From a virus, in IMG/VR virus record IMGVR_UViG_3300042731_006881, positions 25,748 to 89,747 of that record: a DNA stretch of 64,000 nt; one strand, written 5' to 3'. This document shows positions 1-64,000 of this stretch, piece after piece. A program made the position numbers and the translations under genes. Each line of letters opens with the position of its first letter. Within the stretch, counting starts at the first letter, position 1. The notes beneath the pieces were generated by a model, which was not told the origin of the DNA, searched no databases, and saw only the letters and a list, made by a program, of their open reading frames with translations.

Positions 1-321
1 CAGTCTGTGAATTGCAGGAACAATCAGCGCCTCGGTGATTGTCTGCTGGGGGAATGGAAGCTCCTTAGGCCACTGAGTCGTGTTATTCGCGTCACAAATC
101 GCGTTTCCGATCACTGCAGCAGCAAACGCTGCATTGTACTCGTCAATCCAGAGCTGTTCGTCGCTCGAGTTGCTACAGCGATCCTGCATGATCCGTGACG
201 CATCAACCCTTGCTACGCTCTCGTCGTTCGGTGACAGCGCCTTCAGGCCAATCACCACCGGCGACTTCGGTCTCTTCTCCCACGTGTCGCTGAACTCCTC
301 AGGGGACACCGTGACAGACAT
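1..321 (-). CDS. Tail-region protein, N-terminal part (cut by window edge)
   Basis: The frame opens with ATG at 321, ten bases after the stop of the gene upstream, and stays open for all 107 codons to the edge. The peptide starts MSVTVSPEEFSDTW and contains WPKELPFPQQTITEAL. It lies just downstream of a tail-chaperone candidate in a tail operon, where a second chaperone or a chaperone extension is common. No family is recognised with certainty. The C-terminus is outside the window. Confidence 0.7.
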   Translation of the reverse strand, partial: MSVTVSPEEFSDTWEKRPKSPVVIGLKALSPNDESVARVDASRIMQDRCSNSSDEQLWIDEYNAAFAAAVIGNAICDANNTTQWPKELPFPQQTITEALIVPAIHRL

Positions 322-331
322 TGCTGGAGCT

Positions 332-979
332 CTACGTACCTGCGACGCCTTCATTTGTCGTTGTCTCGTTGTTCGTGGCGGTCGTAGAACTCGCTACGGC
401 ATCGGATCCACCAGAGAATCTGTCCTGCAGTAAGGTCAACAGCAGCCTGACCGTAGTAATGGTAAAGCTCGCTGCTATACCTGGCCGCAAAGAGAAGTAT
501 CTCTCCAGAGCTAAAGGGCCTGCCATCTCCTCCAGGAGCTGCTTGAACTCGTCAGTGTCGGCGTTTCCGACCCTGTGCGTTACCTTCTGCAGTTCGTCCT
601 GGTAGGCGACATGACGGCGAGCGAGCGCCAACACCCCGTCCGCCATGAGTTCTCCCATCTCTTCGATCTGCTGCAGACCTCCATCGAAAAATGGCTCAGG
701 TCGCTTCGGGTCGCTGTCTGCGTCGACAACCCCGATCAAGCAGCGGAAGAGAGACTTTGCGAACTCGTAGACCTCGTCTCCTTCTTGAGGCTCATGCTCA
801 GGATTCCCAGCCTCAGCAGCCTTCTTCTTTGCGTAGGCGCGCGCTCTTGCAAAGACTTCTGACTCTTGTCCTGGACGAAGGGGGGCAAGGCCTACCTCGA
901 CCCTGCCCCCATCACCAACAAGCTCCAGTTCGACCCTCTTGAACTGGGCGTCCCCTCTGCGCACATCGCTCGCCTTCAT
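332..979 (-). CDS. Putative tail assembly chaperone
   Basis: This 215-residue, mostly helical, acidic protein starts MKASDVRRGDAQFKRVELEL. Its core has FFDGGLQQIEEMGELM, and the C-terminal tail is rich in Ser, Thr, Asn and Glu. It lies two genes downstream of the tube candidate and before the rest of the tail operon. That position and the small acidic helical character fit chaperones that coat the tape measure, often made with a ribosomal frameshift. I saw no clear slippery site. The function rests mainly on position. Confidence 0.55.
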   Translation of the reverse strand: MKASDVRRGDAQFKRVELELVGDGGRVEVGLAPLRPGQESEVFARARAYAKKKAAEAGNPEHEPQEGDEVYEFAKSLFRCLIGVVDADSDPKRPEPFFDGGLQQIEEMGELMADGVLALARRHVAYQDELQKVTHRVGNADTDEFKQLLEEMAGPLALERYFSLRPGIAASFTITTVRLLLTLLQDRFSGGSDAVASSTTATNNETTTNEGVAGT

Positions 980-990
980 TGTCTACCTCA

Positions 991-1018
991 TTGAAAAGTC
1001 GCGCATGGGCGCTATAAT
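991..1018 (+). promoter_or_regulatory. Plus-strand promoter of the tRNA-like RNA
   Basis: TTGAAA (991-996), 16 bases, then a consensus TATAAT (1013-1018). The expected start, seven bases later, is 1025, exactly the first base of the tRNA-like element. It points against the leftward late operon. Confidence 0.6.
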
Positions 1019-1024
1019 GGGACG

Positions 1025-1103
1025 GCTCTACACATGGAAAACCGCTAGGGGCATCGCGGAGTACTCCCGTTCCTACGGCCCGGTTCGATTCCGGGGTAGA
1101 GCC
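1025..1103 (+). ncRNA. tRNA-like RNA 1, antisense to the late operon
   Basis: A 7-bp acceptor-type stem (GCTCTAC at 1025-1031 with GTAGAGC at 1096-1102) encloses a perfect T-arm (CCCGG, loop TTCGATT, CCGGG, 1079-1095). Just before the T-arm is a small 4-bp hairpin (CCGT/ACGG, 1067-1078). The length of 79 nt suits a tRNA, but I cannot draw a standard anticodon arm with U33, and the D-arm is poor. It fills most of the 154-bp gap between two leftward genes and has its own promoter. It may be a degenerate tRNA, a tRNA mimic or a regulatory RNA. Confidence 0.55.
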
Positions 1104-1133
1104 CTAGATCAACCAGTGCGATCAAAGCGGTAA

Positions 1134-1280
1134 TCACCACAACATGTCTAGTACCGTGACGACAATAACGGTGACGATTACGATGACGCCAAACCAGCCA
1201 ACGTAATCATCACCGTCACCAACATCTACTCCACCACCAGTGTCACACGGGCCACGCTGGTCCACCGCGCTATCCGACAT
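1134..1280 (-). CDS. Small single-pass membrane protein
   Basis: 48 residues, starting MSDSAVDQRG. The ATG at 1280 lies inside the last codons of the tube gene, a coupling-type overlap. Residues 31-43 form one hydrophobic segment (VIVIVTVIVVTVL) after an acidic Gly-rich N-terminus. It could be a membrane-anchored accessory such as a holin or spanin part, but there is no positive evidence for that beyond size and topology. Confidence 0.5.
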   Translation of the reverse strand: MSDSAVDQRGPCDTGGGVDVGDGDDYVGWFGVIVIVTVIVVTVLDMLW

Positions 1281-1638
1281 CCTCAAATTCTGGGCCCTCG
1301 AACTCCCAGTTACCGTCGCTCTTCCCGGATGAATTATCCCAGTCTCCTCCGTACTTGGTGCACACCATCTCAGACTGCTTGAGAACTCCACACCACGGCC
1401 CCAGCGTGATCTTCACGGTATCACCGGCCTTGATTGACGAGACCGGGATGCGTGACACTGGAGCCAAAGAAGTGATGCTCAGGGTTCCTGTGTTTACCCC
1501 TTTGCTTCGTCCTGCGAACCCGTTCTCGATGATCTGGTTTTCTCCGCCATCGGTGACCGTGAAGTTCCCAGTCTTTGTCTCCCCGAGACGCCTGCCGTCC
1601 TTGTATACGGTTATCCCTCGCACTGTGTATCTAGGCAT
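1270..1638 (-). CDS. Putative tail tube protein
   Basis: 122 residues starting MPRYTVRGITVYKDGRRLGE. A beta-rich N-terminal two-thirds with GENQIIENGFAG is followed by an acidic aromatic tail. It is the first gene after the sheath gene, the standard place for the tube of contractile tails. The ATG at 1638 lies 17 bases past the sheath stop. Family assignment is from fold impression and position. Confidence 0.55.
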   Translation of the reverse strand: MPRYTVRGITVYKDGRRLGETKTGNFTVTDGGENQIIENGFAGRSKGVNTGTLSITSLAPVSRIPVSSIKAGDTVKITLGPWCGVLKQSEMVCTKYGGDWDNSSGKSDGNWEFEGPEFEDVG

Positions 1639-1655
1639 TTTATAGCCCTTTCAGC

Positions 1656-3512
1656 TCAGCCAGCAATCTGACGCACAGACTGAGCCATCTGATGTTGGTG
1701 CTTGCGGACCACGCACGGGACAACCGTGTTGATGCGGTCCGTATCGTCGTCGTACTCGCTCACAGGAGGGTTAGCGTCAACGGACTTTAGGTATCCGATC
1801 TTTTCGACATCCTTCAGGTCTGCGAGTACCAGTGCGTTCCAGACTCGAGGGGTACCAACCCCTTCGATCTGCGGCTGACCATCTGGCAAGTCTGGGCCTA
1901 CACCCGGGTTCTCCTCCAGGTATGACTGCGCAAGTGTCCCCATCCTCACACGAACGTACTGTGGGACGGTTACGTCAGCCGTATCCAGGCATCGGTAGTC
2001 AGGGTCTGAACCGTTCAAGCAGTGCGAGCAGATGGATCGAACAATGCGAGTGTCCCCGTTGAAGTCGTTGACCGGTGACACGCCTGCATTCAACAGAGCC
2101 TTTAGCTCAGCGTGGTTCCATCGGTCAGTTGCATGAGCCGGGACATCTGTCCACAACTGCGCCCCAGCATCATTGAACTCGCCATCGTATCTGGTCCACG
2201 GGTCGTTGCTTTCTGCCGCAGCCCGTTGAGCAGCTACCTTTGCAGCAATTTGCGCAGGATGCTTGCGACTGTTTCTCTGCGCGTACACAGCACACAGGTA
2301 TGCGTTCAGAGTGGTCTGAGCCAGGCTAGTAACCTCTGTCAACGTTCCTGTGTGACCTAAAACAACCTGTTCCTTGTGGTTGATGAGCGGTGCTGACTCA
2401 CTGTCAGCATGCGCCTCCCAACGTGCCGCGTTGGTAGCGTCGTTCTGCGCTGACCCGATTCTAGCGTACTCCTCCGCCTCCATCAGGTCGATGATGTTGC
2501 TCACGTCATCGGTCCCGACTCCGCCGTAGAATCTCGTCCACCCGCTCGCCGTCTGCTCTGCTTGCGAGTAGACACCAAAAAGGAACTCACCAGAGGTGTT
2601 GACCTGTGCTTCGATATCGATCTGAGTGATCGTGTCGAAGTACTGGTCGCCAACTAGAACCTCACCTCCATCTGCACCAGTGATAGTCAGCACATCGGTA
2701 ACGGGTGAACCGTCGAACGTACCAGTGAACGTGATAGTTGACCCTGCTACATAGGAACCTACGCTCGCAGACAATGTTGCTGTAGCAAATCGTGGCGGGT
2801 CAATCGTCGCTACACCACCAGAGGCAAGAGCCCCGTTGATGTCCGCTCCGCTGTAGCTAGCTGAGCTTGAACTGGTAGCAATAGCGACCTTCACTCCGTC
2901 GTTGTCCTGCGTCGGTCCGAGCGTGATCACGCAACCGGTCGGAGCTTTGCTCATGTCCAGCTTTGCCAGCCAACTGTTCCCACGCTCACCTGGAGAAGCA
3001 ACTGTCAGCGTGACGTCGTACTCAGTAGCACCACCAACTGATGCTACACAGAACCCGTGAGCCTTTCCATTTACCGCGTTGGCTAGGTTTGTCGCTGTCT
3101 GCTGTGCGCTTGTAGTGTCGATCGAGAACTCGACAGTGTTGTCTCCGAAGTGCAGTTTCGCGGACCCGACCCCAGTACCCAGTGACTCGAAGTTCACGAC
3201 CAGCGTTGCCTGCACACCTCCATCTGGTGACGCAGGGGGAGCAAAGAAGATGCTAGCTCCAGTCCCCGCCGCTGCGAGGTACTGCTGCATGAGCTCGCTA
3301 CGTGCACCAGCAAGCGCAGCGGCCTCTGTTTCTCCGAAGACTTCGACTACATCTAGGTCCGGAGTCATCGACCCATCGCTCGTCATGTTACCGGTTAGCA
3401 CGACCGAACTAGGCAAAGTCGCCACCCTGCGGCCCTGCCCGAACTTGTTCTCGGAGTAGTTACCGGGAACCTTGTCGTCACCGGTCAATCCGGAAAGGGA
3501 AAACAGCGTCAT
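1656..3512 (-). CDS. Contractile tail sheath protein
   Basis: 618 residues. The N-terminus (MTLFSLSGLTGDDKVPGNYS) and the C-terminus (RVWNALVLADLKDVEKIGYL, ending in a basic His/Gln-rich tail) match the layout of Mu-type tail sheaths, whose C-terminal domain is conserved. Residues about 219-314 form an inserted beta-rich domain that recurs in the 199-residue protein at 10568-11167. The gene abuts the one upstream with no gap. It shows that the virion is a myovirus. Confidence 0.85.
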   Translation of the reverse strand: MTLFSLSGLTGDDKVPGNYSENKFGQGRRVATLPSSVVLTGNMTSDGSMTPDLDVVEVFGETEAAALAGARSELMQQYLAAAGTGASIFFAPPASPDGGVQATLVVNFESLGTGVGSAKLHFGDNTVEFSIDTTSAQQTATNLANAVNGKAHGFCVASVGGATEYDVTLTVASPGERGNSWLAKLDMSKAPTGCVITLGPTQDNDGVKVAIATSSSSASYSGADINGALASGGVATIDPPRFATATLSASVGSYVAGSTITFTGTFDGSPVTDVLTITGADGGEVLVGDQYFDTITQIDIEAQVNTSGEFLFGVYSQAEQTASGWTRFYGGVGTDDVSNIIDLMEAEEYARIGSAQNDATNAARWEAHADSESAPLINHKEQVVLGHTGTLTEVTSLAQTTLNAYLCAVYAQRNSRKHPAQIAAKVAAQRAAAESNDPWTRYDGEFNDAGAQLWTDVPAHATDRWNHAELKALLNAGVSPVNDFNGDTRIVRSICSHCLNGSDPDYRCLDTADVTVPQYVRVRMGTLAQSYLEENPGVGPDLPDGQPQIEGVGTPRVWNALVLADLKDVEKIGYLKSVDANPPVSEYDDDTDRINTVVPCVVRKHQHQMAQSVRQIAG

Positions 3513-4031
3513 CTATTCGGTCTCCAGTTCGTTGATGAGGTCTGGTACCACGACAGTGGTCACTGCGACCGTGTTTGCAGCGGATGTGACCTCTTTCGTA
3601 GGCGGGTCGATCCAGTCAACCACTTGGTCTGTTTTTGCTAGCTTCCTAGCAACGATGCGCGCGTCATCCACGCTGACCAGTGCCTTCCCGCACGCTTGCG
3701 CAGTGGCTGCATCAGCTGCAAGCAGCGCGCCCTCCCTGATACGATCACGATAGAATCGGGTATCTGGTATCTGGAACGGGGTGCGCTTGAATTGCCACGT
3801 CACATCCCAGCGCTTGCTTGGGTCTGATGCGTCACCGTTCTCCGCCCCTTCCCGCAGCAGTGCAGGGGAACGGTTGAGCTGTGCCCCGACGTGTCCTCGC
3901 ACCTCGGCGCTACTCGCCTTTCCGGGGTCGTAGTACCTCGGGTCTCGAGGGTCAATGGGGCATGCGCAACATGGGCGCCCAAGATGGTCGACGGTACGGT
4001 ATGGATTCGTCGCAACGACGAGCATTTTCAT
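3513..4031 (-). CDS. Small tail-operon protein, possibly DUF2635-like
   Basis: 172 residues starting MKMLVVATNPYRTVDHLGRP. In Mu-like phages a short DUF2635 protein with an N-terminal parameter-like segment directly precedes the sheath. The N-terminus here and the later segment RFYRDRIREGALLAAD resemble that pattern, but the protein is longer than usual. It probably acts in tail assembly; this is inference from order and weak similarity. Confidence 0.4.
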   Translation of the reverse strand: MKMLVVATNPYRTVDHLGRPCCACPIDPRDPRYYDPGKASSAEVRGHVGAQLNRSPALLREGAENGDASDPSKRWDVTWQFKRTPFQIPDTRFYRDRIREGALLAADAATAQACGKALVSVDDARIVARKLAKTDQVVDWIDPPTKEVTSAANTVAVTTVVVPDLINELETE

Positions 4032-4061
4032 GATGTGTCTCTCCCGCCTAATGCGGCGTTC

Positions 4062-4781
4062 TTAGTCGTTGGAAACCACATCCGTCTGCACGAATGCGGG
4101 TGACGTGTTACCGTTCTGGTTGGTGGTCAAACCTATGGATGAACCAATGCTGGTTGGTGTGCCTGGTCTGAAGTACTCGACGACAGCGAACTCAAAGTAG
4201 GCAGCTTGGTACTCAGCTCGACCGTGTTGCAGGTCGATTGGGATTTCTGCCTGCCGAGCCACTGTCATCCTCATCTGGTCGAACCCGCACCGGTCCAGGA
4301 TGTTGCTCCCCCAACGTGGAGCAGCTACATCCGTGTCGTCGTAGTCAACCCAAGCCGGGTCCCTCCACTCTGGCTCGCCTTCAAGTGCGCCATGAAGCGC
4401 AGCAGTCAGTCCAGACAGCACTCCGGACCTGCGAGCCAAGTCGAACTGGGTGCAGGGAGGTAAAACCAACAGGAGTACGATGTTTCTCTCGCGACCAAAC
4501 AGTGCATCAGCAAACCGCTTTGGAGCCCCTTCGTCGCTGTAGCAGAACAGCGCTGGAAGCCCTGAGTCAGCACCGAAATCTGCACGCTCAGGGCGGTGGC
4601 TGACGACACGACGGACGATTGGCTCCCCTGGAGCAACATACGCCCACGCAGTACCGCACTTCGCCTCGATTATGTTCTTCGCCCACCGCAGCAATGTGTC
4701 GATAGACGTGTCGCTCAGCGCGTGAGAGGGGGATGCTGGAGCCTCTACTGGAAGTAGAACTGCTCCGTAGCTGTCGGACAC
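4062..4781 (-). CDS. Putative tail terminator/completion protein
   Basis: 239 residues starting MSDSYGAVLLPVEAPASPSH. It contains a central segment with RNIVLLLVLPPCTQFDLARR and a C-terminal stretch typical of mixed alpha/beta connector proteins. It lies between an HK97 gp10-like protein and the sheath, where Mu-type phages have gp37-like tail-end proteins. No catalytic motif is visible. The role is from position only. Confidence 0.45.
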   Translation of the reverse strand: MSDSYGAVLLPVEAPASPSHALSDTSIDTLLRWAKNIIEAKCGTAWAYVAPGEPIVRRVVSHRPERADFGADSGLPALFCYSDEGAPKRFADALFGRERNIVLLLVLPPCTQFDLARRSGVLSGLTAALHGALEGEPEWRDPAWVDYDDTDVAAPRWGSNILDRCGFDQMRMTVARQAEIPIDLQHGRAEYQAAYFEFAVVEYFRPGTPTSIGSSIGLTTNQNGNTSPAFVQTDVVSND

Positions 4782-4783
4782 GA

Positions 4784-5314
4784 TTACCTCCAGATTGCAG
4801 CGATTCGCTTTTCAACCAGCTTCGCTGATTCGATCATCGTGTAGTAGCCCTTGCGGGCTGCCAGCGACATGAACCAGGTTGGTTTGGTGCCGGGGTGATT
4901 GACGCGAGGGAACGAGACCAACCGACCCATCTTTGCCCAGTAGAAGACGAGGCGACCAGTCACTTTCTTCTTGCGTGACCGAGACTGCCCCTGTTCCATT
5001 GGTCCAACGAATCCGCGAGCTGCCTTTGCTACGATAGGGTGAGGACTCGTTCCCCACTCGACGTGTGCCGCGTATGGGGCCGTTGCCTGGATGATGGCGT
5101 CCCAAATCCTGCGAACGCGCCTGCTTGCTGGCTGAAATCCTAACGACCCTCGAAGTCGTCCACTGCGATCTCGGAACTTCGTTGTAGCCTTCGCGTGCTC
5201 CAGCGCCGCCTTTGCTCCAGCGTTGGCTGCATCCTCTGCTGCGTACTCCATCTCATTGATGGTCCGCTCCTTGAGGCGATGGTAATCCTCTAGGTCAAGG
5301 CGACATCGAATCAT
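4784..5314 (-). CDS. HK97 gp10-like head-tail connector/minor tail protein
   Basis: 176 residues. The motif APYAAHVEWGTSPHPI followed by HPGTKPTWFM is the hallmark of the gp10/gpG group that completes the neck or tail. An N-terminal helix carries the usual charged heptads. The start abuts the stop of the connector gene upstream (5315), so the two are co-translated. Confidence 0.7.
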   Translation of the reverse strand: MIRCRLDLEDYHRLKERTINEMEYAAEDAANAGAKAALEHAKATTKFRDRSGRLRGSLGFQPASRRVRRIWDAIIQATAPYAAHVEWGTSPHPIVAKAARGFVGPMEQGQSRSRKKKVTGRLVFYWAKMGRLVSFPRVNHPGTKPTWFMSLAARKGYYTMIESAKLVEKRIAAIWR

Positions 5315-5782
5315 TCAAAACATCCCGAATCCGCCACGGTAGAACGATGTTGTGGAGTCGTCCTCAACATCTGGGATCACATCACCGCCAACGTTGCTCG
5401 GTTCGTTTGGAGCCCCTTCAGTGTCGACCTTGGTGAAGCTCTTCCTCAGCATTGAAAGGTCTGAGTTCACTGCCTTCATCATCTCAACCCAGTCGTGCCC
5501 AGGGCACGCGGCAGGGTGACGCTTGACGGCCATGTACTCGCACACATCAAGGGTGAGCCGAACTACCTCATGAGCTTCCCCACTGTCTATCGCTGACTGC
5601 ACTTCTTCCAGCGAAGTGATGCCTCTCAGATACCCAGCAACCTTGCTGGTTGCGTCAAGACGTAGCTGAGTCAATGGGGACGTGTCGGCGAAGCCGTCAC
5701 CGTCGTCGTCATAGAGCCTGTCAACCCCAATAGACGACAGACGGCTTCGTACCTGAGCTTCGGTTACGAACTCCCACGCCAT
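5315..5782 (-). CDS. Head-tail connector, Mu gp36/DUF1320-like
   Basis: 155 residues starting MAWEFVTEAQVRSRLSSIGV. The segment DDDGDGFADTSPLTQLRLDA, followed by a helical bundle with VRLTLDVCEYMAVKRHP, is typical of gp36-type adaptor proteins that sit beneath the portal. The C-terminus is low complexity and ends GGFGMF. Confidence 0.65.
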   Translation of the reverse strand: MAWEFVTEAQVRSRLSSIGVDRLYDDDGDGFADTSPLTQLRLDATSKVAGYLRGITSLEEVQSAIDSGEAHEVVRLTLDVCEYMAVKRHPAACPGHDWVEMMKAVNSDLSMLRKSFTKVDTEGAPNEPSNVGGDVIPDVEDDSTTSFYRGGFGMF

Positions 5783-5817
5783 GACATCACTCAGTCAGCA
5801 ACTCGAAACGCGCAGGT

Positions 5818-6339
5818 CTACTCCAGCTCCTCGACCAATGCAGCTAGCCTGCGAGCGTCGTTTTCCGTTAGTGTGATGACGGATCCAGGTCGCCGCACGC
5901 GGCGATCTATGATCACGGCTCCTGGACCAACGACACGGTACTTTCCGGCTCTGCGCTTCTGGTAGTGGTCTGGTGGTAGCACCTGTTTTCCTAGACCAAG
6001 CTTTACCCTCTCACCGTACTCGCGAGCCTCTTCGTCCGTCAGCTCAAGTACGGTTCCAGGGCGGAGCAGGTCCGTGTTGCGCATGGTCATCTCCTTGCCA
6101 TCTGCCGCAATCTTGGTGGAGATTACGGTGCGCATGATAGCCATAACAACGTGGTAGGTGCGAGTCTCGACCGCTTCATTCGTCTCGACCTCGTCATTCT
6201 GAGGCTTTGTTGAACTCGCTGATCCGTGTTCTCTTGAATCGAAGAGATCGGAAGGTTTTTGAACCTCTGAAGATTGCCCAGATGAATCCTCAGAAACGGA
6301 GGGGGATCGATGCCCCCCTCTATTCTGATTCCTGGACAT
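5818..6339 (-). CDS. Two-repeat structural protein between capsid and connector genes
   Basis: 173 residues. After a Ser/Asn-rich disordered first 55 residues, two copies of a short beta-turn motif appear: RPGTVLELTDEEAREYGERV and RPGSVITLTENDARRLAALV. Such duplicated motifs resemble small Mu-type proteins (FluMu/HI1506 N-terminal domain) encoded between capsid and gp36 genes. Function unknown; perhaps head decoration or neck. Confidence 0.55.
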   Translation of the reverse strand: MSRNQNRGGHRSPSVSEDSSGQSSEVQKPSDLFDSREHGSASSTKPQNDEVETNEAVETRTYHVVMAIMRTVISTKIAADGKEMTMRNTDLLRPGTVLELTDEEAREYGERVKLGLGKQVLPPDHYQKRRAGKYRVVGPGAVIIDRRVRRPGSVITLTENDARRLAALVEELE

Positions 6340-7476
6340 TTATCCGATAACTCCGGTTAGTAGGTAGCCGCACGATGACGAGATGACCTTCGATGAATCA
6401 GAGAAAGCCACCTTCGTGATGTACTCTCCCCAGCCACCAACGTTTGGCTCAAAGTGCTCGAGCTCCATCATCGGCTCCTCAAGCGTGATGCCAAAACAGG
6501 CGATCTTCTCCTGCACAACGCGAGGGACCTTTACGACACCGAACACGCTAGGCCAGAGATTCGTCCACGATTGCGTAGCCCCTTCGTTTGCGGTCTGCTC
6601 TCGAGCCTTGCCGACCAACAGATCGTCAACCTCGAAGTACTCCGCGAGCATTTGCCGACTCAGGGTCTCTCTACCCGTGTATTTGAACTGTTCTCGAATC
6701 GTCGGGTGACGCTTCAGAACGTTGAAGACGCGCTCGTTGCAGAAAGCAACCGTGTCCGTCTCCGCGATGCCAGAGAACAGCTCAGCCTTTGCGGCGTCAA
6801 CAGATCCAGCAGGATCTCCACCAAGGTCAGTATTCCACTGGTCAGCAGCAGAGATTGCTGCTGTGTTCGACCCGAAACTGGCCGAGCTTCCTGCGATTGC
6901 AACGATGCGTTTCTCCTGATTGAGCCTGAGTCCGTTGACTACCAGAGGAAGTCTTGACGCCAATGCCAACACTGGAGCATCCATCGCTGCTCGAGATCTC
7001 GCATCAACCGATCCCTGCAACGCATGAGGATGCATCGTAGCGGTTTGCTTGACGAACCCTGCGTTGATGTTGTTCACCGACCCACCAGTACCAATGGTGT
7101 CGTCTGGAGCCTCGAACATCGTTTCCTTGTCGAGCTCCCACCAGGTCGCAGCATCGGTGCCAAAGCTGACTGGGAAGGAAGGCATCAATCGCAGACCAAT
7201 GTACTCATCATTGGTGTACGCAACGCTCATGTTTTGGAGCACTGACGTGGTCTGGACTGAACCAGGGGTAAGGTTCAGCGAAACCAAGTCATTGATTCCG
7301 ATCTTCCCCTGCCACATCTCGTATTGAGCGCGCAACCTCTGGTTGGCTGCTTCGATTTCGCTCTTGTGCTTGTCCGGGGTGTTCCGGAGAAACTCGAGCG
7401 TCGCTGCGTGGAGCTTCTCCCATCGCAGACCGTTTTTGCTTCGGGCCACGAAGTCGCGGCTGTGTTCGATCGTCAT
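6340..7476 (-). CDS. Major capsid protein
   Basis: 378 residues from MTIEHSRDFVARSKNGLRWE. That ATG (7476) follows an AAGGGGA ribosome site; an upstream in-frame ATG at 7557 would overlap the decoration gene and is less likely. The length, the N-terminal charged helix, the long extended region and the C-terminal LFGVVKVPRVVQEK-type core segment (SVFGVVKVPRVVQEKIACFG) fit HK97-fold capsids of Mu-type phages. It lies between decoration protein and connector genes. Confidence 0.75.
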   Translation of the reverse strand: MTIEHSRDFVARSKNGLRWEKLHAATLEFLRNTPDKHKSEIEAANQRLRAQYEMWQGKIGINDLVSLNLTPGSVQTTSVLQNMSVAYTNDEYIGLRLMPSFPVSFGTDAATWWELDKETMFEAPDDTIGTGGSVNNINAGFVKQTATMHPHALQGSVDARSRAAMDAPVLALASRLPLVVNGLRLNQEKRIVAIAGSSASFGSNTAAISAADQWNTDLGGDPAGSVDAAKAELFSGIAETDTVAFCNERVFNVLKRHPTIREQFKYTGRETLSRQMLAEYFEVDDLLVGKAREQTANEGATQSWTNLWPSVFGVVKVPRVVQEKIACFGITLEEPMMELEHFEPNVGGWGEYITKVAFSDSSKVISSSCGYLLTGVIG

Positions 7477-7510
7477 ATCATTCCCCTTCAGGATGGTCAG
7501 AATGGTTGGG

Positions 7511-7960
7511 TTATGCCGCTGCTCCGCCGGCGCATCCTGCTGCAAGGTTGCAGCCAACTAGTTGCCCAGCCCCCGTTGCGCTTTCGGTCATCTGCCCGAC
7601 GATGTGGCTCGCTACAGCTCCGCCGTGCGTGACGTTGACAACACCTCCGCTGCCAGGAGCGCATAGAGACCCCTTGGTGAGCCCAGCAGCAGTTGCTCTC
7701 ACCGGAATCACAACTGGAGACCCGCGTAGCACCACGGTCACTCTCTCCCCTGCAGTTGCCGTCCAGGGCCGAGTGTCGCTCGGAGCAAGGTCTTCGTTGG
7801 AGTATGCAACTCCGTAGTAGACATCGTCGTCGCTGTCGCACTCGACGATGTCTCCGCTCGACAGCATTACTGGCATGCCCTGCCGAACAGTGTTTCCTGT
7901 CGCCACACTTAGCACCTCAGTGATGGCATTCTGAAGGTTCTTTCTCGTAGCCTTCGACAT
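7511..7960 (-). CDS. Capsid decoration protein, DUF2190-like
   Basis: 149 residues, Gly/Ala/Val-rich beta protein. MPVMLSSGDIVECDSDDDVY, then YYGVAY and VTVVLRGSPVVIPVRA follow the pattern of DUF2190 cement proteins. It lies directly upstream of the capsid gene, as expected, and downstream of the protease-scaffold. Confidence 0.65.
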   Translation of the reverse strand: MSKATRKNLQNAITEVLSVATGNTVRQGMPVMLSSGDIVECDSDDDVYYGVAYSNEDLAPSDTRPWTATAGERVTVVLRGSPVVIPVRATAAGLTKGSLCAPGSGGVVNVTHGGAVASHIVGQMTESATGAGQLVGCNLAAGCAGGAAA

Positions 7961-7985
7961 GTTTCACCTGTCTAAAAGACTGCGC

Positions 7986-8474
7986 CTAGACGCATGCTTT
8001 CTGGTTTAGGTAGTCGCAAGCGCTCTCGCTGGAGTCCGTGGTTTCCGACACGACCTCTCTGGATAGCTCGTTGGTTTCGTTCGCGATGAGCTGCTTGCTC
8101 GTCGCAAGGTCGGCACGCCGCGCCATGCGTTCTGCAAATGGCACCTTGCCGAGTCGTCGTCGGTCCTCGCGCAGGTCATCCAGCTCACCAGCGTGGCACT
8201 TCTTACCGACGTATGACTGGATCTCGCTCTCGATCGCGTCGCTTTCGTACTCGTCTCGTTCTGTTCGAACCCTCACAAGCTCCTCGTTGGCGACAGCCAG
8301 GTCTCTGGCTGCAGCTGCAACGTCTGCGGACAGCTGCTCTACCTTTTCGTTCAGCTCTCCAACCTGCTTCTCGTGCGACTGCGCCAGCTCCAGAGCAGCC
8401 TTCTCGTTCGAGCGAGATGCATCTAGAAGCTTCTCCAGCTCCGCGAGCTTCGCTCTCAGCTCATTTTCTTGCAT
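7986..8474 (-). CDS. Internal-start scaffold protein
   Basis: Within the protease-scaffold frame, ATG at 8474 (MQENELRAKLAELEKLL) is preceded by AGGAGAAAAGC, a strong ribosome site at good distance. Initiation here would make a 162-residue scaffold without the protease, as in lambda C/Nu3. Seen: the site and the coiled coil. Inferred: that it is used. Confidence 0.5.
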   Translation of the reverse strand: MQENELRAKLAELEKLLDASRSNEKAALELAQSHEKQVGELNEKVEQLSADVAAAARDLAVANEELVRVRTERDEYESDAIESEIQSYVGKKCHAGELDDLREDRRRLGKVPFAERMARRADLATSKQLIANETNELSREVVSETTDSSESACDYLNQKACV

Positions 8475-9185
8475 GCTTTTCTCCTGGCCACTCGCGGCCG
8501 GTTGAGGTTCGTTGTTACCGCTGCGCTTGGCGCACTCAGCCACACGTTGAGCAAGGTACGCTCTGCGCTCTTCTCTGCTGCCTAGCGAGTTCGAAACAGC
8601 ATTCGCGTTTGCCCCAATTGGGCATACGGAAAACTCGAACAATTCGTTGTCCGACAACACGTACCGCTCCACATCGTCGTGGGTCTCCACCTTCACGGTG
8701 TGTGGATAGAATCCGACGGACCCAGCGCGCAGGAATTGCGATCTTACTAGCTGCCAAACAGCCTCAATTCGCTCCCCATCGCTCCCCATCTTCGCAATGA
8801 CTTCCTCGGGGATGAACTGGACTGTCCCTGCTAGGTAGTATCCGTCTGTCTTGTTCCCCTTACGTTTCAGCGTATCAGGAAGAATCCTTCCTACAGGGAA
8901 TGTCTCTCCTTGTGTGAGTCCACTTCCTCCGAACCATCCAGCTCCTGATTGTCGGTTGTGGGAGTACAAGACTACTGGGTTCTTCTTGAACCGCTCAAGC
9001 CTCCATGTCTGCTCGACGATCTCGTCGTAAGAGTCAACGGTGTCGTCGCTCAGAACGTATTCGACAGTTCGCTTCTCTTCGTCAATCGACAGCAATCGCG
9101 CTCCAGCCCACGCGAGTCTGCGACTCACGGCCTGGGAATCGCTCTCTGGTTGCTGAAGAAGCTCAGCACCGTTTCTAACGGTCAT
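7986..9185 (-). CDS. Prohead protease fused to scaffold
   Basis: 399 residues. Residues about 25-205 look like an HK97/U35-type serine protease: VLYSHNRQ carries the catalytic His and RAGSVGFYP the catalytic Ser. Residues about 235-345 are a long coiled coil (NEKVEQLSADVAAAARDLAV), the scaffold. The protease would cut the scaffold and itself during head maturation. An internal start (separate entry) may give free scaffold. Confidence 0.8.
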   Translation of the reverse strand: MTVRNGAELLQQPESDSQAVSRRLAWAGARLLSIDEEKRTVEYVLSDDTVDSYDEIVEQTWRLERFKKNPVVLYSHNRQSGAGWFGGSGLTQGETFPVGRILPDTLKRKGNKTDGYYLAGTVQFIPEEVIAKMGSDGERIEAVWQLVRSQFLRAGSVGFYPHTVKVETHDDVERYVLSDNELFEFSVCPIGANANAVSNSLGSREERRAYLAQRVAECAKRSGNNEPQPAASGQEKSMQENELRAKLAELEKLLDASRSNEKAALELAQSHEKQVGELNEKVEQLSADVAAAARDLAVANEELVRVRTERDEYESDAIESEIQSYVGKKCHAGELDDLREDRRRLGKVPFAERMARRADLATSKQLIANETNELSREVVSETTDSSESACDYLNQKACV

Positions 9186-9242
9186 CTGGTCACCAAACCC
9201 CGCGCTTGGCGGTCCTCGTAGTGTTCAGTTAGGTAGCGACGA

Positions 9243-10553
9243 TCACGCAGCTTTTTTGGCGGCTTCGCCTTCTTCTCGGCTACCGCAACACGGTTCGTCG
9301 TCGCTTGGTTTTCGGATTCCGATCTTTTCACGAACCCAGTCCTCTGGAATGTCCAGCTTGTCAGCCAGCTTTGACACTATTTCTGCGACATCAATTCGCT
9401 CAAGGTCAGCCTCGGTCTTGAACCTGAACGTTCCCCTTCGCGCTGTCGGCCAATTGAAACCGTAGATATGCGCTACGATGTCTCGGTTCACGCTAGCCTC
9501 AACACCAGTTACGTCGAAGTCGCGAACGTCGAGACGAATGTTGTTCTGCACCTCTCCAAGGGAACGTGCCCCTCGACTCCCGGCTTCTGTGGTGAGTGTC
9601 TGCCCTACTGTGGCCTTACTCATCTCCTGACCGAAGAACTCGGACATCTCACGGTGCACGCTCTGTAGACCTGCTCCAGACATCTTCGGCCAGAACACGT
9701 CCAGGTCAATCGAGTCTGGCTTCACCGCTGCGCCTGTAGATGACAGTGCCCGCAACGCTCCCCTCGCAAACTCGCGGTCCTTTCCGTCAGAGCTTTTGGT
9801 ATATGATGCGATTCGCCACGGCTTCCATCCCATCTCTGCGAGAAGCAGCCAGTCACGAACTCCCCAGTTACGAAAGAGGGCCAGCCACAGCAGAACTCTA
9901 GCAAGCCCCTCACGAACCCTTACGTCTCCATTTACCCGAGGAAGGTAGTGGATGAAGTTCCCAGCCGGGTACTCCTCCAACAGGTCCACGCCACTGTTCT
10001 CTGGTTCCTGACCGAACTCAACGAACACTAATCTGGAATCACTGCGACGGAACCCGAAGCGGCGAGAACTGATTCTGTTGAACGCGACTGGTACCTCCAT
10101 CCCAGCGAGTTCCCCAAACCGCTCGAATCCCCAGATGTTCTCTGCCCACGCTCCGGTTGGAAACAGTGTTCCCTCACCGACCAGGTGAGCCAACAGCACG
10201 ACGAAGTCGTCGCACTGCTCGATAGCTCGCTGCGTGAGTAGGGCCTGTTTCTTTTCCTCCGTGGTTGCCTCAGGTGGTGGATCGATTCCCCACGGTAGAC
10301 CAGCGAGGGCTATCTCGCGGGTCCCCAACACCGCCTGGAAATGCCCGTCCTTCTGGCGGCACTCGTGAACTAGGTCAACCAGCTTTGCCGGGCGGCCCAT
10401 GTCCGCATCGTAGATGATATTGGAGACTTCACCAGGTGTTAGGTTACCTCCGATGCGGCTGAACTGCCTCCACAGTGCAACCTCAGAGACGATCGTATCG
10501 ACGACACCTCGAGCAGCCCCAAGCGCATTCTGGAAGAATTCTATCAAGCTCAT
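9243..10553 (-). CDS. Portal protein, Mu gp29/DUF935-like
   Basis: 436 residues from MSLIEFFQNALGAARG. The ATG at 10553 is chosen because it lies just past the upstream stop (10568); the longer frame to 10754 overlaps that gene. The block GVRDWLLLAEMGWKPWRIAS and later INRDIVAHIYG-like text (VNRDIVAHIYGFNWPTARRG) match DUF935 portals. The portal forms the dodecameric DNA entry ring and terminase docking site. Confidence 0.8.
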   Translation of the reverse strand: MSLIEFFQNALGAARGVVDTIVSEVALWRQFSRIGGNLTPGEVSNIIYDADMGRPAKLVDLVHECRQKDGHFQAVLGTREIALAGLPWGIDPPPEATTEEKKQALLTQRAIEQCDDFVVLLAHLVGEGTLFPTGAWAENIWGFERFGELAGMEVPVAFNRISSRRFGFRRSDSRLVFVEFGQEPENSGVDLLEEYPAGNFIHYLPRVNGDVRVREGLARVLLWLALFRNWGVRDWLLLAEMGWKPWRIASYTKSSDGKDREFARGALRALSSTGAAVKPDSIDLDVFWPKMSGAGLQSVHREMSEFFGQEMSKATVGQTLTTEAGSRGARSLGEVQNNIRLDVRDFDVTGVEASVNRDIVAHIYGFNWPTARRGTFRFKTEADLERIDVAEIVSKLADKLDIPEDWVREKIGIRKPSDDEPCCGSREEGEAAKKAA

Positions 10554-10567
10554 GCGCGTCGCACTCG

Positions 10568-11167
10568 CTACTCGTATAGCACAACACCAACGTCGGTAGT
10601 GTCTGCGTAAACGCGACTCACCGTGACAGGCTCGTGCTGATGAGAAGACACTGCCAGGTTGTCGGTGAAATCTCCAGGATAGCCGACCTTTACGGTCCCT
10701 GACCCAACAGGCTTCATCAGCAGCTTGTTGTCCGTACCATGTCTCCTGCGGCAAGCAACCCCAGAGAAACCAAACTGAAAAGCCCCCGAGGCTCCGTCCT
10801 GCGCAGGAACGGAGATTCCTGTCACTGTATCTAGCGGTGACGAAGCAACAATGGTCTGATCTCCTCCAGCATTTGTTAGCTTGGTCTCCACCGTGACGGG
10901 AATGCCGTCACGAGTTCCGTTCCAGACGATCGGGTCTGTAGTGTTGTAGGTTGACGCTGACGCAGATGTCGTGACAGACGGGTACCGAGGGAGCCCCATC
11001 TTGGACTCAGTCACGGGACCTGGGTTCGCCAAAGCACCGTTCAGGTCGGCTTCTTCGTAAACGACAGCCGTCTCCGACGTCGCAACCGAAGTCTTGAACG
11101 CATCCGTGTCCGCCAGCGATCCCGCTGTCGCGAACGTATGCGTTCGATGCGCAATCCCTTCTCTCAC
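10568..11167 (-). CDS. Beta-rich virion protein sharing the sheath insertion domain
   Basis: 199 residues. Residues 37-134 resemble residues 219-314 of the tail sheath: both have (A/D)xNGALAxxG, a Thr/Ser strand pair, GxPVT and a C-terminal F(Q/L)FGF/V strand. This suggests a shared surface or decoration fold. It lies between portal and terminase, unusual for a tail protein. Function unknown; the start at 11167 gives MREGIAHRTHTFA. Confidence 0.55.
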   Translation of the reverse strand: MREGIAHRTHTFATAGSLADTDAFKTSVATSETAVVYEEADLNGALANPGPVTESKMGLPRYPSVTTSASASTYNTTDPIVWNGTRDGIPVTVETKLTNAGGDQTIVASSPLDTVTGISVPAQDGASGAFQFGFSGVACRRRHGTDNKLLMKPVGSGTVKVGYPGDFTDNLAVSSHQHEPVTVSRVYADTTDVGVVLYE

Positions 11168-11182
11168 TGGCTACCTCGGTAC

Positions 11183-11605
11183 CTAGGACACCACGACGAA
11201 AACGACGTTGATGGTCCAGTTTCCTGCAGTTAGGCTAGCAAGCGCCGTGGCGGCGAATGTAGCAACAAGCTGCTGCTCGCTGAAGAACCCCACGGGGCAC
11301 GCTCCAGCTGTACCGCTTCTTGCCCCAACCGTCATAGCGTCCAGATCAGTACTGGCAACGATCGCATCATCGTCTGTACCACCGATCTTGATGGTCAGGT
11401 CGCTCTGGCCAGCTCCCTGCTCGTTGCACACGATTTGATGCCCGAGAACCCAAGCATTTTCCGGAAGTGCGGCGCCAACGTTTACCTCAGCACTCGTCCC
11501 AGTGAGGTTTGCCTCGTCCACAGTTACAGTCCTCACCTGAATCGCGCCGGCCAAGTTTCTAGCGACCTGATCACCGAACGCAGGAACGTGTCCAAACCCA
11601 ATCAT
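11183..11605 (-). CDS. Beta-rich hypothetical virion protein
   Basis: 140 residues starting MIGFGHVPAFGDQVARNLAG, rich in Gly, Ala, Thr and Val, ending in the strand NWTINVVFVVVS. The ribosome site GTGAGGTGATAA precedes the ATG. It probably forms a small head or tail decoration with its neighbour, but no family is recognised. Confidence 0.5.
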   Translation of the reverse strand: MIGFGHVPAFGDQVARNLAGAIQVRTVTVDEANLTGTSAEVNVGAALPENAWVLGHQIVCNEQGAGQSDLTIKIGGTDDDAIVASTDLDAMTVGARSGTAGACPVGFFSEQQLVATFAATALASLTAGNWTINVVFVVVS

Positions 11606-11631
11606 TTATCACCTCACTGGTGTCTAGTTAG

Positions 11632-11658
11632 GCAGACCATTGGGGATGGCTGGTCTGC
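11632..11658. other. Hairpin in the TerL downstream gap
   Basis: Inverted repeat GCAGACCA / TGGTCTGC (8 bp, 11-nt loop) in the 91-base gap after the terminase gene. No T-run follows on either strand, so it may be a processing or pausing site rather than a terminator. Confidence 0.45.
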
Positions 11659-11696
11659 GAGTGGCCATTGGCAGGATAGCCGAAAGAGAACAGACT

Positions 11697-13259
11697 TCAG
11701 AACCCGCAGGACTCGCCGCCCCAACGGGAAAGTTGCATCGACGGGTCATTGAGCATCTCTTCGTTTGCTTCCTCAGCAAACGTCGTGTCAACAACGCTAC
11801 CGTTCCAGATCGCAAGCGCCAAAGCGTCGTAGTAGTCGGTGGAGCGTCCCAGGCGTTTCTTGATGTCCGCCTTCTTCTCTACCTTGCGTGCACCGTTTGT
11901 GTGGAGTGAGTACTTTGGTGCAACGAGGTCAGATTCGAGCTTGGGGCAACTCGGGAATGCGCCTCCTTCTACGATCCAATTCCTCACCGAGTAGTGAAGC
12001 TCAGTGCGAAGGTTGTAGTATTCCTCCGGCTCAGTGCTCGACTCGCTTGCGTTTACCGGTACTACAGTGACGTTGTCGTCATCCTCGTAGTTCTGTCTGA
12101 GTAGGTCGTATGGGCCCGATCCGTGACCTCCGGTCGTGTCCAGCTTGATGCGAACTCGCTCGCCAGGTTTCCTCATGTCGGATACCGTGCGAATAACCAG
12201 GCCCGTTACCTCGGTGTTGTCGAAGCCGTTGACCGCAACTGGAATGTACGCAACCGTTCCACGAACTGGCTGCACCACGGTGTCGTCGTCGCCAAAACGC
12301 GCCACGTCGACACCAATGTCAAGAACCATTCCTGGCTCAATCTCTCCGTTCTCGACATCCTCCCACCGGGAAAGTGCAAGCTCGACGAGCGCGACACCGA
12401 TCACCGAGTCGGCAGCCTGCGCCGGGAAGTTACCGTCTACGCGAACATCGTAGATGGGATTGCCGGGGCCTCCGTACTTTTCCCGCATCTCCTCGACCCA
12501 CTCCGGGGTCGCGAGTCCGGTGATCCGCCTGCCTCCTGGTTGGCAGTTTGGGGAATCCGCGCTCGAGATGTGGATTAGCGCGCCATCATCGTAGAGGTGA
12601 CGCTGCGTCGTGAACGCTTCGTATAGCTCTCCAGACGTTTGCGTCGGGTTGCCCATCATGACCAGCCTGGCCCCGCCAGCGCGGTTTCCGTGGATGGCCT
12701 GGAAGATATCCTCGGGTACTCCAGAGGCTTCATCCACGATGTAGAGCACCTCCGCGCCAGAGATGCCAGAGAAGTTGTCGGGGTCTTTCGTCGAAAATCC
12801 GAAGATCTCTCGACCGTCGTCGAACTGGATTCCAGTTCCAGGGTCCTTCGGGACCTCTGGCATGTGGTATCCGCGGGCTACCGCTAATTTTCGTAGCCTT
12901 CGCAGTTCCCGCCACAACACCTTTCGGATCTGACGGTCCGTTGGAGCAGTGAGTACAACACGAGCATCTTGCCGGGTGCAGGCAAACCACCATGCCAGCG
13001 CCGATACAACGAAGCTCTTGCCAACCTTGTGACCAGACCGGCACGCCACAAGCATCGATACAACGACCGCCAGTGCAATCGCTGCCTGCCTGTCCCATGG
13101 CTCGCACCCGAAGACGTCGCAGACGAACCCAACCGGATCGTCGCGGTACTTGCTTAAGTCGCTAGGTGTTGGCTGGTGGCGTTTCGCCTTCCCCAGTCTC
13201 TTCTTCCTCTCCGTCGCCTTTCTCTTCCAGCGCATCGAGGAGCTTGAGGAACCACTCAT
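11697..13259 (-). CDS. terL: Terminase large subunit
   Basis: 520 residues. The ATPase domain has a Walker A-type CRSGHKVGKS (73-82), Walker B VLYIVDEAS (about 171-179) and the coupling motif GNPTQTSG. The nuclease domain has the acidic motif DIGVDVARFGDDDT (from about 314) and DYYDALALAIW near the end. It cuts and translocates DNA into the prohead at the portal. The first ATG overlaps TerS by 98 bases; a second in-frame ATG is at 13235. Confidence 0.92.
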   Translation of the reverse strand: MSGSSSSSMRWKRKATERKKRLGKAKRHQPTPSDLSKYRDDPVGFVCDVFGCEPWDRQAAIALAVVVSMLVACRSGHKVGKSFVVSALAWWFACTRQDARVVLTAPTDRQIRKVLWRELRRLRKLAVARGYHMPEVPKDPGTGIQFDDGREIFGFSTKDPDNFSGISGAEVLYIVDEASGVPEDIFQAIHGNRAGGARLVMMGNPTQTSGELYEAFTTQRHLYDDGALIHISSADSPNCQPGGRRITGLATPEWVEEMREKYGGPGNPIYDVRVDGNFPAQAADSVIGVALVELALSRWEDVENGEIEPGMVLDIGVDVARFGDDDTVVQPVRGTVAYIPVAVNGFDNTEVTGLVIRTVSDMRKPGERVRIKLDTTGGHGSGPYDLLRQNYEDDDNVTVVPVNASESSTEPEEYYNLRTELHYSVRNWIVEGGAFPSCPKLESDLVAPKYSLHTNGARKVEKKADIKKRLGRSTDYYDALALAIWNGSVVDTTFAEEANEEMLNDPSMQLSRWGGESCGF

Positions 13260-13674
13260 CAGGCAGCACTCGCTGTGCCGTGTCTAGCATCACGTCGAGC
13301 TCTCTTTCAATCTCGACACTCACGCGCTGCGAAAACTGCTTCGGGTAGGCTCGACTCAAAACCTCCAGAGCAGCCTTTGCAGGACCGAACGAAACACCCC
13401 TGTCGTCTCCACTGAGAACCTTGCGAAGAAGACTCACCTTTGCGTCTGCACGTGCGCGGGTTACGGCCGTGAAAAACTCTCGGTGCACTCCATTTTGTTC
13501 ATTCCGACCCCGAATCATCCATTTCCTGAATGTCGAGTCGTCGATGCCGCAAACCTGTGCCGCATCCTCAATGTAGTGCCCTTCGCGAATGAGTCGCAGA
13601 AGCTTAGTCTTCGTACTGGCTGTGAGCTTAGTTGGCCTTCCAAACGGCTTGTTGTTGGCCTTCCTGGTAGCCAT
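13162..13674 (-). CDS. terS: Terminase small subunit
   Basis: 170 residues. The N-terminus has a helix-turn-helix (IEDAAQVCGIDDSTFRKW), followed by the central oligomerisation helices and an acidic tail (EEKGDGEEEETGEGE). It would recognise the packaging site and recruit TerL, whose gene overlaps it. Confidence 0.85.
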   Translation of the reverse strand: MATRKANNKPFGRPTKLTASTKTKLLRLIREGHYIEDAAQVCGIDDSTFRKWMIRGRNEQNGVHREFFTAVTRARADAKVSLLRKVLSGDDRGVSFGPAKAALEVLSRAYPKQFSQRVSVEIERELDVMLDTAQRVLPDEWFLKLLDALEEKGDGEEEETGEGETPPANT

Positions 13675-13751
13675 TTTCTTCTCTCTGTTGTTTCAGATTG
13701 TATCCCCCTCAGTTTCTCTATCCCCTAGTCTTCCACCAGTGGGTGGCTGAC

Positions 13752-13775
13752 ACGGTTCGATCCAACCTGAACCGT
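13752..13775. other. Hairpin upstream of terS
   Basis: ACGGTTC / GAACCGT (7 bp, 10-nt loop) in the 105-base gap between gene 13780-14160 and terS. The gap also holds a weak minus-strand -10-like TACAAT near 13700 without a good -35. It could be a terminator or operator. Confidence 0.35.
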
Positions 13776-13779
13776 CCTG

Positions 13780-14160
13780 CTAAAGACTACGTCCTGGGGT
13801 GGTCGGCTCGGTCGGTTGTTGGCCAAGCGGCCTGCATACTGTACGCCTTAGTTTAATGTGTGAATTCCGCAACATGACTAGCTTTGCGTCGATATCTTCT
13901 ACTCGGTCTCGTATTTCATAAATCGCCTTTGCTAACTCTCCATGATGGCGCATGTAGGAAGCGAATGCGTCCACCGAAACGTACCAGTGCCCTCGCTGTC
14001 CCCAGCGTTTCATCACTTCGATTCCAGAGTCGTCGTGGATGGCTCGAATGTGGCGTTTCAGGGTGCGTGTGGAGTGCCCCGATATCTTCGCCGCCACGCT
14101 CATCAGCAGCCACCGCCCCTGGATTCGGTTCAGGTCATCGACCAGGTTACTCACTGCCAA
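13780..14160 (-). CDS. Putative DNA-binding protein upstream of terminase
   Basis: 126 residues. Residues about 18-60 (MSVAAKISGHSTRTLKRHIR, then WGQRGHWYVSVDAFASY) look like a helix-turn-helix plus wing. A helical region and a Pro/Thr tail follow. The TTG at 14160 gives MAVSNLVDD; a GTG at 14154 is also possible. It is the first gene after a good promoter and may regulate the late genes. Confidence 0.55.
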   Translation of the reverse strand: MAVSNLVDDLNRIQGRWLLMSVAAKISGHSTRTLKRHIRAIHDDSGIEVMKRWGQRGHWYVSVDAFASYMRHHGELAKAIYEIRDRVEDIDAKLVMLRNSHIKLRRTVCRPLGQQPTEPTTPGRSL

Positions 14161-14174
14161 CCACCATCCTACAG

Positions 14175-14202
14175 ATCATAGTTTTGTTCTTTCATTTCGC
14201 AA
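14175..14202 (-). promoter_or_regulatory. Minus-strand phage promoter before the late block
   Basis: On the minus strand TTGCGA (14202-14197), 16 bases, TATGAT (14180-14175), with the gene start 15-21 bases further on. The -35 overlaps a 12-bp palindrome CGCAACGTTGCG. It belongs to the TTGCG promoter set of this genome and would serve gene 13780-14160 and perhaps terminase. Confidence 0.55.
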
Positions 14203-14258
14203 CGTTGCGCTAGTTTTGCGGCAGGGTTCAGATCGCCGTCTTTGTGCTTGAAGAAGCA

Positions 14259-14651
14259 CTATTCGCTCAGCCATGCCTCAGCTACCACACGGCGAGCGTA
14301 TGCGAAGGCCCGGTGAGCCTGCTTGGTTGCCTGCTCCGCGCGATTTCGTAGCGGACCAAGCGCAGCGTCGTCACCCATCTGTGCGAGGTTCAGGACTACC
14401 TCAAACTGGTCCTGGTGTGGTTTCTTCCTCTTCCCTGCCAGAATTGCCAATGCATCCTTGAACGCAGCAACCACCGAGTCGTCGTGCGCCAGCAGCATCG
14501 CTACCCCAGACACCTCGCCAAACATGGCCTCCACCCCCTGAGGGAAGGTCATCCACGGGTGACGGACCAGCTCTGTCGCTTCGTCGACGTCAGAATTTGT
14601 TCTAAGCCGTCGTGTTGTTGTGTACTTCGGAACACGGACGACCGTCCCCAT
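14259..14651 (-). CDS. Hypothetical phage protein
   Basis: 130 residues from MGTVVRVPKYTTTRRLRTNS. The segment DVDEATELVRHPWMTFPQGV, then a helical C-terminus, looks like a real conserved phage protein, but I cannot name a family. The longer open frame upstream is not used: the neighbouring coding frame there is the broken gene at 14549-15020, whose tail overlaps this start by about 100 bases. Confidence 0.6.
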   Translation of the reverse strand: MGTVVRVPKYTTTRRLRTNSDVDEATELVRHPWMTFPQGVEAMFGEVSGVAMLLAHDDSVVAAFKDALAILAGKRKKPHQDQFEVVLNLAQMGDDAALGPLRNRAEQATKQAHRAFAYARRVVAEAWLSE

Positions 14652-15020
14652 TGCTCTCTCTGGTAGTCGCAGACAGTATCGTGCAATGAGTACGCGGTGG
14701 GGGTGGAGTCCTCGACTCTGCCACCACCTAGGGCACCCGTGCCCGCTCGGAGTATCTGGGGATGAACCGTGTGGAACCAGAGGAAGAACGCTTTCCCATA
14801 CCATCCTGAGGCGGCTATGGCGCGCGCACTGCCTCCGGTTGATTGCAGGAGCTGCTCGCGGGACGTCACTTGGAACCCCTTTAGCACACCCGCTCATGAT
14901 CGCAGCTATCTGACCTCCAAGGTTCGACTGCGCTCCAAGCGCCGAATCGGCTTCTGTAAGAAACCATTCGATGTCCGCAGAGTAGAGGTCAGAACGAAAA
15001 GTTGCTCTAGATACTGCCAT
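14549..15020 (-). pseudogene. Gene interrupted by a +1 frameshift near 14885
   Basis: The N-terminal half reads from ATG 15020 (MAVSRATFRSDLYSADIEWF) up to SGCAKG. The natural continuation lies in the next frame: FQVTSREQLLQSTGG, then WYGKAFFLWFHTVHP and YSLHDTVCDYQREQWG. The switch falls at a run AAAGGGG near 14883-14889. Removing one base gives a smooth single protein of about 156 residues. Either a sequencing or assembly error, or a real disabling mutation. Family unknown. Confidence 0.55.
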
Positions 15021-15279
15021 CCGATACCAGCTTCCCACTCCTAACACCTCCAGCCGTCTCTTCGAGCTTCCTAGCCCATTCATCCAGGCACTCTGGAGGC
15101 GGCTCCCACGTATCAGATGAGGCGTATTCAATCCGCTTGAGCCACGCGAGCAGATCAAGCTTTTGCTGCTCACGGAGCCCCATGAACCACGTGAGCGAAG
15201 GGCACGTGATGCCTCCAATCCGTGTGATGAGCAGCTTCATCCGTTTGCTGCATTCGGCTTCAATGCACAGCGATCCCAT
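15007..15279 (-). CDS. Hypothetical protein
   Basis: 90 residues from MGSLCIEAECSKRMKLLITR. It contains WFMGLREQQKLDLLAWLKRI, a helical pair. Its first codons (LCIEAEC) and ribosome site are a near copy of those of the DUF1643 gene at 15704-16189. It overlaps the downstream broken gene by 14 bases. Confidence 0.55.
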   Translation of the reverse strand: MGSLCIEAECSKRMKLLITRIGGITCPSLTWFMGLREQQKLDLLAWLKRIEYASSDTWEPPPECLDEWARKLEETAGGVRSGKLVSDGSI

Positions 15280-15302
15280 CTATTCCTCCATTCCTGCTCG
15301 CT
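15250..15302. repeat. Duplicated gene-start cassette, copy 1
   Basis: A stretch covering ribosome site, start codon and first codons here is repeated almost exactly at 16154-16212; the copies share GCATTCGGCTTCAATGCACA and CTATTCCTCCATTCCTGCTC. Each copy ends in the 3' end of a different upstream gene. This suggests shuffling by recombination at gene starts. Confidence 0.7.
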
Positions 15303-15426
15303 CTCTCCGAGCGGTTTCCAGCATCTTGCTAACGTCAGCGAACAGTGCCTCGTAAAGCGAGACAACTTCTGCCATATCGAACGCCTTCTTGAGCCCATCG
15401 CTGCTGATTCTCTCCATCGCGGTCAT
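15280..15426 (-). CDS. Small helical hypothetical protein
   Basis: 48 residues, MTAMERISSDGLKKAFDMAE onward, ending ARRERAGMEE. It starts in an ATGA overlap with the stop of 15423-15707 and ends one base before the ATG of the next gene. Tight packing and coding-like composition support it. No family is known. Confidence 0.5.
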   Translation of the reverse strand: MTAMERISSDGLKKAFDMAEVVSLYEALFADVSKMLETARRERAGMEE

Positions 15427-15707
15427 GCAGGAACCCACTTTCCTTCACGCACAAATCCGTGAAGCTTGCATCGTGTACAGAGCAGCGACGGGCTCAGTGT
15501 TATCGGTTCTAGTGACTGGACATTCCAGCCGTTGCTCCAGGTTGGCTGCAGTGGAATCGCATCCTCACGAAGACATCCTAGGCAGGAGTGCTCGTATTCT
15601 AGCGCATCAATCTCTCCATCGAAATAGCGGACCCTTGCGCGAACTCCATGGCCAAGGTCCTGCCACTCTCCGAGAGAGAATCGCTCATCCATGTTGCTCA
15701 GAGTCAT
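15423..15707 (-). CDS. Zinc-site protein, DUF6527-like
   Basis: 94 residues. The C-terminal half has HSCLGCLREDAIPLQP, then LLCTRCKLHGFVREGKWVP, giving two Cys pairs for one zinc; this layout resembles DUF6527. It overlaps the DUF1643 stop by four bases. Role unknown. Confidence 0.6.
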   Translation of the reverse strand: MTLSNMDERFSLGEWQDLGHGVRARVRYFDGEIDALEYEHSCLGCLREDAIPLQPTWSNGWNVQSLEPITLSPSLLCTRCKLHGFVREGKWVPA

Positions 15708-16189
15708 GGCATCTCGAACGGTTTCAGGTCTCCGCGCAGATACAGCGGGTGCGCTGGTGACCGGTCTCTGTTTAGTTTCAGCGCATTCTGCGCCTTGCCA
15801 ATACTCCGTACCAACTCTAGCACGTACTCTCCACGCTCGTTGTCTGGTCCTATGGCACGAGGATCTGGTGGTACAAGCTTCGGGTTGGTCTCACGCCACG
15901 CTCGAACGTTGGCGACCCAGCACCACCCATAACCCCATCCACCAGCGTATCCAACTGCTCTGGTAACCGTTGGGTCCATAGCCTCCGGTGTCGCCGTCGA
16001 TGGATTCGCGAGGATGAAGAGGCATACACGGTCGTTCACGCAACACGTTGGGTACCGCAGCAGGTAACGGAACCGACGCCCGCGGCAGAACGGATCACCA
16101 CACTGCTCGTGCTCCTCACACTCAGAGAACTCAGCCGATGGGACTGCATCTTTGCATTCGGCTTCAATGCACAGTGTTTCGTAGTTCAT
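15704..16189 (-). CDS. DUF1643 family protein
   Basis: 161 residues. FILANPSTATPEAMDPTVTR followed by GWGYGWCWVANVRAWRETNP is the DUF1643 signature. The N-terminus adds a Cys-rich stretch (CEEHEQCGDPFC). DUF1643 proteins are common in phages and mobile elements, with no established biochemical role. Confidence 0.8.
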   Translation of the reverse strand: MNYETLCIEAECKDAVPSAEFSECEEHEQCGDPFCRGRRFRYLLRYPTCCVNDRVCLFILANPSTATPEAMDPTVTRAVGYAGGWGYGWCWVANVRAWRETNPKLVPPDPRAIGPDNERGEYVLELVRSIGKAQNALKLNRDRSPAHPLYLRGDLKPFEMP

Positions 16190-16212
16190 CTATTCCTCCA
16201 TTCCTGCTCGCT
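16154..16212. repeat. Duplicated gene-start cassette, copy 2
   Basis: Second copy of the cassette at 15250-15302, here spanning the start of the DUF1643 gene and the last codons of the gene upstream. Confidence 0.7.
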
Positions 16213-16521
16213 ATCCAAACCTCCATGCTTGCTCGCCCACTTCCGCACGCATTGCTGCCAGCGCGCGTCGAGGTGTTCCTGATATAGCTTCTGCTCACGC
16301 TCGATCCGCTCTGACTCCTGTTCTGCGATGCGGCGCTCGATTTCTCCCTCCCTCGCTGCCACCTCTGCCTTGAGTTCGTCGATGCTGAAGCTGGAGATGG
16401 GGTTCAGTGTCGGGAAGTCACCATGTAGAGACAGCCGCACGATAGGAAGCGGGTCGATGAACTTCGCTGCGGCCGCGTACTGCATCGCGGTCAGCAGTGC
16501 GTTGGTAGCGCTATCGGCCAC
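16186..16521 (-). CDS. Helical hypothetical protein
   Basis: 111 residues. The GTG at 16521 (VADSATNALLTAMQYAAAAK) has GGAGGT six bases upstream and is preferred over a longer frame inside the next gene. The second half is a charged coiled coil (EGEIERRIAEQESERIEREQ). The stop overlaps the DUF1643 start. Confidence 0.55.
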   Translation of the reverse strand: MADSATNALLTAMQYAAAAKFIDPLPIVRLSLHGDFPTLNPISSFSIDELKAEVAAREGEIERRIAEQESERIEREQKLYQEHLDARWQQCVRKWASKHGGLDSEQEWRNR

Positions 16522-17389
16522 TACACACCTCCGGCCATTCACGAGGCCACGGTCCACCAGGCCAATGCTGCGGATCCCCCCCCTTTCGGTCATGCTGGTT
16601 GGCAATCTGCTTGGTGAAGAACGGGACTTTTGCTTTGTGGCATTGATCGCGTAGCGACTCAGCCCAACTAAGATCCATTTGTCTAGCTCCAGGGCCAGAC
16701 TCTGAACCTGCGATCACCCAGTCGAGCGTGTGGTCCGCGTCACGGCATGGTCTACCCATGTCCGTGTTGCGGCCCGTCAGGGAGTCAAGTTGATAGAATG
16801 GTCCGCCGGGGTGGGCGCGTTCGGCGTCGATGTGCTCGAGATCTATTGGGCCCAAAAATGGCTCTGCGCTCACGAACCTCACTGCAGCAGGAGTCTGCAG
16901 CAGCATCGGGATGCGCTTGTCTGCGGTGGCCTGGTTCTCGACGGATACGCCGATCCATACGTTTGGAATGTGCCAACGCGGTGGGTACAGAAAAAGCTCA
17001 TTCCACCTAGAGAACCACTCCAACATCCGCTGAGCCCTCTTCGTCAGCACCTGAAACGTGTGCTGAGGACAGGCAGCCATCACGCCGAACACTGTCGCAA
17101 TTTGCTCATCGGACAGCATCCCGTGGAACAGGTCGCTCATGCTTGCCACGAACACCATGCGAGGCTTGCGCCACCGCAGCGGTGCGTCGAGCATCTCCGG
17201 AACGAAGCGTACCTCGCCAGTCCATATCGGACCACGCTTGCTGAGCATAGTCAGCCCCTCGTATGGCAGACACGATCCGCTGAAACGGTGCGCCATTCGC
17301 ATCGCGTAGCAGTTTCGGCACCCTTCCGAGACGCGGGAGCATCCTCGCACCGGATTCCACGTTTCGGTCGTCCACTCGATTTTGCTCAT
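16511..17389 (-). CDS. Phage Gp37/Gp68 family protein (DUF5131)
   Basis: 292 residues. IEWTTETWNPVRGCSRVSEG and CRNCYA give the three Cys of the family (C17, C24, C27), followed by VFVASMSDLFH and VRFVSAEPFLGPI. The family is radical-SAM-like in sequence and frequent in phages, but its substrate is unknown. An ATGA overlap links it to the gene upstream. Confidence 0.82.
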   Translation of the reverse strand: MSKIEWTTETWNPVRGCSRVSEGCRNCYAMRMAHRFSGSCLPYEGLTMLSKRGPIWTGEVRFVPEMLDAPLRWRKPRMVFVASMSDLFHGMLSDEQIATVFGVMAACPQHTFQVLTKRAQRMLEWFSRWNELFLYPPRWHIPNVWIGVSVENQATADKRIPMLLQTPAAVRFVSAEPFLGPIDLEHIDAERAHPGGPFYQLDSLTGRNTDMGRPCRDADHTLDWVIAGSESGPGARQMDLSWAESLRDQCHKAKVPFFTKQIANQHDRKGGDPQHWPGGPWPREWPEVCSGR

Positions 17390-17889
17390 GCTTGCTCCAG
17401 CTTTCTTACCCGATCACGAAGCGATCTGATGTCTTTCTGTATGCGCTTGCTTCGGTCTAGCTCTCTTGACACATCCTCGCGAGCCTTCTCCAACAAGTAC
17501 TTTGTTAGAGAACTTTTCGTGGTGAACACCAGACTGGCGTCGTGCAAACAAACACGGTCGTGCGAAACGAGTTCAACCACTTCACCGCCTCCGAACGGGT
17601 ACCGGTCACTGTGGCTTCGGGGTCTCCTGCTTCCTTTGATCATCAGCCGCTCCGTGAACTCTGGCTCGTCATCGTAGCGATTCTGCGGAACGACAAACAC
17701 CTTCTGTGTCGAATGCCACTGAGCCACGCAAGCGGCAGGGTCAGTGTAGACGCGCGCTGACGGGATTACATCAGCCCGATTGCTAGACTTCTTCGCCATC
17801 AGGAATGCTACACGCCCTACAATCGCACCCCATCGCTCCTTTGGCGCGTTCTTGCGCTTGTCCCATATGTACAGCTTTTGTAGTTTCAC
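17386..17889 (-). CDS. Hypothetical protein with C-terminal coiled coil
   Basis: 167 residues from a GTG with GAGGAAAGACT upstream. The N-terminal part (KLQKLYIWDKRKNAPKERWG) is mixed alpha/beta. The last 40 residues are a basic coiled coil (DIRSLRDRVRKLEQA), a tail seen in several genes of this operon. No family is recognised. Confidence 0.55.
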   Translation of the reverse strand: MKLQKLYIWDKRKNAPKERWGAIVGRVAFLMAKKSSNRADVIPSARVYTDPAACVAQWHSTQKVFVVPQNRYDDEPEFTERLMIKGSRRPRSHSDRYPFGGGEVVELVSHDRVCLHDASLVFTTKSSLTKYLLEKAREDVSRELDRSKRIQKDIRSLRDRVRKLEQA

Positions 17890-17974
17890 AGTCTTTCCTC
17901 AATGTGGTGTTGTCTTCACCAGTGGTCGCTCTGGATGCATACCAGTCACTGCTGTCCAATAGCGAGTAGGCCAT
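17783..17974 (-). CDS. Doubtful small ORF, TGATG-coupled
   Basis: 63 codons starting MAYSLLDSSDWYASRATTGE, with a TGATG overlap on the gene upstream that suggests coupling. However it overlaps the next gene by 107 bases and looks less coding-like at its end. Listed because the 84-base gap has no other explanation. Confidence 0.25.
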   Translation of the reverse strand: MAYSLLDSSDWYASRATTGEDNTTLRKDCETTKAVHMGQAQERAKGAMGCDCRACSIPDGEEV

Positions 17975-18483
17975 CAGAACCCCCTCGCTATTAACATCCT
18001 CGCTATCTTCAGCTCATTCTCGAGCTCAGCAATTCGCTCACGAAGTCGCTTGCATGCAGCTCTCGCCCCACACCTGATCCTCCTCGCGTGAACGGTGGTA
18101 CCGGAGAGGCTTGGTGCCAGCGGATACACGTCGCACACGTCGGTTGCGTTTGGGACTTCGATCTTGATCGAACACCACTTATCCCGGTGAACTCCGCCTG
18201 ATTCGATGCTGTCAGCAATCTGTCTGGCAGCATCGGCAGAATCGTATTTTCCGATCTTGCGCCAGTCTCTCTCCAGCCGGCGCCACCAGTACGCATAGAC
18301 GTCTCTCTCAATCGCGTCAGCTGCGTTCCTGAGAGCTTGGGCCACTGGATCTAGCGAGTCAGCTGTCCCCAACAACGCGCGCGATCCAATCGATCCGTCT
18401 GGACGCACGCACATCCTGATGAGCTCTGGGACGGCCTCCAACGAGTTGGCGATTTCGCGTAGTCGGTTCATCTCAGCGACCAT
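17974..18483 (-). CDS. Helical hypothetical protein
   Basis: 169 residues from MVAEMNRLREIANSLEAVPE. It has AQALRNAADAIERDVYAYWW and a C-terminal coiled coil (CKRLRERIAELENELKIARM). It lies in the accessory operon downstream of dnaB. No function can be assigned. Confidence 0.55.
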   Translation of the reverse strand: MVAEMNRLREIANSLEAVPELIRMCVRPDGSIGSRALLGTADSLDPVAQALRNAADAIERDVYAYWWRRLERDWRKIGKYDSADAARQIADSIESGGVHRDKWCSIKIEVPNATDVCDVYPLAPSLSGTTVHARRIRCGARAACKRLRERIAELENELKIARMLIARGF

Positions 18484-18635
18484 TTCGACACATCCAGCAG
18501 GTTCATGCTGCCCTCTTCAGTTGCTCCTGGCACCAGAGCACCACTGAGCCGGGAGGGTCGGTCTTTACGCTCTCCAGCAACGATCTGGTGACCCATCACC
18601 TCAACGATTGCCCAGACGGAGAATTCCTCGCTCAT
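18468..18635 (-). CDS. Small phage protein of the WAIVEVMGH type
   Basis: 55 residues. MSEEFSVWAIVEVMGHQIVA, then GALVPGATEEGSMNLLDV, resembles short proteins seen in many phages near replication genes. Start in an ATGA overlap with the gene upstream; stop 16 bases inside the next gene. Function unknown. Confidence 0.6.
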   Translation of the reverse strand: MSEEFSVWAIVEVMGHQIVAGERKDRPSRLSGALVPGATEEGSMNLLDVSKWSLR

Positions 18636-18979
18636 TGGTAGCCACTCCCGTCGTCCACGATGACGCGCTCATGACCATGGTGTATTGGTGGTGGATCTGG
18701 CCGATGCATCGGTATCCCTGCCTCGGTCAACAGTTGCTCGATCGCGTCGGCTGCTCCGAGCTCTAGCGAGTTGTCCGTCTTCATGCATGCGCGGTCCAGG
18801 AAGAGCGCTCTTGCTACTCGGAGGGACTCTGCCCAGCCCTTCCATGGGCTCAAGTTCCGAAAATGGTGTACAACTAACCTTTGTGCACCATCGCGACAAG
18901 AAGCTCGAGCGACAGCAATTTCAACCTCGTAGACTATCATATCTACGACGGCTTCTATTCCTCTACTCATCTTCATCAA
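18632..18979 (-). CDS. Hypothetical protein
   Basis: 115 residues from MMKMSRGIEAVVDMIVYEVE, with a TGATG overlap on the dnaB stop. The middle has WKGWAESLRVARALFLDRAC; the end is Pro/His-rich. Co-transcribed with the helicase; role unknown. Confidence 0.5.
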   Translation of the reverse strand: MMKMSRGIEAVVDMIVYEVEIAVARASCRDGAQRLVVHHFRNLSPWKGWAESLRVARALFLDRACMKTDNSLELGAADAIEQLLTEAGIPMHRPDPPPIHHGHERVIVDDGSGYQ

Positions 18980-21438
18980 TCCAAACTCCTATCAAATCCC
19001 CAGTCGTCAACGTCACCCGGGCGCGGCCTGGCGTAGGACGGCTCCTCATCGATTTCCTCCAGGTTGTCGAAGCGCGTGTATGCCGACGTGAACCTAGTCC
19101 GCACAGTCCCTGTTGGACCATTTCGCTGCTTCGCGATGATGACCTCCGCAACGCCCATGTCAACGCTATCCATGTTGTAGTATTCATCACGGTAGATGAA
19201 TATGATAGTGTCGGCGTCCTGCTCAATTGCCCCTGACTCGCGCAAATCGCTCAGCTGAGGGCGCTTGTCATGTCGAGACTCCACCGAGCGATTCAATTGT
19301 GATAGCGCTAGTACAGGAACTTCGAGCTCTTTAGCCAACTGCTTGAGCCCGCGCGACAACTCGCTGACCTCCTGCTCCCTGCTATGCGCATTCCGCCTTC
19401 CGCGCATGAGTTGCAGATAGTCGATCGCGATGAGACCGAGGCGCTTCCCTTTGTGTCTGAGCTCCGCCTGATACCGGCGCGATTTCGCCCGCACTTCTCC
19501 GAGCGATATTGCAGGAGTGTCGTCCACCCGAAGCAGCATGTGCTGGAATGCTCTAGACTTGTCGGTGATGCGACTCCAATCGTCGGAGTTGAGAGATCCG
19601 CTCCTGAGTCGCGACACATCAACCCGCGCTTCCGCAGCAAGGAGACGCAACGCCAATTGCTCAGTCGGCATCTCGAGCGAGAAGAATGCCGCAGCCAAAT
19701 CGCTCTGCTCCCAATTTCCAGGGGTTACCTCGCGCGCCCCAGTCATGTTCGCAGCCACGTTGAGGACGTAGCTCGTATTGTGGGTAACAATGAACCCCTC
19801 GGTAACGAACATCCCATCCTCGTTGCTTACCTTGATGCAAGTGCAACTGCTCCGACCGGTTGGTATCACCCTTGCGATATATCGCTCGCGAAGTCGAAGT
19901 TCCCCACCAACCCACTTCTTCAAATTCTTGTCGCTGCTCACGGGCATGATATCCCCACCGGGGAACGAAAGGTTGATCCTCCAGTACTGTCTCGCGCTGC
20001 ATAGTTCCCCGTTCTTCCGATACGATCCTTGGTGCTCTGCTGATTTCGCTCTACCACCGAGCGACCTAACCAGGAACTCAACGTCATCGCGCAGCTTCTC
20101 CGATGTAGTGCAGTATTCAATTCCCTTCCCGTGCGGGTCGCAGACATAACCGTCTGAATCGCACAAGCCGTTGAGAAGAAGTTGCCGATGCTCCCAGCAC
20201 CCTAGCAGGTACGCCTCTGGAATGAACTTCTCGTGCGACCTACAACATAGCAGACCCAACGCCATCAGGTACCGTTTGATCCCCAACAGTGAAACTCCAC
20301 CACATCCATCGTTGAACCTGCTAGAACCACCTTCCCAACGCTGTTCGACGCAGAAGACAACGTCTTTCTCTGGGTTGTGTATTCGCTGCCCACTACCATC
20401 CCCGAGCCATACACCAAGCACGTATGGGTCAATCGGAATCTCGGATGGTTCCCGTTCAGACCACCGCATCTTCGCAGCAAACTGGATGCTATGATTCAAT
20501 CCTCCATCTGAACGATGAAGTGTTCTGGCAATATCCGCCGTGGTACGCACTGCTCCACACAAACCAGCGCGCCTATCAGATCGTGTACGAGTCACCCACA
20601 GGTGCTCGCCGCACACCTCTACCGAGCAACCGTCTGATGTTTCAACAGAAAACGTCTCCTTCGTTCCTTGTGGAAATACACCCTGCACAATAGTTGGTAA
20701 CCCGTCGGCTCCCATCACCAGATCGCCAACTCGCAGCGACTCTACGCGCTTCCATCCACCCGGCGTCAGTACTCGCTGTCCATCCTTCAGGGCCTTCCCC
20801 ATCCCGGGCCTCCCAGCCACGATGAAGAGCTCTCCAGGGTGCATCCCCGTCGTGAGTCTGTCCACATCGTCAAAACCAGTTCTAGCTCCGGTCACTCCGC
20901 TCGCGCCCGACCTCGATGCGGTTGCCACCGACTCGAGAGCTTCTCCCACCGCTTCGCCGATATCGACCATTGATCGCGCCGATCCGGCCTGGGCGATCGC
21001 CGAGAGTTTCTGCTCCGTTGCGTCGATGTATTCCTGTGGGTCCCCACAATCTCCGTGGGCCTCCGCCGCTGCCCTCTGGCACACGCTAATGAAGCGCCGC
21101 AGACGCGCCTTGTCGCGTACCGTCTCGGCGTGCTGGACTACGTTCGATATCGCCGGTGTCGCATGGGTGACACGCACGAGGTACTCGGTGCCTCCGACCC
21201 GATCGAGCTGGCCAGCGTCCTTCAGCCGCCCGCGGATCGAAACCAGGTCAACCGCGGATCCGTCGGAGCTGACACCGATGACTGCCTGAAACAGGATCCG
21301 GTGAGCGTCCGAGTAGAAATCAGCTGGCTCAACCAGTCCGTCCACGAGGTCTAGCGATGGGTCCGGGTGCAGGATGCAGGCGCTCAGCACAGCCACCTCG
21401 GCCTCAATGTCGTGCGGGGGTAACGAACCGTCGCTCAC
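18976..21438 (-). CDS. dnaB: Replicative DNA helicase DnaB with intein
   Basis: 820 residues, of which 216-554 are an intein; the spliced helicase is 481. The N-domain (MSDGSLPPHDIEAEVAVLSA) and the RecA-type core with GRPGMGK (209-215), LIAIDYLQLM (Walker B), SQLNRSVESR and QDADTIIFIYRDE are typical. It unwinds the phage fork 5' to 3' and is loaded by the protein of the next gene upstream. The intein interrupts the Walker A lysine-threonine bond, so no ATPase exists before splicing. Confidence 0.93.
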   Translation of the reverse strand: MSDGSLPPHDIEAEVAVLSACILHPDPSLDLVDGLVEPADFYSDAHRILFQAVIGVSSDGSAVDLVSIRGRLKDAGQLDRVGGTEYLVRVTHATPAISNVVQHAETVRDKARLRRFISVCQRAAAEAHGDCGDPQEYIDATEQKLSAIAQAGSARSMVDIGEAVGEALESVATASRSGASGVTGARTGFDDVDRLTTGMHPGELFIVAGRPGMGKALKDGQRVLTPGGWKRVESLRVGDLVMGADGLPTIVQGVFPQGTKETFSVETSDGCSVEVCGEHLWVTRTRSDRRAGLCGAVRTTADIARTLHRSDGGLNHSIQFAAKMRWSEREPSEIPIDPYVLGVWLGDGSGQRIHNPEKDVVFCVEQRWEGGSSRFNDGCGGVSLLGIKRYLMALGLLCCRSHEKFIPEAYLLGCWEHRQLLLNGLCDSDGYVCDPHGKGIEYCTTSEKLRDDVEFLVRSLGGRAKSAEHQGSYRKNGELCSARQYWRINLSFPGGDIMPVSSDKNLKKWVGGELRLRERYIARVIPTGRSSCTCIKVSNEDGMFVTEGFIVTHNTSYVLNVAANMTGAREVTPGNWEQSDLAAAFFSLEMPTEQLALRLLAAEARVDVSRLRSGSLNSDDWSRITDKSRAFQHMLLRVDDTPAISLGEVRAKSRRYQAELRHKGKRLGLIAIDYLQLMRGRRNAHSREQEVSELSRGLKQLAKELEVPVLALSQLNRSVESRHDKRPQLSDLRESGAIEQDADTIIFIYRDEYYNMDSVDMGVAEVIIAKQRNGPTGTVRTRFTSAYTRFDNLEEIDEEPSYARPRPGDVDDWGFDRSLD
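19777..20793 (-). other. Intein in DnaB, with LAGLIDADG endonuclease
   Basis: 339 residues (216-554 of the precursor). It begins ALKDGQRVLTPGGW, so position 1 is Ala rather than Cys or Ser. It ends MFVTEGFIVTHN and is followed by Thr. Endonuclease motifs are LGVWLGDGSG and LLNGLCDSDGY. Insertion between GK and T of Walker A is a known DnaB intein site. Confidence 0.9.
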
Positions 21439-21827
21439 TTCTCGAGCACCTTCACCAAATCCGAAACCTCTGGCCGCTTGCTCGCTGATTGGTCAACGCC
21501 GGCCCGTGACAGGGCCTGTCGCGCGTTTTCGGTGGCTAAGCGCGTCTGCTCCTGCACCCATTCCTCGTGGCGCTTAGAGGCCGCCTCAGCGGCCCTGCGT
21601 CGCATTCCAGCAAGGGCGGACTTTCTTATCTCACCGAGCGTTGGAGCGAACTGGCGGTGCTCATCCTGAGCGAGTGCATCCACCGCCGCCACCATGGCCT
21701 CCGGGTCCAGGTCGCTGAGGAGCCTCCCCCACTCAGCCAGTGACTCGCGCGTCTGCTTCGCGGCCCAGCTCGGAAATGCTGCAAGCATGACCGAGTAGGC
21801 CCGGCGCAGGTGCGGATTGGAGCTCAT
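21435..21827 (-). CDS. Putative helicase loader, G39P-like
   Basis: 130 residues. The N-terminal helical bundle with MLAAFPSWAAKQTRESLAEW and the motif RQFAPTLGEIRKSALAG follow the G39P helicase-loader/inhibitor family. The gene overlaps dnaB by four bases. It would carry DnaB to the origin. Confidence 0.65.
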   Translation of the reverse strand: MSSNPHLRRAYSVMLAAFPSWAAKQTRESLAEWGRLLSDLDPEAMVAAVDALAQDEHRQFAPTLGEIRKSALAGMRRRAAEAASKRHEEWVQEQTRLATENARQALSRAGVDQSASKRPEVSDLVKVLEK

Positions 21828-22834
21828 CCGAAAACGTCCTCGGGGCGGGGGGCGCGCGACCTCTCGGCTCCGTTCGCTCGTTGCTCGTCAGATATCACCC
21901 ACGCCTCTGCAGTGTCCTGCCACCTATCCGAATGCGTGCCCTTCCCGCGATGGTGCGATCGGAATTTTCGCTCGTGTTGCTCTGGGTCAATGCCGATTTC
22001 TCGAAGGCGACGCACCTGGTCCTGCGTCCACCCCTTCCACCGACCTACCCTCCCATACTGGGATGGGTCAGAACCAAACAGCAGCTCGTCCGCAGGGCTC
22101 GGATGAGGTTGCTCGCGAGCGCGGAGTCGTGACCTGTCAGGTGGATCCGGATCTTCAGGATCAGGATCAGGATCAGGATCAGGATCAGGATCAGGAGATC
22201 GGGGGTCGGTGGACCCCATGCCAACCCCTTCACAAGGGGCTTCTAGAACTCCCTTACTAAGGGGCTGTTCATTGGCTACAAACCCCTTCACAAGGGGCTT
22301 CGAAGGGGCTTGCCAAGGGGCTTGCCAAGGGGCTTGCCAAGGGGCTTCGAAGTACACATGTGACCCCTTCTTTGGTGGCTTCGAAGTACCATCCCAATCT
22401 CGCGTGAGGTTAAACCTCTCGTCGTACATCTCAACGAACCGGCGCGTGAACTGGTGATCACCAAAGTTCTGAAGAGAACGGATCACCTGTATCCGCTTGT
22501 TGTCGCCCACCTTCATCGATTCCCCAATCTGAGTTCTAGCTCCAGACGGGAGAAACATCAGCTCCTCGCCTTCGTCGATGAGCGCAAAGTCTTCGGCGAT
22601 CAAAACGTCTAGCGCCTCCCTTACGCGATCCTCTTTCCACCCGAGCTCATGCATGATGATCGGGACGGATAGGTGAAACAGACCGGTCATTGTCGTGTGC
22701 GGACCCGTCATTAGGTAGCAAGCCAGCGCCTGAGCCAGTGGATTTCCTCGAAGACGCTTTCCGGTCCCTCGAGTCCAAAACACAGGAGCAACCTGAGCGT
22801 GGTGCCTCACTCTTCGGTTCCTCGCGGGTCGCAT
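21824..22834 (-). CDS. Replication initiator/replisome organiser-like protein
   Basis: 336 residues. A winged-helix N-terminus (MTGLFHLSVPIIMHELGWKE, then REALDVLIAEDFALIDEGEE) is followed by a low-complexity linker with three APWQ units and a run of Asp-Pro. A C-terminal helical region follows (GWTQDQVRRLREIGIDPEQH). Order initiator-loader-DnaB matches phage replication modules. The repeats expand in DNA as tandem units. Confidence 0.65.
   Translation of the reverse strand: MRPARNRRVRHHAQVAPVFWTRGTGKRLRGNPLAQALACYLMTGPHTTMTGLFHLSVPIIMHELGWKEDRVREALDVLIAEDFALIDEGEELMFLPSGARTQIGESMKVGDNKRIQVIRSLQNFGDHQFTRRFVEMYDERFNLTRDWDGTSKPPKKGSHVYFEAPWQAPWQAPWQAPSKPLVKGFVANEQPLSKGVLEAPCEGVGMGSTDPRSPDPDPDPDPDPDPEDPDPPDRSRLRAREQPHPSPADELLFGSDPSQYGRVGRWKGWTQDQVRRLREIGIDPEQHERKFRSHHRGKGTHSDRWQDTAEAWVISDEQRANGAERSRAPRPEDVFG
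22155..22196. repeat. Seven tandem TCAGGA hexamers
   Basis: In-frame inside the initiator-like gene, encoding the Asp-Pro run. Likely variable in length by slippage. Confidence 0.85.
22303..22349. repeat. Tandem AAGGGGCTTGCC units
   Basis: Three full copies and a partial fourth, encoding the APWQ repeats. Two further CCCCTTCACAAGGGGCTT blocks lie at about 22226 and 22283. Confidence 0.8.
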
Positions 22835-23028
22835 ACACCGAACACAAGCGCCGCCGGTGGAACCCCGAGTGATGAAGCCAGCTTCGTCCAGGTCTCGATC
22901 GTGCCATTCCTCTGACCGAGTTCGAGTTGAGATAGATAGGCGACGGTGAGCCCAGTATCGCTGGCAATGTCAGCCAGCGTCCTTCCTGCGCTCTTCCTTG
23001 CGGCCCTTAGCCTGTCTTGAGCTGTCAT
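22807..23028 (-). CDS. XRE-family transcriptional regulator
   Basis: 73 residues, a single helix-turn-helix domain (RTLADIASDTGLTVAYLSQL) with the usual LELGQRNGTIETWTKLASSL continuation. It heads the replication operon. Two palindromic sites in its own promoter suggest autorepression. A remnant of a related gene lies at 23613-23678. Confidence 0.85.
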   Translation of the reverse strand: MTAQDRLRAARKSAGRTLADIASDTGLTVAYLSQLELGQRNGTIETWTKLASSLGVPPAALVFGVCDPRGTEE

Positions 23029-23064
23029 TCAGCTGAATGTAGACATTCAGCTGACAGTTTTCAA
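23027..23064 (-). promoter_or_regulatory. Leaderless promoter with two operators for the XRE gene
   Basis: On the minus strand TTGAAA (23064-23059), 17 bases, TACATT (23041-23036), seven bases, then the ATG at 23028. One operator, the perfect 12-bp palindrome ATTCAGCTGAAT, covers -10 to start codon (23027-23038). A second, matching 10 bases (ATTCAGCTGA, 23045-23054), sits between -35 and -10. Confidence 0.65.
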
Positions 23065-23083
23065 GCGATCAGTTGATTAGATG

Positions 23084-23257
23084 TCACGCTGGTACCTGCG
23101 CTTGTCCAGAGCACTCCCCCCGCTCCTCCTCCAACAGGTCAAGTTGTGCCAGCCACTCACGGGGGGTCATGCCGAATTTTCTCGCCAGCACGCTCACCGC
23201 AGCCACGTTAGCCCAGTCCATTTCATCGTCCATGCATCTCATTTTCACTGCTCTCAT
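23084..23257 (-). CDS. Small helical hypothetical protein
   Basis: 57 residues from MRAVKMRCMDDEMDWANVAA, ATG one base after the upstream stop. It has a helix-turn-helix-like FGMTPREWLAQLDLLEEERG. Start is uncertain because several in-frame ATGs are present and no clear ribosome site is seen. Confidence 0.45.
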   Translation of the reverse strand: MRAVKMRCMDDEMDWANVAAVSVLARKFGMTPREWLAQLDLLEEERGECSGQAQVPA

Positions 23258-23258
23258 T

Positions 23259-23609
23259 TTACCCAACATCATCCATTCGGACGCTGTGTTCGAGCAGCAC
23301 GCGCCCCTCTGGAGTGAGCTCGTAGACGGCTTGAGCACCACACTTCACGAGCTGACTGACTAGCCCGCAGGCGATGAGGGACGACAGCTCCTCTTGGGTA
23401 AGGTAACGCGACTGTGGATGCCGTTTGCCGAGGTCTTCCTTCGCGTCAAGAATCGACGCCTGCCTCTCGTTCTCCAGCGCCGCTTGGATCGCCGCTTCCC
23501 TGTCCCACCGGTACGCTCCAATTCCGTCCGCGGTCTCGGCGTACCAGACGCAATCTTCCATTTCGACCTTTTCGATCCGTCTATCGTTGTGCGATTGTCT
23601 GTCCATCAT
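23259..23609 (-). CDS. Hypothetical protein with winged-helix-like C-terminus
   Basis: 116 residues. The second half (YLTQEELSSLIACGLVSQLV, then AVYELTPEGRVLLEH) looks like a small winged helix. GTGAGGC lies six bases before the first ATG. No family is recognised. Confidence 0.5.
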   Translation of the reverse strand: MMDRQSHNDRRIEKVEMEDCVWYAETADGIGAYRWDREAAIQAALENERQASILDAKEDLGKRHPQSRYLTQEELSSLIACGLVSQLVKCGAQAVYELTPEGRVLLEHSVRMDDVG

Positions 23610-23612
23610 GCC

Positions 23613-23678
23613 TCACTCGCATATCCCGAACATAAGCGAAGCTGGAGGCACTCCAAGATCCGACGCCAGCTTTCTCAG
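23613..23678 (-). pseudogene. C-terminal remnant of an XRE regulator gene
   Basis: The frame LRKLASDLGVPPASLMFGIC then E and stop matches the end of the XRE protein at 22807-23028 (TKLASSLGVPPAALVFGVC). The helix-turn-helix part is missing; the fragment begins just after the methyltransferase stop. It marks a duplication followed by deletion or replacement. Confidence 0.65.
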
Positions 23679-23693
23679 CGATCAAATCGCGTC

Positions 23694-25313
23694 TCAAAAC
23701 AGCTTCCCCTGCCTAGGCGACTTCTCTGGTTCCGCTCGCAATGACTCACGCGGCACGTAGCTGCCGCCATCTTCGTGGGTGAGGCGAGCTCGCGCGATCG
23801 ACACGAACGGCTCTTCGTCGGTGTCGTTGAGCTCGCACCCAATCCAACGGCACCCTTCGCGCATCGCCGCGATCCCCTCAGACCCGCCGCCGGCGAATGG
23901 GTTGAAGACGACCTGGCCAGGTCGAGCCACGAGTCGCGTCAGCCATCGGATGACGTCAACGCTCTTTGATGTTGGGTGTACGTTTCGCGCACCACCAGCG
24001 CCGGCGCGGGCGCTCTTCAGCCCTACCTGCTCGTCTTTCCGCGCCGTTGCCTCGGCCGCGCTTCTGGTTCTGAAATGCTTCAGGCCAGCGTCCTTCTCGG
24101 CGCGACCGGGCTTCGCATGGTAGAGAAATTCCGGCTCGTCTGACGCGAACTGGGGAAAGTAGCGTGCACGGTCGCCAAGCGCCTTCGCTGGGCACCCGTC
24201 GACGCACTCCCAAACCTCAATATCCTCGGTAGCCTGGTCCCGTCGCTGTCCAGGCCTGAAGGCGAACGAGGTTGAACCATCGCCCTGGTAGGACTTATCT
24301 CCGCTCACTTCGTTCTCTCGCCCGTTGGTGTGTCTCACCTTCGAAACGCTGGAGCCGGTGAACGAAGACGGCTGCGTGTCGCGGTTCGGCGTGTCCCAGG
24401 CTGGATTTGCCGCAACGGATCGAGTTCCTACGAGTCGGCATCCAGGGGCGTGTTGGATGAGCACGTTGGGGGGCCATCGTCCTGATGTTACCTCGCTCGC
24501 TCCAGAGAGATCGCTGGCATTTTTCCAGCTATTTTCCATCTCGCCACCGCGCGCCCGAATCGCCTCGACCCCGGATCGGTGCTGCTCGAAGTCATCTTTG
24601 GACGCATGCTCAATGCGACAGGCGTCGATGTTGAGCGTACCCGTTCCGTGCGCCAGCGCATTCTCGGCGTAGGTACCCTCGAGCGGCTTACGGCAGACGA
24701 AGATCGGTTCATGCGATGGGCGCAACCCAGAGCCCTGCCCAGACCACCGCATAGACTCCTCAGTGGACGGGCATAGGTGGTCGCCAGGCTTCCGTGCCTT
24801 AGGCAGCGTGCTGGCGCAGTGCCGTCCTGGCAGCGTGCATTGGTGCATCGCTACCATCCGCTCCATGTTTACAGACTTCGGCATCCCTTGGCCGTATAGC
24901 CACTGGATCGTGTCCAGTAGCTCGAATCCGGCTAGGCGCAGCGAGATGCCCATCAGATCCTCTGTTCGCGTACCGGAGAACGTGAGTAGGTATCCGCCTG
25001 GCTTGAGAATTCTGAGGCACTCGCTCCACACCTCGGGACCCGGGACGAAGCGGTCCCATGTGCGGCCCATGAAGCCGCGCTTGCGCTTCAAGTACGCCTG
25101 TCCAGCAAGCCAGCACTCGAGCGCCTCGGTCACGTCTTTCGTCGTGATTTTGCTGAGCCCATATGGAGCGTCGGTCACGATCGCGTCGACGCAGCTGTCG
25201 GACATGCTCCGCATCGTGTCGATGCAGTCTCCGTGGACTACACACCACCGCGCTTCGCCAGAGAGGACGTCATCTGGGGTTGAATCAGCCACGCCGATCC
25301 CAAGGCCTCTCAC
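23694..25313 (-). CDS. DNA methyltransferase, beta-class N6A/N4C type
   Basis: 539 residues. Motif IV is a DAPY variant (residues 48-51, VDAIVTDAPYGLSK); motif I near the C-terminus is VVFNPFAGGGSEGIAA, giving the beta order. A large middle region holds the target recognition part. It probably protects phage DNA from host restriction. No cognate endonuclease is seen. Confidence 0.85.
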   Translation of the reverse strand: MRGLGIGVADSTPDDVLSGEARWCVVHGDCIDTMRSMSDSCVDAIVTDAPYGLSKITTKDVTEALECWLAGQAYLKRKRGFMGRTWDRFVPGPEVWSECLRILKPGGYLLTFSGTRTEDLMGISLRLAGFELLDTIQWLYGQGMPKSVNMERMVAMHQCTLPGRHCASTLPKARKPGDHLCPSTEESMRWSGQGSGLRPSHEPIFVCRKPLEGTYAENALAHGTGTLNIDACRIEHASKDDFEQHRSGVEAIRARGGEMENSWKNASDLSGASEVTSGRWPPNVLIQHAPGCRLVGTRSVAANPAWDTPNRDTQPSSFTGSSVSKVRHTNGRENEVSGDKSYQGDGSTSFAFRPGQRRDQATEDIEVWECVDGCPAKALGDRARYFPQFASDEPEFLYHAKPGRAEKDAGLKHFRTRSAAEATARKDEQVGLKSARAGAGGARNVHPTSKSVDVIRWLTRLVARPGQVVFNPFAGGGSEGIAAMREGCRWIGCELNDTDEEPFVSIARARLTHEDGGSYVPRESLRAEPEKSPRQGKLF

Positions 25314-25749
25314 CAGAGATGTTGCTTCGCAGGAACGCTAGGTCGTAATCGTCGTTCACAACGTCAATGCACCACCTAGCTAGTTCCTCAAGCGTTGAGA
25401 ATACCGGAGACAGTGGTGTCCCAGGACCAGTTATCATCTCCTCATACAATTGGTATGATGTTGCCTGGTCAGTAGACCATCTAGGCATGTACCACTCAGG
25501 ATCAGGCTTTTGAGTCCACCCGTCAAAAGATACTCCAGACGCTTTGTCTTCCATCATGGCGTCAAAAAGATATCTTCCATACCGATCTGCGTAGGATCCT
25601 GGGATCTCGGTTTCCCATGTCCTTCTTGCTAGTTCATGAGCCTTGCTGTCACGCGCAAACTTCCACCCGTCGAACAAGGGTATGAAATCCCCTTGCTCGT
25701 TGACTGGGTGCTTCCAGTCAGACGTCACTCGTCGTACCTCGCAGCCCAT
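25285..25749 (-). CDS. Hypothetical phage protein
   Basis: 154 residues. WKHPVNEQGDFIPLFDG near the N-terminus and PDPEWYMPRW in the middle resemble a group of uncharacterised phage proteins found near methylases. The last 29 bases overlap the methyltransferase start. Confidence 0.55.
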   Translation of the reverse strand: MGCEVRRVTSDWKHPVNEQGDFIPLFDGWKFARDSKAHELARRTWETEIPGSYADRYGRYLFDAMMEDKASGVSFDGWTQKPDPEWYMPRWSTDQATSYQLYEEMITGPGTPLSPVFSTLEELARWCIDVVNDDYDLAFLRSNISGERPWDRRG

Positions 25750-26868
25750 CTACTCAGCCGCCTCCCCACCCAACATCTCCAGCAGCCGCGCGTTCCTGGC
25801 TTCCAAGCTACGCATCTGTTCGTACAGGGTTCGACGCTGCTCTCGTATGCAGTCTATCTTTCCGCAGTTCTCTTCACGCTCAGCCTCAATACGCTTCCTG
25901 AGGACCGCGGCGCGCTGCTCAAGAATTTCGAATTCCTCGTCGATGCTTGGCGTCGATTGGTCAATGGCAACCGTGCAGGTTGCTGTACCTGAGCACCCGC
26001 TACCATCACGCCCCAGCAGATCGTCATCCCCTGGCTTCAGTGCAGCCTCCAGCGCGTCCAGAGTGCGCTCCCATGCCGACGTCTCGCTCCTGGCAGGCGG
26101 CCCGGCAGGGACCAACAGCGGCAGCTCTCCGCCTCCAATCGTCACTGGAGTGAGCTCTATTTCGTCGGATTGCGGTACTGGAGCCCAGTCGTAGCACGCA
26201 GGTGATTCTGGGGTTAGGTCGTCTCCATAGATTTGGCAAACGGAGCACTCCTCTCCGTCCCAGGCTGCGCAACTTCCGCATGTGCGACGATTGATGCCTT
26301 CGGCGCCGTCTACCTTCGCTACTAGTCTCTCATACGCCGCATCTGGGTCGATTCCCTCGGAATCGAGAATACCACGAGCTTCCTCGTCTGACATTGGCTG
26401 GTTGTCGTCTCCGTCGTTCTCTCCGAATGGGCAATCTCCTGCTGTGTCAGCATCATCAACGGATTCGGTGTTAGCGTCTGTTTTCTCTTCCTTCTCCTTC
26501 GCAACGCACGCAACGAACTCATAAAACTCCGATACGGTCTCAACTCCGTATTGGATCGACTGGTCAGTGGCGGCGGTTGCGGACGCCATCTCGACGACAT
26601 GAGTAGGAACCGGAAGTGATGGAACACTATCAGTGTCTTGGCTTTCGTTGTCCTCCAGTAATCTCGTTCGCTCATGGTTGGTCAACCGCCACTTATATCG
26701 GTGGTTCTGCACCGTCCTCCCCTGCCTCATGAGCTCGAGGAGCTCGTCTCCGACCCGGAGCGCGCTGGTCGGATCCGGCATGCCGAGATGCGCGGCGATG
26801 TCATCCGCCATCATGGGCACGCCGCTGGTGTGCAGGGTGGTGATGATTCGTTGCTTTAGGTCAGTCAT
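25750..26868 (-). CDS. Winged-helix protein with zinc cluster and coiled coil
   Basis: 372 residues in three parts. Residues 1-70 are a winged-helix-like domain (MADDIAAHLGMPDPTSALRV). The middle has a Cys cluster (CGSCAAWDGEECSVC, later PACYDW). The C-terminal 90 residues are coiled coil. It could be a DNA-binding regulator. No known family as a whole. Confidence 0.5.
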   Translation of the reverse strand: MTDLKQRIITTLHTSGVPMMADDIAAHLGMPDPTSALRVGDELLELMRQGRTVQNHRYKWRLTNHERTRLLEDNESQDTDSVPSLPVPTHVVEMASATAATDQSIQYGVETVSEFYEFVACVAKEKEEKTDANTESVDDADTAGDCPFGENDGDDNQPMSDEEARGILDSEGIDPDAAYERLVAKVDGAEGINRRTCGSCAAWDGEECSVCQIYGDDLTPESPACYDWAPVPQSDEIELTPVTIGGGELPLLVPAGPPARSETSAWERTLDALEAALKPGDDDLLGRDGSGCSGTATCTVAIDQSTPSIDEEFEILEQRAAVLRKRIEAEREENCGKIDCIREQRRTLYEQMRSLEARNARLLEMLGGEAAE

Positions 26869-26892
26869 CGCACTTCGACTCCTTCTTGATGT

Positions 26893-27117
26893 TCATTCGG
26901 TTGGCTCCCAATGAGCACAGAAGTGTTCATTGGGCACGTATACGTTTCCGAGTTTCCCGCAGTAGCCGAAGGCGTCCGACGCCTCCACAGTCCCGCAGTG
27001 TTTGCACGTGTGGCACGTCGTTTCGTCCAGCACCGCCAGCGCCAGCCGCACACCTTCACCGGTGCCGCCTGGGTGCCTGCGGACGAGCGCCTCGAGCTTG
27101 TCGCGGATGGCGCTCAC
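26893..27117 (-). CDS. Small zinc-binding protein
   Basis: 74 residues. TCHTCKHCGTVEASDAFGYC, then EHFCAHWEP, give a His/Cys-rich site. The N-terminal helix is MSAIRDKLEALVRRHPGGTG. It overlaps its upstream neighbour by four bases. Function unknown. Confidence 0.55.
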   Translation of the reverse strand: MSAIRDKLEALVRRHPGGTGEGVRLALAVLDETTCHTCKHCGTVEASDAFGYCGKLGNVYVPNEHFCAHWEPTE

Positions 27118-27506
27118 CCCGGCACCCCTTCCAGCTCCTCGAGGATGCGGCGTGCGGCGATGCGCAGTGCTGAAGCTGCTGCGAGGTTCCGTCTTCCTGA
27201 GTCCGCATCCTCTCTCAGCTCGTTCACCAGAGCATTCATCCTGTCGCGCCAGTAGACGCCGTTCTCGCGGTCGTGTCTGGCGATGACGTGACGAACGTCC
27301 TGCAGACTGAAACTGTCGTCCAAAAGCTCGAGCCTTTCGTCGTCAATCCAGCACTCTTGTCCGGCAGAATCTACCGCGTTTCCACGGCGATTTGTCCACG
27401 GACTCCATCGCGACCCATCTGCCAGCGGCGGCAAACCGCCGTCGCTTGGATCCGATTTCTTCTCGCCAGACCACGCAGCACGCGACCCGTTCCACATTCC
27501 AATCAT
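27114..27506 (-). CDS. Hypothetical protein
   Basis: 130 residues from MIGMWNGSRAAWSGEKKSDP; this ATG has GGAGGTGAGACG upstream, better than the ATG at 27524. The C-terminal half is helical (YWRDRMNALVNELREDADSG, then ALRIAARRILEELEGV). Confidence 0.5.
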   Translation of the reverse strand: MIGMWNGSRAAWSGEKKSDPSDGGLPPLADGSRWSPWTNRRGNAVDSAGQECWIDDERLELLDDSFSLQDVRHVIARHDRENGVYWRDRMNALVNELREDADSGRRNLAAASALRIAARRILEELEGVPG

Positions 27507-27599
27507 CGTCTCACCTCCGCTCATGACACTCCTTCACCTGTCGCACTGGTTTTATGTTGAATGCGTCCGCTCCGAGTTGGCGCTCGGGTTGGACATGCC

Positions 27600-27625
27600 C
27601 CAGTCGGCGTTTAAGCGCCGACTGG
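27600..27625. other. Strong hairpin in an intergenic gap
   Basis: CCAGTCGGCG / CGCCGACTGG, 10 bp with loop TTTAAG, in the 126-base gap between 27506 and 27633. A smaller CCGAG/CTCGG hairpin lies just left. Probably a bidirectional terminator or processing site. Confidence 0.5.
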
Positions 27626-27632
27626 AGCTGAT

Positions 27633-27944
27633 TTATCGTCTCCACTTCACTACGGCGTCGATTGCCTCTCTCACGCTCTGCACCTGCACCAGCCTCACTC
27701 CTCGCTCAAGAGCTCTGGTGCGCCACTGCTCTTGAGCTTTCTTCGTCTCTGGGTTGCTTTGGTATCGCCCCGGACGTTTGACTTCGATCCACCCTGGTGG
27801 GTCAACCACGCAGATATCTGGAGTTCCACGTGGCGCTAGTCGCACTCTTCCGACGCGACCTCCTGAGTTGACTCGAAACGCCCAGACCCCAATTCTGCCT
27901 AGAGCATCTAGGATTTCGGATTGGACGTCAGCTTCTCCGGTCAC
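27633..27944 (-). CDS. VRR-NUC domain nuclease
   Basis: 103 residues. The fold signature is complete: SEILDALGRIGVWAFRVNSG, then GTPDICVVDPPGWIEVKRPG (D and ExK catalytic residues) and a final helix with VRLVQVQSVREAI. Stand-alone phage VRR-NUC proteins act on branched or damaged DNA. Stop overlaps nothing; the gene is coupled by four bases to the next. Confidence 0.85.
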   Translation of the reverse strand: MTGEADVQSEILDALGRIGVWAFRVNSGGRVGRVRLAPRGTPDICVVDPPGWIEVKRPGRYQSNPETKKAQEQWRTRALERGVRLVQVQSVREAIDAVVKWRR

Positions 27945-28870
27945 GATACCAGCAAAAATGCCTCTGGCCTCTCTGGGGACGGTTCCGGAGAGCCAAACAA
28001 AACCGGAAGACCGGCAACCTCACGAACTCGCCCAGCCACAAGGTCAGTGAATTGCCGCAGAACGATGTCCATACGGAATGGCTGAAGATTCCATTTCACT
28101 CCACCATTTCCAACCCGATAGTTGAGTCGCGCTGGAACTAGCACCAGGTCACCTCCGTCGACCACCGGGATTTCGAGCATCGCTGCCCGAGGGACCCTGA
28201 GCTTCCCGCCGCTCGCATCGCGGTGCTCGACCTCGAACGTGAGCGCTCTCTCGCCGGATTGGAGGTTCTCCTTGTTCACGACCCTCCTACCTTCGACAAC
28301 TTCGAGCCCTCGCGATAGCTCAATCAGTCGCGTCGGGCTGGAGAAGGGGTCTCCACCCATTCGCGATGCGAATCGGCCTGCAACGCTGTCTGGGTCGAGC
28401 TTTGCTGCCAAGGCATCAACGAAGTCGATGTTGCGCTCCTCAAGGAGGATGGCGAACTCCTCTTGAGAGTGCCATGTCTCACCAATATCCGACCAGAATC
28501 TCCACTCTTCAGAGAGAGGGAATCGGTAGTTCGCCCGGTGTGCGCACCACTGCGGGTCGCTTCCTGGTAGGTGGTAGTCATATACCGCAACGAGAGCAGG
28601 TCCATCATCGAGGAATATGACCGAGCTCTCCCTCTTGTTGCGATCAACATGCTCCAGAAACGACTCAATGCGCGTGAACGCAGCGGTGCCAGTGACACGC
28701 TCCGGGAATTCCAGGAACTGGTCAATTAGTGGCTTGAGCGAGACAATTTTCTGACCACCATCCGCGTCTCGCAGGGTTGCCGCTTTTGGCAGTTCTTCGA
28801 AAACAGTAACGTCTGTGATACTGCTGGCGACGTCGTAGAAAGCTTTGACAGCTGCTTGGTCGATATTCAT
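27941..28870 (-). CDS. DUF2303 family protein
   Basis: 309 residues from MNIDQAAVKAFYDVASSITD. The central part (ALVAVYDYHLPGSDPQWCAH) and LSEEWRFWSDIGETWHSQEE match DUF2303, phage proteins usually encoded near recombination genes. The start at 28870 lies just after the previous stop; the longer frame to 29131 overlaps it fully. Confidence 0.75.
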   Translation of the reverse strand: MNIDQAAVKAFYDVASSITDVTVFEELPKAATLRDADGGQKIVSLKPLIDQFLEFPERVTGTAAFTRIESFLEHVDRNKRESSVIFLDDGPALVAVYDYHLPGSDPQWCAHRANYRFPLSEEWRFWSDIGETWHSQEEFAILLEERNIDFVDALAAKLDPDSVAGRFASRMGGDPFSSPTRLIELSRGLEVVEGRRVVNKENLQSGERALTFEVEHRDASGGKLRVPRAAMLEIPVVDGGDLVLVPARLNYRVGNGGVKWNLQPFRMDIVLRQFTDLVAGRVREVAGLPVLFGSPEPSPERPEAFLLVS

Positions 28871-28872
28871 TC

Positions 28873-29235
28873 TCAATTCTTCTCCATGGTGAATAGCGGG
28901 CTTTTGCCCCGCTCGAAGTCTAGGTCCTGTTGCCGGCTCGGTCGAGCTGGCTGCATTTCTCCGTCGTCCGTCACGTAGATGACGGTCCTGGAGGTTTTGG
29001 CCTTCGGTGGGGTAGCGCTGAGCGTGTAGCCAACGTCTACAGCTCCATTCTCGTCGCTCTTGTATGAGATTTTGAGCGTGATAACACCATCCGCCTTGCC
29101 CTGCCTGCGAGCGAGGGTCACAACCTTGCACAGTAGCTCCCGCTGCAGTTCTGTTGCTTCGTTGTCGAGGTCTCCCTCTGCAAGATCAGCAACGTGATCA
29201 GAAAACAGTCTCTCTTTTTCTTCTTCAGACATCAT
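28873..29235 (-). CDS. Hypothetical partner of the DUF2303 protein
   Basis: 120 residues from MMSEEEKERLFSDHVADLAE; GGAG lies eight bases before the ATG at 29235. The C-terminal half is a beta sandwich-like region (GVITLKISYKSDENGAVDVG). It is commonly seen beside DUF2303 genes. It overlaps the methyltransferase end by 11 bases. Confidence 0.5.
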   Translation of the reverse strand: MMSEEEKERLFSDHVADLAEGDLDNEATELQRELLCKVVTLARRQGKADGVITLKISYKSDENGAVDVGYTLSATPPKAKTSRTVIYVTDDGEMQPARPSRQQDLDFERGKSPLFTMEKN

Positions 29236-29977
29236 ACTCATCTCCATTCGCCACGGATGACGACAGCTTCCACCGATTCGAATCGCGAAGCCCTGCGCGG
29301 AGTTCTCCACCCGCATCAACGATCCGAGAATCAGCCAACACAATGGCATCGTCCGACAGGTCGCACCCGAGAAACGATCGCTCGGTTCTCACCGCCGCCA
29401 CCCCAACGGATCCCGAGCCCATGAACGGGTCCACGACGAGTTCGCCGGGTTCTGAGCTTTGCTGAATTAGCACACCGCTAACCTCTGGCGGCTTCTCCGT
29501 TGGGTATCCACCTCGCACATGCTTGCAGGTGATGATGTCAGTGACACTGAGACTGTTTAGCCGCCTCTTCCCCTTCTCGAAGAATAGGATGAACTCATAT
29601 CGACATCGGTAATGATACCCCATTCCCATGTTTACTTTGTCCCACACGAGCGGTTTCCAGAACCGGAACCCAGCCGCTTCTGCCAGCGGCTTCGCGACGA
29701 ACATCGTCTCCTGGTCGCAGAAAAGGTAAAAGTGAGTGTTCTTCTTGAGCACCCGATACACCTCTCGAAAGAGCTCTGGAAAACGCTGATTCGGGAATAT
29801 CTGGAACCAGTCGTTGCTGCTCGCCTTGCTGTGCTTGAGCCGTGTCGTGGTTCCCACCTTCCGGTGCTTTTCGAGTGACTCGTAAGCAGGATCGGTCACG
29901 ACGAGGTCGACCGTCTCGTCCCCGAGTCCTCGGAGCCACTCAACGCAATCGAGTTTGGAGATGTGGTAATCAGCCAT
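29225..29977 (-). CDS. DNA methyltransferase with DPAY motif
   Basis: 250 residues from MADYHISKLDCVEWLRGLGD. Motif IV DPAY (29-32), then VYRVLKKNTHFYLFCDQETM and motif I VDPFMGSGSVGVAA. Beta-class N6-adenine or N4-cytosine enzyme. The ATG at 29977 follows GGGGGATCG; an upstream ATG at 30019 is inside the small membrane-protein gene. Confidence 0.85.
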   Translation of the reverse strand: MADYHISKLDCVEWLRGLGDETVDLVVTDPAYESLEKHRKVGTTTRLKHSKASSNDWFQIFPNQRFPELFREVYRVLKKNTHFYLFCDQETMFVAKPLAEAAGFRFWKPLVWDKVNMGMGYHYRCRYEFILFFEKGKRRLNSLSVTDIITCKHVRGGYPTEKPPEVSGVLIQQSSEPGELVVDPFMGSGSVGVAAVRTERSFLGCDLSDDAIVLADSRIVDAGGELRAGLRDSNRWKLSSSVANGDEYDV

Positions 29978-30071
29978 CGATCCCCCATGCGCGGAACGCT
30001 GCGAGTGCTGACGCAACAACGATCAGCAGCATCCATCCCTCAGTTGCGGTGGGACGCTCGCTGGCGCCCAT
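29970..30071 (-). CDS. Tiny membrane protein
   Basis: 33 residues; GWMLLIVVASALAAFRAWGI spans the membrane once. Starts in TGATG overlap with the mini-gene upstream and overlaps the methyltransferase start by eight bases. Too small for family assignment. Confidence 0.45.
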   Translation of the reverse strand: MGASERPTATEGWMLLIVVASALAAFRAWGIDG

Positions 30072-30148
30072 CAGAACCTCCCACTGCTTGCCTTGTGGCA
30101 TGCGTACCCGAGGAGGGAACGCGCTTCCTTGTGGATTCCTTCAGCCAT
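30071..30148 (-). CDS. 25-residue peptide gene
   Basis: MAEGIHKEARSLLGYACHKA and five more residues, with GGAGGAAGAGA directly before the ATG. Its LLGYACHKAS echoes LLGYAAHRAS at the start of the protein at 47013-47300. It links the neighbouring genes with overlaps on both sides. Confidence 0.4.
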   Translation of the reverse strand: MAEGIHKEARSLLGYACHKASSGRF

Positions 30149-30845
30149 TCTCTTCCTCCATTGAAGTTCTCCTGAACTCAGACCAGCACCGGCCAACAAC
30201 CCCTGAGCCAGGGAACAGATCGTCGAGATCATCACCGGGAGACGCTCCCAGCAGATTGAACACCCAAAAGCAGAATCGAATCGGCTTTCGTCCGATGAGA
30301 TTTGAGTCTCCACCGCGAGCCGCTGCAGCCACCAGCGCATCCGGGGGGCCGTTGATCAAGCGTCGCGCCGGCTTCACGAGCACGTACTCGTGAATGTTTG
30401 CAGGTCCACGAGCTTTTGGACGGAAATGAGTCTTCACCCAGGGCGCGACGATGAGTTCATCGTCTCCTGGAGTCGGCGACAGACCGTCGCCACCTGGGAT
30501 GAGAGACAGAATGTATCTCAATGACCTCCGCGACGTCGACAGCGCCCAGCCGTCGAACGTCTCGAGCTGCTCTAGGAGACGCATGTGGTCCACCTCCCCG
30601 GCGAACGTCGGCTGGTCTCGGTAGTAGTGCGCCAGGCCGGGGAATGGCGGGTCCGCATATGCAAGTCGCTTCGTGGTGTCGTCCGAGTACTCTCGAGACG
30701 CCAGCTGCCGAGCTCGCCAAGCGGTCTGTCTACAGCGTTTCGAGCACCATTTTAGCTGCGTCACCTCGAGGTGTCTGCGACACCAGAGACAGCGCCTGTC
30801 GCTGTCTACTCGAGTAGACAGCGACACCTTGGAACGCCCCTTCAT
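30141..30845 (-). CDS. DNA adenine methyltransferase-like protein with zinc finger
   Basis: 234 residues. The N-terminus has a zinc finger (C19, C22, C34, C38; CLWCRR, then WCSKRCRQTAWR). Motif IV is ADPPFPGLAHYY (DPPF 65-68) and a C-terminal DLFPGSGVVGRCW resembles motif I. Probably an N6-adenine enzyme. A 30-bp perfect palindrome overlaps codons 8-18. Confidence 0.7.
   Translation of the reverse strand: MKGRSKVSLSTRVDSDRRCLWCRRHLEVTQLKWCSKRCRQTAWRARQLASREYSDDTTKRLAYADPPFPGLAHYYRDQPTFAGEVDHMRLLEQLETFDGWALSTSRRSLRYILSLIPGGDGLSPTPGDDELIVAPWVKTHFRPKARGPANIHEYVLVKPARRLINGPPDALVAAAARGGDSNLIGRKPIRFCFWVFNLLGASPGDDLDDLFPGSGVVGRCWSEFRRTSMEEENG
30797..30826. repeat. 30-bp perfect palindrome
   Basis: The half TGTCGCTGTCTACTC is followed at once by its exact complement. 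A further AGACAGCG copy lies at 30788-30795. Lies inside the start of a methyltransferase gene. It may be an operator or a recombination site. Confidence 0.7.
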
Positions 30846-32146
30846 GCCGCAACCATCGCTTTCTCGCCAAAATTCGCTCTAACCAACGATTCAGCCACCT
30901 CAGGACACACGCTATTTCCAATGAGACGAATCTGGTTCGTCTTCGTTCGCGCCAAGCTCAAATCGTATCCTGAAGCGAATCGCCCGAACTGAGCCGCCAG
31001 GAGCTCGTGCGGCTGGAGCATTCGGAGGCCGACGTCGATGATCTGGTAGTCCACGCCAGCAACCGTCACGATACCGAAACGATTCCGCGCGGTGATGGTG
31101 AGTTGCTTCCCCCCATAGTTCGCGAGAAACGCGCGGACCTCAGCCACGTGCACACCTCCAGCGGAGATGGTTGGAAGAGGAGCATTGATGGGGGCGCTTC
31201 CTGGCTGGCTTGGGTGGGTCCCTCGGAACTTGGCGAGGCAGACTGCGGCCAGGCTGTTGTGGTCCCACGCGGTTACTGTCGGCAGTGGGGAGCGCGCGTC
31301 GCTCCCCACGACGGGCCGTGACCCACCGTAGAAGCGCGAGATAAACGCGCTAACGATGGCGCGCTTCTGGCCTGGGTAGACATCCTGCCCGCGAGTGTTG
31401 CGAACGATGAACGGCTCTGCAGCGTCGAACATGTATCTTTGAATCCCATGGGCGATCCGCCAAAGCGTCTTCTCCGCCAGTGGTCGCTTGCGCTCGAAGA
31501 TGCTCGGGCATGGCATGGACCAGTCAACGCACTCCGCCGCCGTTCTGAGTGGGGCAAGCCCTGGACCGTGCGTGGGGGCTGGCCACTCGATCGCCTGACC
31601 ATCATGACGAGCCACGATGAACAGCCGACGACGCTTCGTCGGCGCCCCATACTCCGAAGCGTCAAGCACGCGCCAGTCCACCGCGTAGCCGAGCTTCCTC
31701 AGATCGCGCACCCACCGGATGAAGGTCTGCCCCCTACGGTCCTTGCTCGGTCGCCCGTCGGGCCCGAGTGGCCCCCAGTCCTCGAACTCTGGAACGTTCT
31801 CGACACAAATCACCCGGGGTCTGGTCTCCCGCGCCCAGCAGACTACTACCCACGCCAGCGACCGAATCCCCTTCGAGCGTGGCTTGCCACCCTTTGCTCG
31901 AGAATGGTGGGTGCAGTCAGGTGATGCCCAAAGGAGCTCAACTGGAGCTCCACCAGTGGCATCTCGTGGTCTGACATCCCAGATATTCGCTTCTAGGTGA
32001 CACGTGCTGGGGTGGTTGTGTCGGTGGACTGCGAGAGCCACTGGGTCGTGGTTGATGGCGATGTTAACAGGACGGCGGAGAGCTGCCTCGATCCCGACCG
32101 AAGCGCCCCCACCGCCGGCGAATAGGTCAACGACAATGCCGCTCAC
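30842..32146 (-). CDS. DNA (cytosine-5) methyltransferase
   Basis: 434 residues from a GTG at 32146 (VSGIVVDLFAGGGGASVGIE), in GTGA overlap with the gene upstream. Motif I DLFAGGGGAS, motif IV SPDCTHHSRAKGGKP (catalytic Cys about 78), an ENV motif and RRR of motif VIII are present. The later motifs IX-X include RLIGNSVCPEVAE. Modifies phage DNA, likely against restriction. Confidence 0.9.
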   Translation of the reverse strand: MSGIVVDLFAGGGGASVGIEAALRRPVNIAINHDPVALAVHRHNHPSTCHLEANIWDVRPRDATGGAPVELLWASPDCTHHSRAKGGKPRSKGIRSLAWVVVCWARETRPRVICVENVPEFEDWGPLGPDGRPSKDRRGQTFIRWVRDLRKLGYAVDWRVLDASEYGAPTKRRRLFIVARHDGQAIEWPAPTHGPGLAPLRTAAECVDWSMPCPSIFERKRPLAEKTLWRIAHGIQRYMFDAAEPFIVRNTRGQDVYPGQKRAIVSAFISRFYGGSRPVVGSDARSPLPTVTAWDHNSLAAVCLAKFRGTHPSQPGSAPINAPLPTISAGGVHVAEVRAFLANYGGKQLTITARNRFGIVTVAGVDYQIIDVGLRMLQPHELLAAQFGRFASGYDLSLARTKTNQIRLIGNSVCPEVAESLVRANFGEKAMVAA

Positions 32147-32496
32147 TGAATATCCTGTGCTAATCGACGACGAGCTCGATTGCGAGCCGAACTCGAGAAT
32201 GGGAGGACTTTCAAGACCCGCGCTGACTCCACCTCGAAGGAGAGACCATCGACTAGGCAGTCCGGATCGGACGTAATTTCTCCACACGGCTCAACTAGAT
32301 AGATTTGTCCGTTCGGCCACGCGCTTGCGAACATGCGAGCGGCAACCATGGAGGTTGTTACGTAGACTCGATCTCGGCGTGAGATTCCTTCCGCCTGCTC
32401 GCATATGTCTGCGCAGCTCGTCGCACCTGTAACGCTCGGAGGTAGCAACATGTCTCCTTGTTTCCTCCCAGCAGCTCCACCATGGTAGTAGTCCAT
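32143..32496 (-). CDS. Arr-like ADP-ribosyltransferase
   Basis: 117 residues. MDYYHGGAAGRKQGDMLLPP, RVYVTTSMVAARMFASAW and GQIYLVEPCGEITSDPD follow, in order, the HG(T/G), YhTt and VEP elements of Arr-type (rifampicin ADP-ribosyltransferase) domains. Its target here is unknown; phage ARTs often modify host polymerase or other host proteins. It lies between methylase genes. Confidence 0.65.
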   Translation of the reverse strand: MDYYHGGAAGRKQGDMLLPPSVTGATSCADICEQAEGISRRDRVYVTTSMVAARMFASAWPNGQIYLVEPCGEITSDPDCLVDGLSFEVESARVLKVLPFSSSARNRARRRLAQDIQ

Positions 32497-32498
32497 CG

Positions 32499-32894
32499 CT
32501 ATCTCAATCTCCGGTTGGCTTCATGCAGCTCACTCTCTAGCTCAGCGATGCGATCACGAAGTCTCTTTAGTTTACGGTTGCGTTTGCGTTTGCGGACAGC
32601 GATCTTTTCCATCGCTTCCCTCTCTACCTTCTTGAACACGATGATGGCCTTGTGGAGCCTTTCCGCGTCGTCGTGCTGACCCAGAGTGCGCAGAAACCAC
32701 TCGTTTGCTTCCAGTGTCTTGATGTCGAGCGGGTTGCATGGCTGCCTAGATACGTACTGCCAGAGTAGTGCCCCCCACGGGTTCTGCTGGTCCCACTTGT
32801 AGCAACCGTACACTGCTGGACCTGACAGCCACACCCAGGATCCAGGGTTCGGTTTGCGTGCGGATATCTTGATCCAATCTTCGTCGAAGATCAC
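32499..32894 (-). CDS. Hypothetical protein with basic coiled coil
   Basis: 131 residues from a GTG at 32894 in GTGA overlap. The N-terminal VIFDEDWIKISARKPNPGSW is beta-rich with many Trp. The C-terminal 50 residues (RKRKRNRKLKRLRDRIAELE) form a very basic coiled coil. May bind nucleic acid. No family. Confidence 0.5.
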   Translation of the reverse strand: MIFDEDWIKISARKPNPGSWVWLSGPAVYGCYKWDQQNPWGALLWQYVSRQPCNPLDIKTLEANEWFLRTLGQHDDAERLHKAIIVFKKVEREAMEKIAVRKRKRNRKLKRLRDRIAELESELHEANRRLR

Positions 32895-33316
32895 AGGATA
32901 ATAACTCTCTGATAGGCGCCATTCATCAGCTTGACGCGGGGGACGTACCCTGCTCGCTCGTAAGCTACGCACACTTCCTCTGCGTATTCTCTCGCCAGGA
33001 ACGTGGGTTTGTCATTGTCGTTGAGCAAAGTTGCGGAGTGCGTGCATCCGCGTGATTTGTAGAATGTCATCACGATCCACCCCTGCGTGGACACCACAAT
33101 TTCAGGAATGTGAACCACCGCAATCGAACCCGCGCTCTCATCATCGCGATTGTGAAAACAGCGGTTGAATCCTCCAAATTCAGCGATGTCGCGAAGCTCT
33201 AGCAGCGTCTCGCAGGCGTAGTTGTCATCGCGAAAGCGACCGTCAACACCCCAAGCGCAACGACGGTCGTTCACCAACGGAGCGTGCATGCATCGCAGGC
33301 ACGGTCCGCGCATCAT
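32891..33316 (-). CDS. Cys-rich hypothetical protein
   Basis: 141 residues. MMRGPCLRCMHAPLVNDRRC suggests an N-terminal metal site. A mixed alpha/beta middle and AYERAGYVPRVKLMNGAYQR follow. Coupled at both ends. Function unknown. Confidence 0.5.
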   Translation of the reverse strand: MMRGPCLRCMHAPLVNDRRCAWGVDGRFRDDNYACETLLELRDIAEFGGFNRCFHNRDDESAGSIAVVHIPEIVVSTQGWIVMTFYKSRGCTHSATLLNDNDKPTFLAREYAEEVCVAYERAGYVPRVKLMNGAYQRVIIL

Positions 33317-33972
33317 GACGAAACCTCAAACTCCACTCGCCACACCCATGGATTGGATGCCCACATCAGTGAATGGCGGTCGTCATAGATGGTATCCCAC
33401 GTCACCACGAATGACAGGACGTGGGGGTCTGATCCGTTCGTGCGGTGTAGCTCGTCTCCGAATATCCGCTGGTCTTTGCCGATCATATCGAGAGGTGTAA
33501 CTCCCTCTCGTTGCGCGTCATCATCGGTGATGTCCTGGAGGTGCTCGACACGAACATCAGTCACACGCAGCGTGATTCTAGACGCCCATCGCGGCATGTG
33601 GATGGATGGTCTCCACGTGATGTGCGGTGGCGGGTCGTTGGCGTTTGCGATCGGCCCATGTACGTGCTGACGGTTTGACGGAACGAACGCCATATCTGCT
33701 GCAAATAGCGTCCCCCAGCACCCGTGCGAGAAAGCGCTAGCCCACTTCTCTCGTACCCATAGACGATCGCCTGTCTTGCCACATGGCGACCAGTCCAGCA
33801 GCTTTTCGCTCGACACATCGTTCCACCGCATGCGCCGATCGCGGAAAGTCCAATCGTAGCCCCTGGTAGTGCTCGGCCCGAACTCGCGCAGTTTGACCGG
33901 GCGGCGCGTGACGGTCTTCCTCCCGTCGAGGATTGCACGAACCAGTGGTCCAGAGAAGAGGATTGGCTTCAT
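33313..33972 (-). CDS. ASCH-like domain protein
   Basis: 219 residues from MKPILFSGPLVRAILDGRKT, with CGGAGTTTTCTC before the ATG; the longer frame to 34044 is rejected. The opening KPILFSGPLVRAILDGRKTV TRR pattern and DRLWVREKWA are typical of ASCH-superfamily phage proteins, RNA-binding PUA-like folds. The exact substrate is unknown. Confidence 0.7.
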   Translation of the reverse strand: MKPILFSGPLVRAILDGRKTVTRRPVKLREFGPSTTRGYDWTFRDRRMRWNDVSSEKLLDWSPCGKTGDRLWVREKWASAFSHGCWGTLFAADMAFVPSNRQHVHGPIANANDPPPHITWRPSIHMPRWASRITLRVTDVRVEHLQDITDDDAQREGVTPLDMIGKDQRIFGDELHRTNGSDPHVLSFVVTWDTIYDDRHSLMWASNPWVWRVEFEVSS

Positions 33973-33986
33973 GAGAAAACTCCGTG

Positions 33987-34274
33987 TCACTGCGCACCTA
34001 CAGGTGGCTCCAAAACCAACAGTCTGCGTCGGTGGATCTTGCACTGCCTATCGATCTCCTCGCCGTACCAGCAGAGCCACTCGCCACAACGCCACATTTT
34101 TCCTGAGTAGACACCTGATGGGCATGACCACTCGTAGTTGGCTAGTCCGGAAAACTCCTCCCTGGTGATGATGGCGATACGGTCAGTGATGACAATGTCC
34201 TCGCTACTGGGTTGGGTCCAGTGGCGAGCAAGCGGGCTCGTCATGGGCGGGATGCGGTTGGTGACGGAGATCAT
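33987..34274 (-). CDS. Hypothetical phage protein
   Basis: 95 residues. YEWSCPSGVYSGKMWRCGEW followed by WYGEEIDRQCKIHRRRLLVL is a pattern seen in short phage proteins of unknown function. One-base overlap with the gene upstream. Confidence 0.55.
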   Translation of the reverse strand: MISVTNRIPPMTSPLARHWTQPSSEDIVITDRIAIITREEFSGLANYEWSCPSGVYSGKMWRCGEWLCWYGEEIDRQCKIHRRRLLVLEPPVGAQ

Positions 34275-34525
34275 CAGAAACCCCTATTCACCTCGCTGAA
34301 AACCTCCGTGAACTCATCCGGTGTCAGCCACGATGACTGTGGCACCCTCCCCTGACTCCACCGCTCGATGCGAACCCTGTTCACGTATTCGGGCCGAGCT
34401 TGACCACAAACCCAAGCCAGGAGGCTTGGTGCGCTCACTCCAATCTCCCTGGAGACTTGGGCTTTATTCCCGCCACGAGACTCTATTTCCCGCAGCAGCA
34501 TGGTGCGTGCCGGTACGTCGTGCAT
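34274..34525 (-). CDS. Cro/C1-type regulator
   Basis: 83 residues, helix-turn-helix with GGNKAQVSREIGVSAPSLLA and VCGQARPEYVNRVRIERW. It is the first gene of the leftward operon at the divergent control region, a usual site for a Cro- or repressor-like switch protein. Start ATG 34525 fits a leaderless promoter; another ATG is at 34501. Confidence 0.75.
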   Translation of the reverse strand: MHDVPARTMLLREIESRGGNKAQVSREIGVSAPSLLAWVCGQARPEYVNRVRIERWSQGRVPQSSWLTPDEFTEVFSEVNRGF

Positions 34526-34533
34526 TTTAGGAG

Positions 34534-34562
34534 GAGCTAACGCCGCCAGATTATTTTGTCAA
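34534..34562 (-). promoter_or_regulatory. Leftward promoter of the Cro-like gene
   Basis: On the minus strand a consensus TTGACA (34562-34557), 17 bases, TAGCTC (weak -10, 34539-34534), eight bases, then ATG 34525. The distance implies a leaderless mRNA. Confidence 0.5.
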
Positions 34563-34577
34563 CAACAGGCTTTTTCC

Positions 34578-34606
34578 TTGCGCCATGGATTAGCCGTGGC
34601 TAACAT
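34578..34606 (+). promoter_or_regulatory. Rightward promoter at the divergent region
   Basis: TTGCGC (34578-34583), 17 bases, TAACAT (34601-34606), seven bases, then an in-frame GTG at 34614. It faces the leftward Cro promoter. Confidence 0.55.
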
Positions 34607-34613
34607 GTGTCCT

Positions 34614-34835
34614 GTGACGGGGACGATACTGACAAGCGCCACATCCGAAGTTGCAGGCACACACCTGCAACGAGTTCGCAAATCAGTTCGCTCATTTGAG
34701 CGCACTCGGGAGCGTAAGTGGCTTGAGATTGCGAAAGCAGAACTAGCCATTCTACATCAGATGGCGGCGCGTTCCCCCCAGCTCTACGGGGACGTATTCG
34801 GAGAGGCTAGGCGCCTAGTTGAGGAGTGGTCGTGA
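34614..34835 (+). CDS. Small helical protein, first gene of the rightward operon
   Basis: 73 residues from GTG 34614, the base where transcription should start. HLQRVRKSVRSFERTRERKW is basic and helical; the end (LYGDVFGEARRLVEEWS) is coding-like and coupled to the next gene. An ATG at 34605 is the alternative. An operator-like inverted repeat falls inside the first codons. Function unknown. Confidence 0.5.
   Translation: MTGTILTSATSEVAGTHLQRVRKSVRSFERTRERKWLEIAKAELAILHQMAARSPQLYGDVFGEARRLVEEWS
34650..34671. promoter_or_regulatory. Operator-like inverted repeat
   Basis: GTTGCAGG / CCTGCAAC, 8-bp arms with spacer CACACA, 44 bases downstream of the rightward promoter. A plausible site for the Cro-like protein. 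Confidence 0.45.
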
Positions 34836-35392
34836 GCATGTCTGCTGTCCTCGACCAGGCAGACGCCATCTGCCAGGAAAAGCGGGACCTGGCTGAATGG
34901 CGCTCGGCTACGATCCACCATGCGTTTGGGTGGATCCACTGCGAGGGTGGGTACGAGGCAATCGAGTATCGCCACCAGCCGGACAACACAACCGTGTCCC
35001 GATCGTTGGGGCGACTCATCTACAAGGATCGCGAGCATGGAGTATGCATGCACTGCGGTCGAGAATTCGAGCTGTACCACACGCCCGGTTCGGCCTGGAG
35101 CTTCGGCGAGTACGTCCCTGAGGGACCGTGCTGCTGCTCGCCGGAGTGCGAGCTGGAGATCGATATCGAGTGCGGGATCACCTGCACTAGTTGTGGAGTG
35201 GAGCGAGCCACACGCAAGGATTCGGACGGGAACGCAGAGTGCACCGTTTGTGCTTCGCGTGCCCTTCGTGCCTGCGTAGAGGCAGAGCTCCGACACCTGC
35301 GGGACCTATCCGCAGGATACCGGGACACCATCCCGGCACCTATCCCGGTTGACGGCTGTCTGGATACGCCGGCCGCCGACCGGAGCATTTAG
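34832..35392 (+). CDS. Zinc-ribbon hypothetical protein
   Basis: 186 residues; GTG 34832 in GTGA overlap, with GAGGAG upstream (ATG 34838 possible). Three Cys groups occur: VCMHCGREFEL, CCCSPECE, CGITCTSCG...CTVC. The layout suggests two zinc ribbons. It may bind nucleic acid; no family is recognised. Confidence 0.55.
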   Translation: MSMSAVLDQADAICQEKRDLAEWRSATIHHAFGWIHCEGGYEAIEYRHQPDNTTVSRSLGRLIYKDREHGVCMHCGREFELYHTPGSAWSFGEYVPEGPCCCSPECELEIDIECGITCTSCGVERATRKDSDGNAECTVCASRALRACVEAELRHLRDLSAGYRDTIPAPIPVDGCLDTPAADRSI

Positions 35393-35418
35393 CCGCAAAC
35401 AAGCGGCGGGAGGAACAA

Positions 35419-35775
35419 ATGAAAAATTGCATCGCCCAGGAAGTTGTGTTTCTAACCCGTGGCCACGTGGTAGCGAAGCTGCCGCCGGCTAAGAATCCTG
35501 CCATGGCCGTGGCCAAGCCATCAACCACCGACTTCGACTCCGTGATGGGAGTCCCCATTGAGGTGTCGGACCGCGCTCCAACCGAGCGCATTGACAATCT
35601 ACCAGATGAAGGGGATATCCTAGTGGCTCTCGCAGTCGTGTCGGCGATGCGAGAGCTTGGAACTCGACACCATGGGAGAGTGTTCTCGCCGAAGCCTCTA
35701 GTCTTCGATGAGAACAGAAAACCAATCGGCACGCCTGGCCTCATCAGGCATCGAGACGTCGAAGAGACTGACTGA
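35419..35775 (+). CDS. Hypothetical protein, paralog of the next gene
   Basis: 118 residues with a good GGGAGGAACAA ribosome site. Middle segment AVVSAMREL and C-terminal KPIGTPGLIRHR recur in 35951-36175 but in reverse order. Preceded by a GCCGC/GCGGC hairpin (35393-35408). Function unknown. Confidence 0.55.
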   Translation: MKNCIAQEVVFLTRGHVVAKLPPAKNPAMAVAKPSTTDFDSVMGVPIEVSDRAPTERIDNLPDEGDILVALAVVSAMRELGTRHHGRVFSPKPLVFDENRKPIGTPGLIRHRDVEETD

Positions 35776-35815
35776 AACGAAGCGGCGCAGTACCCGTCCC
35801 CTCGAACTGTGTCGC

Positions 35816-35845
35816 GACCCGTCTACAGGCCATCTGTAGCGGGTC
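35816..35845 (+). other. Hairpin directly before tRNA-like element 2
   Basis: GACCCG-t-CTACAG, loop GCCAT, CTGTAG-CGGGTC: 12 bp with one bulge, four bases before the tRNA-like element. Perhaps a processing signal or terminator for the gene upstream. Confidence 0.55.
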
Positions 35846-35849
35846 AAAT

Positions 35850-35908
35850 GCCTTATCTCTGGGAGCAGGATTGGTCCTACCTGGTCGGTTCGATTCCGAC
35901 GTAAGGCC
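35850..35908 (+). ncRNA. tRNA-like RNA 2
   Basis: 7-bp acceptor-type stem (GCCTTAT / GTAAGGC, one G-U), perfect T-arm (GTCGG, TTCGATT, CCGAC at 35884-35900) and a middle hairpin CAGGA/TCCTACCTG. Allowing one bulge, its 7-base loop TTGGTCC has U33 and could show anticodon GGU (Thr). The D-arm is shrunken (CTC TGG GAG). Total 58 nt, too short for a normal tRNA. Confidence 0.5.
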
Positions 35909-35924
35909 TAGGAGGTGTTGGTGA

Positions 35925-35954
35925 ATGCCTAGCGCATACCCCGAAAACCAATGA
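35925..35954 (+). CDS. Nine-codon leader peptide
   Basis: MPSAYPENQ, with AGGAGGTGTTGGTGA before its ATG and a TGA that overlaps the ATG of the next gene. It may simply deliver ribosomes to 35951. Confidence 0.3.
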   Translation: MPSAYPENQ

Positions 35955-36175
35955 GGAATTGTACGTTGCAGACCCTCCACGAGTGGATGGTTTTAACCCA
36001 CAAACCGCTCGGTACGCCTGGCCTCATCAGGCATCGGTCCGTCGCAGCGAGCTCGCTGCGACGGACCGCGGTCGAGTGTATCGACCACCTACAGCCCTTG
36101 GAAGAGCGGCTCGCAGCCATCGTTGCGCCAGCAGTCGTGTCGGCGATGCGAGAGCTACGCCGTGCTCACAGGTGA
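35951..36175 (+). CDS. Rearranged paralog of 35419-35775
   Basis: 74 residues from MRNCTLQTLHEWMVLTHKPL. It holds KPLGTPGLIRHR first and VVSAMREL last, the reverse of the order in its neighbour. Codons between them form a 32-bp perfect palindrome, so part may be non-coding structure. Reads as a shuffled duplicate; function unknown. Confidence 0.4.
   Translation: MRNCTLQTLHEWMVLTHKPLGTPGLIRHRSVAASSLRRTAVECIDHLQPLEERLAAIVAPAVVSAMRELRRAHR
36036..36067. repeat. 32-bp perfect palindrome
   Basis: GGTCCGTCGCAGCGAG followed directly by its complement CTCGCTGCGACGGACC. A cruciform or a long stem with almost no loop in RNA. Confidence 0.8.
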
Positions 36176-36215
36176 CGGCCTGCTTCGACGCGATTGCCAC
36201 GCACAGGAGGTGTTG

Positions 36216-36416
36216 GTGAAGCTGATTGTAGAAACAACAGAAGACGAGTACGGTACAGCGTGGTTCACCGCAACGGTGAACGGAAAGAGCTGGATAAGCG
36301 TTGACCTGAACTTCGCGCTGAGTGTTCCTGACCTAATGCGAGAAGCATACGAGGCTGGGAAGCGCGGAGAGCCGTTTGATATCGAGAAACGAAATGACCC
36401 AGAAAGGGTCGATTAG
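36216..36416 (+). CDS. Small hypothetical protein
   Basis: 66 residues from a GTG preceded by AGGAGGTGTTG: VKLIVETTEDEYGTAWFTAT. It is beta-rich then helical (FALSVPDLMREAYEAGKRGE). The same ribosome site stands before the leader peptide at 35925. Function unknown. Confidence 0.55.
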   Translation: MKLIVETTEDEYGTAWFTATVNGKSWISVDLNFALSVPDLMREAYEAGKRGEPFDIEKRNDPERVD

Positions 36417-36419
36417 AAT

Positions 36420-36472
36420 TCCTAACAGCTGGTAGCTGATGGTCCGTTGCGGTTCGATTCCGCGGTTAGGAT
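36420..36472 (+). ncRNA. tRNA-like RNA 3 (minimal)
   Basis: Perfect 7-bp TCCTAAC / GTTAGGA stem and T-arm TGCGG, TTCGATT, CCGCG (36448-36464). Only 21 bases lie between them, with a D-arm-like AGCT GGT AGCT and no room for an anticodon arm. It may be a tRNA remnant or a tRNA-elbow mimic. Confidence 0.5.
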
Positions 36473-36536
36473 CAGGGCGAGAGCAGCCGAACCGCGGGAC
36501 AGCCCTTGGCGCCAACGAGGGACCCTCAACGACAGC

Positions 36537-36578
36537 GGTGGACATCCGGGAAAGACCGGTGGACAGCCGGGAAAGACC
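36537..36578 (+). repeat. Two tandem 21-base units
   Basis: GGTGGACATCCGGGAAAGAC plus C, and a second copy with one change (GGTGGACAGCC...). In a region with no convincing gene. Confidence 0.75.
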
Positions 36579-36587
36579 GGCATTCAA

Positions 36588-36675
36588 GCTAACGCAATCT
36601 GGCTGGCTGACAACGCCACATGTCAATCACTCTCCATAACAACACTGCGTTGTCAGCCATCTAGAGTGCGTTAGC
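36588..36675 (+). ncRNA. Two-tier long hairpin A
   Basis: Outer stem GCTAACGCA / TGCGTTAGC (9 bp), an 8/8 internal loop, inner stem GGCTGACAACGC / GCGTTGTCAGCC (12 bp, perfect), and a 30-base apical loop. It lies in a 379-base non-coding stretch (36417-36795). Confidence 0.65.
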
Positions 36676-36699
36676 ACCTAATAGGAGGAAGCAAAATAT

Positions 36700-36781
36700 C
36701 TACAGCTCTCTAGCGGGCTGACGTCGTGGTTTCGTCCCCCTCCCAACCCCATCACGACGTCGGTCCACTAGAGCGCTGTAG
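36700..36781 (+). ncRNA. Two-tier long hairpin B
   Basis: Outer stem CTACAGC(T)CTCTAG / CTAGAGC(G)CTGTAG (13 of 14 pairs), internal loop, inner stem CTGACGTCGTG / CACGACGTCGG (11 pairs, one G-U), 24-base loop rich in C. Same architecture as hairpin A with different sequence. It ends 14 bases before the exonuclease gene. Confidence 0.65.
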
Positions 36782-36795
36782 CCTGAAAGGATCTG

Positions 36796-37311
36796 ATGAT
36801 AGTAGCTTTCGACGTGGAGACAAATGGTCTCTTTGGGCAGCCGTTCGCAGTCGGCGGCGTTGTCTTGGACGAACGAGGGGATACTTTCAGCATATTCAGG
36901 TCGCGCTGCCCGATTGTCGGGAACGTTGACCAATGGGTTGGCGCTAACGTTATCCCAAAGCTCGAAATGCATGTTTCAGCCACTTCATTGTCCGAAATGC
37001 AGGACGCATTTTGGGAGTGGTGGCTGGAGTATAGAAATGATGCAGACGGACGTATAGTTGTGGACGTAGGATACCCTGTTGAGACCGGGTTCCTAAGGGC
37101 ATGTCAGGAAGCGGACCCATCGCGCGAGTGGGAGGGACCGTATCCTCTAATCGATCTTGCTGGAGTACTTTTGGCGAGCGGAATAGACCCTCAAATACAG
37201 AGGGTACAGCTCATGGAGCGTCTGGATCTGCAGGGTCGATCCTTCAACCAGCACAACCCCGTTGATGATGCTATGATAGCAGCGCTTGCCGTATGGAGAC
37301 TGACGCCATGA
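36796..37311 (+). CDS. DnaQ-like 3'-5' exonuclease
   Basis: 171 residues. Exo I motif FDVETNG (D6, E8) and a C-terminal HNPVDDAMIAALAVW that carries the His-Asp pair of Exo III. The fold matches the DEDD family. It could serve phage replication proofreading or recombination, as it heads the recombination block. Confidence 0.75.
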   Translation: MIVAFDVETNGLFGQPFAVGGVVLDERGDTFSIFRSRCPIVGNVDQWVGANVIPKLEMHVSATSLSEMQDAFWEWWLEYRNDADGRIVVDVGYPVETGFLRACQEADPSREWEGPYPLIDLAGVLLASGIDPQIQRVQLMERLDLQGRSFNQHNPVDDAMIAALAVWRLTP

Positions 37312-37757
37312 GCAGCGGAGATGCGCATTTTCCAGGAATTCGCGACGCGATGCGGGATCTACAGCAGGCGCGAGAAGACTGCCATCGCACCATGGCACGC
37401 AGCAGCAAGTCCAGCTCGTCGATCCAAGCGCAGCGGGAACATCTGGCATCTCGGCTCAGTGATGAACTGAGTTCGATGGACCTCGGAAGCCTAGTCACTC
37501 GTGACCGTGTAGTGCGGCACGTTCAGAGTCTGGAGAGAGCTCTAGAGGTAGAAGAGGCTCGCTCCAGAGGTCTCGAAAGCGACGTTGCTTTCCGCGACCA
37601 AGCAATCGCAGATCTGCGTCAACAGATCGCGAATCTCGAGATGCGTGTTGACGCTGAGCGCCGCACATCGGAGGGGCTACTGGAGTCCCTCAACCGAGAC
37701 GGAGTGCGGCAGGCGCACTCTGAGGCGATCCGTCGAGATCTGGAGGAGAGGGGATAG
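37308..37757 (+). CDS. Coiled-coil hypothetical protein
   Basis: 149 residues from MSSGDAHFPGIRDAMRDLQQ in ATGA overlap with the exonuclease. Most of the length is heptad-like (RDQAIADLRQQIANLEMRVD). No family; may be a scaffold for the recombination complex. Confidence 0.55.
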   Translation: MSSGDAHFPGIRDAMRDLQQAREDCHRTMARSSKSSSSIQAQREHLASRLSDELSSMDLGSLVTRDRVVRHVQSLERALEVEEARSRGLESDVAFRDQAIADLRQQIANLEMRVDAERRTSEGLLESLNRDGVRQAHSEAIRRDLEERG

Positions 37758-38273
37758 GTGACTAGCGATACTCCTTCCATGACGTGCCGGTACTGCCAGT
37801 CTCCACTCGTGCGTGGTGGACCTCAGCAGCGTCTGTGCGGAGACCTGATTGAGTACTGCAAATGCAGCAACCCTGCATGTCTAGGGACCACTCCGCTGGT
37901 CGTTGAGGCATGTCAGCACGCACGTGTGGCAAGGGTGTCAATCGACCGTCTGGGAGACATGGCCGTTGACGTTCGCAAGTACAGCTATCGCGTCATCTGG
38001 TCGCAGGATGACGAGGAGCACGTGGGGCTGTGCTCGGAGTTCCCGAGCCTGAGTCACCTAGCTCCAGACCAACTCGAAGCGTTGCAGGGCATTCACGACC
38101 TCGTGGAGTCCGTCTGCGCTGACATGGAGGCAGCAGGCGATCCGCTTCCGGAGCCGCTGGCGATGAAGGCTACTTTCGATCTCCACAATGGCTCGAGCAG
38201 CAGTAGGTCAGTCGTGCGTGTCAGATGCGTGGAATGCGGACGTATCTGGACAGAGCACCAGGACGTAACGTGA
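37758..38273 (+). CDS. HicB-like domain protein with zinc ribbons
   Basis: 171 residues, GTG start. Residues about 1-45 hold a zinc ribbon (CRYCQSPLVRGG...CKCSNPAC). Residues about 73-128 (SYRVIWSQDDEEHVGLCSEF, PSLSHLAPDQLEALQGI) match the HicB antitoxin partial RNase-H fold. The C-terminus has RVRCVECGRIW. No HicA toxin is adjacent, so it may be an orphan regulator. Confidence 0.65.
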   Translation: MTSDTPSMTCRYCQSPLVRGGPQQRLCGDLIEYCKCSNPACLGTTPLVVEACQHARVARVSIDRLGDMAVDVRKYSYRVIWSQDDEEHVGLCSEFPSLSHLAPDQLEALQGIHDLVESVCADMEAAGDPLPEPLAMKATFDLHNGSSSSRSVVRVRCVECGRIWTEHQDVT

Positions 38274-39310
38274 TGGATACAAAGCGTACCAGCGACGTCA
38301 CTCACTTCAGCGACGCAGCCATGTGGACCGGAGCGACAGTTCACGAGTTCCAAGGGTGGCTCGACGCGCGCAGGAAGATCATCACCGCGTCACGAATGGC
38401 AGCCCTACTCGGGTGCGATCCACGAATCGACGCTCTGGACGTCTACGTGGACATGGTGTGTCCGCGAGAAAGGGTCGTCGATGAGGACAAACTGGACGAC
38501 CCCATGCTATGGGGTCGAGTTCTGGAGGAGCCGATCGCACGAACGGTAGCCAAAGTTCTCGACTGGGAAATCGAGATGGGTGGTTCGCTGCTGGTGTCCC
38601 GCAAGCATCCGCAGATAGGTGCGACTCTAGACGCGGAGATTCGGCCTCGCTCTGGTGTGGACTGGTTCGTCTACGAAGGGAAGACAGTTGCGTCGTGGAT
38701 GCGTAGAGACTGGGACGAAGAGGCTGGGCTTCCTCCCGATCACATCCTGATCCAGGCTCAGACTCAGCTCCTGGTGACTCAAGCTCCTCAGGACATCGTT
38801 TTCGCTCTAGTCGGCGGAAACATTCCGATTCGGGTCCCTGTGCAACCAGACCCTGAGCTCCACGCTGTCATGGTCGAAGCCGTGGACGAGTTCCTCGAAC
38901 GAGTCCGTGAACTCGATCCACCACCTCCAACAATGCGGAGCGAGAAGGCCCTCGCACGGCTCTACCCAAACGAGAACGGTCGGCGCGTCTACCTCAGCGC
39001 AGAGGAGGCGGAGTGGACGCGAGAACTGCAGGAACTAGCTGCCACGCGGCTCGACTGCAAGAAGCGCGAGAATGAAATCAAGAACCGCATCCGGGCATCA
39101 ATGGGTGAGGCGAGCTTCGCCGAGCTACCAGAAATTGTTGGAGGCAAGCAGCTCTGGAAGTGGGTCACCGAACACCGTAACGAAAGGCCAGCGATCCCTG
39201 CATCGAGTTCACGAGTCCTACGACTCGTGAAGGGTGATCGGAAGAATCGCGATGGCACGACCACGAGCAACACCGCGCGGCCGAAGCGTCGGCGTGCACG
39301 GAGAGCATGA
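38273..39310 (+). CDS. YqaJ-type viral recombinase exonuclease
   Basis: 345 residues from MDTKRTSDVTHFSDAAMW, TGATG overlap. IITASRMAALLGCDP, GRVLEEPIARTVAK and HPQIGATLDAEI...YEGKTV (D120, E135, K137) are the YqaJ catalytic blocks. It makes 3' single-stranded ends for the annealing protein encoded next. Confidence 0.85.
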   Translation: MDTKRTSDVTHFSDAAMWTGATVHEFQGWLDARRKIITASRMAALLGCDPRIDALDVYVDMVCPRERVVDEDKLDDPMLWGRVLEEPIARTVAKVLDWEIEMGGSLLVSRKHPQIGATLDAEIRPRSGVDWFVYEGKTVASWMRRDWDEEAGLPPDHILIQAQTQLLVTQAPQDIVFALVGGNIPIRVPVQPDPELHAVMVEAVDEFLERVRELDPPPPTMRSEKALARLYPNENGRRVYLSAEEAEWTRELQELAATRLDCKKRENEIKNRIRASMGEASFAELPEIVGGKQLWKWVTEHRNERPAIPASSSRVLRLVKGDRKNRDGTTTSNTARPKRRRARRA

Positions 39311-39325
39311 TCAGGAGGTACAAGG

Positions 39326-40414
39326 ATGAACGACTACGCACCACAAGAAACCGCTGTTGTGACCCAGGGATTCGGCAGCACCGAGATGGCGATCCAGCGC
39401 GAGACCAGCGCCACGGCGATGGCTGCTCGAGCTCGAGCTCAGATCGAGGCGCGCTACGTGATGGCGCTGCAGCGACCGCGAAACATCGACCTCGTGCGAC
39501 AGAACCTGCTACACGAGTGCGAGCGGCCAAACTTCGCCAGGAGCGCCCGGTACTCACTGCCGCGACGTGCGTACAACCGCGACACGGGGGAATGGGAGAA
39601 TCGCCCCATCGAGGGTCCCACTATTCGGTTTGCCGAGGCTGCGCTTCGCTGCATGACCAACGTTGCGATCGAAGTGTCGGTCATCAGCGATGACCCAAAG
39701 AGGACAGTATTGCACATCGCGGTAACTGACCTAGAGGCGAACTTGCCTTACGAGACCGAAGTGAGCGTAAACAAGACGATTGAGCGGGGAACTCTGAAGA
39801 AGGGGCAGACGAAGATCAGTGAGCGTCTCAACAGCTTTGGAAACCGAGTGTACCTCGTAGAAGCCACCGACGACGAGGTGCTCCAGAAGACGAACGCGCT
39901 TGTCTCGAAAGCGATCCGTACCCTGGGGCTCCGCCACCTTCCAGGCGACATTCTAGACGAGGCTATGGACAAGTGCATCGACACGGCTCGGAGGGCTGAC
40001 GCCTCGGATCCGGACGCAGCGAGAAAGAAGCTGATCGACGCATTCTTCAAAATCGGTGTCACTGCCGACGAGATCGCTCTGTACCTGGGACACTCCCCAA
40101 GTACCCTAGATCCTGCCGAGATCGAGGAGCTTCGTGCGGTATTCGGTGCTGTGCGCGATGGCGAGACGACGTGGAGATCGGTCATCAACGCCAAAACTGG
40201 AGAGGTACCCGAGAACGAGAAGGACGGAAAGAAAGCAAGCGCACAGCAGCAGAAGACCCAGGAGATTCTCGACAAGCGCAAGGCGGAAGCTGCGAAGAAG
40301 CGTTCAACCAAGAAATCGGAACCAAAGAACGACGCTCCAGAGCACGACTCTCCAGAACCAACGGAGAACGAACGAGTCGCAGCAAACCCAGACGACCCAG
40401 ATAGCTACGGGTGA
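39326..40414 (+). CDS. Putative ssDNA-annealing recombinase
   Basis: 362 residues. The core has YNRDTGEWENRPIEGPTIRF, AEAALRCMTNVAIEVSVISD and a basic Gln/Lys/Glu-rich tail. It follows the YqaJ nuclease, the normal place of a RecT/Bet-type annealing partner, and this family recurs there in phages. I cannot assign it to RecT or Erf by motif alone. Confidence 0.6.
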   Translation: MNDYAPQETAVVTQGFGSTEMAIQRETSATAMAARARAQIEARYVMALQRPRNIDLVRQNLLHECERPNFARSARYSLPRRAYNRDTGEWENRPIEGPTIRFAEAALRCMTNVAIEVSVISDDPKRTVLHIAVTDLEANLPYETEVSVNKTIERGTLKKGQTKISERLNSFGNRVYLVEATDDEVLQKTNALVSKAIRTLGLRHLPGDILDEAMDKCIDTARRADASDPDAARKKLIDAFFKIGVTADEIALYLGHSPSTLDPAEIEELRAVFGAVRDGETTWRSVINAKTGEVPENEKDGKKASAQQQKTQEILDKRKAEAAKKRSTKKSEPKNDAPEHDSPEPTENERVAANPDDPDSYG

Positions 40415-40417
40415 TTC

Positions 40418-40612
40418 GTGCCAACACCGGGATACGCGATCAAGCACTGGTGGCGCAATACGCGCCACGCCGGGGAGTCGCTAAAGGCTTTCGCCTTGCG
40501 CCATGCAGGCTCCGTTTTGATGACGACGACGACTCAGGAGCGCATCTCAACCGCACTGAGATGGATCCGAAACAAGAAACACGGTCGTACCGAAGAACCA
40601 CCGAATCAATAG
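40418..40612 (+). CDS. Small basic protein
   Basis: 64 residues from a GTG, with SLKAFALRHAGSVLMTTTTQ and RWIRNKKHGRTEEPP. Starts three bases after the previous stop. The 198 bases after it (40613-40810) hold no convincing gene; only a weak TTGACG promoter-like stretch near 40645 is visible. Confidence 0.45.
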   Translation: MPTPGYAIKHWWRNTRHAGESLKAFALRHAGSVLMTTTTQERISTALRWIRNKKHGRTEEPPNQ

Positions 40613-40810
40613 ATAGCGGAGCACACTCTCCATATCGGGAGGCTGTTGACGACTGGATACGAACTCCCACCAATCCGTCTCAGGTCGTCGGCGGCCTCCA
40701 GCGTGAACGCTCCCCTGTGGGAGACGGACGACGATTCAACCAACGTATCCCCCCAATGCGTTGCTGGGTCGTCGTTCGTCTCGCGCGGTGGAGTGCGAAT
40801 GGAGGACGAG

Positions 40811-42091
40811 ATGCAAATCGTGCAATTGACTGCTGAGAATCTGCTGCGGCTCAAGGCTGTCAGTATCACCCCCGAGGGATCCATGGTGGTCGTCTCGGGT
40901 AAGAACGGTGCTGGAAAGTCCAGCGTCCTGACCGCAATCGAGTGCGCTCTAGGCGGCAAAGCAGCTATCCCGGACGAGCCTATCCACCGCGGAAAGCGCA
41001 AAGCTAGGATCGTTGCCGACCTGGGAGACATCGTTGTCGAGCGAACGTTCACCCATGCTGGCAGCAAGCTCGTTGTGAAGGATCGTGACGGAAAGACAGT
41101 AAAGAGCCCACAGCGACTGCTCGACGACCTCGTATCGCGCATCACATTCGATCCTCTCGAGTTCGCAACGATGGACCCTCGAGAACAGGATAGAGTGTTA
41201 CGTGAGCTAGTTGGCGTTGACTTCACCGAACTCGATGCGGATCGCAAGGCGATCTACGAACAGCGAACGAATGAGAATCGCGAAGCGAAGCAGCTTGAGG
41301 CGCGTCTGCAATCAATGCCACCAATGTCCACCGGAGTGCCCGATTGCGAGGTTAGCGTTGCTGACCTGATCGAGGAATTGAGGCGACGGGAGGCGGAGGA
41401 ACGCCACAAGAGGCATCTAGCGGAAGCGCTTGAACGCGCCGAAGACGCTGATAAGCGAGCCTCTGGTGCGGTACAGCGTCAGAAGCAACTGATTGACGAA
41501 TTGGAGGCTAAGCTAAGTGAGGCTCGCCAGGCGCTGAGTGTAGCCATCGATGAGGAGGATGACGCATTCAATGCTCGAGAGGCGTCTCAAAAGGCACTCG
41601 ACTCCTACACATACGATGACCCAGCTGAGATTAAGACACAACTATCCACCGTCGATGAGACCAACCGCAAGGTACGACAGAACTCAGAACGCAGTCGCGT
41701 GTCATCAAGTCTTGATGCGGCTCGGATGCGTTCCACGGACCTAACCGAAGCGATCGATAGCATCGACCAGCAGAAGGCCGAGATGCTCGAGAAGGCAGAA
41801 TACCCAATCCCAGGTCTCGGACTCGACGAGTCCGGTGTGCTGCTGGACGGACTTCCATTCGACCAGGCATGCACGTCTGCCAAGATTCGAGCAAGCATCG
41901 CCATTGGCGCCGCGCTGAACCCGAAGCTCCGAGTGTTGCTGGTGCGTCGGGGTAATGACCTGGACCGCGATCGACTGCGAGAGGTCGCGCAGATGGCGGA
42001 AGAGATGGGGCTCCAGGTTTGGGTGGAGAGGATCGAAGACGGAGGAATGCCCGCGGTCGTGATCGAGGATGGCGAGGTAGTCGAAGGTTGA
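40811..42091 (+). CDS. SMC/RecF-like ATPase of the phage recombination set
   Basis: 426 residues from MQIVQLTAENLLRLKAVSIT, with GGAGG before the ATG. Walker A GKNGAGKSS (30-38), a central coiled coil of about 130 residues, and C-terminal SAKIRASIAIGAALNPKLRV then QVWVERIED in place of a classical Walker B. Such shortened Rad50/RecF-like proteins are common next to phage nucleases. Confidence 0.75.
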   Translation: MQIVQLTAENLLRLKAVSITPEGSMVVVSGKNGAGKSSVLTAIECALGGKAAIPDEPIHRGKRKARIVADLGDIVVERTFTHAGSKLVVKDRDGKTVKSPQRLLDDLVSRITFDPLEFATMDPREQDRVLRELVGVDFTELDADRKAIYEQRTNENREAKQLEARLQSMPPMSTGVPDCEVSVADLIEELRRREAEERHKRHLAEALERAEDADKRASGAVQRQKQLIDELEAKLSEARQALSVAIDEEDDAFNAREASQKALDSYTYDDPAEIKTQLSTVDETNRKVRQNSERSRVSSSLDAARMRSTDLTEAIDSIDQQKAEMLEKAEYPIPGLGLDESGVLLDGLPFDQACTSAKIRASIAIGAALNPKLRVLLVRRGNDLDRDRLREVAQMAEEMGLQVWVERIEDGGMPAVVIEDGEVVEG

Positions 42092-42121
42092 CTCCAATTT
42101 GAAGATGAAGAGGAAGACACA

Positions 42122-42478
42122 ATGAAAACAGCAACGAACCAGCAGCAATCACTCGAAGATGAGCTCGAACTAGCCAGGCTAGAGCGCGACGAGGCCAGAG
42201 ACGCACTGGCGAAGATTTCCGCAAACATGGAGACTTTGAGGAGACTCTCTGAGACTGATGAGAGTACGGAGACGTTGCCGAGACTCTCTGATCATGACCG
42301 ACTAGAGCTGGATGGTTTCCGCAGGATCCTCCATTGGCTTAGGGAGGACCACAACCGCACGCTTACGGCTAGTCCGAATGGGCGTCTCTGCGCCTCGCAA
42401 CTCGAGCCATGGCAGTTAGCGAGAGGCGTACACGTCTACGCCGACGACCCAATCGCTATGTCTAAAGAGTTGAAGTAG
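42122..42478 (+). CDS. Coiled-coil hypothetical protein
   Basis: 118 residues. LEDELELARLERDEARDALA starts a coiled coil; the middle has two SETDEST-type repeats; the end is globular. One-base overlap with the next gene. Function unknown. Confidence 0.5.
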   Translation: MKTATNQQQSLEDELELARLERDEARDALAKISANMETLRRLSETDESTETLPRLSDHDRLELDGFRRILHWLREDHNRTLTASPNGRLCASQLEPWQLARGVHVYADDPIAMSKELK

Positions 42479-42900
42479 TGAAAGTTGCCATTGTCACCGG
42501 TTCCCGCGACTGGGAGAACCGTACAGCAATCTGGTCAGCGCTGGACCAGGAGCATCCAGACATCGTGGTGCATGGTAGCTGCGAGTTTGTGGACAAGAAG
42601 ACGCAATCGCGTACCCTCCGCGGTGCCGATCGCTTCGCCGACGAATGGGCTCGGAAACACGGAGTGATGCTCGCTACCATGCCCGCGTTGTTCGGATCAC
42701 CACTCAAGGAGCGAGCTGGCCCCATTCGCAACAGCTTCATGGTGAGGCTCGTGCACGCGGTGCTATGCGGGTGGCCAAACCAGCCTCACCAGGTCGTCGT
42801 GATCGCTGCCCCGTCACCAGACGGTAGCGGGACCCAAGACCTCGTGGCAAAGGCACAGAAGCACTTGTGGAGAATAAGGGAGGTCGTCCCCTATGGCTGA
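42478..42900 (+). CDS. SLOG-family protein, DUF2493/YspA-like
   Basis: 140 residues. KVAIVTGSRDWENRTAIWSA, then HGSCEFVDKK and GADRFADEWARKHGV, match the nucleotide-binding Rossmann-like SLOG fold seen in many phages. It may bind a nucleotide signal or NAD-related ligand; no specific role is established here. Confidence 0.75.
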   Translation: MKVAIVTGSRDWENRTAIWSALDQEHPDIVVHGSCEFVDKKTQSRTLRGADRFADEWARKHGVMLATMPALFGSPLKERAGPIRNSFMVRLVHAVLCGWPNQPHQVVVIAAPSPDGSGTQDLVAKAQKHLWRIREVVPYG

Positions 42901-43231
42901 CGAATCAAGGGCCTACCAGGCGTGGGTGCGCACTCTCCCGTGCCTCGGCTGTGGTCGCGATCCTGGCGGAGAGATTCACCACGTGGGCCGCAAAGGCACC
43001 TCACAGCGTTCGCACGACTCTTGTGGTGTGCCTCTATGCCGAGAGTGCCACCAGGCTATGGAGGACCTTCACGGGCCGTTCAGGGGGTTCCGTCGCGAGC
43101 ACCGAAAAGCTTGGGAAAGGATGGCTGTCACCAACACTCGCGGCCGTGCCCGTTACGCTGGGTGGCGCTGGCGCGAGAATGGGAGGGCCTACCGGATGCG
43201 GGAGGCGCCTGCCCACGAAGAGGCGTTCTGA
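42893..43231 (+). CDS. HNH-type nuclease, DUF968/Ref-like
   Basis: 112 residues. Layout: CLGCGRDPGGEIHHVGRKGT, then CGVPLCRECHQAMEDLHG, a zinc-stabilised HNH fold with His-His. The basic C-terminus has RRENGRA-like repeats. Common in recombination modules, where Ref-type enzymes nick DNA. Confidence 0.75.
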   Translation: MADESRAYQAWVRTLPCLGCGRDPGGEIHHVGRKGTSQRSHDSCGVPLCRECHQAMEDLHGPFRGFRREHRKAWERMAVTNTRGRARYAGWRWRENGRAYRMREAPAHEEAF

Positions 43232-43244
43232 GGAATTTCAGAAA

Positions 43245-43277
43245 CTGGTTGCGTATGCGCAACCAGTTGCGTATACC
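43245..43277 (+). promoter_or_regulatory. Hairpin plus promoter before the helicase gene
   Basis: Perfect inverted repeat CTGGTTGCG / CGCAACCAG (9 bp, loop TATG, 43245-43266). The same bases give TTGCGT (43249-43254), 17 bases, TATACC (43272-43277). It is either a terminator of the HNH gene, a promoter for the helicase, or both. Confidence 0.45.
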
Positions 43278-43300
43278 CTTAGACCAGGGTAGGGACCAAA

Positions 43301-46300
43301 ATGATGAAACTTCCGATCGCCGAATACAGTTCTCGCATCGTCGATACAGTGAGCAAAAACGCAGTGACCATCATCACTGCTGAAACCGGGGCAGGAAAGT
43401 CCACCCAGGTACCGCAATACCTGGCCAAAGCCGGGTACCGCGTGCTATGCACGCAGCCTCGCAGAATCGCTGCTGCCACTCTGGCAGAGCGGGTTGCGGT
43501 TGAGCAGGGTTGCCGCCTAGGCGGCAAGGTTGGGTTTCGCACTGCGCGCGACAGCCAGTGCAGTGCGAAATCGCGAATCCTCTTCGTCACGGACGGTCTG
43601 GCGCTCGTTCGTGAGCTGCTGGGGGAGCGTCGGGGTTACGACGTTCTCGTTGTCGACGAAGTCCACGAGTGGTCAGAGTCGATTGAGATTCTCGTCGGAT
43701 GGGCACGACGAGAGATCGCGAATGGTGCGCAGTTCCGCCTCGTTATCATGTCCGCTACTCTCGAGGCGGAGAAGCTCGCCGCCTACTTCGACGGGGCGCC
43801 GATCATCTCGGTACCCGGCCGCTGCCACCCTGTGGAGGTGATGCAGCCGGCGAACTCAGACCATCACATCGACAAGAGGTTCCGATGGAAGGCAGACATG
43901 GCGGCTGACATCTCCAGCCTCTTCGCTAGGGGGAAGAACGTTCTCGCGTTCCTCCCAGGCAAGCGCGAGATCGCAGAACTGGGAGAGATGCTCCAAGACC
44001 TCCCAGTCGTCGAGCTCCACGGGGAGCAGTCGAGAGCAGAGCAGCGGATCGCCTTCGAAAATGGCGTCCGCAAGGTCGTCTTGGCCACCAATGTGGCACA
44101 AACCTCGATTACGATCGAGGACATCGACGCGGTGGTGGACTCCGGTCTGGTGCGCCAGATCGAGGTCAATCACGGAGTGGAGGGGCTATTTTTGCGCCCG
44201 TGCTCTGAGGCGGACTCGGCGCAACGAAAGGGACGCGCCGGGCGTACTCGTCCTGGTGTCTACGTTGACCACTGCCCGGACACTGCTTTCCGGCCTGAGT
44301 ATCAGGTCCCGGAGATCCAGCGAACGATGCTGGACCAGGTAGTTTTGCGCCTGCTCGTAGCTGGCGTTGATATCGAGCAACTGAAGCTGTACCACCAGCC
44401 AGACCCGTCAGAGGTTCGGGTGGCTAAGGAAACGCTCAGAGCTCTCGGCTGCATCGCAGCTGATGGTTCAGTGACCGACGTTGGAAGACGCATCGCGCGT
44501 CTTCCTGTCGGAACCCGTTCGGGTCGCGCCATCATCGAGGCAGAGCGTCGTGGCGTGGTCCACCGCGTCACTAGCGCTCTCGCCGTCATTGAGGCGAAGG
44601 GAATCGTGGACGACCGACGACTGGACGAAACTGGTCGTCCCGTCTGGCGCTCCCATGTGCCAGCGACGAACAGTGACCCGCTGGCGTTCGGAGAACTGCT
44701 GGACCGCTCTCACCGTCGGGAGTGGTCATCGCTCGGGCTGCACGGCAAGCGTGCTAGCGAGGCTGTCGAGATCAGAAAGCAGTTAGCGAATGCTCTTCGC
44801 GTAGTAATTCGATGCGGAGACAGAGACACTGGGTCCCGCGATGACGCGGCGAAGTGCCTCATCATCGCAGAAGGGGATCGACTCCTGGAGGGCAGCCAGA
44901 ACCGCTGGGGTGAGTTCGTCTATGGCGGTAGAAAGATCGCCAAGGAGAGCGCTGTTGGGTGCTCCCAGCGATGGATGGTCGGGACTCCGTTCGACGTCTC
45001 GACGAAGAAGGGTGGCAGCCTTGGGTTGCTCCAGATGTGTACTGAGGTTCCTGTTGAGTGGATCGTCGAGCTATTCCCCGAGCGCATCACTGAGCGCCGT
45101 AGCAGCGCTTCGTATGACGCTGAAGAGGACTCTTGCATGGTGGTCGTGACCACTCTGCTGGATGGTTCTTCACGTCTCTGCGAACGCAGGGAACCAGCTT
45201 CGGATGATGAGGCAACAGCATGCCTCGTAGCGCACATTGAGCGCCGTATTCGCGGAGGATGGGGATACCCTGTGCCGGATACCCATAGCGCGGCTCTGGA
45301 TTCCGCACACGAGTCGTATACTCGCGCACGCAAGGTCTCAGAGCGCACTGGCGTCCAGGTAGACGACGTGACAGAGCTGGTCCGGTGCGTGGTGGATGGC
45401 GCTACCCACATGGCTGACATCGACCCGGAGCTACTCCGGATTGAGTTTGCCAGCGAAGAGGATCTCCACAAGGCTATCGAGCTGCACCCAGACTCGATCA
45501 CGATTGGTGGTCACCAGTGCACGATCTCATACACGGATAGCTGTGCTTCCGTTACCGTGCCAACAGATGCGCTTTGGGCATCTCCAGACGTTGTTGAGAC
45601 TCCTGGCGGTCGAAGGATTCGGATTCGCACGAATGTCGGATGGGGTTCGTACTCTGCGGACACCGCTAGCGAGCTCCTTGCGAAGGTCGAGGAGATGCTC
45701 CGTGATGACGCAGAGCGAGAGTTCCTGCGCGAGTCTGACGACGCTCAGGAACTCACCGAGCGTCGCTACGGTCCACGCGACCAGTGGACTGGGTGGGCAG
45801 CACTGGGACGTCGCTACCGCACTCGAGATGAGGCGGTTCGGGCGCTCTATGAAGCCGCATGCGTTGATCTACCATTGCATCATGCGATGCGCGACGGAGT
45901 TCCATCGGAGGATGGAATCGAGGTAGTGCGCGCCGAGGTTGCTCGTCTCGCTTCCGAGGCCGATGCTGAGGCCGCTGAGCTGGAGCGCAACCGTTCCGAG
46001 GTCCGCCGGGTGTGCGGTGACAACATCAGCGACGAGGAGGCCGACGACGTGTTCCTCTTCGTCCGAGACGCATTTGCTCTTCGCGACGATGCTCTAGACG
46101 TACTGGAGCGTGAGGCTGACGCACCATATGGGCGCGACCGGCGAACGAGTTCGATCGAAGTAGCTTTCCCTGGCATCGACCACCGGGGACTCGACTGGAA
46201 GCAGGGTGCTAGCATTGAGCTTGTGGTCATGTGGTCTCGCTCGAAGTTCAAGCGGCCACAGCCAAAGCATTCCAAGCAGCGGAAGGCCAAGCATCAATCT

Positions 46301-46360
46301 AGTTCTAGCTCCGGATTCGGGACGCTCGGAGACATGCTACGGGAGAAAGGATTGGTATAA
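43301..46360 (+). CDS. DEVH-box helicase, HrpA/HrpB-like
   Basis: 1019 residues. Motif I AETGAGKST (about 27-35), II DEVH (119-122), III SAT (151-153), VI QRKGRAGR (308-315). These define a DEAH/DExH RNA helicase of the HrpA/B kind. Residues beyond about 620 are an unusual acidic extension not recalled from HrpB, with a basic end. Phage copies are rare. Located between recombination genes and the csf cluster. Confidence 0.85.
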   Translation: MMKLPIAEYSSRIVDTVSKNAVTIITAETGAGKSTQVPQYLAKAGYRVLCTQPRRIAAATLAERVAVEQGCRLGGKVGFRTARDSQCSAKSRILFVTDGLALVRELLGERRGYDVLVVDEVHEWSESIEILVGWARREIANGAQFRLVIMSATLEAEKLAAYFDGAPIISVPGRCHPVEVMQPANSDHHIDKRFRWKADMAADISSLFARGKNVLAFLPGKREIAELGEMLQDLPVVELHGEQSRAEQRIAFENGVRKVVLATNVAQTSITIEDIDAVVDSGLVRQIEVNHGVEGLFLRPCSEADSAQRKGRAGRTRPGVYVDHCPDTAFRPEYQVPEIQRTMLDQVVLRLLVAGVDIEQLKLYHQPDPSEVRVAKETLRALGCIAADGSVTDVGRRIARLPVGTRSGRAIIEAERRGVVHRVTSALAVIEAKGIVDDRRLDETGRPVWRSHVPATNSDPLAFGELLDRSHRREWSSLGLHGKRASEAVEIRKQLANALRVVIRCGDRDTGSRDDAAKCLIIAEGDRLLEGSQNRWGEFVYGGRKIAKESAVGCSQRWMVGTPFDVSTKKGGSLGLLQMCTEVPVEWIVELFPERITERRSSASYDAEEDSCMVVVTTLLDGSSRLCERREPASDDEATACLVAHIERRIRGGWGYPVPDTHSAALDSAHESYTRARKVSERTGVQVDDVTELVRCVVDGATHMADIDPELLRIEFASEEDLHKAIELHPDSITIGGHQCTISYTDSCASVTVPTDALWASPDVVETPGGRRIRIRTNVGWGSYSADTASELLAKVEEMLRDDAEREFLRESDDAQELTERRYGPRDQWTGWAALGRRYRTRDEAVRALYEAACVDLPLHHAMRDGVPSEDGIEVVRAEVARLASEADAEAAELERNRSEVRRVCGDNISDEEADDVFLFVRDAFALRDDALDVLEREADAPYGRDRRTSSIEVAFPGIDHRGLDWKQGASIELVVMWSRSKFKRPQPKHSKQRKAKHQSSSSSGFGTLGDMLREKGLV

Positions 46361-46735
46361 ATGGGTGACAGGGCCAATGTTGTGATAAGCGATGACCACA
46401 ATGATGTCTGGTTCTACTTGCACTGTGGAGGCCACGAAGTGTCTCGCAAAGTGCAGCGTGCACTGCAACGGCGGGAGAGATGGCACGATGCGCCGTACCT
46501 GGCTCGCATCGTGTTCTGTCACCTTATTGACGGAGACACTGATGGAACCACTGGATTTGGAATCTCTAGTGGTATGTGCGACAACGAACACCTTATCACG
46601 GTAGTCGACGTTTCGTCGCAGCAGGTTGTTCTGCGTACTGAAGGAGGAGACACCAAACGGTCGTGGTCATTCGATGAATACTGCGCGCTGGCCATCAAAT
46701 ACGATATGAGCCCAGAAGATCTCGCGGGAACGTGA
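46361..46735 (+). CDS. Hypothetical phage protein
   Basis: 124 residues. MGDRANVVISDDHNDVWFYL, HCGGHEVSRKVQRALQRRER and GTTGFGISSGM follow a pattern recurrent in phage and bacterial hypotheticals. The ATG is one base past the helicase stop. Function unknown. Confidence 0.6.
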   Translation: MGDRANVVISDDHNDVWFYLHCGGHEVSRKVQRALQRRERWHDAPYLARIVFCHLIDGDTDGTTGFGISSGMCDNEHLITVVDVSSQQVVLRTEGGDTKRSWSFDEYCALAIKYDMSPEDLAGT

Positions 46736-46789
46736 CTAGCCCAGAGCGAGTGGAACCATAACAATGTGCGTCCACTACGTGGTGACTAG

Positions 46790-46820
46790 ACATCTCCGTG
46801 TTGTCCGGCTTCTGGACGCT
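46790..46820. repeat. Gene-boundary repeat, copy 1
   Basis: 31 bases beginning ACATCTCCGTG and ending TTCTGGACGCT, matched with one change at 47324-47354. Next to it, GGAGACATG...GAAAGGATTGGTAT (46813-46851) repeats the junction at 46319-46360. Gene ends and starts appear to be copied as cassettes. Confidence 0.7.
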
Positions 46821-46848
46821 AGGAGACATGCCTGGCGAAAGGATTGGT

Positions 46849-47016
46849 ATGAAGTTGAGCGAGGAGATTAGCAACTACGCCATCGGAGTCGCACTGTACG
46901 GACAGTGGGCTCAAAGGGCTGCTGAGCTGGAGCGCGAACGCGACGATGCGGAGAGGCGCGTTGCCGAGTTGGAGCGCGAACTTGATGCATGTAAAGACGC
47001 TAGAGGTGAGACGTGA
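46849..47016 (+). CDS. Small coiled-coil protein
   Basis: 55 residues from MKLSEEISNYAIGVALYGQW, with AAAGGA upstream; second half LERERDDAERRVAELERELD is coiled coil. The 113-base gap before it holds only the repeat at 46790. Function unknown. Confidence 0.55.
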   Translation: MKLSEEISNYAIGVALYGQWAQRAAELERERDDAERRVAELERELDACKDARGET

Positions 47017-47300
47017 AGCGCCTCCTCGGGTACGCCGCGCATCGGGCGAGCGTCGCGTTGCACGGGGTGGCTGAGCGTTGTCTGCGGGAGGTATATTGCG
47101 GCCAGGCACGACCTGGGTTTCGCGTCCACCGTGGAGAGGAGCGCAACTGCTTCGGCGAGCGCTATACCCCAGAGTTACCAATCACCATCTCCGACGTCGC
47201 CCCACGAATCGCCGACGCCAGCGACTACATCCGCCGCAAGTGGCAGCACGTCAGCTGGCTCGCCATGGCGAGCGCAACCGGAAGGAAGGGGAGATTCTGA
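47013..47300 (+). CDS. Hypothetical protein
   Basis: 95 residues from a GTG in GTGA overlap: VKRLLGYAAHRASVALHGVA. The end SDYIRRKWQHVSWLAMASAT is helical. Shares LLGYA(A/C)H with the mini-gene at 30071. Role unknown. Confidence 0.5.
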   Translation: MKRLLGYAAHRASVALHGVAERCLREVYCGQARPGFRVHRGEERNCFGERYTPELPITISDVAPRIADASDYIRRKWQHVSWLAMASATGRKGRF

Positions 47301-47323
47301 TGCCGGCACCACGTGGTTACGAT

Positions 47324-47354
47324 ACATCTCCGTGTGGTCCGGCTTCTGGACGCT
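47324..47354. repeat. Gene-boundary repeat, copy 2
   Basis: Second copy of the 46790-46820 repeat, overlapping the gap before the helix-turn-helix gene at 47377. Confidence 0.7.
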
Positions 47355-47376
47355 GCACGCTACCAGGCGGAGTACT

Positions 47377-47613
47377 ATGAGAAAGCCTAGGTCGCAACAC
47401 TTCCTCCACGCTCTCCTCTCAGAGGAGAGTCACCGTCATGAGGCGCTGGCTCGCATAAGGACTGCATTGATCAATACGCATGGTCGCGTCCTTCCTGCGT
47501 CTCGGGAGCTAGACGTACCGCACAGGACGTTTTTGGAGTGGATGAGATCGTTCCGAGAACTACAGGAGTTGGTCGACGAGGTACGCGCCGAGCATCGCCC
47601 AAAAAAGCACTAA
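47377..47613 (+). CDS. Fis-like helix-turn-helix protein
   Basis: 78 residues. ARIRTALINTHGRVLPASRE, LDVPHRTFLEWMRSFRELQ is a Fis/NtrC-type helix-turn-helix. CGGAGTACT precedes the ATG. It could be a local regulator of the genes to its right, including csf1-3. Confidence 0.6.
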   Translation: MRKPRSQHFLHALLSEESHRHEALARIRTALINTHGRVLPASRELDVPHRTFLEWMRSFRELQELVDEVRAEHRPKKH

Positions 47614-47624
47614 GATGAGGTATT

Positions 47625-48041
47625 GTGGTGGATAGACCTTCGTTCGAAACGATATTCATGGATCTGGCCGAGAAGCTAAGTTTGAGGAGCACCTGCAGCA
47701 GACTCAGCGTAGGTGCAGTGATCACTAGCGCGGATTTCCGGATAGTACTCGCTGTCGGGTACAATGGAAACGCCGCTGGGCTTCCAAATGCGTGTGACTC
47801 CAACACGCCTGGTGCATGCGGGTGTCTACACGCAGAGGAGAATGCTTGCATCTCGTGCACCGAACCGAGAACTACACCGAAGGTATTTTTCTGCACACAT
47901 TTGCCGTGCAAAATGTGTTCGAAAAGAATCATCAACCTGGGCGGAGTGGTTCGCGTTGTTTACCGAGAAGACTACAGACTACGCGACGGTGCTGAGATTC
48001 TTATCACATCCGGGATTGTACTGGAGCATTTCGATCGATGA
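47625..48041 (+). CDS. dCMP deaminase-type enzyme
   Basis: 138 residues, GTG start. CDA fold with LHAEENA (HAE 69-71) and PCKMCSK (C95, C98) for zinc. Converts dCMP to dUMP for thymidylate supply, usual in phages. A GTG three bases later is the alternative start. It overlaps the next gene by four bases. Confidence 0.82.
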   Translation: MVDRPSFETIFMDLAEKLSLRSTCSRLSVGAVITSADFRIVLAVGYNGNAAGLPNACDSNTPGACGCLHAEENACISCTEPRTTPKVFFCTHLPCKMCSKRIINLGGVVRVVYREDYRLRDGAEILITSGIVLEHFDR

Positions 48042-48265
48042 GCAATATCGTACCTGGTTTCGTTGTCGGAAAGCTAACCGTTGTGAGTCAGCACACTCCT
48101 GGTAAAAAGCCAAAATGGCTTTGCCGATGCGAGTGTGGAGCGACATGCGTCCGCAATGACCAGTCCCTGCGCGCCGCAAAGCGCACAGGTTCGAAACCTA
48201 GCTGCGAGTCATGTCGTCGGAGTCACGCTCGCAGGGGCCTATCAGCGGCAGTGTGGACGCGGTGA
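48038..48265 (+). CDS. Small zinc-ribbon protein
   Basis: 75 residues. FVVGKLTVVSQHTPGKKPKW, CRCECGATCVRN and SCESC give a four-Cys zinc ribbon of the type found at the N-terminus of phage HNH proteins, but no HNH core follows. Possibly a DNA-binding remnant. Confidence 0.55.
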   Translation: MSNIVPGFVVGKLTVVSQHTPGKKPKWLCRCECGATCVRNDQSLRAAKRTGSKPSCESCRRSHARRGLSAAVWTR

Positions 48266-48302
48266 TGGTACCGTTGGTTGCAGCCGCTAGAAAGGACGCG
48301 GA

Positions 48303-49160
48303 ATGCAGGCTAGTCATGTAATCCATGCTGCAACAGCAGACTCTACTCCGTGCGACAGCTTTGGGGTTGAGATACCCAGTCGAGGATCTGGTTACTGTGC
48401 CGCATGCGGCAGGCCAGCTTACTATTCAATTGCTGATACGCTGTCGGACAATTTCACTACGGTAAAGAACGCGAGCCGAGCATGGCCATTCGGTGGCGGA
48501 GCCACATGCGCAGCATGCGTATTTGCAGCTCGCACGCTTCGCCTTCGGTGCGCAGCATGGTGGGCAACCGAGAGTAGCATTCGTTTCTGGAGGACGCGGG
48601 CAATAGTTGGACAAGAGAAGAATCCTGGTCTACACAAGCAAGCTGCAGACTGGTGGAATCCAGACAGCACTAGCCAACCAGACGGAGTGCTCGAGCTATG
48701 CGATCCGCCGGATCCTCCATTTGTTGCAGCGGTCCCACTTGCTGGAATATCCCATGGCGGAGAAACACACGTGATGCGTGCATGGTGGCCAGGCGAGAAA
48801 GAGCACCAGTCTGGCTATCTTTCCAAGCTTCAATCCAAGCACGTTGCCATCTACGCGCGTGTAGCTACGCGCCGAGAACGCTACCCGCTGCAGGTTGACG
48901 ACCTGATGGACGTCGTGGTGGACGTGGCTCTGTGGCTCGACCTGCACGATGATGCGATAGGGCTACTGGATGACATGGTCGGTTCTTGGCCGAGCGCGAA
49001 GCGCCAAGCGATACTCACGCTTAACCCACCAATTCTAGCTCCGCTCGGTCTAGTGCGAGACTGGAATAACCGCGTTCGGCGTTTGCGCCAGCACGCACAC
49101 AAAACGTGGTGGCCGCTATTCGTCGGCCTTCTGCCAGTGAGGAATGATGGAACGACCTAA
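48303..49160 (+). CDS. csf1: Csf1 (type IV CRISPR large-subunit-like)
   Basis: 285 residues, ribosome site AAAGGACGCGG. The N-terminal zinc finger has C32-xx-C35 (YCAACGRPAY) and C69-xx-C72 (TCAACVFAAR), the Csf1 hallmark; an Arg-rich helical region follows. In type IV complexes Csf1 is the Cas8-like subunit. It overlaps csf2 by 17 bases and heads the module. No DinG (csf4) gene is nearby, consistent with subtype IV-B. Confidence 0.72.
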   Translation: MQASHVIHAATADSTPCDSFGVEIPSRGSGYCAACGRPAYYSIADTLSDNFTTVKNASRAWPFGGGATCAACVFAARTLRLRCAAWWATESSIRFWRTRAIVGQEKNPGLHKQAADWWNPDSTSQPDGVLELCDPPDPPFVAAVPLAGISHGGETHVMRAWWPGEKEHQSGYLSKLQSKHVAIYARVATRRERYPLQVDDLMDVVVDVALWLDLHDDAIGLLDDMVGSWPSAKRQAILTLNPPILAPLGLVRDWNNRVRRLRQHAHKTWWPLFVGLLPVRNDGTT

Positions 49161-50583
49161 GAAGCGAATGGATCCGAAGAAGCTCGAGCAGTCGCCAGCA
49201 ACCCAGAGAGTTCTGCTATTTTACCTAGTTCGCGGCATCATCGCAGCGGTGTCGAAGGATCGTGTCGGCGAACGGCGCTACCGGGGGCTCGCTGCTGAAC
49301 TGAAGGATGCTCTGCTCCCCATCATCGTCGCGAAGCGCCACCCGATGGGGTTCGCCAATGCGCTAGCAAATCGCTTCCGCGTCGACTTGGCCGGCGGCGA
49401 GGACAGCTACCCGGTTGAGTTGTGCACCCCAGACTGGCACATGCGCTGGGACCGCGCTGTCTCTGCTCTCGACTACAGCGCGATGCGCTCCACCATCGAG
49501 GAGAACCCAGCATTCGTTGCCCAGTTCGCAGTCGGATTCTACGAGACGGTTGACGATCTACGAGAAGACCATGAGCTGATCATTGAATACGACCTGCCAG
49601 ATGCTCCAGATGCATTCACCGTTGAGTTGCCAGGCCATGATGTTGTTCGACCACGCGAGTACACTGCAGTGTGGACACTGCTTTCGCCACTCGCGCACGG
49701 CGCAGACGAGAAATGCGGAAACGCAAAGATGTTCCGCCGCGAGCACGCATACGATGCCATAACAGGGCGGTTTCACCAAGTTCCATTCATCGCCGGGAAC
49801 GCCGTGCGCGGTGCGTGGCGCGACATGGTGATGGGTCGGTGGCTCGAGCTAATCGGCTTGAGCGAGACAGAACTCCCTCCGTCGAAGGCGCACGCACTCC
49901 TAGCTGGAGGAAGCGTTGCTGCTGGGTCCGACACCGGCGTTGCTGACCCGGTTGTCCGCGCTGAAGCGCGCGAACTGTGCCCTGCGTGGGACCTGTTTGC
50001 TGGCTGCATCGAGCAGCAGATCATGTCAGGCCGCGCCCGCGTTGGCGATGCGACGTTGGTGTGTCGAGAAAATGCCTGGCGTGTTGGTGACGCCCTGGCT
50101 CCAGGAGAGGACTCTAGGGAACTAGCATGTCGTCTTCCAGAGGCGTCAAACTGCACATCACTCAGACTCGGTACGCGCCAGGCGCACAAGGATATCCCAG
50201 AGTCTGATGGGAGCCAGATGCTGTTTAACACCGAGGTGCTCGTAGCCGGCTGTCAGATGGTACACCGCGTCGCGCTGTGTGGTCTGAGCGGAATCAGTGA
50301 CGTGACACAGGCGTGTTTATCAGACCTGCTCAGCGCCTTCGCCGAGTCTCCATACGTCGGGGCGCAAGCGTCGCATGGATTCGGAAAGGTGGCATTCGCG
50401 CCATACCAGCCGCAAGGCGGAGCACCAGAACTACAGCCACCAAGCATCTACCTGGAATACGTGGCGAGGCGACGAGAAGAAATGCGCGAGTGGGCGATGC
50501 GACCAGCAGTACAAGCGTCCACGAAGAAGGCTGCAAAGCGCGGGAAGGGGAAGCGCAGTGCCGATACTGCCAACTCTGGCTGA
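49144..50583 (+). CDS. csf2: Csf2 (type IV Cas7-like backbone)
   Basis: 479 residues. A RAMP/Cas7-type fold: YTAVWTLLSPLAHGADEKCG, then QVPFIAGNAVRGAWRDMVMG (the GN-LRG-like signature) and ASHGFGKVAFAP near the end. Csf2 multimers form the filament that holds guide RNA. Longer than usual, with an acidic insert near 95-115 and a basic C-terminus. Start ATG 49144, or 49147. Confidence 0.75.
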   Translation: MMERPKKRMDPKKLEQSPATQRVLLFYLVRGIIAAVSKDRVGERRYRGLAAELKDALLPIIVAKRHPMGFANALANRFRVDLAGGEDSYPVELCTPDWHMRWDRAVSALDYSAMRSTIEENPAFVAQFAVGFYETVDDLREDHELIIEYDLPDAPDAFTVELPGHDVVRPREYTAVWTLLSPLAHGADEKCGNAKMFRREHAYDAITGRFHQVPFIAGNAVRGAWRDMVMGRWLELIGLSETELPPSKAHALLAGGSVAAGSDTGVADPVVRAEARELCPAWDLFAGCIEQQIMSGRARVGDATLVCRENAWRVGDALAPGEDSRELACRLPEASNCTSLRLGTRQAHKDIPESDGSQMLFNTEVLVAGCQMVHRVALCGLSGISDVTQACLSDLLSAFAESPYVGAQASHGFGKVAFAPYQPQGGAPELQPPSIYLEYVARRREEMREWAMRPAVQASTKKAAKRGKGKRSADTANSG

Positions 50584-50611
50584 GCGGTGGTGGCCCAGGA
50601 GAGTGTCTCAG

Positions 50612-51268
50612 GTGACCGTCCGCTGCTGGATGCGGTCACCTGTCGCATGGGACACCTACGACGGACTCACTCTCGAGGGTGCGCTACAGTGTTCGGTCGT
50701 CATGATCGAGACCGGAAAGACACCTGACGACGCCTTCGCCGGCTACACCGGTCCGAAGATCGACATCCCGATTCCGATTGCTGACGTAGAGTTGAATGGC
50801 AGCAAGGTGTCGCTGTCGTCATGGGCACACCCGTGTCGCAGCGCAATCGAGGCGGTTCGAGTTCGGCGCCGTCGGCTTCGCACAGACGCCATCGGAGGAA
50901 AATCGAAGGTCCGATACAACCAGGGTCCATTCAAGTGCGCGCAGCTTCCGACGCCAATTCTCGTCACGCCGTACATTGACTTCTTCGTCGACGGGGACGT
51001 CGAGCTGCTGCGTGAGCTGCTCTCCGACTCCATAATGTTGGGCCGTTCTCGTGGTGGCGGATTGGGTTGGGTATATGGCTGCGAGTTCCTTCCGCGAGAT
51101 GGCGACGTCCTGGTTCGCGGAGGAGCCTTGACCAGAACCGTTCCTGCTGGAAGCGTATCCGACGTTGACCCGTCAAAATACATTGAACGAGAAGCGACGA
51201 CGCGAGCACCGTACTGGCATCGGGCGACACGCCAGATGTGCTGGGTTCCGGTGATGAGGGAATCATGA
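50612..51268 (+). CDS. csf3: Csf3 (type IV Cas5-like)
   Basis: 218 residues from a GTG at 50612. WMRSPVAWDTYDGLTLEGAL is the typical opening and LGRSRGGGLGWV (143-154) a Gly-rich RAMP loop. Cas5-like subunits cap the guide 5' end. The order csf1-csf2-csf3 is conserved. It overlaps the ParB-like gene by four bases. Confidence 0.75.
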   Translation: MTVRCWMRSPVAWDTYDGLTLEGALQCSVVMIETGKTPDDAFAGYTGPKIDIPIPIADVELNGSKVSLSSWAHPCRSAIEAVRVRRRRLRTDAIGGKSKVRYNQGPFKCAQLPTPILVTPYIDFFVDGDVELLRELLSDSIMLGRSRGGGLGWVYGCEFLPRDGDVLVRGGALTRTVPAGSVSDVDPSKYIEREATTRAPYWHRATRQMCWVPVMRES

Positions 51269-51867
51269 AATCGGCAAGCAAGTCTGCCCTCGCTGCCCTT
51301 CGAAAGTGCGTCGATTCAAGCCTCAGCGAGTCCGCTCGGGTGGAGCTGTACAACGCCATGTCAACGCTGCTTGGGGAGCTGGTAGCCGACATCTCCCCGG
51401 ACCCTGCCGCGTCACCTCGTCTTCTCGCCACCGACACCGTAGAAGGGAATGACTACAACCCGAACAGGGTAGCAGACCCAGAACTAGATCTACTGGAACA
51501 AAGCATGCGCGCCGACGGCATCACGATGGCTGTCGTGGTGATGCCGGACGGAACTGTAGTAGACGGCTTTCACCGTCGAACTGTCGCTGGCGCAAGGCTT
51601 GGTCGCCGATACATCCCATGCTCCGTGATCGACCGACCGATCGCAGACCGCATGGCTTCAACCGTGCGCCACAACAGGGCACGCGGAAAGCACCAGGTGG
51701 AACTTATGGCTCACCTGGTGCGAGGCATGCTCGAACTCGGGTGGGATGACGAGAAGATCGCTAACGCGCTCGGTATGAGCGTTGAGGAATTGCTCCGGCT
51801 GAAGCAGATGGTCGGGGCTGCCAGGCTGCTCGCAGGAGAGCAGTACACCAGGACGTGGGACCCGTGA
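51265..51867 (+). CDS. ParB/IbrB-like nuclease-domain protein
   Basis: 200 residues from ATG 51265. DGTVVDGFHRRTVAGARLGR is the ParB/Srx (DGxHR) core, with a helix-turn-helix in the C-terminal half (DDEKIANALGMSVEELLRLK). It resembles IbrB, which pairs with the PP-loop protein IbrA; a DUF3440-type gene follows two genes on. Confidence 0.75.
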   Translation: MKSASKSALAALRKCVDSSLSESARVELYNAMSTLLGELVADISPDPAASPRLLATDTVEGNDYNPNRVADPELDLLEQSMRADGITMAVVVMPDGTVVDGFHRRTVAGARLGRRYIPCSVIDRPIADRMASTVRHNRARGKHQVELMAHLVRGMLELGWDDEKIANALGMSVEELLRLKQMVGAARLLAGEQYTRTWDP

Positions 51868-52634
51868 TCGTACTGTGTGCTGACACCGCAGCAGCTCCGG
51901 TTCGAGCACGGCGTGCGCTGTGCGTTCGTCACAAATCATATGAGGCTCCGAACAGCTGCCGCAACATCGTTCTGTGGGACGACTTTCAGGGCTCTTGGAA
52001 GTCACAGTTACACGGGTTTGACACGCTTGTGGTAGTCGGACTGAGCCGCATCATCACGCCTTCGAACCGAGTCAAGGTCGGACAGGTCCTGATGCGCCCC
52101 ATCGACGGCGTTCGGAGAATCTCGGTTGACCGCACGATGTTCATCTCAGAGCCGTGGCGCCTATTCTGGCACTTCAGCTGCATCCGACAGCCGTACCAAG
52201 AGCTTACGGACAGCTATCTTGCGGAGACCCGCTACAAGCAGTCTCTCGATGGATTCCGTGAGGATCCGTTTTCGCTCGCCGAGATCAAGGCGTACTCAGA
52301 CGGAAAAATTCAGGCGCATGGACATCCGTTCTTCGAGTCGTTCGAGGTGACTCGAGTGCCCGTCTCGCAGGAGTGGCACCGTCGGTATGCTGCAGAGAAG
52401 GCGTCAGCGTTCGATGAGGAGCACACACCATCTGCCATCATCAAGCGGCTGGAAGCGGTATCGAGAGAGGCGCTGAAGGATCGCAAGATCCCAACACCAT
52501 CTCGGCTTTTTGCTAACCGTCACCCCGTCGCAATTCAGTCTGACCTGAAGGTGGACGATTTCCTCGTCGGGCGCCTTCGTTACCTAGTTGAGCTCACCAA
52601 TGGCATCCACGAAGCATTTCAACCGCGAGCGTGA
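51864..52634 (+). CDS. Unknown protein of the csf-cysH cluster
   Basis: 256 residues from a GTG in GTGA overlap: VIVLCADTAAAPVRARRALC. It has a central ISEPWRLFWHFSCIRQPYQE and a basic C-terminal domain. It sits between IbrB-like and IbrA-like genes and overlaps the latter. I recognise no family; it may be a partner specific to this cluster. Confidence 0.55.
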   Translation: MIVLCADTAAAPVRARRALCVRHKSYEAPNSCRNIVLWDDFQGSWKSQLHGFDTLVVVGLSRIITPSNRVKVGQVLMRPIDGVRRISVDRTMFISEPWRLFWHFSCIRQPYQELTDSYLAETRYKQSLDGFREDPFSLAEIKAYSDGKIQAHGHPFFESFEVTRVPVSQEWHRRYAAEKASAFDEEHTPSAIIKRLEAVSREALKDRKIPTPSRLFANRHPVAIQSDLKVDDFLVGRLRYLVELTNGIHEAFQPRA

Positions 52635-53685
52635 GGATGTTCTTACAGCAGCTCGTAGGCGCATGTCGATGGTGTTCGACGAGTTCAAACACGTTGTCGT
52701 TAGCGTTTCAGGAGGGAAGGACAGTTCGGTGATCCGTGAGCTGGCGATCGATGAAGCATGCCGCCGAGGCCGCCGCGTATCGATGTTCTTCCTTGACCAA
52801 GAAGCGGAGTACGCAAGCACTGTGTCGATCATGCGCGACTGGATGCACGACACTCGTATAGACCCGATGTGGTACCAGGTTCCAATTCGCATGACCAACG
52901 CAACCAGCCATGCAGAGTACTGGCTGCGCGCTTGGTGGGATGGTGAAGAGTGGATGCGTGAGAAGGACCCAAACGCGATTACCGCTATCGGAGAGAAATA
53001 CCCAACTCGATTCTATGACTTCTTCGAGTGGATGGAGATGCGATCACCGACATCCACAGCCTTCGTGGTTGGGATGCGCGCTCGTGAGTCGCTCAATCGC
53101 CACCGCTCCACAACGAAAGTTGCTGGGTACAGTGACTGGACTTGGAGCACGAAAACGAAGAACCCAGGAGTATTCCGTGTCTACCCGATATACGACTGGT
53201 TTTTTGGAGACGTTTGGAAATTCATCGCAGACAACGGGATATCGTACAACACGCACTATGATAGGATGTTCGCCAAGCATGGCGCAGACGAGAAACGGAT
53301 GCGAGTGTCGAACCTCATCCACGAGCAGGCGTTTCAATGCCTGGCTGATCTTCAGGAGTTCGAACCAGACACATATGATCTACTTATAAAGAGGCTTGGT
53401 GGAGTTCACGCAGCGGCTCTCTATGCTCGCGAGAAGAGTATTTATTCAGCAGGCGAACTCCCGGATACGTTTCCATCGTGGTTGACCTACCGCGACTACC
53501 TTCTAGCCAGCACCCCATGCGACAAAATCGATCGCTTTCGAAAGCGCTTTTCGAAGCAGCCACAAGACGAAGAGACGTACCGCCAGCAGTGCCGTCAAAT
53601 TCTACGCAACGACTGGGAGAACAACGTCCCGGTTCCAAACACGAGAAAGGAAAGGTTGAGGGAGGTATGGTGGGAGAGATTGTAG
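52600..53685 (+). CDS. CysH/IbrA-like PP-loop protein (DUF3440 type)
   Basis: 361 residues from ATG 52600. PP-loop VVSVSGGKDSSVI (SGGKDS 37-42), DQEAEYASTVSIMRDWM, then a long C-terminal region with FFGDVWKFIADNGISYN and FRKRFSKQPQDE, as in IbrA/DUF3440 proteins. CysH-like genes are a known companion of type IV-B systems. Substrate unknown. Confidence 0.8.
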   Translation: MASTKHFNREREDVLTAARRRMSMVFDEFKHVVVSVSGGKDSSVIRELAIDEACRRGRRVSMFFLDQEAEYASTVSIMRDWMHDTRIDPMWYQVPIRMTNATSHAEYWLRAWWDGEEWMREKDPNAITAIGEKYPTRFYDFFEWMEMRSPTSTAFVVGMRARESLNRHRSTTKVAGYSDWTWSTKTKNPGVFRVYPIYDWFFGDVWKFIADNGISYNTHYDRMFAKHGADEKRMRVSNLIHEQAFQCLADLQEFEPDTYDLLIKRLGGVHAAALYAREKSIYSAGELPDTFPSWLTYRDYLLASTPCDKIDRFRKRFSKQPQDEETYRQQCRQILRNDWENNVPVPNTRKERLREVWWERL

Positions 53686-54323
53686 CGTGGAGCGACGTTG
53701 CCATCGTCATCCCGACGATGGAGGAACGGTCGCATCTGCTGTGTCAGCTTGTGGCAGAGCTGCAGCGCGAGTGTCGAGGAGCACAAATTGCCGTCCACTA
53801 CCACGAGCCAGGATCATCGGCGCGGGTAGACTTCCCAGAGACCATCGATCTCGGAATCACAACGGACCGCCGCTGGATCCTGCAGGTCGAGGACGATGTG
53901 TGGCTGTGCCCTGAATTCGGAGATCGGTGCCTGGGCGGAATCCGATACGCTGAGGCGTCCGACGTCTCAGCCGTGACATTCTTCAGTCGTTCGAAGCGCG
54001 ACGTAGAAATGCTATCAATCGGAAAAACTTGGCGCACTCAGTCGCCAGCGTCTTTCTGCATGATGCAGTGCGTGTCGCTGAAAACCGACGCACTACGAGG
54101 GTTTTCTGCATGGGCTCCGACCTGGTACAACGATCCTCGCAATAGCCACCACCAGCACGCCGCAGACCTACTGCTCGGTGCGTGGCTGTCGCGCAACAAG
54201 CGCAAAATGCTGGCTCACATCCCATCATTGGTGCAGCACAGAAAGGTGAAATCGACACTTACTGGTCACCGTGGAGCCAGGCAATCTGATACGTACAGTA
54301 TAGCGTTCGGTGAGGCCCCATGA
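53667..54323 (+). CDS. Glycosyltransferase-like protein
   Basis: 218 residues from ATG 53667 (GTG 53670 possible): MVGEIVAWSDVAIVIPTMEE. IVIPTMEERSHLLCQLVAEL and WILQVEDDVWLCPEFGDRC give a GT-A-like opening and DxD-type acidic motif; then DLLLGAWLSRNKRKMLAHIP. It may modify DNA or another target together with the PP-loop enzymes; this is speculation. Confidence 0.55.
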   Translation: MVGEIVAWSDVAIVIPTMEERSHLLCQLVAELQRECRGAQIAVHYHEPGSSARVDFPETIDLGITTDRRWILQVEDDVWLCPEFGDRCLGGIRYAEASDVSAVTFFSRSKRDVEMLSIGKTWRTQSPASFCMMQCVSLKTDALRGFSAWAPTWYNDPRNSHHQHAADLLLGAWLSRNKRKMLAHIPSLVQHRKVKSTLTGHRGARQSDTYSIAFGEAP

Positions 54324-54661
54324 AGATCAACGATCTGGTCAACGCTGCCGCTTCCGAGGGGTGGCGTGTGCGTCCGCCAGAGTTGGAGAAACACCCGATC
54401 CTCAGTGATAGAGGGGATGTTGTAGGTTTTTTTTGCCCTCATTCAGCAGGCAGAGGAAGGTGGCGTGTTGGACCAATCTATGTGCACCCATCACACCGCG
54501 GTCGCGGGCTCGCTGCGCAGGCATACTCTTGGGCTGACGGAGTTCCTCTGGTAGCGTACACGCACGTCGACAACAAGGCGTCCGCTCGGGTGCACGAAAA
54601 GCTCGGCTTCGTCCGCTGGTACACCACACGCTCAGGCGGGCAGTACTGGAAACGTGACTGA
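54320..54661 (+). CDS. GNAT acetyltransferase
   Basis: 113 residues. IYVHPSHRGRGLAAQAYSWA is the acetyl-CoA loop (RGRGLA), and NKASARVHEKLGFVRWYTT the C-terminal motif B. A small complete GNAT fold. In ATGA overlap with the glycosyltransferase-like gene. Acceptor unknown. Confidence 0.85.
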   Translation: MKINDLVNAAASEGWRVRPPELEKHPILSDRGDVVGFFCPHSAGRGRWRVGPIYVHPSHRGRGLAAQAYSWADGVPLVAYTHVDNKASARVHEKLGFVRWYTTRSGGQYWKRD

Positions 54662-55460
54662 GCCACGCATCACCGACCACGACCGCCGCATCTGGAGGTC
54701 GTGGTCGGTGACTGCGCGCATGCACTCGCGAACTCGCCATCACAAGCGGCGAGTTGAGAAGGCTCGCGCAGTGGTCTCCGATTTCATCGACCGCGATCCG
54801 TCCGCGATCGTCATGTGGAGCGGAGGGAAGGACTCAACTGCGATGACACATCTCGCGCTTGGTGTCTGTCCCACCATAGATGTCATCAGCGAAAAGGACG
54901 ACCTAGACTATCCTGGTGAGCGTGACTATGTAGAGTGCCTAGCGCGTAAGTGGGTCGCTCAACTCACCATAGTTGAGCCTGCTGTGTCCCCAGCAGAGTG
55001 GATGCGCAAGAACGGACTCTCACTCGCTCCTGGAGACGATATCCACGGAAGGGCTGCAGCAATGAGTAAGGATTGCTTCTATAGCGTCGTCGAGGGTGAA
55101 ACAGCAGGGCGCGGTATCATGCTAGGTCTACGCGCTGAGGAGTCCAAGGGTCGCACCGCAAACAGAGCTACCCGTGGTCTCATCTACCACGCTCGCAATC
55201 AGTTGGTAGCGACTCCTCTTGCTGACTGGTCAGGGCTGGACGTGTACGCATACTGTGAGTCGCATGGGATTGAGCTGCTTCCACTCTATCAGTGCGTATC
55301 GCTCATGCACGCGCGTGAGCCGTGGAGACTGCGAAAATCGTGGTGGGTTCCTGGTGCTCATGGGATGACGGGATCAGTCCAGTGGCTCAGACACTACTAC
55401 CCGTCACTGTACTCCAAGCTTGTTCAGTGGTCGCCATCGTCACAATCGCTAGGTGCATGA
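54654..55460 (+). CDS. Second PP-loop (PAPS reductase-like) protein
   Basis: 268 residues from a GTG at 54654. MWSGGKDSTAMTHLAL (SGGKDS 56-61), then MLGLRAEESKGRTANRATRG and PLADWSGLDVYAYCE, typical of CysH-like enzymes such as DndC-type or sulfur-transfer ligases. It closes the cluster. Two different PP-loop proteins in one cluster suggest a modification pathway. Confidence 0.82.
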   Translation: MTEPRITDHDRRIWRSWSVTARMHSRTRHHKRRVEKARAVVSDFIDRDPSAIVMWSGGKDSTAMTHLALGVCPTIDVISEKDDLDYPGERDYVECLARKWVAQLTIVEPAVSPAEWMRKNGLSLAPGDDIHGRAAAMSKDCFYSVVEGETAGRGIMLGLRAEESKGRTANRATRGLIYHARNQLVATPLADWSGLDVYAYCESHGIELLPLYQCVSLMHAREPWRLRKSWWVPGAHGMTGSVQWLRHYYPSLYSKLVQWSPSSQSLGA

Positions 55461-55466
55461 TCCTGC

Positions 55467-55495
55467 TTGCGTCCGTCGTTCGCCGTGACCACAAT
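55467..55495 (+). promoter_or_regulatory. Phage promoter, leaderless type
   Basis: TTGCGT, 17 bases, CACAAT (55490-55495); GTG 55501 and ATG 55504 follow 5 and 8 bases later. Shares GCGTCCGTC and AATACC with the promoter at 55712. Confidence 0.5.
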
Positions 55496-55500
55496 ACCGT

Positions 55501-55692
55501 GTGATGGCACGACGAGCAATCAAGCAAGGGCGGACAGCCAGACTAGAGTTCCGGCTCAGTGACGACGAGCGCGAGTTGGTGGAGATCGTGGCCGAGTCGC
55601 TCGGCTTCGACAAGCCGGGCACGTGGGCGCGGTCGATCGTGCTAGGAGAGGCCAGGAAACTCCGTAATAAGTTGGCGTCCGAAGAAAAATGA
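55501..55692 (+). CDS. Small basic protein, ribbon-helix-helix-like
   Basis: 63 residues (62 from the ATG at 55504). TARLEFRLSDDERELVEIVA, then KPGTWARSIVLGEARK, resembles MobC/ribbon-helix-helix proteins that bind DNA as dimers. Own promoter. It may regulate the accessory genes to its right. Confidence 0.6.
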   Translation: MMARRAIKQGRTARLEFRLSDDERELVEIVAESLGFDKPGTWARSIVLGEARKLRNKLASEEK

Positions 55693-55711
55693 GGAAATCG
55701 ACGGCTCTCTC

Positions 55712-55739
55712 TTGCGTCCGTCAGCGGACGGTGTATAAT
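55712..55739 (+). promoter_or_regulatory. Phage promoter with consensus -10, leaderless type
   Basis: TTGCGT (55712-55717), 16 bases, TATAAT (55734-55739), seven bases to the ATG at 55747. The spacer holds an inverted repeat CCGTC-AGCG-GACGG, a likely operator. Confidence 0.65.
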
Positions 55740-55746
55740 ACCTATC

Positions 55747-55962
55747 ATGACGACGCAAGAGACCACCAAGATGACCGAGTTCGAGACCAGCACCCTTGGC
55801 ACATGGCGCCGCGGCGACGACACACTGACTGCCATGTACTTCGATGTGGACGCCATCCGCATCGTCAACAGCAAGGGAGACGACTTCGTGGTGAGCGTTC
55901 GGGAGTGGATGTCTCGCTATGACGGCATCCGAGACGCTGGATTCACCCGCGCGGCTCACTGA
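55747..55962 (+). CDS. Small acidic protein, monocistronic
   Basis: 71 residues from MTTQETTKMTEFETSTLGTW. Acidic, alpha/beta, with AMYFDVDAIRIVNSKGDDFV. It sits alone between a strong promoter and a GC-rich hairpin, the setting of many moron or anti-defence genes. Function unknown. Confidence 0.65.
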   Translation: MTTQETTKMTEFETSTLGTWRRGDDTLTAMYFDVDAIRIVNSKGDDFVVSVREWMSRYDGIRDAGFTRAAH

Positions 55963-55969
55963 CCAACCA

Positions 55970-55987
55970 GGGCCCCTTCGGGGGCCC
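55970..55987 (+). terminator. GC-rich terminator-like hairpin
   Basis: GGGCCCC / GGGGCCC around TTCG, eight bases after the stop. A tetraloop stem of 7 G-C pairs; no U-run follows, so the terminator may be of an atypical kind. Confidence 0.5.
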
Positions 55988-56050
55988 ACTAGACATTGGG
56001 GATTTCCCATACCTGGAACGGGACTGCAGTGGCCGCGACGCGGAGACACG

Positions 56051-56350
56051 ATGACCTACTACCGAATTCAGCCAGCTGGCTGTGCCCTCGTTGGGCACAA
56101 TAGCGAAGACTGGGATGGCACCGTCATGCCGGGTCGAGTCTGCGCCTACTCGGACCCTGAGCTGTTACTGTCAGGGGAAGGCGACGACTGGTTCCGGAAT
56201 GAGGTATCTGGTTCTGAGGTGGTTGAGTTCGATGGCATCGACCCCGAGTGGCTTGCTGTGGCGAACGCTGGCGTCAGCGTTGTCCCAGTCCGTGAACTCC
56301 GTCGCGCGCCGGCAAGCGAGTGGCTTGCTCGGCGCGGGTGGGAGCCGTGA
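56051..56350 (+). CDS. Small acidic hypothetical protein
   Basis: 99 residues from MTYYRIQPAGCALVGHNSED, with GCGGAGACAC before the ATG. Segment YSDPELLLSGEGDDWFRNEV is acidic. No family. Followed by a 186-base stretch with short stem-loops and the promoter at 56464. Confidence 0.55.
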   Translation: MTYYRIQPAGCALVGHNSEDWDGTVMPGRVCAYSDPELLLSGEGDDWFRNEVSGSEVVEFDGIDPEWLAVANAGVSVVPVRELRRAPASEWLARRGWEP

Positions 56351-56463
56351 GGAGTTGAGACTACCGGGCAGGCGTCCTCCTGCTCGACGGTATCCTGCCA
56401 GGCTTTACGAGCCCTGGAGGAGGAGACTAGTGAACTAAATCGCCACCCGCATCGTTTTCTTGT

Positions 56464-56492
56464 TGCGCGCGCTGATATCAGCGCGCATAATG
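56464..56492 (+). promoter_or_regulatory. Phage promoter with 20-bp perfect palindrome
   Basis: TTGCGC (56464-56469), 17 bases, CATAAT (56487-56492). The palindrome GCGCGCTGATATCAGCGCGC (56468-56487) fills the spacer, a clear operator position. A GCGGGG/CCCCGC hairpin (about 56504-56525) follows in the leader. Confidence 0.6.
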
Positions 56493-56536
56493 GTTGGTGT
56501 CAGCGCGGGGATTCGTTGCCCCGCCAAGGAGGACCA

Positions 56537-56905
56537 ATGGCGTTTTTTGGAACAGAGACAGAGACCTATTACGTGTCGTCACTCAGCGGGCGCATTTATC
56601 TCATCAGCTCCGAGTGCTCCGAGTGCCGAGAGCTCCCAGATGGGGCAGAGGAGGTCACCATGACAGGCGCAATAGCGCATGACGTTCCTCGAGAAGTTTT
56701 CACGAACGACGAGATGTCTTCGTCACAACTCTGGGAGCTGTACTGTGGACAGAACCCCAGCGAATTCATGTCAGGATTGGACGATTTGGGCGACGCGGTT
56801 CACGCCTACGTCTCCGAGTGCGAGTTTTTCACTCACGTCTCCGACGCTGGGCGTGAGTGGATCCAGAAGCGGCTGATTGAGCACGCTGAGAGCGAGCTAG
56901 CCTGA
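56537..56905 (+). CDS. Hypothetical acidic protein
   Basis: 122 residues from MAFFGTETETYYVSSLSGRI after AAGGAGGACCA. Contains SSECSECRELPDGAEE and an acidic helical C-terminus. Controlled by the palindrome-bearing promoter. No recognised family; candidate accessory or anti-defence protein. Confidence 0.6.
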   Translation: MAFFGTETETYYVSSLSGRIYLISSECSECRELPDGAEEVTMTGAIAHDVPREVFTNDEMSSSQLWELYCGQNPSEFMSGLDDLGDAVHAYVSECEFFTHVSDAGREWIQKRLIEHAESELA

Positions 56906-56915
56906 GACCTCAGCC

Positions 56916-56944
56916 ACCCCCCACTCATCATACGAGCGGGGGGT
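56916..56944 (+). terminator. GC-rich terminator-like hairpin
   Basis: ACCCCCC-a-CTC, 7-base loop, GAG-c-GGGGGGT: ten pairs with one internal mismatch, 11 bases after the stop at 56905. No U-run. Confidence 0.5.
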
Positions 56945-56992
56945 AGCGGGGGCCTGAGTGCCACCGACTGGAGACGACGCAATGGGTGGAGG

Positions 56993-57325
56993 ATGAAGCA
57001 ACGAACAAATGACGAGCTCTTGGCGCTCCGCGCTGAGATCAACTCGGAGCTAGCCCGACGCGCTGGCACCGGGATTAAAGTCTGGAGCGATCGCGACGGG
57101 CGCGTCGCGGACACGCCCGACGGCGGAGCAATGCTGAAAGTTCGATGGCGCACGGGGTCATCGCACACTTGGTATCAGAATGTAGTGGCCGCTGAAGCGG
57201 GGCTCGTCGCGCTGGCAGACAAGCACAGGATAGTACCGAACAGAAGTCTAGACGGCAGATTTGCCGTCGATCTAACCTGCGACGGATGTGCCTCATTTGA
57301 GGCATGGGTGGAGGATTGGTCGTGA
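56993..57325 (+). CDS. Hypothetical protein
   Basis: 110 residues from MKQRTNDELLALRAEINSEL. A short coiled coil leads into a beta-rich part (GAMLKVRWRTGSSHTWYQNV) and CDGCASFEAWVEDWS. GGTGGAGG precedes the ATG. Function unknown. Confidence 0.55.
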   Translation: MKQRTNDELLALRAEINSELARRAGTGIKVWSDRDGRVADTPDGGAMLKVRWRTGSSHTWYQNVVAAEAGLVALADKHRIVPNRSLDGRFAVDLTCDGCASFEAWVEDWS

Positions 57326-57345
57326 TGACAACGATAGGAGAGACA

Positions 57346-57780
57346 ATGAACATGATCCAAAAGCGAGTCGTTCGTGACCTCGCGGCTCACGGCCTCTACG
57401 AGGAGGCGCGCCGAGGACTTGCGCGGGACCTCGTGCCAATACTCGCCGCTGATCAGGATCCCCAGGTTCGTGCTCAGGTCTCCAGAACCTGTTCGGATGC
57501 GTACAACGAAGACGTGAGCGCGATCCCTCTCGAGGTACTGAGGACGCTCGCATCCGACCCAGACCCTGGTGTCCGGGAGGCGGTTGCTTATAGCAACCAT
57601 CCTGGGATATGTTTCGATCTTCTCGCCGACCCTTGTTCTGATGTCCGCGCAGGGGTCGCGTATTGGGGTCCGCGTTCCTGCGTGCGCAAGCTACGCAGGG
57701 ACAAGGACCCGGAGGTCCAGAAGTATGTCGCCTGGCGCGACAATGAGCCAAAATGGGATCTCTCACGGAGGTGGAGATGA
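57346..57780 (+). CDS. HEAT-repeat-like protein
   Basis: 144 residues from MNMIQK-, ATG with AGGAG six bases before. Repeated helical pairs: LARDLVPILAADQDPQVRAQ, LRTLASDPDPGVREAVA, LLADPCSDVRAGVA. Likely a small protein-binding scaffold. Unusual in a phage accessory region. Confidence 0.6.
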   Translation: MNMIQKRVVRDLAAHGLYEEARRGLARDLVPILAADQDPQVRAQVSRTCSDAYNEDVSAIPLEVLRTLASDPDPGVREAVAYSNHPGICFDLLADPCSDVRAGVAYWGPRSCVRKLRRDKDPEVQKYVAWRDNEPKWDLSRRWR

Positions 57781-58268
57781 AAACGATATTCGAAAAAGTC
57801 TCCGCAGCGCTAACGGCGCTGACGCTAGGCGACGATCCAACGCAACTCCTGCGAGAGGCGTTGTGCGAGATGGCCCCCGCTGTGGAGCGTGAGATCGCGC
57901 TACTCGCCGAGATCGAACGAATGCGATTGGAACGCGACCGCATGCAGTCGGAGCTCGAAGAGCGCGACCGCCGTCACGAAACCCTGCGCGCAGAGCGTGA
58001 CGAACAACGACGCAAATGCGCCGAGCTCGCCAGCAGCATGGCGTTCGTTCAACGCCGCGCTGCTCAGCGAGAGGAGAGAGCCGCTCAAATGCGAGAACGC
58101 TGGCTAGCGGCGTGCCCGCCAGCTCGCCTGGTGCAGGTTCCGGTCTTCGTTGGCCCGGGCACCGAGATCGAAGTTCGGCGTCTCGGAAGAGAGCGCGATG
58201 CGCTTCTGGACGAGATTTCAGACTTGCGCCATGCGCGCCGTGAAGAGGAGCAAACATGCGTGAAATAG
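57777..58268 (+). CDS. Coiled-coil protein
   Basis: 163 residues from MKTIFEKVSAALTALTLGDD in ATGA overlap. A continuous coiled coil of about 70 residues (ERMRLERDRMQSELEERDRR) precedes a C-terminal globular part. No family. Confidence 0.55.
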   Translation: MKTIFEKVSAALTALTLGDDPTQLLREALCEMAPAVEREIALLAEIERMRLERDRMQSELEERDRRHETLRAERDEQRRKCAELASSMAFVQRRAAQREERAAQMRERWLAACPPARLVQVPVFVGPGTEIEVRRLGRERDALLDEISDLRHARREEEQTCVK

Positions 58269-58747
58269 GGCCCTACGCCACTCTCGTTGATGATGAAGGC
58301 TACCCCCGCCCCGAGAGCTTGGACGAGGGGGTCGCACTCTACCCAGACGAGCCGTGCTGCGATGTGAGTCTCCTCACGCAGTACGGGCTGTGGGGGCACG
58401 GACAGTTCCGGTTCGCGTCGGAGGGATGGTATATCCGTACCGACATGCCGTACTTCCCGCTGGTCCTCGCCTGGGGCATCCGCCCCGGGGCGACGGACGA
58501 CGAGAGAACTGTGTACGCCGCGGACTACTCGGTTCCGCGGGTTAGCGAGTCGGCTTTTGCCGACCATGAGTACGCAATCAGATACGGTCGTGGCCGGTAC
58601 TCCGGAGGCGCGATGCACTACAGAGCGGCGGATCGTTGTGCGTTGTGCGCCGACGACTCGGCTTTGCGCCGAGCAATCGCCCTGGAGCAACAGACGAGGC
58701 AGAAATACGGACTTCCGAGCATCTATGCCCCAGACACAGTGGGATGA
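58256..58747 (+). CDS. Hypothetical protein
   Basis: 163 residues with AGAGGAGCAAAC before the ATG: MREIGPYATLVDDEGYPRPE. Aromatic-rich middle (TQYGLWGHGQFRFASEGWYI). After its stop comes an ACGT-AA-ACGT stem with TTTTTT (58752-58766), a plausible terminator. Function unknown. Confidence 0.55.
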   Translation: MREIGPYATLVDDEGYPRPESLDEGVALYPDEPCCDVSLLTQYGLWGHGQFRFASEGWYIRTDMPYFPLVLAWGIRPGATDDERTVYAADYSVPRVSESAFADHEYAIRYGRGRYSGGAMHYRAADRCALCADDSALRRAIALEQQTRQKYGLPSIYAPDTVG

Positions 58748-58779
58748 GTCACGTAAACGTTTTTTGGATGTAGCTAGCA

Positions 58780-59937
58780 ATGTGGAATATATACGTTGGT
58801 ATCGCGCTCGTCATGGAATCGTCATGCATGTCTCCCAGCACCATGCTTCGGACGGCAGGCAGCGGATCACTCTCCGCCGCCGAGATCTACGATCGGCTTC
58901 AGCACGGGCCGGTCGAGGTTGAAGCCTACGACCCGCTATCCCGCGACCCGCTGATGGTCGTTGGCGGGTGTCGAACGAGAGCCCCAGGCGTCCGCATCGA
59001 GTTTGCGGACGGCGCATCGGTTGAGCTTACGAACGGGCACGTCCTATTCGTCTCACAGGACGGTACAGACGACCTGTACCTCCGAGCCCAGGACGTTCGC
59101 GTTGGCGACGTCCTGTCGGACAAGACGGTTGTCTCCGTTCAACAGCTCGGCGAGATCGACGCCATCAGACTCTGGACTGACCGACCAGAGTGGCTCATCA
59201 CTGCCGACGGTGTTGTCATCGGCAGCCGTTGGCAGGAAATCATCTCCGCATGGGGGACATGCGGGATCGAGGTCGAGGACAACCGCGGCCACCGAATCAC
59301 GCGCCATGAGGTTGGTTTCGTTCACGCTCGGTCGCAGGAAATCTGGGATGCCGAGCGGGGTGAAGAGGATCCATATAATGTCCCGTGGGATCACTGGACG
59401 GAACTCGGGGACCGAGAGCACCGGTACCGAGCTTGGAAAGAATCCTCATTCTCGCTCAACACTGTGCACTGGACGGAGTTCATGTCCAGCGCAAAAGGAT
59501 CTGGCGATGGGCAGTTGGACACTGGTCCAGAGGTTGTGCCTGGCTCGGTCCGTGCGACGGGGCGCTGGATCAGAATGCAGGAGGTCACCGTGGACCGGTG
59601 GTCGGTCACGTTCGAAGACGACCGGTTCGCGGCCGCGGCCGACGTTCACACGCTGCCGCGCGAGGTTGCCGAGCAGTGGGTGTCCGAGGTGGCAGGCATG
59701 CCCGAATCCGTGTGGCGGAATTTGGTGCTCGAGTCCTGGGAGGACGCCACCGATATCCATTGGAGCATCATGCTCGACGAGGCGGACGCGGCACAGTTCG
59801 CGCTATGGCTTGAGTCGTGTCCACCGCATCCGTTCCAGCGGACTGTCGCGGCCGAGGTGGCGGATCGCCCGCGTTGGGTCGAAATTGCAGCAGAGTGCGG
59901 TGTCGAGGAGATGCAGGGCTCTCGAGCTGCCGCCTGA
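58780..59937 (+). CDS. Hint/intein-like domain protein
   Basis: 385 residues. Residues about 16-150 form a Hint domain: a Cys at 16 (SSCMSPSTMLRTAGSGS), T84-x2-H87 in VELTNGHVLF, RAQDVRVGDVLSDKTVVSVQ, and the last strand WLITADGVVIGS. The final His-Asn of an active intein is absent, so it may cut only or be inactive. The remaining 235 residues match nothing I know. Not inside a host gene. Start uncertain (58780 or 58813). Confidence 0.55.
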   Translation: MWNIYVGIALVMESSCMSPSTMLRTAGSGSLSAAEIYDRLQHGPVEVEAYDPLSRDPLMVVGGCRTRAPGVRIEFADGASVELTNGHVLFVSQDGTDDLYLRAQDVRVGDVLSDKTVVSVQQLGEIDAIRLWTDRPEWLITADGVVIGSRWQEIISAWGTCGIEVEDNRGHRITRHEVGFVHARSQEIWDAERGEEDPYNVPWDHWTELGDREHRYRAWKESSFSLNTVHWTEFMSSAKGSGDGQLDTGPEVVPGSVRATGRWIRMQEVTVDRWSVTFEDDRFAAAADVHTLPREVAEQWVSEVAGMPESVWRNLVLESWEDATDIHWSIMLDEADAAQFALWLESCPPHPFQRTVAAEVADRPRWVEIAAECGVEEMQGSRAAA

Positions 59938-59953
59938 TTGGGTACGAAATGAA

Positions 59954-60319
59954 ATGAGAATTCCAAAAAGAATAGATGGACCTTTCGCCACCCGTATTGA
60001 CGGAGCCTGGAAGAGCAGGCGCACACTGGACGCGGCGTGGAGAGCGATTTTAGATTATGCACGTTCCGGTGGTGGAAGTGGTGCTGTAGCGGTTGTTCGT
60101 GTCGATCGCGCCGGTGTTGGGACTCGCGTCGATCCTCCTGAAAGGAGGCCATACGGGAACCGATCCGGATCGACTCGCAGGCAGCGCTCTTTCGTTGTCC
60201 GCATGTCGGACAGCCAACTGGCTGCGCTTGACGCGGCCGCACAAGGAAACTCAATGAGTCGCGAGGCAGCCGTTCGTGCTGCTGTCGAGGAGTGGATATC
60301 ATCATGCAAAGATTCCTAG
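59954..60319 (+). CDS. Ribbon-helix-helix-like protein
   Basis: 121 residues from MRIPKRIDGPFATRIDGAWK. The C-terminal 45 residues (FVVRMSDSQLAALDAAAQGN, SMSREAAVRAAVEEWI) look like a ribbon-helix-helix DNA-binding domain. A likely local regulator beside cas12. Overlaps the next gene by 16 bases. Confidence 0.55.
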   Translation: MRIPKRIDGPFATRIDGAWKSRRTLDAAWRAILDYARSGGGSGAVAVVRVDRAGVGTRVDPPERRPYGNRSGSTRRQRSFVVRMSDSQLAALDAAAQGNSMSREAAVRAAVEEWISSCKDS

Positions 60320-60825
60320 TAGTCATGGAAGACGGAGTGGTGTGTTCAGCGCACACCAACCGCAGCGGTGATACGGTTGACGTGCGACCGCTGAAGGCCG
60401 TCTGGTGGAAGATGGTTGTCCGTGACGACTACGGTGCAGAGTGGCCGATTAGTGAGCGAGAAATCGCTCGCGAAGAGTGCAATCTAAATTGGGACCGTGT
60501 AACATATGAGGGGACCGTCGATGTCGATGGTGTCCCTCACGCAGTTGTTACTTACACGCGGAAAGAGGTCATCATCGGCTACGATAGAGAGCAGCGTACC
60601 GAAATCCTCGCTCGTGCGGTAGCGAGTCACCAGGAATCAACCACAGATGAGGCGCGATGGGAGGAATTCGTTGCAGATCCAAAATTAACAAATAAGGAAC
60701 GCGGGCGCTTTAAGCGGGTTCGAGGCAACGCCGCTAGATGGCTACTCGAGCGGCGCGGGTTCGCCTGGTCATATGAACGCGAGACTGCAGTCCGCGCTCT
60801 AGTCTGTAGATTGGGTGGAACATGA
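60304..60825 (+). CDS. Hypothetical protein upstream of cas12
   Basis: 173 residues from MQRFLVVMEDGVVCSAHTNR, with GAGGAG upstream. Beta-rich first half, helical second half (KERGRFKRVRGNAARWLLER). It overlaps the cas12 start (ATGA), so the two are translated together and may cooperate. No family recognised. Confidence 0.6.
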   Translation: MQRFLVVMEDGVVCSAHTNRSGDTVDVRPLKAVWWKMVVRDDYGAEWPISEREIAREECNLNWDRVTYEGTVDVDGVPHAVVTYTRKEVIIGYDREQRTEILARAVASHQESTTDEARWEEFVADPKLTNKERGRFKRVRGNAARWLLERRGFAWSYERETAVRALVCRLGGT

Positions 60826-62780
60826 GCCCCCGTGTCTATTCATTCGGTTGTTCACCACTAGACACAGACTCTATGGAGTCTGTGCAGGGACAGATACAGG
60901 CCTACCACGACCACTACAATGGTCTGGTAGACATCGAGAACGCTCGACGTCTGGCATACGACGCGGCGCGAAGAAGTGCGGTCCCAGGTCTCGTTGAGGC
61001 AGAGGAAGAGATCGCTCCTCTCGAAGCTGAGCTTGCGGCAGCAACCGAAGCTGCAAACCTTGCCGCCCGCACCGGTAAAGGGCCTTCCCCGAAGCGCTGC
61101 CCCGAGGTTGCGCGAATCAAGAAAGCGCTGAAAGCACCGCGAGCACGTGCACGCTCCCTTCGAGCTACCGGCAACGAGATGCTGGCTCCGGGTCATGCCC
61201 GCAAAGAAGAGCTAGACTGCGCCAAGCGTGGAGTTGGAGCGGACGGGAAAAAGCTCGCCGTGGCTCCGAGGATAGCTGAGCGACTCAACGAAGAGGTGAC
61301 AGCTGAGCTTTTGGCTGACGATTCACTCAGCGAGTTCTATCGTGCCGTCGTGGCTCTCGAGGCTGATGCCTTGGCGAAGAGCAAAGCGCTGCGAGGGACA
61401 ACCGGGTGCACCGCCGGAACCTATCTCATGGCCGAGCGGGCATTTGATTCCGCTCGGAAGAAACGCGCGGCTGGACTCCTCCATCGACGCAGATGGGACG
61501 GCGGAGGGAAGGTTGCCGTACAGCTTCGCAAACTCTCTACAGAGGGGCTTTTCCAACAGGCGTCAACGATGCTCCAGGTAGATCGACTTCCATCGAATAC
61601 CTGGGATGATCGGGGGCGCCCCCGAAGAAAACCTAGAAAATACTGCGAAACGCGAGCACGCATTCGATGCGGCTCAGACGGACGCATGCCGGTCTGGGCT
61701 GAGCTTCGAGTCTGGATGCACCAGCCTCTCCCAGCAAATACGTCGATCACATGGGCGTGGCTTCAGGTGCGACGCCACGGAGGAGAGACAACGTACAGCC
61801 TCCAGTTGACACTCGATGGAGACCTGTCTAGGACTGCATCGGGACAGGGAGCATGTGCCATCGATTTCGGTTGGCGCCATATCCCAGACCACGGGCTGCG
61901 TGTCGGATTTCTCCGAGGAGAGGATGGGCATAGGCAAGAGCTGCTGATCCCAGAGCAGCTAGTAAAGAAGCTCGTGCATCCCGACGCGCTACGAAGCGTT
62001 ACGGACACTGTTTTTGCTGACGCCAAGTCGGCATTCCGCGACCTGATGGATGCGGACGACACTCCAGAATGGGTCCGCGAAGAGGGTCAGTACCACGCCC
62101 AGTGGAGGTCTCCTCGTAGGCTCGCCACGATCGTGTGGCGTCGCGTATCTGAAATCAAAAACTCCCAGTCGCTTTGGCACGACTGGGAGCGAGAAAGAAA
62201 GGCTTCAAGGATGGACCTCCTGGACACTCGAGAGGTGATCGAGTCGTGGCTGGCATCCAGAGGCGTTTCCGGGTCAGAGCTCACGTGGCTCTATCTCGAG
62301 TGGTGGCGCAAGAAAAACAAGCATATCTACATGTGGGAGTCATCTCTCCGACTGAAGGCTATCGCTGCTCGGAAAGAGATTTTCCGATGCTGGGCAAAGC
62401 AGATTGCTACTCGATACTCAGACGTCGTGTTGGAAGATTTCGATCTTCGCAACGTGTCCCGCCTTCGGGACGGAGCATCTGAACAGGAGAAGCGGGCAAA
62501 CCACTACAGAACCCTGGCGTGTGTTAGCACGCTCCGAGACGCGATATACAACGCATGCGGAAAGAGCCGCGTGCACAAAATCAACGCGGCGGGCTCAACG
62601 TACACATGCCACGTGTGTGGACATGACTGTCGAGATGACGATACATGGGCTCCAGAACGCAGCGTCACCCACGAGTGTGGCCAGTGCCGCACCGAGTGGG
62701 ATCAGGACGAAAATGCCAGTATCAATATGATCTCCTTCATGCGCGAGAGGTCCGGTGGTGACGCTGAACAAACTCGTTAA
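60822..62780 (+). CDS. cas12: Cas12m-like compact type V effector with intact RuvC triad
   Basis: 652 residues. The N-terminal half has a helical coiled coil (20-135) and the WDGGGKVAVQLRKL block, then LRVWMHQPLPANTSITWAWL before RuvC. RuvC-I is ACAIDFGWRHI (D348), RuvC-II VVLEDFDL (E538), a zinc finger CHVCG...CGQC (C596, C599, C619, C622) and RuvC-III DQDENASINM (D627/D629). The WRSPRRLATIVWRRVSEI and W-rich blocks resemble Cas12m. Known Cas12m proteins are reported RuvC-defective; this one keeps Asp, Glu and Asp. Followed at once by the array. No adaptation genes. Confidence 0.88.
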   Translation: MSPRVYSFGCSPLDTDSMESVQGQIQAYHDHYNGLVDIENARRLAYDAARRSAVPGLVEAEEEIAPLEAELAAATEAANLAARTGKGPSPKRCPEVARIKKALKAPRARARSLRATGNEMLAPGHARKEELDCAKRGVGADGKKLAVAPRIAERLNEEVTAELLADDSLSEFYRAVVALEADALAKSKALRGTTGCTAGTYLMAERAFDSARKKRAAGLLHRRRWDGGGKVAVQLRKLSTEGLFQQASTMLQVDRLPSNTWDDRGRPRRKPRKYCETRARIRCGSDGRMPVWAELRVWMHQPLPANTSITWAWLQVRRHGGETTYSLQLTLDGDLSRTASGQGACAIDFGWRHIPDHGLRVGFLRGEDGHRQELLIPEQLVKKLVHPDALRSVTDTVFADAKSAFRDLMDADDTPEWVREEGQYHAQWRSPRRLATIVWRRVSEIKNSQSLWHDWERERKASRMDLLDTREVIESWLASRGVSGSELTWLYLEWWRKKNKHIYMWESSLRLKAIAARKEIFRCWAKQIATRYSDVVLEDFDLRNVSRLRDGASEQEKRANHYRTLACVSTLRDAIYNACGKSRVHKINAAGSTYTCHVCGHDCRDDDTWAPERSVTHECGQCRTEWDQDENASINMISFMRERSGGDAEQTR

Positions 62781-62785
62781 ACATC

Positions 62786-62840
62786 GCTTTGCGCATCGGT
62801 ACCAGGTCAGCTACAACTTGATCTGAACCGATCGCAAAGC
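62786..62840 (+). promoter_or_regulatory. Extended stem with embedded promoter before the array
   Basis: GCTTTGCG-c-ATCGGT pairs with ACCGATCGCAAAGC (14 bp, one bulge); a smaller stem AGGTCA/TGATCT lies in the loop. The same bases give TTGCGC (62789-62794), 17 bases, TACAAC (62812-62817). It may be the cas12 terminator, the array promoter, or a guide-related RNA. Start would be near 62825, about 62 bases before repeat 1. Confidence 0.45.
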
Positions 62841-62886
62841 ACGCTTCATGTCATTGGAAACTTACCGTTTCTGATTGGGCGAATCT

Positions 62887-63544
62887 ACGCCTTGCCCAGA
62901 GGCCTCGTGTCTGGGACCCTGGCCCCTGCTGAGTACGTGAACGATGACGTCAACATCCACGCCTTGCCCATAGGCCTCGTGTCTGGGACTGTGCGGGGCC
63001 GAAGTCACCCCGTGGGTACCGGTCGCATCCACGCCTTGCCCAGAGGCCTCGTGTCTGGGACCGTTAGCGCGCCATTGCCAGTCAGAGTGTTCGGACGACA
63101 GCAACGCCTTGCCCGGAGGCCTCGTGTCTGGGACCGTGCCGCCATCAACCTGTCGCTCAGCTCTCCCATCATCCTCATCCATGCCTTGCCTGGAGGCTTC
63201 GTTTCTGGGACCTGGCTCGGCCGTGTGTGATTGATGGCGATGACTCCATCCATGCCTTGCCCGGGGGCTTCATACCAGGGACCCGAACTGGTGGATGGAC
63301 ATCCATGCCTTGCCCAGAGGCCTCGTGTCTGGGACAGACCGGAACCAGTGTTGCCACGGACCTACACGATCATGCCTTGCTCGGGGGATTCGTTCCCGGG
63401 ACCAGTCCGGTTGTCAGCACTCTGAACGCCGCCACCGCGACAGCAACGCCTTGCCCGGAGGCCTCGTGTCTGGGACCCATCGCTTCGGCCCTCACGATCC
63501 ATTTCGATTCACCACGCCTTGCCCTGGGGCTTAGTGCCAGGGAC
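62887..63544 (+). CRISPR. Ten-repeat CRISPR array of the Cas12 system
   Basis: Ten repeats of 31 nt (consensus AYGCCTTGCCC, then a loop ending CGTG, then TCTGGGAC) start at 62887, 62959, 63031, 63104, 63181, 63252, 63305, 63372, 63446 and 63514. Nine spacers are 41, 41, 42, 46, 40, 22, 36, 43 and 37 nt. A partly conserved CATCC often precedes each repeat, so the true unit may be 36 nt. The 3' stem (CCCAGA/TCTGGG in repeats 1, 3, 7) is CCCGGA/TCTGGG in 4 and 9, CTCGGG/CCCGGG in 8 and CCCTGG/CCAGGG in 10. Orientation is the same as cas12. Confidence 0.88.
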
Positions 63545-63564
63545 GTGGATAGAGTTCGCGTGTG

Positions 63565-63957
63565 TCACGGATTCTGAACCTCGAAAACGAGAGGGTGAGA
63601 GCGTGGCCAGAACAGAGCGTCTCCCATCTCCTGAGGGCCTAGACCGTCTGGCCAGCGAACGAAGTAGCGAGCACTGAACCTCCCAACCTCAAGCTGAGTG
63701 TCGAAGCTGGTTACGATGCGACCATCCTCCCCATCCGACGCGAACTCTACCCCGGCTGATGTCCAAGCATCTCCAGTCGTAGCGCGCTCCATGGATCGCG
63801 ACCATGCAATAGCGTCACCATCACGCACATCGAAGCGGATCTCTAGCGCTCCACTCAGGTCCACTGGAATCGATTCGCCTCCAGCAATGCGAGAAGTGAG
63901 CGTGTGGTGGAGGCGGTACGACCCTCCAACCACGATTCCGTCAATCGTCGAGATCAT
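63565..63957 (-). CDS. Beta-rich structural-type protein
   Basis: 130 residues from MISTIDGIVVGGSYRLHHTL. Repeated strands and GALEIRFDVRDGDAIAWSRS suggest a phage tail or baseplate accessory (BppU-like impression only). It is transcribed against the array and coupled by ATGA to the gene upstream, so it starts the next minus-strand block. Confidence 0.5.
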   Translation of the reverse strand: MISTIDGIVVGGSYRLHHTLTSRIAGGESIPVDLSGALEIRFDVRDGDAIAWSRSMERATTGDAWTSAGVEFASDGEDGRIVTSFDTQLEVGRFSARYFVRWPDGLGPQEMGDALFWPRSHPLVFEVQNP

Positions 63958-64000
63958 TCTTCGTCGTCCTCCACCAGTAGGTCATATTCGTTGCCTGCAA
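63954..64000 (-). CDS. C-terminal end of a gene running off the window
   Basis: The minus-strand frame ends AGNEYDLLVEDDEE and stop; its TGA overlaps the ATG of the gene at 63957. Only 15 codons are visible, so nothing can be said of function. Confidence 0.5.
   Translation of the reverse strand, partial: AGNEYDLLVEDDEE

Follow-up and report, generated by a model that had tools for sequence, protein, structure and literature searches.

The Csf complex of Mycobacterium sp. JS623 (7JHY), the type IV-B complex that has been solved, assembles on heterogeneous RNA, and its locus holds csf1, csf2, csf3, and a CysH-like gene, with no nuclease, DinG, cas6, or array (PMC7937560). In canonical type IV-B operons cas11 lies between csf1 and csf2. 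What type IV-B and its CysH-like protein do has been left open in the literature (PMC7937560, PMC8175902); the CysH-like protein carries a PP motif without a catalytic cysteine, for which a review has suggested an adenylating chemistry (PMC8175902). Virus-borne type IV-B has been published for Fuxivirus, a Bathyarchaeia virus with a CysH-like protein and a one-spacer mini-array inside the locus, in a paper whose text does not mention ParB and which treats Cas11 as its own protein (PMC10848311). Among plasmids, those of the haloarchaea Actinarchaeum (NZ_CP071309) and Halomontanus (NZ_CP135527) carry csf1-cas11-csf2-csf3-CysH with ParB and PAPS/DUF3440 genes nearby, and the former also encodes a SNF2-like protein.

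The window analyzed here, the terminal 64,000 nucleotides of a virus record of 89,747 bases, encodes a tail sheath, a major head protein, a portal, a terminase, a replicative helicase, and two DNA methyltransferases. The tail sheath, together with the head, portal, terminase, and helicase genes, identifies it as part of a contractile-tailed phage. Nine genes occupy positions 48303 to 55460, all on the plus strand (as are all window coordinates below), in the order csf1, csf2, csf3, ParB-like, SNF2-like, PAPS/DUF3440, glycosyltransferase (GT)-like, GNAT, and CysH, an order that the preliminary description had read correctly from csf1 through the second PP-loop gene. The cluster is almost certainly a type IV-B effector operon (csf1, csf2, csf3, and CasCysH) carried by a phage. 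Like the JS623 locus, it includes no nuclease, and no DinG, cas6, or CRISPR array was seen within 48303 to 55460. It differs from that locus in being phage-borne, in its additional ParB-like, SNF2-like, DUF3440 PP-loop, GT, and GNAT genes, and in that cas11 is probably fused to csf2. It resembles the Fuxivirus locus in being virus-borne, in its CysH-like protein, and in having an array in the same genome; Fuxivirus, however, is an archaeal virus with its mini-array within the locus. Both haloarchaeal loci differ from it in having a separate cas11, in gene order, and in residing on archaeal plasmids. The locus is best read as a type IV-B system in which Cas11 is probably fused to Csf2 and which is joined to a recurrent modification-like cassette; the phage has a type V-M locus as well.

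Profile searches matched all three Csf proteins that the preliminary description had named. csf1 (48303 to 49160) encodes a Cas8-like large subunit (PADLOC typeIV_Cas8, 1.7e-10) with a C4 zinc finger, whose CxxC...CxxC pattern is legible in the sequence and recurs in the relative at locus L170. Its reading frame overlaps that of csf2 (49144 to 50583; PADLOC, 6e-42), which encodes a Cas7-like protein extended at its N terminus by about 168 residues (49144 to 49647). The Cas7 fold expected of Csf2 was borne out by an AF2 model, for which the best PDB match is 7jhy_a, from the type IV-B complex (Foldseek, E 5e-10); the mean pLDDT is 69, with most of the Cas7 core above 90. csf3 (50612 to 51268), Cas5-like, matches over residues 78 to 293 of a long open reading frame (PADLOC, 2e-19). 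The opening of this frame at 50375 is too early because homology begins near 50606, and the likely start is GTG 50612, or alternatively GTG 50603. Against their NCBIfam equivalog models, Csf2 and Csf3 scored far below the cut-offs, which indicates that both are divergent members of their families.

The phage location had been listed among the unusual features of the locus, which did not hold. An IMG/VR scan with a Csf2 alignment showed Csf2 relatives encoded on at least 149 viral contigs, so type IV-B on a phage is no surprise, and the virus-borne case cited above (PMC10848311) was already published. Single-protein queries of IMG/VR, with Csf2 and with Cas12m, retrieved nothing, and broader alignments were required; one Csf2 alignment lacked any conserved stretch. 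We retained 80 of the 149 contigs, and the nearest kin were added by a second scan.

No separate cas11 gene was found in the window cluster. The Csf2 extension is predicted to be helical, and in the first two scans a separate cas11 was present in 69 of the 80 loci whose Csf2 is not extended but in 0 of the 9 where it is (Fisher, 2.6e-7). Comparison of the extension family (35 sequences) with the Cas11 family gave an hhalign probability of 97.6% (E 3.6e-12), and the pooled extensions of the window, L170, and L171 gave 81% (E 1.2e-5); the nine families used as controls reached at most 1.1%. Fusion of cas11 to the N terminus of csf2 (49144 to 49647) is graded as probable, and no higher, because the window extension taken as a single sequence gave no detectable Cas11 match and AF2 confidence over it is low (pLDDT 40 to 60). 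On the Csf2 tree the window, L170, and L171 form one clade (support 98), and the label "fused" needs three changes, a count that is not an independent test, since the label was defined by length and cas11 absence. The Csf2 proteins of L133, L153, and L157 are also long, yet their Cas7 match starts at residue 2 to 4, and their extra residues therefore sit elsewhere. The fusion probably recurs in viruses that have no separate cas11, forming a Cas11-Csf2 fusion clade. Such a fusion would place one Cas11 on each backbone subunit.

Downstream of csf3, PHROG and Pfam profiles confirmed the ParB-like, PAPS/DUF3440, GNAT, and second PP-loop genes. The ParB-like protein (51238 to 51867, with ATG 51265 as a possible start; PHROG_2159, 1.6e-54) shares 49% identity over 152 residues with a ParB encoded beside csf genes on a haloarchaeal plasmid. 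The next gene (51855 to 52634), previously described as unknown, encodes a degenerate SNF2-like protein. Its AF2 model (pLDDT 94.5) matched the SNF2 ATPases of SRCAP/SWR1 in the PDB (Foldseek, E 8e-5) and phage SNF2/SF2 helicases in BFVD (Foldseek, E 6e-5). The Walker A or GK[ST] P-loop motif is absent from it, and for this reason its role may be structural. It is 33% identical to its homologue in the csf locus of the Actinarchaeum plasmid; beyond that homologue, searches of 72,556 plasmids and 50,697 phages gave no match, and a two-sequence alignment of the protein retrieved nothing. This SNF2-like fold and the probable Cas11-Csf2 fusion had both been missed in the first reading of the locus.

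The third protein of this cassette (52588 to 53685) is a PP-loop protein of the PAPS reductase family and DUF3440 with the motif SGGKDS (Pfam PAPS_reduct, 1.4e-14; DUF3440, 7.9e-8), 53% identical to a csf-linked homologue on a haloarchaeal plasmid. A role as reductase is unlikely, as its C-terminal cysteine is missing in L008 and L170. We take the DUF3440/PAPS gene and the neighbouring ParB-like gene to be a pair of the IbrA/IbrB type; the IbrAB pair has a regulator role. The GT-like protein (53667 to 54323, with ATG 53667 as the likely start of a frame that opens at 53478) drew a weak match in public profiles (PHROG_854, 0.0023), and the GNAT acetyltransferase (54320 to 54661) a clear one (Pfam, 4.3e-9). 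The last gene encodes CasCysH (54654 to 55460), which resembles PP-loop ATP-pyrophosphatases (Pfam PAPS_reduct, 1.4e-12) and is the second of the two CysH-type proteins expected in the cluster. An alignment of csf-linked CysH proteins that includes CasCysH has an invariant SGGKDS motif and no invariant cysteine, which makes a reductase role unlikely here as well.

The conservation of the cluster in related phages, raised as a check in the preliminary description, was found in L170 for the entire window gene set apart from the GT. This phage, whose portal is 41% identical to that of the window, has the order csf1, a 517-residue Csf2, csf3, a frame in which ParB is joined to a methyltransferase-like part, SNF2-like, PAPS, GNAT directly upstream of CysH. 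The portal gene of L170 is on the other strand, about 38 kb away from the cluster, and the window is laid out in much the same way. The trio of ParB-like, SNF2-like, and PAPS genes also adjoins csf genes in L005, L008, L009, and L179, and the extra genes thus form a conserved arrangement beyond the usual operon, as had been proposed. In L138, L140, L152, L157, L179, L188, and L200 the PAPS-ParB pair is embedded among the genes of the csf operon. An N6-type methyltransferase lies beside ParB in many relatives.

PP-loop proteins, ParB-like and SNF2-like proteins, N6-type methyltransferases, and GTs are typical of modification chemistry. PP-loop and ParB-like proteins occur together in Dnd, Dpd, and BREX type 4 systems (DndC/DndB, DpdB), and the ParB-like proteins DpdB and DndB act in Dpd and Dnd DNA modification (PMC12839542, PMC12704722). 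Matches of the window cluster to DndC and BrxP profiles were weak, and no DndA, DndD/E, DpdA (TGT), or PglZ was seen among the cluster genes, so the cluster is not a member of these systems. The binding of RNA by type IV-B, the roles of ParB-like proteins, and the gene set fit a nuclease-free RNA-protein filament beside a modification cassette.

The best overall explanation, to which we give a probability of roughly 45%, is a type IV-B system with a probable fused Cas11 and a cooperating nucleic-acid-modifying cassette. The link to a modification pathway made in the preliminary description is still an inference, and it is better founded now that the cassette is seen to recur. As a tentative mechanism, the Csf proteins would assemble on short RNA during infection, either blind to sequence or guided by RNA made elsewhere, and would bring CasCysH, an enzyme of the ATP-pyrophosphatase type, to nucleic acid, where the substrate would be activated by adenylation. 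The ParB-like/SNF2-like/DUF3440 cassette, with the GT and GNAT in this phage and an N6-type methyltransferase in relatives, would be a second module that marks nucleic acid. The marked substrate would most likely be phage or host DNA, and the purpose would be counter-defence or action against rival elements. The genes, their order, their folds, and their recurrence are observed, and RNA binding by this complex, adenylation, and DNA as the substrate are inferred from what is known of such proteins. A single observation, the recurrence of operon-level linkage, is what suggests that the modules cooperate. The locus and its relatives supply a recurrent second partner for type IV-B that has entered csf operons many times. 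The cassette and the probable Cas11-Csf2 fusion clade point to nucleic-acid modification as the subject of a test, and the related phages that keep the gene set offer a place to test what type IV-B does, a long-standing question.

We consider it rather doubtful that the Csf complex is instead an RNA sponge that absorbs short RNAs, host crRNAs included, and so blunts host RNA-guided defence, with the cassette as an independent module of DNA modification or regulation. This idea, already published (PMC8175902), agrees with the heterogeneous RNA in the solved complex (PMC7937560), with a csf cluster devoid of array and cas6, and with the existence of the cassette apart from csf. It leaves unexplained, however, the CysH gene that accompanies csf2 in 61 of the 66 non-redundant loci whose flanks were long enough. 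The same is true of the repeated insertion of the PAPS-ParB pair between csf genes (L138, L140, L152, L179, and L188), in four of these loci in the gap between csf2 and csf3 (L138, L140, L152, and L179).

The distribution of the cassette bears on a further possibility, that csf/CysH and PAPS-ParB stand together merely because phages gather accessory genes at a counter-defence hot spot. Of the 66 non-redundant csf2 loci (IMG/VR and plasmid), 16 have the PAPS-ParB pair against csf genes, always on the same strand, and the other 50 lack the cassette. Among 76 non-redundant PAPS loci, csf is absent from 53, a figure that gives no enrichment because the set was collected partly via csf. The association requires 14 changes on the Csf2 tree (12 to 14 across trees), and the cassette joined csf loci many times independently. 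The trees of Csf2 and PAPS are incongruent, which, with the cassette present without csf in many phages, shows that the modules are reshuffled and do not necessarily act jointly. Such modular accretion, and a GNAT and GT that come and go, are what a hot spot would produce. Against it, the pair is directly adjacent to and co-oriented with csf genes in the fetched csf2 loci, often between csf2 and csf3, which loose accretion would rarely achieve. GTs frequently accompany csf-less PAPS loci: relatives found with a GT profile built from the window, L008, and L053 adjoin many csf-less PAPS-ParB pairs, and a csf-less PAPS clade with GT (25 entries) has no csf at all, which also argues against a hot spot. 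On balance, we regard a mere hot spot as being as doubtful as the sponge.

Less likely still is an RNA-directed modifier, in which the Csf filament would pick the site and CasCysH and the ParB-like/SNF2-like/DUF3440 cassette, with its GT or methyltransferase, would write the mark. If this is true, type IV-B would act as a targeted modifier and not as a silencer or sponge.

The statement that no array is near was right for the cluster itself but not for its surroundings. A cas12m gene (60822 to 62780) starts 5.4 kb downstream of the cluster, and an array (62879 to 63545) follows directly after it, 7.4 kb downstream of the cluster. The gene encodes a type V-M effector of 652 residues (PADLOC Cas12u1, 2.3e-76; PDB 23vw, Cas12m, 2e-60). 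Its RuvC residues, D-E-D, lie in the motifs IDFGW, LEDF, and DQDEN aligned with 23vw, whereas the triad of Cas12m2 is H-D-D; Cas12m clades 3 and 4 include DED (PMC10442227). The array has 10 degenerate repeats ending in GGGAC and 9 different spacers. The repeats differ, and compensatory changes preserve their stem: 94% of cells are paired, and stem covariation is 0.292, against 0.164 for shuffled data, with none of 500 shuffles reaching the observed value. A coding origin was ruled out, as the spacing of 53 to 77 nt does not run in threes. Each repeat has a 6-bp stem, an A at -2, and a terminal C at -1, the same order as in Cas12m2 crRNA (PMC10442227). Effector family, array, and crRNA stem layout with a 3' AC end are thus shared with type V-M (PMC10442227, PMC11013384), and the D-E-D triad, the degenerate, covarying repeats, and the phage location set the window locus apart.

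Searches of contigs from six relatives gave no Cas12m, the repeat pattern of the window was absent from other viral contigs, and spacer matches in the fetched loci, phages, and plasmids were unconvincing, the best being at chance level. With repeats of Cas12m type, no target found, and no Cas12m in those six relatives, we treat the array and cas12m as a separate type V-M locus. That the Csf complex binds and silences DNA with crRNAs from this array or from the host, with Cas12m as its partner, is highly improbable: the array and Cas12m do share the window with csf, and type IV-B, an inactivated Cas12b3, and a mini-array occur together on a published Actinomyces plasmid (PMC12669027, Extended Data Fig. 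7), but the repeats, having the Cas12m crRNA layout, already have an owner (cf. PMC10442227), Cas12m is not found in the L170, L152, L008, and L188 contigs, and the searches above gave no protospacers. Apparent arrays in two other loci did not hold up, the one in L152 being a coding repeat and the one in L142 a tandem repeat without spacers. The window phage gives a second example of type IV-B lying close to a Cas12 gene that has its own array.

The region upstream of the type IV-B csf cluster contains a 48-nt element in two copies (46773-46820 and 47307-47354), the only two in the whole window, which are 90% identical and carry the hairpin GTCCGG-CTT-CTGGAC. This element lies 1-1.5 kb upstream of csf1 and is possibly regulatory. 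A dCMP/cytidine deaminase gene (47625-48041) directly precedes the cluster, and a DEAH/HrpA-like helicase of 1019 aa (43301-46360) is encoded 2 kb upstream of csf1. This helicase has Helicase_C, DEAD, and HA2 domains and is not DinG.

Among the compared loci with csf2 relatives, L133, L153, and L157 encode a long Csf2 (407-432 aa) and have no separate cas11. The Cas7 match begins at residue 2-4 in these three proteins, which places their extra residues internally or at the end of the protein, and this may be an alternative way of joining Cas11. In the viral IV-B operons L138, L140, L152, L179, and L188, the recurrent pair of PAPS/DUF3440 and ParB-like genes sits between csf2 and csf3.

The phage encodes two DNA methyltransferases of its own, both on the minus strand (23694-25313 and 30842-32287), which bear on the idea that the phage DNA is modified.

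Other repeats were also observed. ARAGORN detected no tRNA genes in the window, despite three copies of the tRNA T-loop-like motif CGGTTCGATTCCG (1081-1103, 35886-35908, and 36450-36470). An inverted repeat of 29 nt, 90% complementary and with a 30-nt loop, is located at 36588-36675. The Cas12m gene and the degenerate array of 10 repeats that follows it span 60822-63545. Repeats 4 and 9 of the array share an identical stretch of 40 nt that takes in bases 5' of the core common to the repeats, and this identity suggests a copying event within the array.
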